Shown piece after piece: positions 1 to 44,026 of a DNA stretch of 44,026 nt. This stretch comes from Planctomycetota bacterium (GTDB taxonomy: Bacteria; Planctomycetota; Phycisphaerae; UBA1845), in contig JAJRWX010000079.1 of assembly GCA_024276605.1 (NCBI GenBank), positions 1 through 44,026 on the forward strand, read 5' to 3'. The stretch's first letter is position 1. Every line of letters begins with the position of its first letter. Both the position numbers and the translations under genes were made by a program. A model generated the notes under the pieces. That model was not told the origin of the DNA. It saw nothing but the letters and a program-made list of their open reading frames with translations, and ran no database searches.

Positions 1-93
1 ACCCTTGCGGTTCGGCTAGGAGTTCCTGCCATCAAGGCCTCCACCGGGACTTTCACCCGGCAAGTCGCATCCCGGGTCGCTTTCGCTAACCGG
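1..93 (-). ncRNA. Group II intron ribozyme, 5' part (partial, cut by window edge)
   Basis: Read on the minus strand, this stretch has the look of domain I of a bacterial group II intron. A GCGACTTG-like start is followed by CCGGGTGAAAGTCCCGG, a stem capped by GTGAAAG, and then by CTAGCCGAACCGCAAGGGT at the window edge. The 'GGGTGAAAGTCCC' and 'GCCGAACxGCAAGGGT' strings recur in many bacterial group II introns (recalled, not searched). The reverse transcriptase/maturase gene would lie outside the window to the left. The exact 5' splice boundary is not certain: I see GGATGCGAC rather than the usual GTGCG. It lies just downstream of a GCGCGTCA-GGCA-TGACGCGC hairpin on the same strand (near 127-146), a setting some intron classes prefer. 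Confidence 0.5.
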
Positions 94-297
94 TTAGCAG
101 CGCCAGGTCATGACGCTGCGCGTCATGCCTGACGCGCGCATCAGAATATTTTCATCCTGGAAGGTGAGTTGAACCTGACCCTTGTCACTGACTCCGATGA
201 AACCACAGTCACTTTCACGTTCGACGTTCAGGATGCCTAGTTCTTCGAGGATTTCGACAATGCCCAGTGGTTCAATCCGTGTGAGGGCGGCACGCAA
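94..297 (-). CDS. Hypothetical short protein, possibly truncated by the adjacent intron
   Basis: This is a 67-codon reading frame starting at TTG. The same frame stays open upstream to about position 441, but no ATG or GTG start or ribosome site is visible there. The peptide is ordinary in composition (…EPLGIVEILEELGILNVE…) and I do not recognise a family. It sits downstream of acs on the same strand and stops in the TAACCGGTTAG palindrome next to the putative intron, so it could be the 5' remnant of a gene that was interrupted or has decayed. The opposite strand of the same stretch also reads protein-like but is broken by stops. The coding call is weak. Confidence 0.22.
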   Translation of the reverse strand: MRAALTRIEPLGIVEILEELGILNVERESDCGFIGVSDKGQVQLTFQDENILMRASGMTRSVMTWRC

Positions 298-398
298 GAC
301 GTATGCGGCGGCGAGTGGAGTCCGGTGTTGACTGACCCGGAAACGGCTATCGAGTAGACATTGCGGGGCGACATATACACAAGATGTACATGATACGG

Positions 399-421
399 AG
401 CGGATGAGTGACTCATCCGCT
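399..421. terminator. Perfect inverted repeat downstream of acs
   Basis: Two arms of 11 bp (AGCGGATGAGT / ACTCATCCGCT) flank a single G. The repeat lies about 30 bp beyond the acs stop codon, which suits a transcription-terminating hairpin for the minus-strand gene. There is no strong T-run after the stem on either strand, so it could also be a protein-binding palindrome. Confidence 0.4.
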
Positions 422-450
422 TTGCGTATGAACTTCTCAGTCTAACCACG

Positions 451-2415
<1,965 letters not shown>

Positions 2416-2514
2416 AATGGTTTACTCCTGAATCACTGTAAACGATATCGCGTTGTAACGGCACGCACATCACGTACCTGACATCGTAGTACAACCTTGA
2501 ATAACTGCCAACGC

Positions 2515-3843
2515 CTACACATGTTGAAGTAAAGCAGCAAGTTTGTTGACAGTTACATCCGTAGCACCTTGATTGTCCAGCACGACCTGTTGGGCTTTTT
2601 TAGCAAGAGAGGCTGCACTTTCTGAGTCACACAGTAGTCTATTTACCACCTCAGCCAATTCCTTAGCGTTGGTTACCGTGTGAATCGCCGCCGCTAATTC
2701 GAATGCAGCTACTGGCAGTGCGAAGTTGTCCATGTGAGGACCGACGATCATCGGTTTGCTCATAGCAGCAACTTCCATAGGGTCTGATCCCCCCATCGGC
2801 ACCAGGCTCCTTCCTACAAACACTACGTCTGCCAATGCATAAAACTTGCGCAATTCACCCATCGTGTCGCCCAGGATTACAGCCGGTGAATAATCAGGCT
2901 CAGGGGCTTCGCATCCATCCGCTCGCTGACTACGTCGAATACAAGTAAACGCTTCGCTACGAATCAGCCTGGCCACTTCGTCAAATCGTTCCGGCTTACG
3001 CGGCACAATGGCAAGCAAGGGTGCATCCGAAAGTGTGTCTCGCGATTGTTTTTCTTCCGCTTTCCAATTTGTAAGAATCATTTTATAGGCTTCAAGAATG
3101 ATGGCTTCTTCTCCGGGTCCGGTGCTGCCACATACCCATAACCGGCGAGATCGATCGATCCCCAGCGCAACAGCTAACGCGTCTTCACCCTCAACAGAAT
3201 CAGTTACTGTCGCGGTATCCCATTTTAATGAGGAGGTCACTTCAACACGGCTATCGGGCACCCCCAATGTGCGAAAACGCGAGGCGATAGCCTCGTCCTG
3301 CGCCCCCACCCAAGAGAGCCTTGCAAACATGGATCGTCCAATCGCCCCAAGCCAGGCTAATCTTCCAGCGCTGCGCTGTGTGAGTCGTCCATTGACGACT
3401 GCGATGGGAATACTTCGCCGATTAGCCTGATGAATCAGATTGTACCAAACTTCAAGTTCAACCAAGACTATCAGCGATGGTTTGATGCGGTTGAGCGCCC
3501 GCGAGATGATCATGCTGAAATCCAGTGGGAAACGAAATACAGCGTCCCGACCAAACAATTGTACCGCGCGAGCGAAACCCGTATCCGTCGTAGTGGATAT
3601 GACGATGTCTACGTCGGGCATCTTTATACGAAGCTTTTTCACCAGTAGCGGCGTGCAATTAATCTCGCCCAGTGACACGGCGTGGATCCAAACACGTCGT
3701 TGCGCTGGGTCGAACCGGCGCAAACCTCCAAACCGTTCACGCCAGCCGTAACGGTTCTTGCCCAGTAGTAGCGCATTGTACATGGCTACCGGAAGGTAGA
3801 GGAGACCGACGATAAGATATAGGAAGTCTGCGAACCATCGCAT
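2515..3843 (-). CDS. waaA: 3-deoxy-D-manno-octulosonic acid (KDO) transferase
   Basis: This 442-aa glycosyltransferase of family GT30 transfers KDO from CMP-KDO to the lipid A precursor at the inner face of the cytoplasmic membrane. An N-terminal hydrophobic segment (residues 6-26) serves as membrane anchor. WIHAVSLGE carries the expected catalytic Glu at residue 60, followed by the VELEVWYN segment, VNGRL, and the C-terminal donor-binding half with CGSTGPGEE and GGSDPMEVAAMSKP. KdsB, which makes its CMP-KDO substrate, is encoded about 20 kb away at 24.1 kb. The ribosome site is weak. The gene is divergent from truD, with about 85 bp between them. Its presence indicates that this organism makes KDO-containing LPS. 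Confidence 0.94.
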   Translation of the reverse strand: MRWFADFLYLIVGLLYLPVAMYNALLLGKNRYGWRERFGGLRRFDPAQRRVWIHAVSLGEINCTPLLVKKLRIKMPDVDIVISTTTDTGFARAVQLFGRDAVFRFPLDFSMIISRALNRIKPSLIVLVELEVWYNLIHQANRRSIPIAVVNGRLTQRSAGRLAWLGAIGRSMFARLSWVGAQDEAIASRFRTLGVPDSRVEVTSSLKWDTATVTDSVEGEDALAVALGIDRSRRLWVCGSTGPGEEAIILEAYKMILTNWKAEEKQSRDTLSDAPLLAIVPRKPERFDEVARLIRSEAFTCIRRSQRADGCEAPEPDYSPAVILGDTMGELRKFYALADVVFVGRSLVPMGGSDPMEVAAMSKPMIVGPHMDNFALPVAAFELAAAIHTVTNAKELAEVVNRLLCDSESAASLAKKAQQVVLDNQGATDVTVNKLAALLQHV

Positions 3844-3927
3844 GGGGCTGTCATCGTAACCGGTATCTTCCTCATAGCCAATACGCGGGCGATTCTCATG
3901 CGTCGTGCCTACGGGTACACTAGGCGT

Positions 3928-5160
3928 ATGTCAGACATAATCGCCACACAAACGCTTCCCCATTTTACGGCAGATATCCCCGGCATTAGTGGCGTCATCA
4001 AACGCTATGATGAGGATTTTGTGGTAGAAGAATTGCCACGCTACGAAGCGTGCGGCCAGGGTACGCACACCTATTTCTGTATAGAAAAGCACGGGTTAAG
4101 CACCCACGCCGCTATCGGCATCCTAAGTAAAGCGCTTGGTAAGCGAGAGCGAGACTTCGGGTACGCGGGCCTGAAAGATGCTCATGGTTTGACCCGCCAG
4201 ATGATTAGTATCGAGCATGTGGCGCCGTCGATCATTGCTGCCTTGGAGCTGCGTCGAATCAAAGTTCTTTCTACCTCCCAGCATACCAATAAGATCAAGC
4301 TTGGTCATCTACGGGGTAATCATTTCATCATCCGTATCAGAGACGTAAAGCCTCATGCCATAGAAAACACACGTCTTATTATGGAGGTATTACAGCGCCG
4401 CGGCATGGTGAATTATTTCGGGCCGCAGCGCTTTGGCGTTCGCGGCGACAATGCAGCGATTGGTCGGGCTGTGTTGCTCGATCATTACGACGAAGCCATC
4501 GCATTGTTGTTGGGGAGAACTGCGCGAGTTGACAGTGGTGCCGCGCGAGAAGCACGTGATTTATTCGACGCGGGTGATCTTGAAGCCTCCGCCAAGGCTT
4601 GGGAGCATGGTTTTCGTGATAACGCTAGAGTATGTCGCATATTGGCTGAGTCCGATCGTAACACACACAAGGCATGGCGTGCGGTCAATCATAGCATGCG
4701 CAAGCTCTACTTTTCCGCACTGCAAAGCGAGTTGTTTAATCAGGTCATAGCTAGCCGTATTCACAGTATCGATAAACTCGTAGACGGTGACGTCGCGTGG
4801 AAGCACAAGAATGGTGCATGCTTTGGGGTGGAAGATGCTACCGTGGAACAACCGCGTTGTGATGCATTCGAGATTTCGCCAACAGGCCCGTTATTCGGAA
4901 AGAAAATGAAGGAGCCAACAGGCACTACCGCTACGATAGAAGAATCGATCCTGGCTGGTGCCAACTTACGGCGGGATCAGATCAACTCACCTGAAGGTAA
5001 GAAGCTTGACGGCGGACGCCGACCTTTGCGTGTACCACTGACTGATGTCTCTCTTGAAGAGGGTCAAGATCACCACGGGCCATACTTACAAGTATCCTTC
5101 ACGCTACCTCCCGGTTCTTATGCCACGGTTGTAACGAGAGAGATTTGTAAGCATGGATGA
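3928..5160 (+). CDS. truD: tRNA pseudouridine(13) synthase TruD
   Basis: TruD converts uridine-13 of tRNA-Glu and some other tRNAs to pseudouridine. With the chosen start the protein has 410 aa, somewhat longer than E. coli TruD. The catalytic aspartate lies in GYAGLKDAHGLTRQ (Asp84), and the family signature NYFGPQRFG follows the insertion-domain boundary. The C-terminal part carries RPLRVPL and FTLPPGSYATVV, as expected. I prefer the ATG at 3928 because AGG lies 5 bases upstream. An in-frame ATG at 3898 would add ten residues but has no ribosome site. The gene is divergent from waaA, so the roughly 85-bp gap should contain both promoters. The structured repeat begins about 80 bp beyond its stop. 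Confidence 0.95.
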   Translation: MSDIIATQTLPHFTADIPGISGVIKRYDEDFVVEELPRYEACGQGTHTYFCIEKHGLSTHAAIGILSKALGKRERDFGYAGLKDAHGLTRQMISIEHVAPSIIAALELRRIKVLSTSQHTNKIKLGHLRGNHFIIRIRDVKPHAIENTRLIMEVLQRRGMVNYFGPQRFGVRGDNAAIGRAVLLDHYDEAIALLLGRTARVDSGAAREARDLFDAGDLEASAKAWEHGFRDNARVCRILAESDRNTHKAWRAVNHSMRKLYFSALQSELFNQVIASRIHSIDKLVDGDVAWKHKNGACFGVEDATVEQPRCDAFEISPTGPLFGKKMKEPTGTTATIEESILAGANLRRDQINSPEGKKLDGGRRPLRVPLTDVSLEEGQDHHGPYLQVSFTLPPGSYATVVTREICKHG

Positions 5161-5239
5161 AACGACATAGGCCTCTTGTTCAGAGATATGCTGATTGCAG
5201 ACGATCCGGAGAGCAGCAAGAGTCCGATGTGCATCGAGA

Positions 5240-5352
5240 TTTGCCCGTGTCAGCCTCCGAAACCACACGGGTAAGTCCCGATGTATCCCGACTTTACATC
5301 GGGATACATCGAGACTTACCCATGCCACCCGAATTCTTAGCTGTGACAAAGC
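5240..5352 (-). repeat. 113-bp structured intergenic repeat, copy 1
   Basis: This stretch is nearly identical (about six differences in 113 bases by eye) to the reverse complement of 43883-43995. Its core is a long hairpin: positions 5269-5291 pair with 5299-5321 around a short loop, with one mismatch. It lies between truD and the DUF2238 gene and encodes no protein. Short frames read from it give the peptide 'GKSRCIPTL', which is a translation of the repeat. The second copy has flanking GGGTGGCATGGG inverted repeats; here only the truD-distal one (5319-5330) is kept. Confidence 0.85.
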
Positions 5353-5360
5353 ATTAATGA

Positions 5361-6062
5361 TTATGCAACAGGTTTGCGGCGTAGGGTTAGCCACATGACG
5401 GCGATGATGCCGCCGAGCAGGTTGAAACACAAATCGAGTAGCGTGTTTTGATAACCACCGACACCGGTTTCGGGAATGGTTTCTACGGCTATGAATTCAA
5501 TGATTTCGTTGATAGCCCCCAAACCGCTCCCCATGAGCACGACGAGAATCGCCAAGGGCCACCAGCGTTCCAATGGTTTATGCAGGTATGGTTGAAGTAA
5601 GTGGTGACACATTAGTGTCGCTACACCGAAGCCCAGTAGGTGGACGATTTGGTCATAGCGAAGAATGTGGTATCGTGGGAACAGGGAAAGTAAGTTTGCG
5701 CCGTACAACACGCCATCAGCCAGGCGGACATTGCCGCCGGCCATGTGCAACAGGCCCCATAGCGTCAAGCCCCACAAAATGAGAAGATCAAATTTGACGC
5801 TTCGCTGTTTCCACAAAATCCACAGCGCCGCAGCCATGACAACAACCGCGTACATGACAAACTCATAATTTGCGCGCTGCCAGGCGATCCATGTGAATAC
5901 GGTGATATACACGGCGTTGAAGATCACAACCGTGCGTTCGTGTTTGGTTAGCCACATAGGTATACGATGATAGCTGACAGAGATTTTGGCAAGTGTGTTG
6001 TTGACTGGTGCTTTGTCTACAACTGATTTGTTGCACGCCCCACGTCCCAAGATACATCGCAT
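5361..6062 (-). CDS. DUF2238 (YjdF-like) integral membrane protein
   Basis: This 233-aa membrane protein has about six hydrophobic spans (roughly residues 44-61, 67-84, 91-108, 136-152, 168-184 and 208-226). Motifs resembling the DUF2238/YjdF family are RYDQIVHLLGFG (135-146), the acidic NEIIEF (185-190) within a GSGLGAINEIIEF helix, and NTLLDLCFNLLG near the C-terminus. The biochemical role of the family is not established. Conserved His, Asp and Glu residues inside the membrane would suit ion or metal handling, but that is inference. The start at 6062 has GAGG five bases upstream. An internal Met at residue 36 would give the more usual family N-terminus but has no ribosome site. The gene lies between two traces of the structured repeat. 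Confidence 0.8.
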   Translation of the reverse strand: MRCILGRGACNKSVVDKAPVNNTLAKISVSYHRIPMWLTKHERTVVIFNAVYITVFTWIAWQRANYEFVMYAVVVMAAALWILWKQRSVKFDLLILWGLTLWGLLHMAGGNVRLADGVLYGANLLSLFPRYHILRYDQIVHLLGFGVATLMCHHLLQPYLHKPLERWWPLAILVVLMGSGLGAINEIIEFIAVETIPETGVGGYQNTLLDLCFNLLGGIIAVMWLTLRRKPVA

Positions 6063-6087
6063 TTTATCCTCGGGGTTACCGCGAATG

Positions 6088-6122
6088 CCACGGGTAAGCT
6101 ATCACGTACCTATGCCACTCGA
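6088..6122 (-). repeat. Decayed fragment resembling the structured repeat
   Basis: CCACGGGTAAG (6088-6098) and ACGTACCTATGCCACTCGA (6104-6122) resemble the two outer parts of the hairpin in copy 1 (CACGGGTAAG and ACTTACCCATGCCACCCGA), with the middle deleted. The second part matches at about 16 of 19 bases. It is probably an internally deleted relic, just upstream of the DUF2238 gene. The short length makes this tentative. Confidence 0.35.
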
Positions 6123-6201
6123 CCGCGATGGGTGAAGCCTACAGCTCGAGACATCCATGCTGATTTGCAGCTTGAATGGTGTTGAGAGAGATTTTCACGT
6201 A

Positions 6202-9200
6202 TTACTTCTTGGAAAACCAACCTCGTTTTTTACTGGGTTTGTTGCCGGATGGCTGCCCTTTTTCTTTCTTCGCCTGCTTGATCAATGCTTCTATGGATTT
6301 ATTAGGTGTGAGTCTTTGCAACATTCTGACTTTTCGCGCTATTTCTGGTGCTAGATCGGCTGGCAATTCATTGAGTTTAGAAGTGCCGGTTTTTTTGTCT
6401 TTTTTATTTTCTTTTGCGGCGATAATACTTTCCCCCGTAAACTTTATGGGAATGTCAACCGATGCGGGCATTAGATCGCCGTAATCCGTATCGGTACCAG
6501 GTGCAGGTTGCTGGTCAACACCTTCGATCTCAGCCTGTGCCGCGATCAAGGCGGCCTGCAGCGCTGCTTTTTGATCAACTTCTTCTATGACGGGAGCCTT
6601 ACTGTCCGTCTCACTTGATTCGGTCACTTCCGGATGCACCTCGCTTGAAACATCTCCCTGGTTGCTTAGCTCATCGATCGCGGCTTGATCATTATTTGCA
6701 GTTATCTCTTCCGGGGCTTGCAATGTTGAAAAATCGAATGTACTCCAAAATGTCTCGATAGAAGCATGTATAGATGCATGATCATTCAGTTGCGAAGTTT
6801 CATTGATAACTGCGCGTTGAGATTCATGCTCGTTAACCGCTTGTTCGCGTTTTTCTAATTCGAGCATCATGGACTCAACATCAGCGCGATCCCCAGCTAC
6901 TTTTTCTCTCTCCTGCGCTAGCTCAGCCTGTGCGACGGATAATGCTTGTTGTACTTGATCCGTTTGCTCGTTGGCGCGTCCTTCCAATTGTTTCACTTGT
7001 TCGGCGTAGTCAGCTAGCTGTTTCTCGTGCGCCTGCTTTGCGATCTGTAAAGACTGCTTCTGTTCATTGAGTTCCTGTTGGGCCTGATCAACCGATTGTC
7101 TTTGAACTGTTATTTCTTGACTCGCCTTTTCGATACTTTGACGCTCAGTTTGCAATGCTTGACGTTGGTCTTGAATTTCTTGCTCAAGTTGTTGCCTTTT
7201 TTCATCGCTGGTTTTACTTTGCTCAGCCAGAGAGACGGTCTGTTCCTGCAAGGCGTTTTCACGATGCCGCAAATCAACCTGTCGTTGTTCAAGCTCTTTG
7301 CGTGTTGCGTCAAAAGAAGCTGCAAGTTGTTGTGCATCTTTGTCCGTCGCCGAAAGACAGTGCTCTTTTTCGTCGAGAATTTTGGCTCGCTCATCGGCAC
7401 GCTGTTGTTTGGACAACAATTCTTCCTGGACAGCAGCTAATGCTTGTTGCTTTTCTTTATATTCATTTTCAAGCGTCTGCTGTTTTTCCTGACTCAATGC
7501 AAACTGAGCTTGGAGTTGCTCTTCTTTGCGTTTTATCGCCTCAGCCAGTTCGCTTTGTTTTTGTTCGTGTTGCGCCTTTTGTTCGCTCAGCGCTGCTTCC
7601 TGACTATGCAACGTTTGTTCTTGCTGCTCTAGGGCTAGCTGTCGTTGCTCAAGCTCCTTACGCGTGGCATCAAAGGAGGCTTTGAGTCGATGGGTATCTT
7701 TGTCCGTAGCCGAAAGACAACGTTCTTTTTCGTCGAGAATTTTCGCCCGCTCATCAGCATGTTTTTGCTGCGCAGCCAATTCATCTTGTACTCGAGATAG
7801 TGCTTGTTGTTTTTCTGCTATCAGAGTTGCGGCTGATTGTTGTTCTTCTTGCCACGCCTGTTGTTGAGTACGTAGTTCATTTTCTTGACATTGAAGCTGC
7901 TGCTTTTCCTGCTCGATTTCCTGCCTTAACATTTCAGCTTGTTGCTGTTGTTCGTCCGTTTCGGCTTTCAGCTGCTGATATGCTTGGTCCAGTTGTTGTT
8001 GTTTATCCGTATATTCTTTTTCTTGTTGTGCAACGCAGAGTGCACGATCGTCCAACACTGTTTTTTTCTCTAACAACGCCTGACTATGCTGAGTCAACTC
8101 TGCCTGACGCTGTTTCAGCTGCGTATCCATCGCAGCCTGTTCCTGATCCTTCGTTTGGCTTCGCTTTAGCCACTGCTGAACCTCGACTTCATGCTTTTTC
8201 TGCTGCTCGCCAAAGTCATTGATCGCTTGATTCAACGTTTGTTGTCGCTCGTGAAGCGCGGATTCAGCGTCTTTTAAGGATGCCTGCCTGACAGATAGCA
8301 CACGATTATCTTCAATCAATTTTTTCTGAGTTTGCGCAAGGGCTGCCCCTCTAACATCCAACGCTTGTAGTTGTTTATCCAGTTCCTGTTGTTGGGATTG
8401 AATGTTGGTATTTTTTTGTGTTAGTTCATCTTCGAGTTGTTTAAGTTGTTCCTGCCGCTGGTTGCATCGTTGAGCAAACTCAGCTAGCTTATCTCGTTCT
8501 AATTCAAGTTCCTTGTTAGCCCGAACTACATTCTTTTCTTTCTTTTGCAACTCCTTTTCATTTGCAGTCAGCAACTGACTTTGCGTGGTCAATTCATCTT
8601 GCTTAATCTGCATCGCCTCTTCACTTTGACTCAACTGTCTGGCTCGTTGATTCAGCTCTTGCTGACTCTTGTCAAGTATAGCCTGCTGTGAAGCTAAGTT
8701 TTTTTCGTGTTTGGCTTGCGCTTTGGTAATCCCGGCGATTTCCTTGTCACGCTCGTCTAATTGTTGAGCGCGTAGTTGATGTTTTTCAACTTCTGATGCA
8801 AACTTTTCTTGCTGATTACAAAGCTTCTGTTCATCCTTTTCCAAACGCTTTGATTGCGAAGATAGTTCGCTGTCCAGTGCTGAGAGATTTTTTTCACGCT
8901 CGTCTATAGCGTTGAGTTGTTCTTTGATGCTTGCATCACGTACATCCAAAGATTGTTGCTGCTTTGCCAGCTTAACACGATCAGCTTCCAACTGTTGCTC
9001 GGCCTGCATTAACTTGGCCTGTGCACGCTTAAAGTTTTTCGTGGCCGATTCCAGGGTGTTTTGTTGAGCAGTAAAATCTTTTACGCGCCTATCTAACGCC
9101 GCGGCAGATTCCTCGATAGTCAGTTGGCGCTGATTAAGTCCATCTTCAGCCTTAGCAAGTTCACGCTGCAACTGGGATAACTTTTCGCTTAGCTGATCGA

Positions 9201-9423
9201 GTCGTTTTTCCTCGTCATGATTTTTTTCCACCTGACTTTTTGATTCAGATTGAAGTCGAGCAAATATTTCCTGCTGCTGGACTTCGCGCTGTTCATACGT
9301 GCGTAGCCAACTTTGAGCCCACCGATCAACTTTATCCGGGTAGTTGAGGAGACTGTCTTCTAGAGTTTGTACGGCTGAATCTACCGCTGCCACTGCTTTG
9401 TCGAGAGACTTTTTTTTCGGCAT
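6202..9423 (-). CDS. Giant Gln/Glu-rich coiled-coil protein with basic C-terminal tail
   Basis: The protein has 1073 aa. Residues 1-60 form a short helical head (…LEDSLLNYPDKVDRWAQSWLRTYEQRE). From about 60 to 880 it is one almost uninterrupted heptad-rich coiled coil dominated by Gln, Glu, Lys and Ala, with almost no Pro or Gly. An acidic Pro/Ser/Thr-containing linker follows (about 900-990). The protein ends in a compact helical piece (LPADLAPEIARKVRMLQRLTPNKSIEALIKQ) and a very basic tail. A 60-residue block around DERAKILDEKE occurs twice, 120 residues apart. There is no signal peptide, membrane span or ATPase head, so it is not an SMC protein; a cytoplasmic scaffold or filament is likely. 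It is divergent from the GTPase operon, whose first gene encodes a shorter protein of the same type. The ATG lacks a strong ribosome site. I do not recognise a named family. Confidence 0.85.
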   Translation of the reverse strand: MPKKKSLDKAVAAVDSAVQTLEDSLLNYPDKVDRWAQSWLRTYEQREVQQQEIFARLQSESKSQVEKNHDEEKRLDQLSEKLSQLQRELAKAEDGLNQRQLTIEESAAALDRRVKDFTAQQNTLESATKNFKRAQAKLMQAEQQLEADRVKLAKQQQSLDVRDASIKEQLNAIDEREKNLSALDSELSSQSKRLEKDEQKLCNQQEKFASEVEKHQLRAQQLDERDKEIAGITKAQAKHEKNLASQQAILDKSQQELNQRARQLSQSEEAMQIKQDELTTQSQLLTANEKELQKKEKNVVRANKELELERDKLAEFAQRCNQRQEQLKQLEDELTQKNTNIQSQQQELDKQLQALDVRGAALAQTQKKLIEDNRVLSVRQASLKDAESALHERQQTLNQAINDFGEQQKKHEVEVQQWLKRSQTKDQEQAAMDTQLKQRQAELTQHSQALLEKKTVLDDRALCVAQQEKEYTDKQQQLDQAYQQLKAETDEQQQQAEMLRQEIEQEKQQLQCQENELRTQQQAWQEEQQSAATLIAEKQQALSRVQDELAAQQKHADERAKILDEKERCLSATDKDTHRLKASFDATRKELEQRQLALEQQEQTLHSQEAALSEQKAQHEQKQSELAEAIKRKEEQLQAQFALSQEKQQTLENEYKEKQQALAAVQEELLSKQQRADERAKILDEKEHCLSATDKDAQQLAASFDATRKELEQRQVDLRHRENALQEQTVSLAEQSKTSDEKRQQLEQEIQDQRQALQTERQSIEKASQEITVQRQSVDQAQQELNEQKQSLQIAKQAHEKQLADYAEQVKQLEGRANEQTDQVQQALSVAQAELAQEREKVAGDRADVESMMLELEKREQAVNEHESQRAVINETSQLNDHASIHASIETFWSTFDFSTLQAPEEITANNDQAAIDELSNQGDVSSEVHPEVTESSETDSKAPVIEEVDQKAALQAALIAAQAEIEGVDQQPAPGTDTDYGDLMPASVDIPIKFTGESIIAAKENKKDKKTGTSKLNELPADLAPEIARKVRMLQRLTPNKSIEALIKQAKKEKGQPSGNKPSKKRGWFSKK
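7281..7816 (-). repeat. Internal direct duplication in the coiled-coil gene (two copies, 360-bp period)
   Basis: Positions 7281-7456 and 7641-7816 are clearly related, with long shared stretches such as CTTTTTCGTCGAGAATTTT. The offset is exactly 360 bp (120 codons), so the heptad phase and reading frame are kept. The copies encode residues of about 656-715 and 536-595. This points to growth of the coiled coil by recent tandem duplication. Confidence 0.8.
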
Positions 9424-9869
9424 GATGCGTGCAATCCGAATGTTGACTATAGCGCCTTTAACGGCACACCCACAGATATATGGAAGCAGCTAAAAATATC
9501 GAAACGTAGAGCTATTAGCCACGCCCCCTTACCCTCACATAGGCTCACACTAATGAGCACAACGCACATGACTTCAGTGTACATTTTGACCTACTTAACG
9601 ACTCTGATTAAAGCATATTCGGACCAGGTACGAATCGCGTGTGTACTCTTAACTCAGGCTGTACGCAGTGATGACGTTACCGGTCTTATCCAAATCATTT
9701 ACTCAACTGCATATTTTTAACCTCACCGCAGTCCGAACGTATCGTAGGCTTGGCTGTCGAGACATCATTTGCATTGGTTATTCTTATGATGGCCATGCAT
9801 TGAACCGTCGGGCGAATAAGCCAGAAACGGTAACGCGTTAGGTACGGTAATACATAGTCCTATGTATAG
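9424..9869. other. Divergent intergenic region between the two coiled-coil genes
   Basis: This 446-bp spacer has no convincing gene. It must carry the promoters for the minus-strand coiled-coil gene and the plus-strand operon. A TTGACC string lies near 9589, but I see no good -10 partner. Apart from the inverted repeat at 9850-9867, no other structure stood out. Confidence 0.5.
9850..9867 (+). promoter_or_regulatory. Inverted repeat just upstream of the operon's first start codon
   Basis: ATACATAG-TC-CTATGTAT is a perfect 8-bp-arm palindrome ending two bases before the TTG start at 9870 and about 14 bases before an alternative GTG at 9882. It could be a repressor operator or an RNA hairpin that masks the translation start of the first operon gene. 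No regulator gene is adjacent. Confidence 0.4.
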
Positions 9870-10715
9870 TTGAACGGCGACGTGGATAAACAAAAGCAGA
9901 CAAATTGCACAGCAAATATCCCGGATTCGCAAGAATTACGGTCTATGACCACGCACGCCCTCGATGCGCTGCGGGCTGCACAGACGCAGCTCCATGAACA
10001 AATTGAAACCTTGGATGCCCAGCGCGACCAAATAGACGCCGACCAAAATCAACTTGAAACTGAAAGCGCTACTATTCGAGAAGCCCAGGCGAAACTTGAA
10101 GCAGAGTCTGAACGATTGGAAACTCTCACTCTTTCGTTACAGAACCAAAAAAAGAAAATGGACGCCTCCCTCGCAGACTTATCCACCCAACATCAAGCAT
10201 TGGACAATCGCGTACATGAGTTTGAAAAGATTAAAAAGCAATGGGAAACCGAACGTGCCAACCATACACAGGCCGTCAAATTGTATGAGAAAAGAGAACG
10301 TGAGCTGACAGAGGCCGAGCAAGAGCTTAATCAACTTGCGACGGAAATCGAACCCAGACAGCATGCGCTAGACAAACGCGAGAAAGTGTTGGAAAAACGT
10401 GCCAATAAACTAGAAGCGTTGGCTAGTGAGCTGGACGATCGTCGCGAAATGCTCGTCACGATGCAATCAGAATTAGAATCCAGCCAGCAGATGGTAGCCT
10501 CTCAACGTGAAGAGTTGCTCACTAGGTTAGGTTCCATACATCAAGCACCTACAAGCAGTATGTCGGTAGCGAAAACAACATCTCACAAGGAACACGTGGA
10601 TGATTTAGAGGAAATACACACACCTCCAGCAAAACCAAAGTCTGCAGTAAGTGCAGCCGCAGATCAATTTAGGAAATTGCGGCGTGATGCAAAGCGGCGC
10701 GCCATCGGGGCATGA
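9870..10715 (+). CDS. Coiled-coil protein, first gene of the GTPase operon
   Basis: This 281-aa protein is almost wholly coiled coil from about residue 27 to 215 (HALDALRAAQTQLHEQIETLDAQRDQ… then …KREKVLEKRANKLEALASELD). A Ser/Thr/Pro-containing linker and a short basic helix follow (AADQFRKLRRDAKRRAIGA). Architecture and composition match the 1073-aa protein on the other strand: a long helix with a basic tail. The two may co-assemble, but that is inference. The start is uncertain: TTG at 9870, GTG at 9882, or ATG at 9945 (MTTHALDAL), none with a clear ribosome site. The next gene follows after 53 bp. It has no catalytic motif, signal peptide or membrane span, and I do not recognise a family. 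Confidence 0.78.
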   Translation: MNGDVDKQKQTNCTANIPDSQELRSMTTHALDALRAAQTQLHEQIETLDAQRDQIDADQNQLETESATIREAQAKLEAESERLETLTLSLQNQKKKMDASLADLSTQHQALDNRVHEFEKIKKQWETERANHTQAVKLYEKRERELTEAEQELNQLATEIEPRQHALDKREKVLEKRANKLEALASELDDRREMLVTMQSELESSQQMVASQREELLTRLGSIHQAPTSSMSVAKTTSHKEHVDDLEEIHTPPAKPKSAVSAAADQFRKLRRDAKRRAIGA

Positions 10716-10768
10716 TCTAGAGACGAATGACAGCACGTTATTGACGCAGTTCTTCAGGGGACACAACC

Positions 10769-11818
10769 ATGGCTTTGAGTTTATTTGCACGTACAAAGAA
10801 TTGGACAAACAAAACAACCAAGCGAACGGCCATGAAAAGCCGCAAGTCAATGCCTGAACCCACGCAAAGGCCATTTGTCCCTGCGCCACAAAAATCTTTG
10901 AATGGCGACGGCGCTAAGTGCTTATTGGAACAGGGACGCTATGCGGTACTTCTGCGGGATGCACATCATTGGAAAACGCAACCTGACGGCCAAGATGCCA
11001 TTCAGGCAGCTAATCTGAAGCTTGAACGACGTATGGCCTTGGTTCCAGCGGGAACCATCAGCTTACCGACTACGCTCAGCGCACAGCCAGGGGAAACTGA
11101 AACAGATGTTGAGGTACAGCCGTTTCTGCTAGACGTTAACGCTGTCACAAATGCACGTTTTCAAGATTTTGTTGATGATGATGGATATGACGAACTGGAC
11201 TATTGGCCGGAAGAAATATGGCCTCACTTAATCGAATTTAAGGACATGACAGGCGAGCCGGCACCGCGGTTCTGGCAACAAGGTCGTCACGATGCCAACC
11301 TAGCGGATCATCCGGTCGTTGGTATTAGCTGGTACGAAGCACAGGCTTTTTCGCTTTGGATCGGACAGCGCTTACCCACGGAAACTGAATGGCAGATGTC
11401 GGCTTGCTGGCATATTAACAGTTCAGCCGACATCATGCGACGCTTTCCTTGGGGTGATGCTATGGATAATCAACGTTGCAACATTTGGTCCTCGAAGCAT
11501 GGTCAAACCGTTCCAGTCGATCAATACACACGAGGTGCTGCGCCGAACCAAGTGTTACAGCTCGTCGGAAATACTTGGGAATGGACGGACGCAGAATATC
11601 AAATTTCGGATGAACAAGGTCGCCCCGTACTTGGCGAAATGCCCATGCAAAGCATCCGTGGGGGTGCATTCGACACCTATTTTGAGTCCCAATCTACCGC
11701 ATTATTTAGAACAGGACAGATCGCCTTAGCGCGCACGCCGAATATCGGTTTCCGTTGTGCGATGGATTTATCTCAGGCGGCGTGGCTAACTGATGATTCT
11801 GATGAGATAGGAGAATAG
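10769..11818 (+). CDS. FGE-like (SUMF1/formylglycine-generating-enzyme fold) protein without catalytic cysteines
   Basis: This 349-aa protein has a basic, disordered N-terminus (1-60), a helical stretch, and then an FGE-sulfatase domain from about residue 88 to 335. Motifs are LVPAGTISLP, FLLDVNAVTNARFQDFV, HPVVGISWYEAQAFSLWIGQRLPTETEW, FPWGD, QLVGNTWEWTD, SIRGGAFD and NIGFRC. The fold is known from enzymes that oxidise a sulfatase Cys to formylglycine and from relatives such as EgtB. Here the region after GGAF, where true FGE has two copper-binding cysteines, contains none, so formylglycine synthesis is unlikely and a structural or ligand-binding role is more probable. CAGGGGAC lies before the ATG. 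Three bases separate its stop from the GTPase gene, indicating co-transcription and probably a shared complex. Confidence 0.88.
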   Translation: MALSLFARTKNWTNKTTKRTAMKSRKSMPEPTQRPFVPAPQKSLNGDGAKCLLEQGRYAVLLRDAHHWKTQPDGQDAIQAANLKLERRMALVPAGTISLPTTLSAQPGETETDVEVQPFLLDVNAVTNARFQDFVDDDGYDELDYWPEEIWPHLIEFKDMTGEPAPRFWQQGRHDANLADHPVVGISWYEAQAFSLWIGQRLPTETEWQMSACWHINSSADIMRRFPWGDAMDNQRCNIWSSKHGQTVPVDQYTRGAAPNQVLQLVGNTWEWTDAEYQISDEQGRPVLGEMPMQSIRGGAFDTYFESQSTALFRTGQIALARTPNIGFRCAMDLSQAAWLTDDSDEIGE

Positions 11819-11821
11819 ACC

Positions 11822-12706
11822 GTGGCAGCAATAGATGCGCAAACCATGCCGGCGACGTTGCCGTGCCTTATTTGTGAAACGAAAAACCCAAGCGAAGCGG
11901 TAGTGTGTAGCGAATGCTGCGCGCCGATGGCTTTAATCCACGATGCACTGGCGCAAGATCGTGATCCCTGTATCGTCACGGTGATCGGCGAAAGTAATGT
12001 CGGAAAGACCGTCTACCTTGGCATGTTGCTGGACATGTTGGCCAAACGGGCGGACGATTTCGAGGCCATTCCCAAAGGGGCTTACTCGGTTAACTTGCAA
12101 CATACCGTCGTTAGCTATCTTAGCGCGCGTCAGTTTCCTCCCAAGACCGCTATGGAAGCAGACCTATGGCAATGGGCGTATTATCAGGTACGTCGAAACG
12201 ACGAGTACTCGATGATATACGACCTCGTCATGCCGGACATGGCTGGCGAGGCGATCGCGGCGGAGGTGTCGTCACCGCAAACATTCAAAGTCATTAGATC
12301 ACTTCTCGAAAAGAGTAGAGGTGCGATACTGATGGTGGATGCGGCTATGGCTGGTGTTGGATCACCTCAACCTGATTTTTTTGCACTGAAACTCATGAGC
12401 TACATCGACGGCGTGGTGGCATCTGCACCAAACGAACGGATCAGTTCGCCGGTGGCCATTGTGTTGTCCAAGTCGGATTATACACCGGAGGCGTTTGATA
12501 ATCCGCGGGCCTTTGCAAAAACCAATTTGAATCGACTTTGGAATATATGCGAAAGTCGTTTTGAACATTTCGAGTTCTTCGCCACCAGTGTTGTCGGGAG
12601 CTTAGCATTTGGTAGTGATGAATATGATAATGTCATCCCTTATCCTCTTCATGTCGCACCGCGCGGCATTATCGAACCGATCGATTGGGTACTGTCCAGG
12701 CTTTAA
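11822..12706 (+). CDS. Zinc-ribbon P-loop GTPase (double-GTPase/TRAFAC-like)
   Basis: The protein has 294 aa and starts at GTG. The N-terminus is a zinc ribbon with Cys15-x2-Cys18 and Cys29-x2-Cys32. A GTPase core follows: Walker A GESNVGKT (residues 56-63), a switch-II-like DMAGE, a hydrophobic strand AILMVDAAM, and VLSKSD in the place of the guanine-specificity NKxD motif. This layout resembles the DO-GTPase2 group described in GTPase-based conflict systems (recalled, not searched), and the next gene looks like their GAP1 partner. The protein has no membrane span. It is probably the switch of the operon, with nucleotide state controlling the FGE-like, coiled-coil and GAP1-like partners. Spacing is 3 bp upstream and 29 bp downstream. 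Confidence 0.82.
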   Translation: MAAIDAQTMPATLPCLICETKNPSEAVVCSECCAPMALIHDALAQDRDPCIVTVIGESNVGKTVYLGMLLDMLAKRADDFEAIPKGAYSVNLQHTVVSYLSARQFPPKTAMEADLWQWAYYQVRRNDEYSMIYDLVMPDMAGEAIAAEVSSPQTFKVIRSLLEKSRGAILMVDAAMAGVGSPQPDFFALKLMSYIDGVVASAPNERISSPVAIVLSKSDYTPEAFDNPRAFAKTNLNRLWNICESRFEHFEFFATSVVGSLAFGSDEYDNVIPYPLHVAPRGIIEPIDWVLSRL

Positions 12707-12735
12707 CGGTTCGTATTACACAAGGGGAAGCCGTG

Positions 12736-14169
12736 ATGGCACAGACCACGTTAGTATGCGAGCAGGCTATTTTCACGTCTATCCGCACGCCCATGGGCGA
12801 GGGCTATCGGATTATCGCAGCCAGCAAAGGTATTAACCCTAAAGATCAACAGATGATCACACAGCGTAGTCCATCACACGATGGACTTTGTGCGCCTGAA
12901 AAAAATGATGCCTCCGAATCCTATATACCTCTGGCGGTCTCATTTTATCAACTGCCGAGTGGCCAATTGTGTGTGGCAATATCTTGTTTTGCCGGTGCGG
13001 AGCACACCGGTCGAGGTGGGCAACGAATTTATACGCACTGCGCGGTCTTTCCATCAGATCAGTTTAAGGCGTGTGCTTTTAATCCCTTCAACATTGCTCA
13101 AGCCATGGTAGAAGCAGACCTGACAACACCCACACTCAAACCCAAGCCTCAGCTCGAACCCTTGTCTCTGCAAGTCAACACGGCACCTACGACACTTGAT
13201 GACTCTTGCGTAGCAACTCTATCCAACAACAACGCATATATGATAGCCATTGATCGTCTACTCTGTGATAAGGCGATCATCGTAAATTTGGATAACGACT
13301 GGCTTGTCGCTACGGAAGCCATCATGATGAGTCTTCCAGGGCCGATGCGTGAGCGCGTATCCTTCGGAGCCGGAATTCGCTATTCCACTGGCCGTCACTT
13401 TAACTTGAATATGTTGTCGGACGAAACAGGTGTGAGCAAATCGCGCAGTGCCGGACAATCGATCGAATACTTTTCTACCGCAGAAGAGACCGCATCCATT
13501 CCCAAAAACCCATGGCTCAATTTTATCGAACGCATGTGGAAAAAAAAGGCCTTTGAAGTCTTAGCTAAGCGAACCGCCCCAGACTTTAGCAACACCAGTG
13601 AAGAAGGTCGCGCACTCATCGCCAATCTATACGATTCAACCGATTGTCTTGCAGAAACCGAAGCTATCGATATATTAAAAAGCATTCAAAGAACGGCTAA
13701 TATATCTGTTACCGGTGTGGAGGCTCAACTACTGGAAGCATTGCTAGATAGCGCTGCTAGCACGTTGTGCCTGCGATTAAATCAATCGTCCTGGACGCAA
13801 TGCCATCCATACTGGTCCCAACTGATGGACCTAGCGCGAGCGTCCGAGATGTATCGAAAATTTTCCTTCCAATTGATCCCACTCGCTTTACATGCCGCAA
13901 CGAAGGAAAACATACCTCAAGCATTTACATTGGCTTTGCAGGTTGAGCGATTGATCAAAAATCAAGGCAGTCCCGAAGGAGGACACCATGCATGCGTCGC
14001 AATGGTGCTCGAACAGACGAGGGCTTGGCTAGCCGGCGGCGGAGGTGAAAACATTGGGCAAATTCATGGGCTGTGCGATGAATGGAAAACGCTATGTCCT
14101 GCTATGCCTATCATTGAGGAAATCGCATCGCTGTGCCGAGAAAAACTAGCTTCAACCACTTTCCAGTAA
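12736..14169 (+). CDS. GAP1-N2-like GTPase-associated protein
   Basis: With the ATG at 12736, preceded by AGGGGAA, the protein has 477 aa. A TTG at 12685 would overlap the GTPase gene and is less likely. The N-terminal third resembles the GAP1-N2 domain of GTPase-associated systems: EQAIFTS, the phrase GYRIIAASKGI, an SFYQLPSG.CVAISCFAG strand pair, then GRGGQRIYTHCAVF. The middle has PMRERVSFGAGIRYS, like the GAP1 middle region. The C-terminal half (about 270-477) is all-helical and unassigned. In described systems GAP1 proteins are encoded beside a double GTPase and are thought to work with it; the biochemical activity is unproven. It is the last gene of the operon and argE follows after 154 bp. 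The assignment is by pattern memory, so the family is likely but not certain. Confidence 0.75.
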   Translation: MAQTTLVCEQAIFTSIRTPMGEGYRIIAASKGINPKDQQMITQRSPSHDGLCAPEKNDASESYIPLAVSFYQLPSGQLCVAISCFAGAEHTGRGGQRIYTHCAVFPSDQFKACAFNPFNIAQAMVEADLTTPTLKPKPQLEPLSLQVNTAPTTLDDSCVATLSNNNAYMIAIDRLLCDKAIIVNLDNDWLVATEAIMMSLPGPMRERVSFGAGIRYSTGRHFNLNMLSDETGVSKSRSAGQSIEYFSTAEETASIPKNPWLNFIERMWKKKAFEVLAKRTAPDFSNTSEEGRALIANLYDSTDCLAETEAIDILKSIQRTANISVTGVEAQLLEALLDSAASTLCLRLNQSSWTQCHPYWSQLMDLARASEMYRKFSFQLIPLALHAATKENIPQAFTLALQVERLIKNQGSPEGGHHACVAMVLEQTRAWLAGGGGENIGQIHGLCDEWKTLCPAMPIIEEIASLCREKLASTTFQ

Positions 14170-14323
14170 TCTGCTTGTTTACGCACTTGTGCCGTGTCAC
14201 ATGAATACCATGACATTCGAGCCGCCGGCTCCAATGGGGCGCATTATTGTCATTGCGTGAAACACCCCACTAGGATTAATCGTTATAACTTTACTTGCGT
14301 TGTGAACTCTCTCAGCGTGACAA

Positions 14324-15520
14324 ATGGCGCCTACGAGATTACGTTACCTCTTGATGACTACTGCACTTACCGACGCTGAACTCTTAGCAAAGCTGGTTGC
14401 CTTCGACTCGACCAGCCATAAAAGCAATGTACCTATCGCCACTTATATTGCCCAGTATCTCGAAACCGGCGGCATTGAGATTGTACGCAACTTCAACGCC
14501 GAGCAATCCAAAGTAAACATCATCGCGCGCGTTGTAGGCACCGAAAAAAATATCGTGAGTCAGGGGTTGATCCTGTCCGGCCATCTCGATGTCGTTCCGG
14601 CTACTGAAAACGAATGGGAGAGTGATCCATTTGAACTGCATGAAACCAGCGATGCCTACATCGGACGCGGCGCATGCGACATGAAAGGATTCGTGGCATT
14701 GGCCATCAATACAGCGCGGCAGGCTGCACACCAACGCCTCTGCTATCCGCTGGTTCTCATGTTGACGTTTGATGAGGAATTAGGTCTTCTCGGCGCACAG
14801 CACTTAGCCAATACCTGGCCTGAACCCTTTCCATTACCAAAATCAGCTATTGTCGGTGAGCCGACTTCGCTGCGCGTGGTTCGTGCCCACAAAGGTTGCA
14901 TGTATATTAACATCCACGTCACCGGCCAAAGCGCACATAGCGCACAACCCCATCTCGGGGCCAACGCCATTATACCCGCTGCTCGCATCGTCACCGAGTT
15001 GGACATTCTTCGACGCCGATGGGCGACTCAACCCATCGAGTTAGGTGAACTTTTTCCTGAAACACCATACTTGACGCTGGATGTAGCGAGAATCCAGGGA
15101 GGATCCGCCAACAATATCATCCCAGGCTATTGCCAAATCACGGTCGGACTGCGATCGTTACCAGAGCAGGATCGTGATGCGCTGATCGCGGAGATAGAGT
15201 CGGCTATGCGGCGTGGTCAAGCGAAAACACCGAACATCGACTGCAAGCTCGAAGTCATCGCCAACTCCCCCCCACTGCTCGTGAGTGCGGATTCCGTCAT
15301 TTGTCAAACGATGTGCGATCTCATGTCACAGAAAAGCGCAGCAGGTGTTTCCTATGCAACTGATGCTGCAATTCTTCAGACGATGGGCATCGATCCTATC
15401 ATCTGGGGGCCGGGCAGTATTGACGTAGCGCATAAACCAAACGAGTTCATGCCAAAAAATGAATTCGCTCAGGCTCGTCGCATTCTCGACATGGCAGTTG
15501 AACGGTTTTGCACACAATAA
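14324..15520 (+). CDS. argE: Acetylornithine deacetylase (M20/ArgE family)
   Basis: This 398-aa zinc amidohydrolase of peptidase family M20 most likely removes acetate from N-acetylornithine in arginine synthesis. Metal and catalytic residues are visible: His87 in LSGHLDVVP, Asp119 in GRGACDMKG, and Glu151/Glu152 in TFDEELGLLG. The dimerisation domain (VHVTGQSAHSA-like segment, HPHLGANAI pattern) and the final HKPNEF metal-ligand motif are in place. Length fits ArgE (about 385 aa). Related M20 enzymes such as DapE are possible, but the overall motif set is ArgE-like. An ATG at 14357 (MTTALTDAEL) could be the true start, as neither ATG has a strong ribosome site. No other arginine gene is adjacent. 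Confidence 0.87.
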   Translation: MAPTRLRYLLMTTALTDAELLAKLVAFDSTSHKSNVPIATYIAQYLETGGIEIVRNFNAEQSKVNIIARVVGTEKNIVSQGLILSGHLDVVPATENEWESDPFELHETSDAYIGRGACDMKGFVALAINTARQAAHQRLCYPLVLMLTFDEELGLLGAQHLANTWPEPFPLPKSAIVGEPTSLRVVRAHKGCMYINIHVTGQSAHSAQPHLGANAIIPAARIVTELDILRRRWATQPIELGELFPETPYLTLDVARIQGGSANNIIPGYCQITVGLRSLPEQDRDALIAEIESAMRRGQAKTPNIDCKLEVIANSPPLLVSADSVICQTMCDLMSQKSAAGVSYATDAAILQTMGIDPIIWGPGSIDVAHKPNEFMPKNEFAQARRILDMAVERFCTQ

Positions 15521-15646
15521 ACCAGCCACCCTACCGGCCTTAAACCAAACACCATCTGCTACCTCCACAGTCTTGCCCACTAGATGTGATCCGGCTAATC
15601 TTCACCAGTTCGTATGACAACAGCATAAGACAAGGAATTTGCGACT

Positions 15647-17338
15647 ATGGCTAACCAACTCATTGAATGCGTTCCCAACTTTAGCGAGGGACGTGACTTG
15701 GGTGTGATTAAACAGATCACCGATCAAATTGAAACTGTAGATGGGGTGACATTACTCGACGTAGACCCCGGCGCAGCGACCAACCGCACGGTCGTGACCT
15801 TTGTGGGTGAACCGGAGGCAGTTATCGAAGCCGCCGTGCGCGCTGCACGTAAAGCCGCTGAACTGATAGATATGAGCAAACATCACGGCGAACATCCACG
15901 TTTCGGCATGATGGACGTCTGCCCACTGGTGCCCATAGCAAACATCACGATGGACGAAACAGTGACACACGCCCACACACTGGCTAAGAGACTCGGTGAT
16001 GAGGTGGGTCTATCGATCTATTGTTACGAGAACGCCGCCACTAAAGAAGAACGTCGCAATCTCGCAACGGTGCGGGCGGGCGAGTATGAAGGCCTCAAGA
16101 AAAAACTTTCTGACCCGCAGTGGAAACCAGACTTCGGACCAGCGGTGTTTAATGCACGCTGTGGGGCTACGGCTGTTAGCGCTCGCGATTTTCTTGTAGC
16201 TTACAACATCAATTTGAATACAACTTCCACCCGTCGCGCCAACGCTATCGCATTTGACATTCGAGAAAAAGGAAGAAAAAAACGCACTGAAAATCCAATC
16301 ACCGGACCGGTAGTCAAAGATGAGCAAGGGCGGGACGTTTGGATACCGGGTAGTTTGACATGCGTGAAAGGCATCGGATGGTTCATCGAGGAATTTGGCA
16401 TTGCACAAGTTTCGGTAAATTTGACGAATATCAGTGTCACGCCGGTTCATATCGTATTCGATGAAACATGCGAAAAAGCTCGCGCACGTGGCATACGCGT
16501 AACCGGCTCGGAACTGGTTGGCCTCATACCATTGCAGGCCATGCTCGACGCGGGGAAATACTTCCTCCGTAAACAGCAACGATCGGCTGGTGTATCCGAT
16601 AGCGAGCTTATCAAAATCGCCGTTAAATCACTTGGTTTGGACGAGCTTTATCCATTCAAGCCGGAAGAAAAGATTATCGAATACGCTATTGAAGCGGGTC
16701 AGTCCGACAATAAACTTTTGGTGGATATGACTTTGAAGGCGTTTGTACACGAGACCGCTTCAGAATCACCGGCACCTGGAGGAGGTTCGATCGCGGCCTC
16801 TATGGGTGCCATGGGCGCAGCGCTGGCGACGATGGTGGCCAATCTTTCGTCGCACAAAAGAGGTTGGGATGATCGCTGGGAAGAGTTTTCCGATTGGGCG
16901 GAAAAAGGCAAAACCTATCACGATCAATTGCTTCGACTAGTGGATGAAGACACGCAGGCATTCAATAAAATCATGGACGCCTTCGGCTTGCCCAACGGGT
17001 CAGAAGAAGAAAAATCAGCGCGTAAAGAGGCGGTTCAGAAGGCGACGAAACATGCTATCGACATCCCCTTCCGCATCATGCAGGCGGCGTATGCCTCAAT
17101 GGAGGTTATCAAGGCCATGGCTGAATTAGGCAACCCCAATTCCGTTTCCGATGCAGGTGTTGGTGCATTGGCAGCCCGCTCAGCTGTCATGGGCGCCTAT
17201 CTCAACGTCAAGATCAACGCCGGCGATGTCGATGACAAAACATGGGTGCAGGCCATGCTCGAAAAGGCCGAAGTTATTCAAAGCCAAGCCATTACCCTAG
17301 AACGTCAGATATTGGACATCGTACACCGGAAATTGTGA
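15647..17338 (+). CDS. ftcD: Bifunctional glutamate formimidoyltransferase / formimidoyltetrahydrofolate cyclodeaminase
   Basis: This 563-aa fusion enzyme moves the formimino group of formiminoglutamate (from histidine breakdown) to tetrahydrofolate and then deaminates it to methenyl-THF. The N-terminal transferase domain (1-about 300) starts ECVPNFSEGRD and has DMSKHHGEHPRFG with the expected catalytic His83. The C-terminal cyclodeaminase domain (about 360-563) has the SPAPGGGSIAASMGAMGAAL motif. The two-domain form resembles animal FTCD. Many bacteria carry the domains as separate genes, so the fusion is informative. AAGGA lies before the ATG. No hut genes are nearby, so it may feed one-carbon metabolism independently of a local operon. 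The downstream sulfatase-fold gene begins after 33 bp. Confidence 0.94.
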   Translation: MANQLIECVPNFSEGRDLGVIKQITDQIETVDGVTLLDVDPGAATNRTVVTFVGEPEAVIEAAVRAARKAAELIDMSKHHGEHPRFGMMDVCPLVPIANITMDETVTHAHTLAKRLGDEVGLSIYCYENAATKEERRNLATVRAGEYEGLKKKLSDPQWKPDFGPAVFNARCGATAVSARDFLVAYNINLNTTSTRRANAIAFDIREKGRKKRTENPITGPVVKDEQGRDVWIPGSLTCVKGIGWFIEEFGIAQVSVNLTNISVTPVHIVFDETCEKARARGIRVTGSELVGLIPLQAMLDAGKYFLRKQQRSAGVSDSELIKIAVKSLGLDELYPFKPEEKIIEYAIEAGQSDNKLLVDMTLKAFVHETASESPAPGGGSIAASMGAMGAALATMVANLSSHKRGWDDRWEEFSDWAEKGKTYHDQLLRLVDEDTQAFNKIMDAFGLPNGSEEEKSARKEAVQKATKHAIDIPFRIMQAAYASMEVIKAMAELGNPNSVSDAGVGALAARSAVMGAYLNVKINAGDVDDKTWVQAMLEKAEVIQSQAITLERQILDIVHRKL

Positions 17339-17371
17339 CCTTCCGGCTTTACTAACGGCAATACCACCGGA

Positions 17372-19405
17372 ATGCAGCTGCTCAGCATGCGCAGGATCGC
17401 CATATCCATTCTTGTTATTCTCTCTTTGACAACAATTGAGTGTGTTATACGCACTATTGGCGGCGCGTATGGGTCTAGCCAGGTGGCTTTCGAGGTTTTT
17501 CTGGTAGCCGTGTACGCCTCGGTATTGATGGGGCTGATCGCATCGTTGTGCAGCCTGTTCGATAGTGGTTTACCCCATCAACACGACAAACGTCCGTGTA
17601 TCGCTCGCTGCGCTTTGGCAATATACGTAGCCATGCTCTTGCTTGGGCACGGTAACTTTCTTCATACACTGACCTCGTTGCGAGGACTATTCACCACGTT
17701 TATGGGTATAGCTGCGGCATGTGCAATTGGGATAATCATCGTTCGCATGTTGCGCAACATAACTTGGCTGGAAAACCACCGCGTATGGATCAAATTAAAC
17801 GTAGCAGCCCTATCGTCATTATCGATCATCGTTGCACTAACCATCTCTACTGGATGGCCAATGACTGTCGGCCTAGTGATCGGTGTTTCAAGCGTGGGAT
17901 CGATAGTCTATTCGATGGTGACTTCGCAGCGTCGCAGCAGTAGCGTAAACTTAGTTATATACCTCGCAAGCATTTGTAGCTTGGGTTTAATGGCGTACGT
18001 AAAAACTCCACGTCATAGCCAAACTAAGGAAGACTTACCTAATATCCTGCTCGTCACGATAGACACCCTTCGCGCTGATCACGTTGGATGTTATGGATAT
18101 GAATCCGGTTCCACGCCCACTCTCGATGCCATTGCTGATTCGGGCTGTCTATTTGAGGATGCTGTATCAAATGCCGTAGTTACGGGTCCATCTCATATGA
18201 CGATACTGTCTGGACTACTACCCTCACAACACGGCTCAATGCGTAATGGTATCAAATTCCCCTCAACCTTGCCCAACTTGGCATACGTTCTATCAACGCA
18301 GGGGTATCGCACGGCAGCTTTTGTGAGTGGATGGACGCTTAATGATGCCATGTCCGGTCTCGCCTCCCACTTTGACTATTACGACGACGATCTAAGTCGC
18401 GTGACGTGGATACGCGATGAAGCGTTCGACTTGCAACCCATCCGTTTTCTTGCCCATATAAGTCGAGGCCTGGGAAAAGAATGGCACGGTAATGACCGCC
18501 CCGCCGGCGCTACCAATGACAGGTTGTTCGACTGGCTTAACCGCAACAGCGATGCACCTTTTTTTGTCTGGGTGCATTACTTTGACCCACATCTACCCTA
18601 TGAGGCGCCAGCTCCGTATGATCGTATGCACGATCCAAACTACGAAGGACCAGCCAATGGTCTTTGGTACAAACTCGGGGCCTCTCAACGTTCCGCCATC
18701 GCAACCAATCCGCGCCATATGAAACACATGCTAGCCTTATACGATGGTGAGATTTCGTACGCCGATAAACAGCTAGGGCATGTTCTTGAATATCTGAGAA
18801 AAAGAAAACTTGATGAACAACTGCTGCTAGCGGTCACGTCTGATCATGGTGAGAGTATGGGCGAACACGACATCTTCTACGGACGACGGCTTTATGAACC
18901 ATCGCTACGCGTTCCGTTAATCATGCAATTTCCCGGTCTCAGCCTTGCAGCAAGTAGAGTTAGTCGGCAAGTCAGTCTGGTAGATATTGCACCGACCATT
19001 CTTGATGCGCTTGGTGTTAAGGATACACCACCGATGACCGGACGAAGTCTTATCCCTTTAATGCGTAACGACGAGACCGCCCTCGACATCCCCACCATCG
19101 CCACACGCGTCTCGCATGAGGGCAAGCCCTATGCCCACTGGTCTGTGAGGCAATCCGGCAAAAAGCTTATCTGGCATTCCAGTAAATGGGTCAATTTCCT
19201 CTATCAGCCGGAAACCGTATTATTATATGATTTACGTGCAGACCCCGACGAGCTTCTCGACCTAGCTGAAACCCAAGAAGACATACTGCTCCCACTCATG
19301 CAAACACTTCAATCTTTTCGTATGGCCCCCATTCAACAAGGGCGACAAAGTAACCTAAAGGAAGACATTGAACGCCTCAAAGCGCTGGGATATGTTGGCG
19401 ATTAG
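17372..19405 (+). CDS. Membrane-anchored sulfatase-fold hydrolase/transferase with Thr nucleophile position
   Basis: This 677-aa protein has several hydrophobic spans in residues 8-210 (about 8-28, 40-62, 80-98, 108-128, 145-160, 164-182, 192-210), then a periplasmic alkaline-phosphatase/sulfatase-fold domain. PNILLVTIDTLRADHVG gives metal ligand Asp231. The active-site string is VTGPSHMTILSG, with Thr271 where true sulfatases have the Cys that becomes formylglycine (C-x-P-S-R). SDHGESMGEH supplies the later metal ligands. A Thr nucleophile is known in phosphoethanolamine and phosphoglycerol transferases, so an envelope-modifying phosphotransferase is as likely as a sulfatase. The start at 17372 is followed by a second ATG at 17387; neither has a strong ribosome site. 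The tRNA-Leu lies beyond its stop on the other strand. Confidence 0.85.
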   Translation: MQLLSMRRIAISILVILSLTTIECVIRTIGGAYGSSQVAFEVFLVAVYASVLMGLIASLCSLFDSGLPHQHDKRPCIARCALAIYVAMLLLGHGNFLHTLTSLRGLFTTFMGIAAACAIGIIIVRMLRNITWLENHRVWIKLNVAALSSLSIIVALTISTGWPMTVGLVIGVSSVGSIVYSMVTSQRRSSSVNLVIYLASICSLGLMAYVKTPRHSQTKEDLPNILLVTIDTLRADHVGCYGYESGSTPTLDAIADSGCLFEDAVSNAVVTGPSHMTILSGLLPSQHGSMRNGIKFPSTLPNLAYVLSTQGYRTAAFVSGWTLNDAMSGLASHFDYYDDDLSRVTWIRDEAFDLQPIRFLAHISRGLGKEWHGNDRPAGATNDRLFDWLNRNSDAPFFVWVHYFDPHLPYEAPAPYDRMHDPNYEGPANGLWYKLGASQRSAIATNPRHMKHMLALYDGEISYADKQLGHVLEYLRKRKLDEQLLLAVTSDHGESMGEHDIFYGRRLYEPSLRVPLIMQFPGLSLAASRVSRQVSLVDIAPTILDALGVKDTPPMTGRSLIPLMRNDETALDIPTIATRVSHEGKPYAHWSVRQSGKKLIWHSSKWVNFLYQPETVLLYDLRADPDELLDLAETQEDILLPLMQTLQSFRMAPIQQGRQSNLKEDIERLKALGYVGD

Positions 19406-19511
19406 AGCAAGCCCAACGTGGCTGTGGTATTGCGGAAATTTTTTCTTTTGAATGCTTTCGGCAATCAATGACTTCGCCATATACGATAGCGTTAGTCACC
19501 TTTGTCATCCA

Positions 19512-19595
19512 TGCGGCTGAGAGGACTCGAACCTCCACGGGGATTCCCCCACTAGATCCTAAATCTAGCGCGTCTGCCAATTCCGCCACAGCCGC
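19512..19595 (-). tRNA. tRNA-Leu (anticodon UAG)
   Basis: This 84-nt class II tRNA has a 7-bp acceptor stem GCGGCTG/CAGCCGC and discriminator A. The anticodon stem CTAGA/TCTAG encloses loop TTTAGGA, giving anticodon UAG. A long variable arm (GTGGGGGAATCCCC) and the T arm with GGTTCGAGTCC follow. The 3' CCA is not encoded (TGG follows). The spurious reading frame over it (MAELADALDLGSSG) is a familiar artefact of leucine tRNA genes. Confidence 0.97.
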
Positions 19596-19916
19596 AGCGT
19601 GAATCGCCCTTTAATATAGCGCCAGGGCGTATGGCTAGGTGACGGAATGTACCACAAAGGCATGGTTTCAGCGACCACCCTGCCACAGAAATGTACATAG
19701 TGTTTATAACGTAGGCCGCGTTTTCATTGACCGACAGTTACACACCGCATAACAAACGAGCATGCCATACTATCACTGCAATACGCACTGACTGTGTCGT
19801 TCGGACATGGCTAGAGCAAGCTCTATTTTTATGTAGTGGTCAAAACTCTGTTATTCCGAAAAATTAGAGAAGAAAGCGATACACAAAAAAATCAGGATGC
19901 TGTAACAATCACAAAA
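19596..19916. other. Intergenic stretch without a recognised gene
   Basis: It lies upstream of the tRNA (which reads leftwards) and downstream of the metalloprotease gene. I see no frame with coding character. It should contain the tRNA promoter, but no clear -35/-10 pair could be fixed by eye. Confidence 0.5.
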
Positions 19917-19959
19917 CCAGCACGGATTCCACTTCAAAAAGAAGCAAAATCCGTGCCGG
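19917..19959 (-). terminator. Hairpin terminator downstream of the metalloprotease gene
   Basis: GCACGGATT (19920-19928) pairs with AATCCGTGC (19948-19956). Inside, CTTC/GAAG pairs around an AAAAA loop, and CC/GG extends the base after one mismatch. It begins about 32 bp past the stop of the minus-strand metalloprotease gene and is followed on that strand by the T-rich TGGTTTTGTG. Confidence 0.6.
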
Positions 19960-19991
19960 CAAGTGTTACCATATGGCCATGTATCGGGTAG

Positions 19992-22187
19992 CTACGGACA
20001 GCTCGGAATGCAGGTTCCGGTAGAACAATCCGTGCCAAAGAAATAAGGATCGCTAGCAAAACCACGAACCACCGCTAGAATATCATCCGATGCGATAATA
20101 GTATTAGCTACCTTTGGCACGAGGTCTACGCGTGCTTTGTGAGGGGCAATAGGGTTGAGTTGGAAATTTAGCACCGCGGCTAAGATGTCATTAGTTGTCA
20201 CAATCCCATCAGGTGCCGCCCAATCAACACCGTTAAAACTACCAACCACATCGCCAAACTCGCGCGGTGCCGGCACAGCGGTTGTGACAGCCATAAACTG
20301 CGTCGAAAATTCAATGTCGTCCAAAGTAGATTCAACAACGTAAGCATTTCCCGGTGCGAACTCACATCCCCGCACGTGTAATACTGTTTCCGGCCAAACG
20401 CGAAATTCAGCAGTCGCGATCAGTTCCGCAAAAAAACCGGCAGATCCTAAGTCCTGAACGTTACCCACATATTTAAAACCACCGCCGGGGACGGTTACAC
20501 GAATCGCAATGGGAGTTATTCCGTTTGCCGATGGATCGAATGTAATGTATCTGTCCTTGGGGAACCCAAATGGATCGATAGCTGCCACTGGCGGTTTTGC
20601 CGCAGGTGGCGTAGTCACGTTTATCGTGAACCGGTAAAGCTGTGTTTCCCCACTGATATCGTCATCGGGACGCTCACCAACACGGACAAAGTAAGTACCC
20701 GCGACAGGTAATCGTACATCCGTAAGATCCTCCCTCAGACCAATAGGCAAGTCGGATTCCTCCAAAGGCACACCACACACACCACCGCAAGTACCTCCTG
20801 GGCATTCTACCGCGGCAGTGCACAGAACACCGTCTTCAGAGCCACCAAGGCAACGATCATTGGGAAGACAATCAGTATCCGACGAGCATACGGTGCCCAA
20901 ATCATCCCCAGAAGCGCATACAAACCCTGACGCGGCAAACAGTTTGAGATTCAAATCCGCTGTTGCCGTACTATCAAAAGGATTGCCGGAATCACAAGAC
21001 CCGTCACCGAATTGCTGGCTATTGTCGTAGGTTAATCCACGTGGTATCGCCGATATGGTTACACCCACCTCTTCGACAACTGTGAATTGAAACCAATCCT
21101 CTTCATCGTCGTCGTCAATGCTTAGGTTATCAGTCGATGAAATGCTGGGAGATGGCACAGTACCCACAACAATTGAGTCTCCAATGTTGAGCGTACCCAG
21201 GTCAGTCGCCTGTGCGACAGTATTGTCAGGCTCAAAAGGGTCGCCATGTTGACGATGGCCACCGCGCACATCGTCATGCTGCACGCCGTCAAACGAGGTG
21301 TCGATAAATGGTTCCATGAGTTGTTTGCTATTGGTGGAGCAAACGTGCGCTAGGCCAATGCCGTGCCCATGCTCATGCATTAATACATTCCGTAAAAACC
21401 TGAAGTTGTTAGCGCTATTCGACCAGTTATTGTCGGTATCGATAACCATGTCGCCATTCGTGGGAAAGAAATTGAATGCCAAAACATTTGAACCAGTCGC
21501 GCCATCGATTGATCGACCGGAAATCCGAATGTCACCCCGCGTGGAACTGCCTGGGCTTCCACTAAAGCTAGCCCCGTCGTCCCAATCCACTCCCGGCAGG
21601 GTGATACGCACATAAGTATTTCCGTTAAGTTCAGTCCAGCGTCCAAGAAATTGCTCAACCAAGCTGATCCATTTAGCCCTGCCACCTACGCCAGCGAACT
21701 GTGCATCAAATACAGCGAACATATTACTTGGTGCTGCGCCGGAACCGGGAATGAAAGTACCGTCCGGCACGAGACTCCAAGTAAGTGTTGTTCCTTCACC
21801 TACCGGTGTCCAACTTGAACCGGAAAAGAAAGCAAGTGGATCAGTCGGGCGCGGGTTACCAAGATCAGAGTACTTTCTAAGAATCGCCTCCTGCTCTTCA
21901 GGCGTTCCGCGTGAGAAACAAGTATACGTAGGCTGGATGGCAGCTAAATGTAGTGTCTGAAGGAAACTTTCAAATCCATCAAAGTCCAGCAGTTCAGCTG
22001 GAAGAAGGCTGGCAGTACGATCATACGAATACACATGGCCTCCCGATAACCGGGTCAGCCAAGCGTCACCGGAAGACACCGCAGTAGTCGATGATGTCCA
22101 ATGGGTAGACCATAATTGTGGGGCCAGATAAACTGCCACCGTCAATACAATAAGACCACTCATTTTCAGCCATACATTCAACTTCAT
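19992..22187 (-). CDS. Secreted matrixin-like zinc metalloprotease with dockerin-like C-terminus
   Basis: This 731-aa protein has an uncleaved-anchor or signal-type hydrophobic N-terminus (residues 10-24). The zinc site MHEHGHGIGLAH gives His271, Glu272, His275 and His281 (HExxHxxGxxH), the signature of matrixin-type metzincins. A pre-peptidase-like domain follows (…DEEDWFQFTVVEEVGVTISA…, about 305-530), interrupted by a Cys-rich insert (CSSDTDCLPNDRCLGG…CPGGTC), and then a beta-rich region. Residues of about 645-731 form the degenerate dockerin-like module found in Planctomycetota: GDVVGSFNG, DGIVTTNDILAAVLNFQ, then ASDDILAVVRGF and a tail ending C…CIPSCP. The substrate is unknown; an extracellular protein-degrading role is inferred. 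AGAGGG lies before the ATG. The giant Cys-rich protein at 37 kb shares the C-terminal module. Confidence 0.88.
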   Translation of the reverse strand: MKLNVWLKMSGLIVLTVAVYLAPQLWSTHWTSSTTAVSSGDAWLTRLSGGHVYSYDRTASLLPAELLDFDGFESFLQTLHLAAIQPTYTCFSRGTPEEQEAILRKYSDLGNPRPTDPLAFFSGSSWTPVGEGTTLTWSLVPDGTFIPGSGAAPSNMFAVFDAQFAGVGGRAKWISLVEQFLGRWTELNGNTYVRITLPGVDWDDGASFSGSPGSSTRGDIRISGRSIDGATGSNVLAFNFFPTNGDMVIDTDNNWSNSANNFRFLRNVLMHEHGHGIGLAHVCSTNSKQLMEPFIDTSFDGVQHDDVRGGHRQHGDPFEPDNTVAQATDLGTLNIGDSIVVGTVPSPSISSTDNLSIDDDDEEDWFQFTVVEEVGVTISAIPRGLTYDNSQQFGDGSCDSGNPFDSTATADLNLKLFAASGFVCASGDDLGTVCSSDTDCLPNDRCLGGSEDGVLCTAAVECPGGTCGGVCGVPLEESDLPIGLREDLTDVRLPVAGTYFVRVGERPDDDISGETQLYRFTINVTTPPAAKPPVAAIDPFGFPKDRYITFDPSANGITPIAIRVTVPGGGFKYVGNVQDLGSAGFFAELIATAEFRVWPETVLHVRGCEFAPGNAYVVESTLDDIEFSTQFMAVTTAVPAPREFGDVVGSFNGVDWAAPDGIVTTNDILAAVLNFQLNPIAPHKARVDLVPKVANTIIASDDILAVVRGFASDPYFFGTDCSTGTCIPSCP

Positions 22188-22573
22188 CTTAACCCTCTTT
22201 CTTTCCCAGCGGCGCCTTGGCTCGGCCCATGAAATAGCCTGAACGAGAACAATGCGTCAGTGTAACGGAAACCGCAGGTATAAATCAACCGTTTCCACAC
22301 CATCCTCGCTAAAAATCTATCGCTATGTACTTATAGGCCCTTCATAGAACCAAAAGCAACATGGAAACGAATTAAGAATTGCTTTAATCTGTGGTGCATT
22401 ATTCTGAAAAAAAGAAATATGGTCACTGCCACTCGAAACATCGATTCGTTTCAACACGACCGAGATCTAATTCGCTCATGCCGTCGTCAAAGAGAAACAT
22501 CATCAACATTATCGACCCTCGATCATTCTAAATCATCATCAAGGCTTACGTACCTATGAGTATTTTACGGTTC
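22188..22573. other. Intergenic stretch without a recognised gene
   Basis: This 386-bp AT-rich spacer lies between the symporter stop and the metalloprotease start (both minus strand). It probably holds the metalloprotease promoter. I found no RNA, repeat or convincing short gene. Confidence 0.5.
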
Positions 22574-23857
22574 CTATGGTGTGACAGTGGGCTTTCCCAT
22601 CATGCGATCCATGACGGCACAGGCAGTTGAATCACTCCAAACATTGATGGAAGTACGGTACATATCCAGCACTCGATCAACCGCTAAAATCAAACCCACC
22701 GCTGAGATGGGCAAACCAACGGCACTAAGCACCACCACCATCATCACTGTACCCGCGTGTGGGATACCAGCTGCACCGATACTGGCGAGAAGTGCTGTAA
22801 TGGCAACAATCACCTGCTGACCAAAGGCTAATTCATGCCCCGTTACCTGCGCGATAAACAATACCGCGACAGCTTCGTAGAGTGCAGTACCGTCCATATT
22901 GATAGTGGCCCCAAGAGGCAACACGAATGAACTAATGCGATTATTGATACCAGCGCGTTCCTCCACACATGTCAGTGTCAGCGGAAGCGTTCCATTACTG
23001 CTGGCGGTGCTGAATGCTGTAAGTAGAGCTGGTGACATCGCCTTAAAATATTGCGTCGGGGAACGTTTAGCTAAAAACAACAGAATGAGCGGAAGTGTGA
23101 TAAAGGCATGAACACTGAGCGCAAGCGCCACGGTTAGTACATACCAACCAAGCGCACGAAACACCTCAATTCCCTTCCCGGCTGACGCATAAAGCATAAA
23201 GCCAAGCACACCGATCGGTGCGAAGCGAATAATAAACATGGTCATTTTCATCATCACTTCATACGCGCCGTGAAAAAAAATAGTTAGAGATTTCCGAGTA
23301 TCGTCCCCGGAAGCATTGATGAACACGCCAAATAGAATCGAGAAGAAGATCACACCGAGGATCGAACGATTTCCCGGATCAACAAGAGAATGAAACGGAT
23401 TACCTGGTATAAGCGTAAACAATTGATTCCACATGGTTTGACCTAATGTATGCTCAACCAAGTGAGGAGTAGCTGAGAGATTTTCAGCCCCTTGTTCGAG
23501 TAAGGCTAGATTCGCGCCTTGCCCGGGGGAAATGAGGTTGAAGACGAGCATGCCGGTGATGATGGCGATCATGCTGGTGGACATGTAATAGATCATGGTC
23601 CGCCCGCCGAGTTTACCTAATCCTTTGGCGTTGCCTGTACTTGTGACCCCGGTAATAAGAGATGTCACGATCAGCGGCGCGACGATCATCGAAAGTAGAC
23701 GCAGAAACACATCACCGACGCCTTTGCCGTACATGGCCAAAGTGCGCGGTATGGACACATCTATGTCACCCTGATCCGCAAGAATGTTGAGAGGCAGGCC
23801 AACCCCAGCCCCGATAATCATAGCTATGAGTATCTGATAATGTAGCTTTAATTTCAT
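22574..23857 (-). CDS. Dicarboxylate/glutamate:cation symporter (SDF/DAACS family)
   Basis: This 427-aa inner-membrane transporter has about eight hydrophobic helices plus two re-entrant loops. Family hallmarks are the serine-rich hairpin FSTASSNGTLPLTLTC, LPLGATINMDGTALYEAV (the NMDGT cation-binding motif of helix 7), the second re-entrant loop GAAGIPHAGTVMM, and AVDRVLDMYRTSINVWSD in helix 8, which holds the substrate-binding Asp/Arg region. The family imports glutamate, aspartate or C4-dicarboxylates with Na+ or H+. The exact substrate cannot be read from the sequence, though RTSINV with Arg near the helix 8 Asp favours acidic substrates. It is a single-gene unit, divergent from kdsB with about 270 bp between them. 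Confidence 0.93.
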   Translation of the reverse strand: MKLKLHYQILIAMIIGAGVGLPLNILADQGDIDVSIPRTLAMYGKGVGDVFLRLLSMIVAPLIVTSLITGVTSTGNAKGLGKLGGRTMIYYMSTSMIAIITGMLVFNLISPGQGANLALLEQGAENLSATPHLVEHTLGQTMWNQLFTLIPGNPFHSLVDPGNRSILGVIFFSILFGVFINASGDDTRKSLTIFFHGAYEVMMKMTMFIIRFAPIGVLGFMLYASAGKGIEVFRALGWYVLTVALALSVHAFITLPLILLFLAKRSPTQYFKAMSPALLTAFSTASSNGTLPLTLTCVEERAGINNRISSFVLPLGATINMDGTALYEAVAVLFIAQVTGHELAFGQQVIVAITALLASIGAAGIPHAGTVMMVVVLSAVGLPISAVGLILAVDRVLDMYRTSINVWSDSTACAVMDRMMGKPTVTP

Positions 23858-24131
23858 GTTATCATCTTAGATTGTTGTATCAGACAAATCTCACGTCAAA
23901 AGCATGGCATTCATTTCCTCAACTTAGTGTACATCGAGTACAAACGAACTACCGGCCACTGCATACTACACCAAGACAAGTGAAGACGACAATTTCATCA
24001 CGACTACAAACCACCCGTCTTTACATTTAACCATATCAAGCGGCGGGCTTTTTTGACAAGACGGGTTCTGTCGATTAGTGTTGCCTCGTGCTAGAGGTCA
24101 TTTCACTATTTGCGATACGATGGGAGAAAGG

Positions 24132-24941
24132 ATGAAAGCTACGGCGATCATCCCGGCTCGTTTCGCCTCTACTCGGTTCCCGGGGAAAGCGCTCGCCAAG
24201 GATACCGGCAAATTCCTCGTGCAGCATGTTTATGAACGGGTTCAATCTTGTCCTACTATTGGCGACGTCGTGGTAGCCACTGACGATGATAGCATTGCAC
24301 AAGCCGTTAAATCGTTCGGTGGACGTTTTTGCATGACACGGGCGAATCATCCTAGCGGGACCGATCGCATCGCTGAAGCCGCCGTGCAACTTGGTCTTCG
24401 TGGCGATGATCTCGTGCTTAACGTGCAAGGTGACGAGCCGGATATTCGTGCGGACGTGTTAGCCAATCTCGTGGGGGACATGTCCAAAAGTCACAACACG
24501 TATCGCATCGGCACATTGGCATCACCGTTTCAAGACAACGGACCAAAGGTTGGTGCCGGCTCGCCCGCTGATCCAAATTGTGTCAAAGTTGTCGTAGACG
24601 AAACGGGTAAAGCGTTGTATTTTTCACGGAGTCTGATTCCGTATCCACGTGCGACTGAAGGCGCCGTCGATCAGCCATCTCATTGGCTATTGCATGTGGG
24701 TGTTTATGCTTTTCGCGCTGATACGTTACAGATGATTTGTGGGGACAAGAAAGCACGTGGTCGCTCGCTTGAAGCCAGCGAGTCGCTCGAACAGTTGCGT
24801 TGGCTGGCCATGGGACAAAGCATTAAAGTCACCATTGTCAACCATGACGCTGTAAGTATAGATACACCGGAAGATTACGCTGCTTTCGTGGATAGATTTC
24901 AGCGTATGAAACACAAGACCCAAGCCGAGGTGCCCCTATGA
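24132..24941 (+). CDS. kdsB: 3-deoxy-manno-octulosonate cytidylyltransferase (CMP-KDO synthetase)
   Basis: This 269-aa cytoplasmic enzyme activates KDO with CTP to form CMP-KDO for LPS inner-core synthesis. MKATAIIPARFASTRFPGKAL is the nucleotide-binding N-terminus. DDDSIAQAV, MTRANHPSGTDRIAEA and LNVQGDEPDI are the family motifs, the last holding the Mg2+-binding Asp. The C-terminus has LHVGVYAFR and the SLEASESLEQLRWL motif. I chose ATG 24132 because GGAG lies five bases upstream; the frame continues upstream to a TTG at 24078 without support. The stop overlaps the pyrG start (ATGA), so the two are translationally coupled. PyrG makes the CTP this enzyme uses. The user of the product, WaaA, is encoded at 2.5 kb. 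Confidence 0.95.
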   Translation: MKATAIIPARFASTRFPGKALAKDTGKFLVQHVYERVQSCPTIGDVVVATDDDSIAQAVKSFGGRFCMTRANHPSGTDRIAEAAVQLGLRGDDLVLNVQGDEPDIRADVLANLVGDMSKSHNTYRIGTLASPFQDNGPKVGAGSPADPNCVKVVVDETGKALYFSRSLIPYPRATEGAVDQPSHWLLHVGVYAFRADTLQMICGDKKARGRSLEASESLEQLRWLAMGQSIKVTIVNHDAVSIDTPEDYAAFVDRFQRMKHKTQAEVPL

Positions 24942-26737
24942 GTTCCAAGCATGTTCTCTCGTCACTCACACACGTCAGCGACGACACAGAATTCTTCACC
25001 CCCATGCCTTCGGCTTATGAGCCAGGCAAGACCAAATACGTTGTCGTTTTCGGTACTGTCATGAGCGGTCTTGGTAAGGGTATCTTCTCCAGCTCGCTGG
25101 CTAAAATTTTCCAAGACAAAGGGCTGCGCGTCTCCCCCATCAAACTCGAAGGATACCTAAATCGCGATAGCGGTACGCTCAACCCCCACCGACATGGCGA
25201 GGTGTTTGTGCTCGATGACGGTGTCGAGTGCGACATGGACTTGGGCACCTATGAGCGCATGCTCAATATGGACCTGAGTCGTCTGAATTTCACGACGAGT
25301 GGCCAAATCTTCTCCTCGGTTCTTGATAAAGAGCGTCAGGGGAAATATCTCGGTCGGGATGTTCAGATGATTCCGCATGTCACGGGCGAAGTGAAATTAC
25401 GTCTGCGTGAATTAGCTGTCGCCACGGAAGCCGACGTGGTTTTTGTAGAAATCGGCGGCACGGTAGGCGACGTGGAAAACGCATATTACATCGAAGCCGT
25501 GCGTGAGATGGCTTTCGAGGAAGGTCGAGAGAACTTCTGTTTCGTCGCATTGACTTATATTGTCGAGCCGAAAATTTTGGGTGAGCAAAAATCCAAGCCC
25601 GCCCAGATGAACCTGAAAATGCTCAATGCGGCGGGTATCCACCCGAGCATTATCGCATGTCGGGCAAGCGGGCCGGTGGATAAAAAAGTACGTGAAAAGA
25701 TCGCGTTATTCGCTAATGTCCCTATGGAAGATGTATTCTCCATGCACGATTGCGACAGCGTCTATGTCGTTCCGGAGATGCTCCGCGGCGCTGGTATTGA
25801 TGCCACAGTGCTTAACATGTTGGGGTTAGTCGATCGGACCGATGCTCATGCTGAAGATCGCGCGAGAAAAACCTGGGCAAATTACATTTCTCGGTTTCGA
25901 TCCGCGGGGCACTCCATCAAAATTGGCATCATTGGAAAATATACTGCCGTACGAGACAGCTACGCAAGTATCATTCAATCCGTCGAACATGCCGGCGCCT
26001 ACCTCGGTGCAAAAGTACAATTGGAATGGGTCGATAGTACAGACCTCAGTGAAGACAATGCCGGAGAGCACATTGACGACCTGCATGGCATCATCGTACC
26101 CGGCGGATTTGGCTTTCGTGGTGTTGATGGAAAGCTCGCTTGCATCCGGTATGCTAGAGAGCATGGCATTCCCTATCTAGGTTTGTGTTATGGTATGCAG
26201 ATTGCGGTTATTGAATATGCCCGACATGTGTGTGGCCTATCGCACGCCAACAGTACCGAAATTGAACTGGACTGCCCTGAACCGGTGATAGACCTATTAC
26301 CTGAACAGAAAAAAATTGAAGGGCTAGGCGGGAACATGAGACTTGGAGGGTTTGACGTAACCATCACGGAGAACACGCTTGCTTATGAGCTATTCGGTCA
26401 TCACGATCAAATTCGATTACGATTCCGACATCGCTACGAAGTAAACCCTGACTACATCGAAAAGCTGGAATCTAAAGGATTAGTATTCTCCGGTCGAAGC
26501 CCTTCTGCGCCGATCATGCAAATACTCGAATTACCTAAAGACAAGCATCCGTTCTTCATGGCTACACAGGCACACCCGGAATTAACGAGTCGACCGCTCG
26601 ATCCCCAACCCATGTTTCTTGGTTGCATCCGAGCAGCTATCCAACGCAGCGGTGGCCGTGTATCAGCAATCCCTTCCCTCGATGCTGATGATTTACCCCA
26701 CCATACATCGACCGACAAACCTGCGCCGACAGCCTGA
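24938..26737 (+). CDS. pyrG: CTP synthase (divergent N-terminal P-loop)
   Basis: This 599-aa enzyme aminates UTP to CTP with glutamine and ATP. An extra N-terminal segment of about 30 residues precedes the synthase domain. Its loop reads FGTVMSGLGKG instead of the usual TGGVVSSLGKG, and KLEGYLNRDSGTLNP replaces KLDPYINVDPGTMSP. The Mg2+-binding Asp of RDSGT and the Glu of VEIGGTVGD are kept. The glutaminase domain (from about 330) has the oxyanion loop GGFGFRG, nucleophile Cys in LGLCYGMQ, and the His-Pro-Glu of TQAHPELTSRP, so it should be active. The start overlaps the kdsB stop by 4 bp, and a methyltransferase gene starts 8 bp after its stop. The sequence is clearly PyrG but looks like a divergent branch. 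Confidence 0.95.
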   Translation: MSSKHVLSSLTHVSDDTEFFTPMPSAYEPGKTKYVVVFGTVMSGLGKGIFSSSLAKIFQDKGLRVSPIKLEGYLNRDSGTLNPHRHGEVFVLDDGVECDMDLGTYERMLNMDLSRLNFTTSGQIFSSVLDKERQGKYLGRDVQMIPHVTGEVKLRLRELAVATEADVVFVEIGGTVGDVENAYYIEAVREMAFEEGRENFCFVALTYIVEPKILGEQKSKPAQMNLKMLNAAGIHPSIIACRASGPVDKKVREKIALFANVPMEDVFSMHDCDSVYVVPEMLRGAGIDATVLNMLGLVDRTDAHAEDRARKTWANYISRFRSAGHSIKIGIIGKYTAVRDSYASIIQSVEHAGAYLGAKVQLEWVDSTDLSEDNAGEHIDDLHGIIVPGGFGFRGVDGKLACIRYAREHGIPYLGLCYGMQIAVIEYARHVCGLSHANSTEIELDCPEPVIDLLPEQKKIEGLGGNMRLGGFDVTITENTLAYELFGHHDQIRLRFRHRYEVNPDYIEKLESKGLVFSGRSPSAPIMQILELPKDKHPFFMATQAHPELTSRPLDPQPMFLGCIRAAIQRSGGRVSAIPSLDADDLPHHTSTDKPAPTA

Positions 26738-26745
26738 GTCTTTAC

Positions 26746-27801
26746 ATGCGAACGGATGCTGTTTTCATCGATAAATCCTTTCCTTCGACCAGGTACCAAG
26801 GCAGTAAACGAAAAATAGCCCAACGTATCGTTTTAGAATTAAGCGATCTCGATTACCTTAGCGTACTCGACGCATTCGGAGGGACAGCCGCGGTCTCTTA
26901 CGCTTTCAAACTTGCCGGGAAACACGTCACGTATAATGACACATTACAATTTAATCAGCAGATTGGTCTTGCGCTGATTGAAAACGACACAACTACGCTG
27001 GACGATATAACCGTAGCTCATATTGGTATGCGTCAAAGCCATATCACCTACGGCCACATGATCCAAAAACTCTTTCACGATATTTATTATACTGATGAAG
27101 AAAATCAGTGGTTGGATGTCGCCGTGGGTAACATCCGTTCGATCAAAAACCGATACCTCCAAGCCCTGGCGTGGTTTTCATTATTTCAAGCCGCCATGAG
27201 CAAAAGGCCATACAATCTTTTTCACCGCCGTAATTTGTATATGCGTACATCCAAAGTCGAAAGATCCTTCGGTAACAAAACAACATGGGACCGCAGTTTT
27301 CAGGATCATTTCATAAAATTTGCACGGCAAGCGAACGCTGCTGTTTTCGACGGCGGAAACACTTGCGTAGCTCGCCATCAAGATGCGTTAGACTTCGAAC
27401 CCAGCGCGACGGATTTGGTCTATATTGATCCCCCTTACGTTGGCGCTACAGGCCACAGCGTAGACTATCTCGCTTTCTATCATTTCCTCGAAGGTATCAT
27501 GCAATACGACCAATGGCCAAGTATGATCGATCACCGCTCTAAACATCGTCGATTAGCAGCCGTCGATAATAAATGGTGCAGCAAAAAGACAAACCACATG
27601 ATGTTTCGTCAGATTATCGAACACTATGCAACGTGCATCCTAGCTGTTTCGTATCGAAGCGATGGGATACCATCCATCGAAGAACTGGTTGCCATGCTAA
27701 AGCAATTCAAAGCAAATGTGCGGGTTATCGACATCTCACGTTACCAATATGCCCTCTCAAATTGCAGAAATAGTAGAGAGATGCTAATTGTCGCACATTA
27801 A
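26746..27801 (+). CDS. D12-class N6-adenine DNA methyltransferase (orphan)
   Basis: This 351-aa S-adenosylmethionine-dependent enzyme is of the Dam/D12 type. The motif order is X-I-IV: RYQGSKRKI (residues 16-24), the SAM-binding DAFGGTAAVSYAFK (42-55), and the catalytic DPPY at 228-231. Between them is a variable target-recognition region that includes HRRNLYMRT. The C-terminus has ILAVSYRSDGIPS, which resembles motif VI onward. It would methylate the N6 of adenine in a short site that cannot be read from sequence. No restriction endonuclease is adjacent, so it is either an orphan regulatory methyltransferase or a relic of a restriction-modification unit. It starts 8 bp after pyrG, an odd partner. 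There is no visible ribosome site, so it may be translated by coupling. Confidence 0.9.
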   Translation: MRTDAVFIDKSFPSTRYQGSKRKIAQRIVLELSDLDYLSVLDAFGGTAAVSYAFKLAGKHVTYNDTLQFNQQIGLALIENDTTTLDDITVAHIGMRQSHITYGHMIQKLFHDIYYTDEENQWLDVAVGNIRSIKNRYLQALAWFSLFQAAMSKRPYNLFHRRNLYMRTSKVERSFGNKTTWDRSFQDHFIKFARQANAAVFDGGNTCVARHQDALDFEPSATDLVYIDPPYVGATGHSVDYLAFYHFLEGIMQYDQWPSMIDHRSKHRRLAAVDNKWCSKKTNHMMFRQIIEHYATCILAVSYRSDGIPSIEELVAMLKQFKANVRVIDISRYQYALSNCRNSREMLIVAH

Positions 27802-28164
27802 CGTCGATAAAGGTCCGATTAGCTCATCGATTGTTACAGCCCCAGGACGATCAAGAATAAATACAGTATCACCGTATTAATACATACAAATAAACTGTTG
27901 CAATTGCACAACCGATGAATCAATATCGAGCGCCGGCCGGTAGTCCTATGCGACTTTTACCTATTGGGTTGGTTATTGTCAGGAGCACGTAATCCTGGCT
28001 ATAGGCGGGCAACTTGCGCTGTATCGAGGTGCGTCAATTGTGATACCAGCGAGTCCTGACGTATGACTGAGACATTAGTCAGTATATGTCACCCTGGTTT
28101 GAGGAGGTACGCTTCGGCGTACTAGGGAAAGAAATGGGCAAGTAACTTGGTTTGGGAGGAAGGA
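27802..28164 (+). other. 5' region of the HDOD-GGDEF gene
   Basis: This 363-bp stretch has no convincing gene. It contains the hairpin at 28107-28122 and a strong ribosome site GGGAGGAAGGA just before the ATG at 28165. I compared it by eye with cyclic-di-GMP riboswitch motifs and saw no match. Confidence 0.5.
28107..28122 (+). promoter_or_regulatory. UUCG-capped hairpin in the leader of the HDOD-GGDEF gene
   Basis: GTACGC-TTCG-GCGTAC forms a perfect 6-bp stem with a stable UUCG tetraloop about 42 bases before the start codon. It may shape the 5' leader or mark a processed or attenuated transcript. No T-run follows, so it is not a classic terminator. Confidence 0.4.
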
Positions 28165-29661
28165 ATGAATTCAGATCTTTTGGAGAAAATCGAGGGTTCA
28201 CCGAGGTTGCCGACACCACCGGCGGTTGTGATGAGGTTGTTGGACCTTACCCAGAATGAAAATACAACGGTTCAAGAGTTAGCAGATACCATTGCGCTGG
28301 ACCCTGCGCTGACCTCCAAGGTGCTTCGCTTTGTGAATTCTCCTATTTCCGGCGTTACCCGAACCGTGACTTCCCTACCCCATGCCGTAGCTATGCTGGG
28401 GGTGCGTGCTGTTAAGTTACTGGCGCTGTCCTTATCGTTTTTGTCACCACGACGTGACTGTAATTGCCAGGGATTCGACACAGAATCCTTCACCATGCAA
28501 TCAGCTATATGCGCTATTGCTTCTCGTAAGCTGGCCGACATCACAAAAACGGAGTCTCCACAGGAAGCTTTTTTAGCTGGTTTATTAAGCCAAATCGGTC
28601 GGCTGATGATCGCCATGACTGTTCCCAAGGAATATGAGGCTGTACTTGCACGATCGACCCAGGCTCCATCGGATTTAGCCCTCATCGAGCAAGACATACT
28701 TGGTTTCAACTATACAGACATCGGTGCTCGCGTACTGCGCCGGTGGCGATTGCCTATGGCTACATGCGATGCTATCGCGCAATACCGACAGTCGAACACA
28801 CAACCACCAAAGATGCCGTTAGGAAAAATTCTGATTGCCGGGGAATCTTTGGCTACGCTGCTTTGTCCGTCTGCCAATCAAACTCCGCTCGACAGCGACA
28901 CCTATGTTCACACAATGAAGAATCTGTTCGACATGGATCACGATCAGGCTTCACAATGTCTATCGCTCATTGCCGCCGAAGCGGATGAAATGCGTCACAC
29001 GTTGTCATTGCCATCCGATAGTCTTCGATCTCTTGAAGAGCTTGACTACGCAATGAAAGAGCGCGTAGCTGAGCTTAGCATGGCTGTGCATATAGAACAT
29101 CAGGAAATGGCGGAAAATCAGGAGGAGTTGATGCGACGCGCCACGACCGATGCACTTACAGGTATCGCCAATCGAGCCGCTTTCGATGCGCGTATGTCAT
29201 TGGAATTAGAACGCGTCGCGCGGTCGGGTGAAACATTTGGCTTGCTCATGATCGATGTCGATCATTTCAAATCGTTCAACGATACGTATGGCCATCAAGC
29301 CGGCGATCGCGTGCTGAAGGAGGTAGGCAAAATCCTCGATGATAACGCTCGCAAAGTAGACTATGTGGCGCGATACGGAGGTGAAGAGTTTGCCGTCATC
29401 GCCCCAGATACGCCGTCGAATGGGCTGTTGTTATTGGCAGAACGACTTCGTCAAGCCGTGGAAAGTTTACATATTCCATGGCAGGGTGATCCACTAAAAG
29501 TGACGATCAGCGTTGGTGTAGCTGTGGTTGAGGAAATTGTGACTACGGAATCCACCGCAGCCATCATCAAAGTTGCCGACGATCAGCTATACCAAGCCAA
29601 AGCTAGCGGTCGAAATTGCGTACGAAGCCATAACTGCAAGGCAGCAGCCCTATGTGGGTAA
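28165..29661 (+). CDS. HDOD-GGDEF signalling protein (probable diguanylate cyclase)
   Basis: This 498-aa cytoplasmic protein has two domains. The N-terminal HDOD domain (about 10-210) has LPTPPAVVMRLLDL, IALDPALTSKVLRFVNSP, SLPHAVAMLGVRAVKLLALS and LLSQIGRLM; HDOD domains are signalling modules related to HD phosphohydrolases but lacking the metal site. A helical linker leads to a GGDEF domain (about 330-490) with DALTGIANRAAFD, MIDVDHFKSFNDTYGHQAGD and catalytic GGEEF at 405-409. RKVD at 396-399 is a proper inhibitory I-site for cyclic-di-GMP feedback. It probably makes c-di-GMP under HDOD control; its input is unknown. The ATG at 28165 has a strong ribosome site GGGAGGAAGGA. It is monocistronic with a long leader. 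Confidence 0.93.
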   Translation: MNSDLLEKIEGSPRLPTPPAVVMRLLDLTQNENTTVQELADTIALDPALTSKVLRFVNSPISGVTRTVTSLPHAVAMLGVRAVKLLALSLSFLSPRRDCNCQGFDTESFTMQSAICAIASRKLADITKTESPQEAFLAGLLSQIGRLMIAMTVPKEYEAVLARSTQAPSDLALIEQDILGFNYTDIGARVLRRWRLPMATCDAIAQYRQSNTQPPKMPLGKILIAGESLATLLCPSANQTPLDSDTYVHTMKNLFDMDHDQASQCLSLIAAEADEMRHTLSLPSDSLRSLEELDYAMKERVAELSMAVHIEHQEMAENQEELMRRATTDALTGIANRAAFDARMSLELERVARSGETFGLLMIDVDHFKSFNDTYGHQAGDRVLKEVGKILDDNARKVDYVARYGGEEFAVIAPDTPSNGLLLLAERLRQAVESLHIPWQGDPLKVTISVGVAVVEEIVTTESTAAIIKVADDQLYQAKASGRNCVRSHNCKAAALCG

Positions 29662-29707
29662 TTTACCTTGATCTGTAAAGCGGGGTTCGCCATGTATACT
29701 TGGCTCG

Positions 29708-29908
29708 ATGGAGTCGTGTTTCGATTATCCCCATGTTTGTCCCAAAATCACTTCTCTCAATGAGTATTCCCAATTAGCTCGACATCTCCTACAATCAGCA
29801 TGGCGTGGCGCTCGTGGGCAGAGCGTCGATAATTTTCTAAATGATTATCGAATCGCATTCCGGCGCAATGGCGTGTCACTCATGAGTTCCTTTACGCAGC
29901 ATGTATAG
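29708..29908 (+). CDS. Small hypothetical protein
   Basis: This is a 66-codon frame with ATG start. The peptide has a plausible amphipathic stretch (EYSQLARHLLQSAWRGARGQ) and no low-complexity bias, but no ribosome site is visible and I recognise no family. It lies 46 bp after the HDOD-GGDEF gene on the same strand. It may be chance. Confidence 0.28.
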   Translation: MESCFDYPHVCPKITSLNEYSQLARHLLQSAWRGARGQSVDNFLNDYRIAFRRNGVSLMSSFTQHV

Positions 29909-30088
29909 TACGATCGTTATCATCGTGGTATGTAGCATACAATTTAACAATGACGCGTTTGAAACGATGGACCAAAGGCCCACACTACTTTATTTGGCTG
30001 CGTTGACAAACATGTAGACCTGCCACACCAGAACTTGAATACGGCTGATTCCACGAGTAGGTCGACAAACCCACTGGAGATTGATGAT

Positions 30089-30637
30089 ATGCATCGGTTG
30101 ACAACCAGGACCGCCGTTGTGTTCGTTACAGTCACATTGACACTCAACGGTTGCTCCGATTCTTCCGCTCGGCGTACCCAACTTAAAACGGATGCTTCTT
30201 CAACACCATCGCGCATGCAGGATGCGTCCCGTGTTGATGCCGATGATTATATTCACCTATCCGAGCAGGAGTGGCGTACACGCCTATCGCCGGAACAATA
30301 CCGAATTCTCAGAGAAAAAGGGACGGAACGTGCGTTTTCCGGTGCCTACTGGAATCATAAGGGCCAAGGTGTTTACAGATGTGCGGCATGCCGACTCGTT
30401 TTGTTTAATTCCGAAACAAAGTTCAAATCCGGTACAGGATGGCCAAGCTTCTGGAAGCCTGCTAAAGACGATTCGGTTCAAACGAAATCTGATCTTAGCC
30501 TTGGTATGCGCCGCACGGAAGCGCTATGCCACCGATGCAAATCTCATCTCGGGCACGTTTTTGATGATGGGCCGGCACCGACAGGTCTACGCTATTGCAT
30601 CAACTCAGCTTCGCTAATTTTTGAGGATCGTGAATGA
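30089..30637 (+). CDS. msrB: Peptide-methionine (R)-S-oxide reductase MsrB, lipoprotein form
   Basis: This 182-aa enzyme reduces methionine-R-sulfoxide in oxidised proteins. The N-terminus is a lipoprotein signal ([19 protein letters not shown] then N-G-C), so the enzyme should be membrane-tethered outside the cytoplasm. The MsrB domain has the zinc sites CAAC and [21 protein letters not shown], and the catalytic Cys in [14 protein letters not shown] lies eight bases before the ATG at 30089. The frame continues upstream to 30035 without support. Electrons must come from an extracytoplasmic donor. The neighbouring membrane flavin-ferredoxin protein is a tempting but unproven candidate. The stereo-complementary MsrA, also a lipoprotein, is encoded at 36.4 kb. 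Confidence 0.93.
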
Positions 30638-30828
30638 ACAGGTTTGATAAAATAATCTACCCCTGTTGGCGTTATACCTGCGACATATTTGGAATAAGTG
30701 CATGCTGGCACTGATCACTGATTTGGTATCATACGCATGTGTAAAGATGTGTATTTTTTCGAAACAAGCATGATTTTTCTACTTTCAAAGATATAAATCT
30801 GTAGATGAGGTAAGAGAGCCTAAACACT

Positions 30829-33171
30829 ATGTGGTTAAGTCAATATATGAAGTGGCTGCATACCGGATGGCCGGCTGGCAAAATCGAAAAACTTCCGGAA
30901 GTACGAGAAGATGGGACAACCGCCGTGCCCGGTCTGCGGGTTGTCGGCGATCTGACTGGTGTCCCACTGCTCAAATTTTCTGCGGACACCGGCGCCAAGG
31001 CCATTCGCGCCATTTTAGCTGAACCTAATTTCCAAAAAGTAGACCAAGACACCGATCTACTGGATGTCGCTATCATTGGCGGTGGGGTTTCCGGTGTAGC
31101 TGCGGCGATTGAGGCCAAAAAAGCCGGCTTGAAGTTCGAGTTATACGAAGCCACACAACCCTTTTCGACGATCGTCAACTTTCCCAAAGGAAAGCCGATC
31201 TTCACATATCCTACAGACATGACGCCGGCGGGTGATCTCCAATTTACCGCTACCGTCAAGGAGGCGCTGGTAGCTGAATTAGACCAACAACGGCGTGACG
31301 CCGGAATCGAGCCTATTATACGGCGCATTGAGACCATCGAACGAAAACGCAGCGAGTTGGTCCTTCACTATGGTAATAAGCAAGTGCGAGCGCAGTGCGT
31401 GATCGTTGCCATCGGTCGTACCGGCAACTTTCGCAAATTGGGTGTGCCCGGCGAAGAAATGGAAAAAGTGTTTAACCGCCTGCATGATCCACTCGAATTC
31501 AAAGGGAAACATGTTCTGGTGGTTGGCGGTGGTGACTCAGCTATCGAATCGTCCATTGCGTTAGCCCTCGCCGGTGCGAAGGTCACGCATAGCTATCGTC
31601 GCGACTCGTTTGCTAGACCCAAACCCGAAAACCTTGAAAAACTTAATCAACTCGTGTCTAACCCTATAGCTGAAGTTGGTGTGGCGGAACCTTCGTCGGA
31701 GCGCGTGACGACATCGTTTACACCCAGCATGAATGCGCCAACGGTTGAGGGTTCGATAAGTTTAGCCCTTTCTACTCAGGTTGTCGAAATACGCGAGAAG
31801 GAAGTCATACTTAAGGGTGTCGAAGATCAACTCGACACATGCCCCAACGATGTAGTGTTCTCAATGATTGGCCGGGAACCGCCGTTGGACTTCTTTCGCC
31901 GCGCGGGCGTGCCTATTCGTGGTGAATGGCGGACGAAAACGTTCGTCGGATTTACGATATTTACCGCGTTTTGCCTTTTTCTTTACCACTGGAAAAAAGA
32001 TGTAGTTGAGCTACCTATTCAATCATGGTTTCGACAGCACGGATGGTTCCCGTTCAACACAGATGTGCTTTTTACGTCGTTAAGTAGTGCCATTTCGTCC
32101 GCGGCCAATACTAAGACACATTTTTTATACACTTTGAAGCAGTCTATGGCGGATGGTTCATTCTACTATTCTCTCGCTTATAGCGTTTGCATTGTTGTGT
32201 TCGGCATAAAGCGTATCAGGCGGCGCAGAACGCCTTACGTCAAAGTGCAGACGTTGACGTTGATGGCCATTCAGTGCTTCCCTTTGTTTATTCTTCCGCA
32301 GTTTTTGTTACCGTGGATGGGTCATAATGGTTGGTTTGAACATGGCATCATGGGATGGTTCGGCGATCAATTTTTTCCGAACGGCTCTTACTGGCGATCC
32401 TATGGTTTCGTGTTGGCTTGGCCGCTGTTCTTTAGCAATGTCTTCACAGATGGCCCTATATGGGGCTGGCTCGTCGTAAGCATGGTCCAAACTTTTATGA
32501 TCATTCCTCTCATGGTTCGCTATTGGGGTAAGGGGGCTTATTGCGGTTGGATTTGTTCGTGTGGCGCTTTGGCTGAGACACTCGGCGATACCCACCGCCA
32601 TAAGATGCCACACGGACCGGTCTGGAATCGTCTCAACATGGTAGGCCAAGTCATTCTTGCTTTTGCATTTATTCTGCTCTTGCTGCGCGTAGGTGGATGG
32701 ATGTGGCCGGGGTCATTCTTTCAGACCGGCTTTGTCTATGCCTTTAAGAAAATACCCTACCTGAATTACACATGGTCTGTAGATGTCATGCTGGCGGGTG
32801 TGCTCGGATTGTCTTGTTACTTCTGGTTCAGCGGGCGCGTCTGGTGCCGGTTTGCCTGTCCCCTGGCAGCGCTGATGCATATTTACGCCCGTTTTACCAA
32901 GTTTCGCATTTTTGCCGAGAAGAAAAAGTGTATTTCGTGTAACGTATGCACATCTGTATGCCACCAGGGCATTGACATCATGAACTTTGCCAACAAGGGT
33001 AACCCGATGGTTGATCCCGAGTGTGTGCGTTGCTCAGCATGCGTACAAAGCTGTCCTACCGGCGTGCTTTCGTTTGGACGTTTCGGGCCACAGGGTAAGA
33101 TTATACATGATAAGCTGGTTGCCTCGCTGGTAAGAGTGGAAGATATAGGGCTACCATCATCGCTTACATAG
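30829..33171 (+). CDS. NAD(P)/FAD oxidoreductase - membrane - 4Fe-4S polyferredoxin fusion
   Basis: This 780-aa protein has three parts. Residues 1-about 370 form a thioredoxin-reductase-like flavoprotein with dinucleotide motifs GGGVSG (84-89) and GGGDSA (about 228). The GLRVVGDLTG stretch at 35-44, normally near the end of such enzymes, here comes first. Residues of about 380-690 are a membrane domain with several spans and NapH/CcoG-like cysteine motifs (YCGWICSCGALAE and WCRFACPLAA). A two-cluster ferredoxin follows, with CISCNVCTSVC (from 701) and CVRCSACVQSCP (from 732). The chain suggests that NAD(P)H electrons pass through FAD and iron-sulfur clusters to or across the membrane. The acceptor is unknown; extracytoplasmic disulfides or a quinone are options. 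It lies between msrB and glutamate dehydrogenase. Confidence 0.87.
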   Translation: MWLSQYMKWLHTGWPAGKIEKLPEVREDGTTAVPGLRVVGDLTGVPLLKFSADTGAKAIRAILAEPNFQKVDQDTDLLDVAIIGGGVSGVAAAIEAKKAGLKFELYEATQPFSTIVNFPKGKPIFTYPTDMTPAGDLQFTATVKEALVAELDQQRRDAGIEPIIRRIETIERKRSELVLHYGNKQVRAQCVIVAIGRTGNFRKLGVPGEEMEKVFNRLHDPLEFKGKHVLVVGGGDSAIESSIALALAGAKVTHSYRRDSFARPKPENLEKLNQLVSNPIAEVGVAEPSSERVTTSFTPSMNAPTVEGSISLALSTQVVEIREKEVILKGVEDQLDTCPNDVVFSMIGREPPLDFFRRAGVPIRGEWRTKTFVGFTIFTAFCLFLYHWKKDVVELPIQSWFRQHGWFPFNTDVLFTSLSSAISSAANTKTHFLYTLKQSMADGSFYYSLAYSVCIVVFGIKRIRRRRTPYVKVQTLTLMAIQCFPLFILPQFLLPWMGHNGWFEHGIMGWFGDQFFPNGSYWRSYGFVLAWPLFFSNVFTDGPIWGWLVVSMVQTFMIIPLMVRYWGKGAYCGWICSCGALAETLGDTHRHKMPHGPVWNRLNMVGQVILAFAFILLLLRVGGWMWPGSFFQTGFVYAFKKIPYLNYTWSVDVMLAGVLGLSCYFWFSGRVWCRFACPLAALMHIYARFTKFRIFAEKKKCISCNVCTSVCHQGIDIMNFANKGNPMVDPECVRCSACVQSCPTGVLSFGRFGPQGKIIHDKLVASLVRVEDIGLPSSLT

Positions 33172-33194
33172 ATATTTCGTTATCTTGTAAGCGA
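33160..33194 (+). terminator. Hairpin overlapping the stop codon of the flavin-ferredoxin gene
   Basis: TCGCTTACA (33160-33168) pairs with TGTAAGCGA (33186-33194). Within it AGATA/TATCT adds five pairs around a TTTCGT loop. The stem spans the TAG stop. No T-run follows, so it may be an mRNA-stabilising or partial terminator element ahead of glutamate dehydrogenase. Confidence 0.5.
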
Positions 33195-33251
33195 GGTGGA
33201 ATCAAATGAGATTGAAAAAGTGAGTCAACTCAAAAAACGGAGGATTTCAAA

Positions 33252-34550
33252 ATGAGTCATAACGATCATGTTAGCCTATTTGACGATGCACTCCGTCGAT
33301 TGGACAAAGCGGCTACGCATGCAACCATCGATGCCGAATCACTCGCGCGACTCAGAAGCCCCAAGGCGTTTATCGAGGTGTCTATCCCGGTACGTATGGA
33401 TGACGGCACGCTTCGCGTCTTCACGGGCTACCGGTCGCGCCATGATGATTCACGCGGACCGGCTAAGGGCGGTATTCGTTTTCATCCAAGTGTTTCACCC
33501 GGTGAGGTCAAGGCCTTGGCATTTTGGATGACGTGCAAATGTGCATGCGTTGGCATACCCTTTGGCGGCGGCAAAGGTGGTGTAATCGTTAACCCGCAAG
33601 AACTCTCTCGTTTGGAACTCGAACGACTAAGTCGAGGTTACATCCGACAAGTAGCTGATTTCATCGGGCCCGACACCGATGTTCCCGCGCCTGATGTATA
33701 CACTAATGCTACGATCATGGGTTGGATGATGGATGAGTATTCAAAAATTCACCGCCGCCGCACCCCAGCAGTCATCACGGGAAAACCCATTGCGCTAGGC
33801 GGAAGTCTCGGTCGTGGCGATGCCACCGGACGTGGTGCGTATTACTGCATCAAAGAACTAGAGAAAAAACGTGGCTGGAATCCCACTGAAGTAAGTGTTG
33901 CGATACAAGGATTTGGTAATGCCGGACAGCATGTGGCGCGACTGCTTCATGCTGATGGTTATAAAGTCGTAGCGGCCAGTGATTCACGCGGCGGTATCTA
34001 TTCACCGGATGGATTTGATATCCCCAGTCTCATCCAAATGAAGTTGGATTCGCGCCGCTTGGAAGCGGTCTATTGCCACGGAACCGTTTGCGAAACCATT
34101 GATGCCAAGAAAATTACCAACGAAGAATTGCTCGAATTGGACGTAGATTTACTTCTACCGGCAGCCTTGGAGAATCAGATCACGAAAGACAATGTAGATA
34201 ACATCAAAGCCCCTATTATTGTAGAACTGGCCAATGGCCCAACGACAAGCGAAGCTGACGAAGTCTTGTCTAAGCGCGGCACGATGGTTGTACCGGACAT
34301 TCTTGCCAATGCCGGCGGTGTGACTGTCAGTTATTTTGAGTGGGTACAAAACAGGGCGGGTTACTACTGGACCGTCGAAGAAGTTCATCAAAAACTCCGT
34401 CCCATTATGGTTAGCGCATTTAACGCCATTTACGCGGTGATGGAAGATAAAAAAGTAGATATGCGCACGGCTGCGTACGTGGTTGCCCTGGAGCGCATCG
34501 GCGAAGCCATCGCTGCGCAAGGCACGGCAGATTTCTTTGTTAAATCTTAA
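33252..34550 (+). CDS. Glutamate dehydrogenase (Glu/Leu/Phe/Val dehydrogenase family)
   Basis: This 432-aa enzyme interconverts glutamate with 2-oxoglutarate and ammonia using NAD(P). The substrate domain has GYRSRHDDSRGPAKGGIRFHP, with the Lys of PAKGG, and CVGIPFGGGKGGVIVNP, with the catalytic Lys. PDVYTNATIMGWMMDEYS follows. The nucleotide-binding domain begins at AIQGFGNAGQHVA (GxGxxG). The C-terminal VSYFEWVQNR is typical. The size and the IPFGGGKGG segment fit hexameric GdhA/RocG-type glutamate dehydrogenases better than leucine or phenylalanine dehydrogenases, which are shorter. ACGGAGGA precedes the ATG. The acetolactate-synthase-like gene follows after 84 bp, and a hairpin precedes it. 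Confidence 0.94.
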   Translation: MSHNDHVSLFDDALRRLDKAATHATIDAESLARLRSPKAFIEVSIPVRMDDGTLRVFTGYRSRHDDSRGPAKGGIRFHPSVSPGEVKALAFWMTCKCACVGIPFGGGKGGVIVNPQELSRLELERLSRGYIRQVADFIGPDTDVPAPDVYTNATIMGWMMDEYSKIHRRRTPAVITGKPIALGGSLGRGDATGRGAYYCIKELEKKRGWNPTEVSVAIQGFGNAGQHVARLLHADGYKVVAASDSRGGIYSPDGFDIPSLIQMKLDSRRLEAVYCHGTVCETIDAKKITNEELLELDVDLLLPAALENQITKDNVDNIKAPIIVELANGPTTSEADEVLSKRGTMVVPDILANAGGVTVSYFEWVQNRAGYYWTVEEVHQKLRPIMVSAFNAIYAVMEDKKVDMRTAAYVVALERIGEAIAAQGTADFFVKS

Positions 34551-34634
34551 TCATAAGTTGAGCGTGTATACCATAGTGCATTAGGATCGATACTTTATTT
34601 TGCTTGAATGATTGATCCCACAAGAGGATACCCT

Positions 34635-36281
34635 ATGAATGCATCAGACCTTTTCGTTAAGTGCCTTGAAATCGAGGGCGTGTCGCGCATATTCGGCGTA
34701 CCGGGCGAGGAAAACGCCAACTTCATGATGTCACTTGAAGATTCCTCCATCCAGTTCATATTGACGCGTCATGAACAAGGTGCTGCGTTCATGGCTGATG
34801 TGTATGGCCGACTGACAGGCAAACCAGGGGTCTGCCTCGCAACACTTGGACCTGGTGCGACAAATTTGGTCACCGGTGTGGCGGATGGTAACATGGATCG
34901 CGCACCGATGATTGTCATCACCGGCCAAGCCGATAGCAAACGCCAGCACAAGGAAAGTCACCAGAATATGGATGTTGTGGCGATGTTTAAGCCCATCACC
35001 AAATGGGCGACACCGATTCTCCACGCAAACAGTATCCCGGAAGTCGTACGCAAAGCGTTCAAGATAGCGACGACGGAAAAACCTGGTGCATGTCATATTG
35101 AATTAGCCGAAGACATCGCGGCATCATCAGCCTCGGATATGCCGATAAAGCCAAACTCCGTTCGACGACCGGTGGCAGATGATAAAATTATCAACCAAGC
35201 GTGGGCATTGATTTGCTCCGCGAAACGTCCGGTCATCATTGCAGGTAATGGCACCATTCGTAAACGAGCCAGCAAGCAATTGCGCACCTTCGCCGATGCT
35301 ACCGGCATCGGCGTTATCAGCACCTTTATGGGTAAAGGTTGTGTTGATCGTCACGCTGCTTACGCCCTCTTCACTGTAGGATTACAGTCCAAAGATGTGG
35401 TAGCCTGTGCCATCGATGCCGCCGATGTGGTGATTACACTTGGTTATGACATGGTGGAATATCATCCGCGATTGTGGAATAAAAATCGTGACAAAAAAAT
35501 CGTACACTTGGACTTCCTGCCTGCTGAAGTGGATGATCACTATCATGCCTCCGTTGAAGTCGTCGGCGACTTGGCCCACTCCTTGTGGATGCTGAACGAA
35601 CGTGTCATGCGTGAGCCTGTCGATTTTCACACGCATCAACATGCTACCATTCGAGACGAGATGCTCGGCGACTTCGCGGCACATAAAGATGATGACACGG
35701 ATGGATTGATCCGCCCCCAGAAAGCCATTTGGGATGCAAGACAGGCGCTTGGCCCTCAAGATATTTTATTGAGTGACGTCGGCGCACACAAAATGTGGAT
35801 CGCCCGATACTACCACTGTGACGAACCGAATACTTGTCTAATCTCCAACGGATTCTGTTCAATGGGCTTTGCATTGCCAGGCGCCATAGCCGCTAAGATG
35901 GCTTTTCCAGAACGCCGCGTGTTAGCTATTTGCGGCGATGCGGGCTTTATGATGAACGTACAGGAACTGGAAACGGCACGAAGAATCGGCACTAACATCG
36001 TAGTCATGATTTGGGAGGATAAAGAATACGGGCTTATTGCTTGGAAACAACAAAATCAGTTTGGGAAACACAGTGATCTTAGCTTTAACAATCCCGACTT
36101 CGTGAAGTTAGCTGAGTCGTTTGATTGTCTGGGTCTGCGCGTGGAAAAATCAACTGATCTTGCACCAGCACTTGAAGAAGCCTTCAGCGCGGATCGGCCT
36201 TGCGTGCTTACTATTCCTATCGATTACAGAGAGAACGCATTGTTGACACAGCGATTGGGAGAGATTGCCTGCCCGATATAA
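34635..36281 (+). CDS. Acetolactate synthase large subunit-like TPP enzyme
   Basis: This 548-aa thiamine-diphosphate enzyme has the three-domain layout of acetolactate synthases. FGVPGEENANF opens the PYR domain, and Glu47 in LTRHEQGAAFMADVYGR is the TPP-activating glutamate. LGPGATNL follows. The central domain starts near KRPVIIAGNG. The TPP/Mg motif starts at GDAGFMMNVQELETA (about 434), with WEDKEYGLI after it. Acetolactate synthase condenses two pyruvates for branched-chain amino acids or acetoin. No small regulatory subunit (ilvN) is adjacent, so a catabolic AlsS-like enzyme or a related decarboxylase is possible. ATG 34635 has GAGG seven bases upstream; an ATG at 34608 lacks one. Confidence 0.88.
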   Translation: MNASDLFVKCLEIEGVSRIFGVPGEENANFMMSLEDSSIQFILTRHEQGAAFMADVYGRLTGKPGVCLATLGPGATNLVTGVADGNMDRAPMIVITGQADSKRQHKESHQNMDVVAMFKPITKWATPILHANSIPEVVRKAFKIATTEKPGACHIELAEDIAASSASDMPIKPNSVRRPVADDKIINQAWALICSAKRPVIIAGNGTIRKRASKQLRTFADATGIGVISTFMGKGCVDRHAAYALFTVGLQSKDVVACAIDAADVVITLGYDMVEYHPRLWNKNRDKKIVHLDFLPAEVDDHYHASVEVVGDLAHSLWMLNERVMREPVDFHTHQHATIRDEMLGDFAAHKDDDTDGLIRPQKAIWDARQALGPQDILLSDVGAHKMWIARYYHCDEPNTCLISNGFCSMGFALPGAIAAKMAFPERRVLAICGDAGFMMNVQELETARRIGTNIVVMIWEDKEYGLIAWKQQNQFGKHSDLSFNNPDFVKLAESFDCLGLRVEKSTDLAPALEEAFSADRPCVLTIPIDYRENALLTQRLGEIACPI

Positions 36282-36362
36282 TCTTGCGAGCATAGGACTA
36301 AGTAAGGCTATCGTTTGAGTGTAGCCAAATATATGTGGCTTGATGAGAATGGAAGAAAAATC

Positions 36363-36992
36363 ATGACAACGCACACAACATATTCAATAGTACCACTGAT
36401 TAGCATAATCGCAGTTACCGTGATGCTAAGTCTAGGCTGTGATAAAAAGACGCAGGCACAAGATGCCGATGTTGTTGAGAAAATTTTGGCGAAGGCAAAT
36501 GCTAAAATTCCAGACTATGCCGAAAAAGCGACGTTCGCAGCCGGGTGTTTTTGGGGCGTCGAATCAGCCTATCAACAGATCGATGGAGTCATCACTACTT
36601 CCGTAGGCTATACCGGCGGAAAAATGATCGCCCCATCGTACAAAGATGTTTGCGCCGGTCGGACAGGTCATGCTGAAGCCGTAGAAGTGATTTTCGATCC
36701 CCATAAGGTTAGTTATGAAAAACTCGTGGACACCTTCTGGAAAATCCACGACCCAACGACACTTAACCGGCAAGGCCCTGATTTCGGCACTCAGTATCGA
36801 TCGGCTATTTTTTTCCACAATCTCAAGCAACAGGCCATTGCGACAAGATCGAAACAAGCCATGCAACATTCCGGACGGTTCTCACGTGATATCGTAACGG
36901 AAATCACTAGCGCATCTCCATTCTACCGTGCGGAAGACTATCATCAGAGTTATCTAGCCAAACGTGGTAAAACCTCATGCAATAACCAATAA
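36363..36992 (+). CDS. msrA: Peptide-methionine (S)-S-oxide reductase MsrA, lipoprotein form
   Basis: This 209-aa protein opens with a lipoprotein signal ending in LSLGC, so it should be tethered outside the cytoplasm. The MsrA domain follows with the catalytic Cys in FAAGCFWGVE, the substrate-site GYTGG, HAEAVEV, FWKIHDPTTLNRQGPDFGTQYRS, and FYRAEDYHQSYL. It reduces methionine-S-sulfoxide in exported proteins, complementing the MsrB lipoprotein at 30.1 kb. GGAAGA precedes the ATG at 36363. The C-terminal tail has one Cys that might resolve the catalytic thiol. It is separate from msrB rather than fused, but both share the same unusual lipoprotein form, so they probably act together. Confidence 0.95.
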   Translation: MTTHTTYSIVPLISIIAVTVMLSLGCDKKTQAQDADVVEKILAKANAKIPDYAEKATFAAGCFWGVESAYQQIDGVITTSVGYTGGKMIAPSYKDVCAGRTGHAEAVEVIFDPHKVSYEKLVDTFWKIHDPTTLNRQGPDFGTQYRSAIFFHNLKQQAIATRSKQAMQHSGRFSRDIVTEITSASPFYRAEDYHQSYLAKRGKTSCNNQ

Positions 36993-37250
36993 GAAATCAA
37001 AATGGCTGAAAGCTCAAGCGCACACATGAGTCTTTATTCACAATGGTTTCGCTCGTGTGACAAACGACGCCATACCGGATAGGCTGCGCATCTCGGTCAA
37101 TTAGGCGGTTGGGTCCATTAAAAAACTTGGCTCGATGCTCGCGTCATCACGGACATCGCGCAAGCCATGGTGGAATCGCTTGTACTCAGGGCAGAGAGCT
37201 CAACGATGACACAGTCGAAGTAGTCGGGCAATCGTATGATGCACACCGAC

Positions 37251-40200
37251 CTACGGACAAGGCACAGGACAGCCTGTCAAACTATAGGGATCCAGTTGGA
37301 ATGCCTTGACGACGAACAGAATATCAGTCGCGTTGATGATACCGTTAGGTTCGCATGGCATAATATCGAATGCCTCAAATGGGAAACCCGGTGAAAAATC
37401 AAGCTGAAACGCTAGCACAGTAACTAGAATATCCTCTGAATTCACTATCCCATCGGCGGTTACATCCCCCCAATTTGGCATATCTACCGTACCCGCTGAC
37501 GACGTAAACGACCCGCACACGGCTTGAACATCATATGAACTACCCGGCCCAGGCACAATTTCAATGCCCTGTACAATGATAGAATCCCAGGTAGCCGGCA
37601 ATTGTGTCACAGGTGTGTCAACGAGGGAACCACCTGCATCAATAAATTTATCGAGGCAAGTCCAATCCGTCGAAGTCAATCGAAGGGCTACCGGAGCCAC
37701 CGAACCGGCAGGTAAAGGCGTCACGCGGAACGCCCGTGGGCCGATGGGTTCCACAAGCGGCGCTTGCGGTATCGCAGTTCCCGCGCACGCTCCTTGATTG
37801 CATGTATCATTTTCAGTGCATACATCGGTGTCATCACATGCGGCCCCGGTAGTTACGAAGTTATTGTCACATGCCCCTACCCCATCGCAGATGTCAGCGT
37901 TATCGCATTGGTCCGTACTCGGATCACCACATGCCGTCCCTGCTATCTCAAAATTGGATAGACATACGCCGACGCTGTCACAGGTATCCGGGTTATCACA
38001 TTGTGTACTCGCGGGATCGCCACAAGGAAAACCTGGCGTCTGGAAATTGTCCAAACAAACACCCACACCGTCGCACGTATCGGGATCGTTACAATCGGTA
38101 TTCGCTGGATCGCCACAAGCAAAACCCGTCACCTCAAAATTACTGTCGCAGACGCCTGCCCCACTGCAAGTATCGGGGTTGTCGCAATCCGTATCCGACG
38201 GATCACCGCAGGCTGTCCCGCTCAACGTGAAATTTGATAAGCAGGTGGAATTGCCATCACAAGTATCGGGGTTATCACATTGCGTATTGGTAGGATCACC
38301 ACAAGGGAAGCCGGCAATTCTTGGCGGATGCACACACACACCAGTGGCACACAAGTCCAACGTACATTCATTCCCTTCATCCGTGCAAGAGACGCCATCA
38401 GCCTGATGGTTTGGATCACACAAGCCAACCCCATCACACACATCAGCGTTGTCACAATCGGAAGTACTGGGGTCGCCACAAGCCAACCCAGCCGGTTCAA
38501 AATTATCTAAGCATGCACCACTACCATCGCACGTATCGGGATTGTTGCATTGCGTGTTCGAGGGGTCACCACATGGGAAACCGTTAATTTCAAGATTCGC
38601 CAAACAGCTACCACCGCCATCGCACGTATCTGGATTATCACACCCGGTATCCGTAGGACTTCCACAAAGCATTCCGACAGGTTCAAAGTTGGATAGACAT
38701 GTACCCGCCCCGTCGCAACTATCGGGATTATTACAATCTGTATTCGTCGAGTCGCCGCATACCGTACCCGACAATTCAAAATTAGACACGCATACACTAT
38801 TACCATCACACGTGTCGGGATTGTCGCATTGGGTATTGGAACCATCGCCGCATAGTGCGCCCGCTGGTGTAGAGGGATGCTGGCACACGCCTACACTGCA
38901 CAGGTCAAGCGTACATTCGTTGCCATCATCAGTACAAATCAGGCCATCGGGCTGATGGTTAACATCGCACGCCCCTAACCCATCACACACATCTGCGTTA
39001 TCACAATCAGAAGTCGTCGGATCACCACATGGAACACCTACGGGAACAAAATTCGTACGACACAGACCTGCACCATCACACGTGTCAGCGTTGTCGCATT
39101 CCGTAGTCAACGGATCACCACATGCCGTACCAACAGGCCTGTCCGGATGCGTACAAACACCACTAAAACAAACATCATCCGTACAGTCGTTGGCATCATC
39201 CGTGCATAATTCACCATTTGATTTATGATTAACTTCACAAACACCCAGACCATTACAGGTATCGGGTGCGTCACAATCCGTATTAGTAATATCACCACAC
39301 AAAACCCCCGCTGACTGCGAAGACCAATTGGTACTCGACAACAGTGGGATACAAACTTCGCAGTCATTAGCTGGGTTCGCCTGGCCTGGCGAATAGCAAA
39401 CGCCCCCGATAACGCAACCATCCACCGTCGAAATATTCAAGACCGTATCACCCACATTATCCATAAAACCGGCGATACGGATAAGATATGTTTGACTATC
39501 TACGGCATTAAAAACCAGCGAGGAGAGCAACCCTGCACCGTTATCATCATCACAGGCGATTTCCGCACCACCGCAGGCGCCGTAAACTGTCAATACCGTG
39601 TCATTATACGGCAGCAACACACTACCGTTGGTGTTCATCACAACAGGCCCGGTGCATGTAGCCACATAGAAAAACCAGATGTCATTGTTGGAATCAAATT
39701 GGCAAGTGGCTTCGTCGTCGTCAGGACCGCGATTTTGGTTGTTGCTATTATTAGTACCGTCAAAAACTTCTACAGCATTTATACAATCGTCGTTACACGT
39801 GGGATCGATCGTTCCCACACACGTTCCCGTGGCGTCGCAGGCATCTACACCAATGCCTACTCCACCAGTCCCCGTACAAGGATCTCCATCGTCACATAGC
39901 GTACCAACCGCTACAGTGTCCCAAGCATTAGGCAATATAGCCGCTGAGCACACTTGGCAACTATTAGCCGGGTTGATTTGTCCATCTGCATAGCAAACAC
40001 CTGCTATGAGACAAAATCCCGCCTGGAGAATATTGTCGCATTGGGCCAGCGCTTCATTGCAACTATCCACAGTACACGTCAGACCGTCGTCGCAATCTGT
40101 GGTCGATGCACCACCACACGCTCCGCCCACACACGTCGCGCCGGCATTACAAAATGATCCATCATCACAATTGGTACCATCAGCCATGTTGTTGGTCAGA

Positions 40201-42464
40201 CATGCACCAAAGCCATTGCAAGTGTCTGGACCGGTGCATGTTGTATTGGAAGGGTCACCGCAAGCGGTTCCTGCAGAGACTAAATTTGGCAAACATCCAC
40301 CTGTACCATCACAACTGTCGGCATTATCACATTCACTGGCTGTCGGATCGCCACATGCAGTCCCAGCGGCTAGCAGTGGGTGCGCACAGGTACCAGCTAA
40401 ACACACATCATCTCGACATTCATTGCCGTCATCCGTACATGGCGTACCATCAGCTAAACGGTTTCCCGCGCAAGCGCCTATACCATCGCACGTATCTGGA
40501 TTATCGCATTCTGACATGCCGGGATTTCCACACGCAGTACCGGCCAGGACAAAATTGCCATTACAAACACCAGCCCCATCACAAGTATCCGGGTCGTCAC
40601 ACTGATTGCCCACTTGATTTCCGCACGGTAAGCCGGATGGTGAGACATTAGCCTGACACCCTCCTAACCCGTCGCAGGTATCGGGATCATCACAATCCGT
40701 ATCCGATGGGTCGCCACACGAAGTACCTATCGAAACTAAATTGGTTGCACATGCACCCGCGCCGTCGCATGAATCTGCACCATCACAATCTGTAGCTACG
40801 GCACTGCCACACGCTGCCCCAGCCGGCTGTAGATTGGTAGCGCATACCCCCGTACCGTCACATGTATCCGCACCATCACATTCCGTATTTGATGGGTCAC
40901 CGCATGGCACTCCCGCCGCTGCCAGTGGATGCGTACACTGCCCCCCTTGGCAAATATCGGTTCGACATTCGTTGCCATCGTCGGTACATACGGTACCATC
41001 GGGTACATTATTACCGCTACAGACGCCAACCCCGTCACACACATCCGCGTTATCACATTCTGAAATACTGGGGTCGCCACATGCCGTGCCCGCAGGTAAA
41101 GCATTGGTTTGACAAACGCCACTACCGTTACACGTGTCAGGATCATCGCATTGGTTGCCCACCGGGTTACCACAAGGTAAACCGGTTGGTTCATTATTCA
41201 CGAGACACGAACCCACCCCATCACAGGTGTCTGGATTGTCGCATTCCAAATCCGTCGGATCGCCACAAGCCGTGCCGGCTATAGGTACATTAGCCAGGCA
41301 AACGCCATTGCCATCACAAGTGTCCGCACCGTTGCACTCAGTGTTAGTAGGGTCTCCGCACGCTGTCCCAGCGGTCCTGGGGTTCGCACGACACGCCCCT
41401 AAACCATCGCACGTATCCGCATCATCACATGCAGAGGTGGTAGGATCACCGCAGGGCGTCCCCATAGATTGAGATCGGTCAACACAAAACCCAGCACCGT
41501 CACAAGTATCCTGTGCATCGCATTCCCCTACGGCGGCATTACCACAGGTGGTACCACTTGGTTGAGGTTGTTGTGTGACAACACCGGTGGCAGCATCGCA
41601 TACGCCTAAAGTACACTCGTTACCATCATTGATAACCGTAGTAGTCCCCGTCGCGGGATTACAACATTCAATGACCGGATCATATGTGGGGGTATTTACG
41701 CAACGGTTATTGATGTCGCATACGTCGGTTGTACAGGCAGAACCGTCATCGCAGTCCGTATTATTCTGGCAGGCGAGCGTAATTTTAGCGGCTGTTAAAG
41801 TAACCGGGGTGATCGAGGCGCCTGCGAAGTTCAGTAAAAAACTCAGTTGAGGATTGTTCTTGAAGGCAATCGTATAGGTGCCTGCTGCCGTTGGCGGAAC
41901 CACGATAAGTAGAGTACCGCCATACCGGGCTGTACCGTCGTCCAGTACGCCGCTAGCGGCCGCTGTGCCCGTTGTGCAAAAATACTCATAATCATCGAAA
42001 ATCGTCGCGACCCCGCAAAGTGGATCAAAACCGGCAACAATCAAATCGGTGTTATCTATGCAGAACTCAGGCGCCGGGCACGGCACGAGATCACAACGCT
42101 GTCCCGAGGGGTCATCTTGAAAATTTACCGTGCAACGTTTGCGAATTTGGAAAGCCCCCGCACTAGGGTCAGGGTTGGAAAAAGCCGTTAACGGAGCACC
42201 TGATCCACTGGCTAAAGTGGTAGAGTCGAAGGCAGCCTGGAACGATCCCAATTCGGGTACGCCATTCAAGTCCGGATCCCACCCTGATATCATGATGTCC
42301 AACCGCACAATCTGCCCGCCGCCTTGTAGAATAATTTCGTCGCCGACGATCGTATGCGCGCCATCGGCACTAAAAGGCACCCAGGCAATATCGGCAGCTT
42401 GCATGTGCGTTGCTAAGGCAAGAGTTACACCTACAACCGTAAACCAGTTTCCATTCCTTGACAT
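37251..42464 (-). CDS. Giant secreted Cys-rich repeat protein with dockerin-like C-terminus
   Basis: The protein has 1737 aa from the ATG at 42464, which has GGAGG upstream; the frame runs on to 42494. A signal peptide (MSRNGNWFTVVGVTLALATHMQA) is followed by a beta-rich N-terminal domain of about 200 residues. Two blocks of about 31-residue repeats come next, roughly of the form GTACGDPSNTxCDNPDTCDG then xGxCxxN, about 26 in all. They are punctuated by shorter CTDDGNECxxDxC units. The blocks are split by a PPC-like domain (DDCINAVEVFDG…DIWFFYVATC). The end is the dockerin-like pair GDVTADGIVNSEDILVTVLAFQ and GIINATDILFVVKAFQ with tail TGCPVPCP. Even cysteine numbers per unit suggest a disulfide-stapled extracellular rod; the Asp-rich loops may bind calcium. 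The repeats resemble disintegrin-like Cys repeats. Function is unknown; an adhesin or surface-fibre role is inferred. Confidence 0.88.
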   Translation of the reverse strand: MSRNGNWFTVVGVTLALATHMQAADIAWVPFSADGAHTIVGDEIILQGGGQIVRLDIMISGWDPDLNGVPELGSFQAAFDSTTLASGSGAPLTAFSNPDPSAGAFQIRKRCTVNFQDDPSGQRCDLVPCPAPEFCIDNTDLIVAGFDPLCGVATIFDDYEYFCTTGTAAASGVLDDGTARYGGTLLIVVPPTAAGTYTIAFKNNPQLSFLLNFAGASITPVTLTAAKITLACQNNTDCDDGSACTTDVCDINNRCVNTPTYDPVIECCNPATGTTTVINDGNECTLGVCDAATGVVTQQPQPSGTTCGNAAVGECDAQDTCDGAGFCVDRSQSMGTPCGDPTTSACDDADTCDGLGACRANPRTAGTACGDPTNTECNGADTCDGNGVCLANVPIAGTACGDPTDLECDNPDTCDGVGSCLVNNEPTGLPCGNPVGNQCDDPDTCNGSGVCQTNALPAGTACGDPSISECDNADVCDGVGVCSGNNVPDGTVCTDDGNECRTDICQGGQCTHPLAAAGVPCGDPSNTECDGADTCDGTGVCATNLQPAGAACGSAVATDCDGADSCDGAGACATNLVSIGTSCGDPSDTDCDDPDTCDGLGGCQANVSPSGLPCGNQVGNQCDDPDTCDGAGVCNGNFVLAGTACGNPGMSECDNPDTCDGIGACAGNRLADGTPCTDDGNECRDDVCLAGTCAHPLLAAGTACGDPTASECDNADSCDGTGGCLPNLVSAGTACGDPSNTTCTGPDTCNGFGACLTNNMADGTNCDDGSFCNAGATCVGGACGGASTTDCDDGLTCTVDSCNEALAQCDNILQAGFCLIAGVCYADGQINPANSCQVCSAAILPNAWDTVAVGTLCDDGDPCTGTGGVGIGVDACDATGTCVGTIDPTCNDDCINAVEVFDGTNNSNNQNRGPDDDEATCQFDSNNDIWFFYVATCTGPVVMNTNGSVLLPYNDTVLTVYGACGGAEIACDDDNGAGLLSSLVFNAVDSQTYLIRIAGFMDNVGDTVLNISTVDGCVIGGVCYSPGQANPANDCEVCIPLLSSTNWSSQSAGVLCGDITNTDCDAPDTCNGLGVCEVNHKSNGELCTDDANDCTDDVCFSGVCTHPDRPVGTACGDPLTTECDNADTCDGAGLCRTNFVPVGVPCGDPTTSDCDNADVCDGLGACDVNHQPDGLICTDDGNECTLDLCSVGVCQHPSTPAGALCGDGSNTQCDNPDTCDGNSVCVSNFELSGTVCGDSTNTDCNNPDSCDGAGTCLSNFEPVGMLCGSPTDTGCDNPDTCDGGGSCLANLEINGFPCGDPSNTQCNNPDTCDGSGACLDNFEPAGLACGDPSTSDCDNADVCDGVGLCDPNHQADGVSCTDEGNECTLDLCATGVCVHPPRIAGFPCGDPTNTQCDNPDTCDGNSTCLSNFTLSGTACGDPSDTDCDNPDTCSGAGVCDSNFEVTGFACGDPANTDCNDPDTCDGVGVCLDNFQTPGFPCGDPASTQCDNPDTCDSVGVCLSNFEIAGTACGDPSTDQCDNADICDGVGACDNNFVTTGAACDDTDVCTENDTCNQGACAGTAIPQAPLVEPIGPRAFRVTPLPAGSVAPVALRLTSTDWTCLDKFIDAGGSLVDTPVTQLPATWDSIIVQGIEIVPGPGSSYDVQAVCGSFTSSAGTVDMPNWGDVTADGIVNSEDILVTVLAFQLDFSPGFPFEAFDIMPCEPNGIINATDILFVVKAFQLDPYSLTGCPVPCP
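37790..39325 (-). repeat. Coding Cys-rich repeat block 2 (about 13 long units)
   Basis: These are tandem units of about 93 bp, each encoding one Cys-rich repeat with the CGDPxxxxCDNPDTCDG core, with shorter CTDDGNEC units inserted three times. Units differ by many silent and coding changes but keep every cysteine. They lie inside the giant secreted protein gene. Confidence 0.85.
40190..41575 (-). repeat. Coding Cys-rich repeat block 1 (about 13 long units)
   Basis: This has the same repeat type as block 2 and lies nearer the N-terminus of the giant protein. Core variants include CGNPVGNQCDDPDTC. Two CTDDGNEC spacer units occur. An 860-bp unique segment encoding a PPC-like domain separates the two blocks. 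Confidence 0.85.
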
Positions 42465-43096
42465 GGCTTCTCCTCCCGCTCCATTCAGACACACAGGCTT
42501 TTTTCACAGCATCCCCACTTGGTGCGCAATCAACACGACCATACGCAGCCATCACAAATAGCCAGTGTACCAACAGTCGGTAACTGACTCAACGATTATT
42601 TACTTAAATATGGAGTATTCGCTTACTAACGTAACGATGGAGCAAATTGTGCTATCGAAAATCGCAAGATCATGGATTAAGGTATTTAAGATAGGTAGAT
42701 TCATCACGGACTCCTAACAAAATCGGGGGGCGAATTCCATCCGCGATTTACTTTATGAAAGATAACTTTGTTTATGATCCAATCTTAGGACCAACATCCA
42801 TCAGCATTCATCAAAACGATGCTATATTGGTTTTACCGCAAATCAGTACAGTTTTCCCCAGGATCCTCACAAAAAGCTGCACATATCCATTAAGATTTAA
42901 GCCTCAAAGCTTGTGCATCGACGTAACATAAACCTCCTGAAATTAGGTGTTTTTAACACCTCAATCAAGAAATTCACATCCAATCGCCCTTAATTAGCAT
43001 ACAGACCAGAATTCCCTAGTAGAAAAGTTGTCATCTGCGTACAATAATATGGAGGAGTCGAGGGTACCCCGACACAATAGGGAGGCGTGCGTACCG
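42465..43096. other. Intergenic region between divergent genes
   Basis: This AT-rich spacer of about 630 bp lies between the giant secreted protein (minus) and the unrecognised gene at 43097 (plus). I see no coding frame with supporting signals. It should contain two divergent promoters. A small AGGTGTT-TTT-AACACCT hairpin lies at 42945-42961. Confidence 0.5.
42945..42961. promoter_or_regulatory. Small inverted repeat in the divergent spacer
   Basis: AGGTGTT (42945-42951) and AACACCT (42955-42961) are a perfect 7-bp inverted repeat around TTT. It is a candidate operator or leader hairpin about 135 bp before the gene at 43097. Function is unknown. Confidence 0.3.
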
Positions 43097-43852
43097 ATGG
43101 GTAATTATTTGGGTGCGGTTTGCGATGAGTTTTACCTGAGTAGTCGGCTCTTCCTGAAGCTCGACATGTCACTTCAGCGCGAAACAGTGTTACATTTTTT
43201 CGATCGTGTCCGTAAGGATTATACCCATCTCACCAAAATGCATCGACGTGAAGATGGGGCTTTAATCCTTGAAGACGACGGTTCCGACGATCGACCTCGC
43301 CGTTGGTTACGGTTGGATAGCAATAGCCTGCGCCTTGGCCAATTCGCACCCACTGATCTCGACGACGCCCAACGATTCGGTCAACTTGTCTATACACAGG
43401 CCCCTTATCACCTGACTTTCAGCGAATTAGATTACGATCACTTGGAAGTCATTTTCGGATTTGAATTGAACTATCGTGGTAATCATGATCAACTCGTGGT
43501 CGAGGCGTTGCGGCTTGATCAAACAGCCATCGGTTCCTTGCTGGTCAGTGAAGATACGAAGATCATCGACGCTCAGCCATTCTTTGGTGTCTCGCTTAGC
43601 GCTGGATGTGACCTACAGGCATATGTAGAAGTCAAATCGCGTACGACCACCTACGAGGTTCGACAGGATGCATACGAAGATCAGCCCATCACCGTCATGT
43701 TAACGCTACGCAAGTATTGGGGTGTCGATCCGCCTAAATCTTTGGCCGACGCTTACACTTCGCTGTTTCAAACGGCCCACGAGATTGCCAGCGATAATAT
43801 CGTTCCACACTTCGTCAATCCACTAGCCATGGCCATCGCCACGCGCCCCTGA
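43097..43852 (+). CDS. Unrecognised soluble protein (hypothetical)
   Basis: This 251-aa protein starts at ATG 43097, preceded by GGAGG eleven bases upstream. The frame extends to TTG 43028 with other possible starts (ATG 43049). There is no signal peptide or membrane span. The N-terminal third has MGNYLGAVCDEFYLSSRLFLKLDMSLQRETVLHFFDRVRK, and the middle is rich in beta-type segments (LTFSELDYDHLEVIFGFELNY, YVEVKSRTTTYEV). Charged residues are evenly spread and codon use is normal, so it is a real gene. I do not recognise the family. It stands alone, divergent from the giant secreted protein and followed 30 bp later by the structured repeat. A soluble, possibly ligand-binding protein is all that can be said. 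Confidence 0.8.
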   Translation: MGNYLGAVCDEFYLSSRLFLKLDMSLQRETVLHFFDRVRKDYTHLTKMHRREDGALILEDDGSDDRPRRWLRLDSNSLRLGQFAPTDLDDAQRFGQLVYTQAPYHLTFSELDYDHLEVIFGFELNYRGNHDQLVVEALRLDQTAIGSLLVSEDTKIIDAQPFFGVSLSAGCDLQAYVEVKSRTTTYEVRQDAYEDQPITVMLTLRKYWGVDPPKSLADAYTSLFQTAHEIASDNIVPHFVNPLAMAIATRP

Positions 43853-43882
43853 ACTTGATCTTGGTAGGATTTTACTACCAGT

Positions 43883-44018
43883 GCTGTGTCACAGCTAAGA
43901 ATTCGGGTGGCATGGGTAAGTCCCGATGTATCCCGACGTAAAGTCGGGATACATCGGGACTTACCCGTGTAGTTCCGGAGGCCGACACGGGCAAAAAAAA
44001 CGTTGCCCATGCCACCCC
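43883..44018 (+). repeat. Structured intergenic repeat, copy 2 (MITE-like, with terminal inverted repeats)
   Basis: Positions 43883-43995 match the reverse complement of 5240-5352 with about six differences. GGGTGGCATGGG (43905-43916) and CCCATGCCACCC (44006-44017) are perfect 12-bp inverted repeats bounding the element. Inside, 43914-43937 and 43943-43966 form a perfect 24-bp hairpin around a GTAAA loop, followed by a smaller GGGCAA/TTGCCC stem. It encodes no protein. It resembles a non-autonomous mobile or REP/ERIC-like element. Confidence 0.85.
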
Positions 44019-44026
44019 GGATGAAC

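Follow-up and report, generated by a model that had tools for sequence, protein, structure and literature searches.

A DO-GTPase/GAP1-N2 module with two coiled-coil partners is inherited vertically within an order of Planctomycetota

Systems composed of a DO-GTPase and a GAP1-N2 protein, some planctomycete ones with proteins of the FGE/FGS fold, were described by Kaur et al. 2020 (PMC7159879); a role of DO-GTPase/GAP1 systems in biological conflict has so far only been predicted. The MglA-MglB(-RomR) system likewise pairs a bacterial Ras-like GTPase with a partner protein of its own (PMC6785124). In eukaryotes, the DENN module was described in a survey from 2012, and the longin and Roadblock domains are related to each other (PMC3521125).

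The module presented here shares with the systems of Kaur et al. a DO-GTPase with an N-terminal zinc ribbon, encoded immediately upstream of a GAP1-N2 protein, as well as an FGE-fold protein. It differs from them in that (i) no FNIII was found and there are no variable effectors, (ii) the GTPase carries one zinc ribbon instead of the usual two, and (iii) two coiled-coil genes with conserved tails are added and the inheritance is vertical and single-copy. Compared with MglA-MglB, the GTPase is a DO-GTPase with a zinc ribbon, its partner is predicted to be longin-DENN-like and not Roadblock, and coiled coils and an FGE-fold protein are added. The predicted order of a longin and a DENN-like part and the Ras-like partner recall the eukaryotic DENN modules (DENND1A/B, DENND10, FLCN/FNIP; Rab/Rag), although this likeness of GAP1 lies in the predicted fold only (Z of about 8). 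The long coiled coil, whose C-terminus is conserved and which is tied here to a small GTPase module, recalls golgin-type tethers (PMC4707255) by analogy only.

The GTPase-GAP1-FGE combination is therefore already known (Kaur et al. 2020); new are the non-conflict-like pattern and the addition of two coiled-coil proteins whose C-terminal tails are conserved. An earlier reading of the locus from sequence only (the sequence-only reading) had rightly linked it to the known GTPase/GAP1 conflict systems, and had presented the five-part combination as a candidate for an undescribed system. The complete set was not found in the literature searched (excluding subscription papers, preprints and the source data of Kaur et al.), but its DO-GTPase, GAP1-N2 and FGE-fold part had been reported in planctomycetes. 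Nor did this literature yield an account of the coiled-coil partners and their tails, of the vertical pattern or of the DENN-like prediction.

The window, i.e. the whole stretch of DNA analysed (44,026 nucleotides, from a planctomycete genome of the Phycisphaerae type), contains four plus-strand genes in the order CC2, FGE-like, zinc-ribbon GTPase and GAP1, with spacings of 53, 3 and 29 bp, and the divergent gene CC1 (Table 1); this layout, as first proposed, was borne out by the open reading frames. The ORF starts were picked by position. For GAP1, the TTG codon at 12685 given in the mechanical ORF list was dropped, since the relatives agree with ATG 12736, and the position of the CC2 start (TTG 9870) is preserved in two congeners. 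Most of the remaining window genes that were scanned have housekeeping functions (acetyl-CoA synthetase, KDO transferase, TruD, M20 peptidase, FTCD, CTP synthase etc.).

Table 1. Features of the module and their positions in the window
Feature	Position	Strand	Basis or remark
CC1, 1073-aa heptad coiled-coil protein, divergent from the operon	6202..9423	-	
CC1 C-terminal domain (LDPE..K.R.LRRL.P.KS..ELL ... KKRGWFSKK)	6205..6384	-	alignment of 23 sequences
CC1 internal direct repeat, two 210-nt copies, 73% identical, 360 nt apart	7247..7816	-	DNA repeat search
Divergent intergenic region, 446 bp	9424..9869		gene coordinates; presumed promoters of CC1 and the operon
CC2, 281-aa coiled-coil protein, first operon gene, TTG start	9870..10715	+	
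CC2 basic tail QFRKLRRDAKRRAIGA	10665..10712	+	almost invariant in relatives
FGE-fold protein (PF03781) without catalytic Cys pair	10769..11818	+	Pfam, alignment
Zinc-ribbon Ras-like GTPase, DO-GTPase family	11822..12706	+	Pfam, motifs, AF2 model
P-loop GESNVGKT, GTPase residues 56-63	11987..12010	+	orthologue alignment
G3 motif DMAGE, GTPase residues 139-143	12236..12250	+	orthologue alignment
GAP1, GAP1-N2 domain protein	12736..14169	+	Pfam; AF2 model, mean pLDDT 92.4
GAP1 residues 3-300, predicted longin-DENN-like fold	12742..13635	+	AF2 model and structural matches
GAP1 C-terminal helical-repeat domain, residues 300-477	13636..14166	+	model, alignment

The GTPase matched the profiles DO-GTPase1 (PF19975; 2.5e-13, 50.3 bits) and DO-GTPase2 (PF19993; 4.4e-10, 40 bits), both above the Pfam cut-off of 27 bits, which confirmed the assignment made from the sequence. 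Among 32 orthologues the P-loop and the single CxxC...CxxC zinc ribbon are invariant or almost so, while in the G3 motif residues D139, A141, G142 and E143 are invariant and residue 140 almost invariant. The top structural matches of the AlphaFold2 model (mean pLDDT 83.8) were Rap1/Ras (Z 13.7). When the GTPase and GAP1 were compared with Pfam, neither an MglA-type GTPase nor a Roadblock partner was matched.

GAP1 exceeded the cut-off for Pfam GAP1-N2 (PF20013; 3.5e-15), again as proposed, and this profile was matched in all 32 of the 32 orthologues. GAP1-M and GAP1-C gave no Pfam match; the AF2 model has further domains beyond the N2 domain, and the C-terminal helical-repeat domain is reduced or absent in other families of the order. 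For residues 3-300, the closest solved structure among the matches listed was TagF of type VI secretion (E 9.3e-4, Z 8.3, 247 residues aligned), with the match covering almost the whole of TagF. The same region matched one chain of the FLCN-FNIP2 complex (E 2.1e-3) and DENND1A, DENND1B and DENND10 (Z 8.2, 237-249 residues aligned), and the first 150 residues matched longin domains (Z 7.5-8.6), including GATOR1 chains that are probably Nprl2. Among the matches listed, all those confined to the N-terminal region were TagF, a DENN/longin protein or a GATOR1 chain; Roadblock/MglB was not listed, an absence that excludes nothing.

The predicted fold alone suggests that GAP1 resembles the longin-DENN regulators of eukaryotic GTPases and TagF; because the Z-scores are about 8, the longin-DENN-like fold is a suggestion only, strengthened by the uniform class of the N-terminal matches listed, and no sequence evidence for likeness to the DENN module was found. 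Homology of GAP1 and TagF was not found at the sequence level (hhalign probability of 0.1 against 20 TagF proteins), the TagF_N profile was unmatched by any GAP1 sequence and in the window's genome, and there is no T6SS context. A loop placed between two strands (EHTGRGGQR, conserved form AG.EHTGRGG.R) contains the invariant residues R93 and R97 and is a candidate Arg finger.

The FGE-like protein matched Pfam FGE-sulfatase (3.2e-36) over the cut-off, in line with its initial assignment. Its description as Cys-less was wrong: cysteines are present (e.g. C237 and C330), and what is absent is the FGE catalytic Cys pair, which is replaced by DTYF...Q (RGGA(F/Y)DT.F..Q in the aligned rows), both catalytic residues being absent in 31/31 aligned sequences. 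The protein has a short basic/aromatic N-terminus (MAL.LF.R.K). Its identification as an EgtB/OvoA sulfoxide synthase was rejected (EgtB 104.6 bits against a cut-off of 360; others likewise below).

The module is vertically inherited, behaves as a core gene set and is under strong purifying selection. The FGE, GTPase and GAP1 genes are adjacent and in unchanged order in 34/34 non-redundant loci, far beyond chance, and directly upstream of FGE the CC2 tail, (Q)FRKLRRDAKRRAIG, was found by profile in 31 of these loci; two of the remaining three are cut by contig ends. The sequence-only reading had staked itself on a GAP1 or GTPase profile match and on a neighbourhood conserved in related genomes, and both were found. 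Of 40 genomes from the genus, family and order to which the window belongs, 31 (counting that of the window itself) contain the GTPase, and the module is carried by 45 of the 47 genomes of the family and by 73/110 of the order, i.e. it is missing from about one third of the latter. These relatives are mostly draft metagenome assemblies. All carriers have a single copy, with the exception of one genome with two.

Across relatives, the identity of the GTPase is correlated with that of RecA (rho 0.92 for the family, n=20; 0.73 for all genomes, n=28), and the dN/dS of the GTPase within the genus is about 0.02, the values being rough because dS is near saturation. The distance matrices of the GTPase, FGE and GAP1 correlate (Mantel r 0.73-0.79), therefore these genes are co-inherited. 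Beyond the order, the GTPase has relatives in two other families of the same class and in two more from other parts of the phylum, in which GAP1-N2 proteins as a whole have a patchy distribution (22/294 sampled genomes). At three loci read outside the order a coiled coil with a CC2-like tail precedes FGE-GTPase-GAP1; similar tails are present in other classes.

A significant heptad pattern was detected in both coiled coils (CC1: period 3.52, power 28.1, with the 99th percentile of shuffled sequences at 11.0; CC2: period 3.49, power 27.1, with that percentile at 8.1), and neither matched a family profile beyond coiled-coil noise. Across the order, it is the C-terminal domain of CC1 that is conserved; the N-terminus was considered as an order-wide conserved end and rejected, as it was detected in no more than 13 loci, all from the window's family, and in none of the short forms. 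In most of this family CC1 is a long divergent gene, whereas it is short, lies on the same strand and is the first operon gene in other families and, within the window's family, in at least one genus (locus L036). In genomes with the module, the open frames that carry the C-terminal domain are between 162 and 1,670 aa long, and the 210-nt duplication in the window's CC1, detected by the DNA search but not by self-comparison of the protein, hints at how the coil lengthens.

A profile of the C-terminal domain, built solely from the long CC1 C-termini of the window's family, identified it in 25 of the 34 module loci (3 more were recognized by eye), with one open frame per locus matched in other families. 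A profile search for the domain had matches in 91/110 genomes of the order, some of them module-less. Specificity of the domain for the module was accordingly rejected: it is present in 22 genomes of the order in which the GTPase was not found, a few of these being incomplete drafts, and at 11 module-less loci no relatives of CC2, FGE, GTPase or GAP1 adjoin it. CC1 is therefore the module's member of a wider family. Some module-less coiled-coil proteins with this domain carry one or two FHA domains, and at one locus (L035) the module's own CC1 bears two.

We considered three alternatives to the scaffold reading set out below. According to the first, the module is a DO-GTPase/GAP1-N2 conflict system, in which GAP1 and the coils would sense or trap an invader, the GTPase would set a threshold and the FGE-fold protein would be the effector. 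The core families match, Kaur et al. mention planctomycete GAP1-N2 systems with FGE-fold effectors, and the GTPase evolves more slowly than GAP1 and the coiled coils. However, there is no variable component, the same core gene set recurring in the 34 loci, and no FNIII protein (fn3) was found among the window genes scanned or the conserved partners. The single copy, near-universal presence in the family, RecA-like conservation and purifying selection also speak against this explanation, as do the housekeeping neighbours: TruD is common to the genus only, M20 and FTCD lie downstream in some members of the family, and the flanking genes identified across the order are unrelated housekeeping genes. 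PADLOC (library of 2023) gave only weak matches to coiled coils, none of them convincing, and zero matches among the other window genes tested. We thus consider a conflict system rather unlikely, and this part of the sequence-only reading, whose family assignments and link to the described GTPase/GAP1 systems stood, was not supported.

The second alternative is a chemosensory or motility polarity switch resembling MglA-MglB-RomR, in which a Che-type pathway would position a coiled-coil landmark via the GTPase. A chemosensory or flagellar output was hinted at by two observations. In a distant genome from another part of the phylum (G582) the module sits at the downstream end of a same-strand chemosensory cluster (CheW, MCP, CheA-RR, RR-DUF4388, FHA-coiled coil, CC2, FGE, GTPase, GAP1), which suggests that chemosensory input is able to drive the switch in that lineage, and in two members of one family (f93) fliM adjoins GAP1 in convergent orientation. 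The survey of the order weakened this idea: FliM and the module were not associated (Fisher p=1.0), the association with CheW was weak (p=0.08), five carriers of the module lack both (three of them are incomplete, but completeness is 98% for G004 and 94% for G208), and the flanking genes identified in the order are unrelated genes of the housekeeping type described above. A polarity switch of this kind seems quite improbable, and it may be true for some lineages.

Least of all do we favour a regulator of membrane-machine assembly, comparable to the post-translational T6SS pathway of TagF and FHA proteins: TagF works by binding an FHA protein (PMC5995506), is the closest solved structure to GAP1 among the matches listed, and FHA domains occur on one CC1 and on CC1-like proteins, but the lack of TagF_N matches and of GAP1-TagF profile similarity, and the fact that no secretion-system genes were recognized within the window, make it very unlikely.

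We give a probability of roughly one half to the reading that the module is a GTP-switched scaffold or tether for cell organization (polarity or surface assembly), built on the DO-GTPase/GAP1-N2 pair and serving an order-level housekeeping function. The sequence-only reading had also offered a scaffold, and this half of it is plausible and better supported than the conflict half. In such a scaffold, the GTPase would be the switch, its state set by GAP1, which would act as a GAP, possibly via R93 or R97, or as a GEF, while the FGE-fold protein would be a binding adaptor. Depending on the GTP state, CC1 and CC2 would assemble or dock, and their conserved tails may anchor them to partner proteins or a membrane, with the CC1 coil as a spacer free to vary in length. 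What results would be a scaffold or tether that can be switched rather than a variable immune effector. Counting against the scaffold are the fast evolution of GAP1 and the coils, which would be compatible with an arms race as well, the absence of the module from a third of the order, and the CC1 domain not being exclusive to it.

A more far-reaching proposal, to which we attach little probability, is a bacterial counterpart of Rab-DENN-golgin, i.e. a Ras-like GTPase, a longin-DENN-type regulator and a coiled-coil tether, conserved at one end and free to vary in length, which together would organize the interior of the planctomycete cell. Should the longin-DENN-like fold of GAP1 prove real, bacteria would possess a relative of a regulator fold that is known chiefly from membrane trafficking in eukaryotes; this relative would be partnered by a Ras-like GTPase, in a phylum noted for its unusual cell organization. 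The module represents a defined, testable five-protein system. That this version behaves like a set of core genes throughout a bacterial order speaks for a role in ordinary cell biology of at least one branch of the DO-GTPase/GAP1 systems.

The CC1 gene, which encodes the 1073-aa coiled-coil protein of the module, is adjoined in the window by a gene for a DUF2238 membrane protein, which occupies the same place in congener L021 and was not found in congener L022. A sulfatase-family gene lies a few kb from that of the FGE-like protein, in which the catalytic cysteines are absent; this closeness is probably a coincidence. No restriction partner of the D12-class methyltransferase was detected among the scanned neighbour genes, and the 1747-aa open frame gave no matches in Pfam or PADLOC.

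Coordinates of module-flanking and other features (window, or the locus named)
Feature	Position	Remarks
DUF2238 membrane protein	5361-6062	
Sulfatase family	17372-19405	
D12-class adenine DNA methyltransferase	26746-27801	flanked by CTP synthase and HDOD-GGDEF protein
HDOD-GGDEF fusion protein	28147-29661	
1747-aa open frame	37251-42494	minus strand
fliM, family f93	L102:9370-10401; L104:5738-6874	convergent
G582 cluster	L105:7577-12469; L108:456-7124	CheW, MCP, CheA-RR, RR-DUF4388, FHA-coiled coil, CC2, FGE, GTPase, GAP1; all same strand
Stand-alone coiled-coil proteins (examples)	L133:2873-4573; L138:2355-4466	

In two genera of the module-carrying family f93, GAP1 is immediately flanked on its 3' side by fliM, identified by a Pfam match in L102 and by eye in L104. 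Elsewhere in the phylum (genome G582), a chemosensory cluster ends in the DO-GTPase module. Further GAP1-N2 proteins, many with open frames of 700-1100 aa, are dispersed across Planctomycetota (L062-L087).

A CC1-type C-terminal domain (..LRRLTGGRKSD.ELL...KKRWW) also terminates a stand-alone family of Phycisphaerae coiled-coil proteins (L131-L140), in whose host genomes or loci the GTPase was not found and some members of which carry FHA domains.
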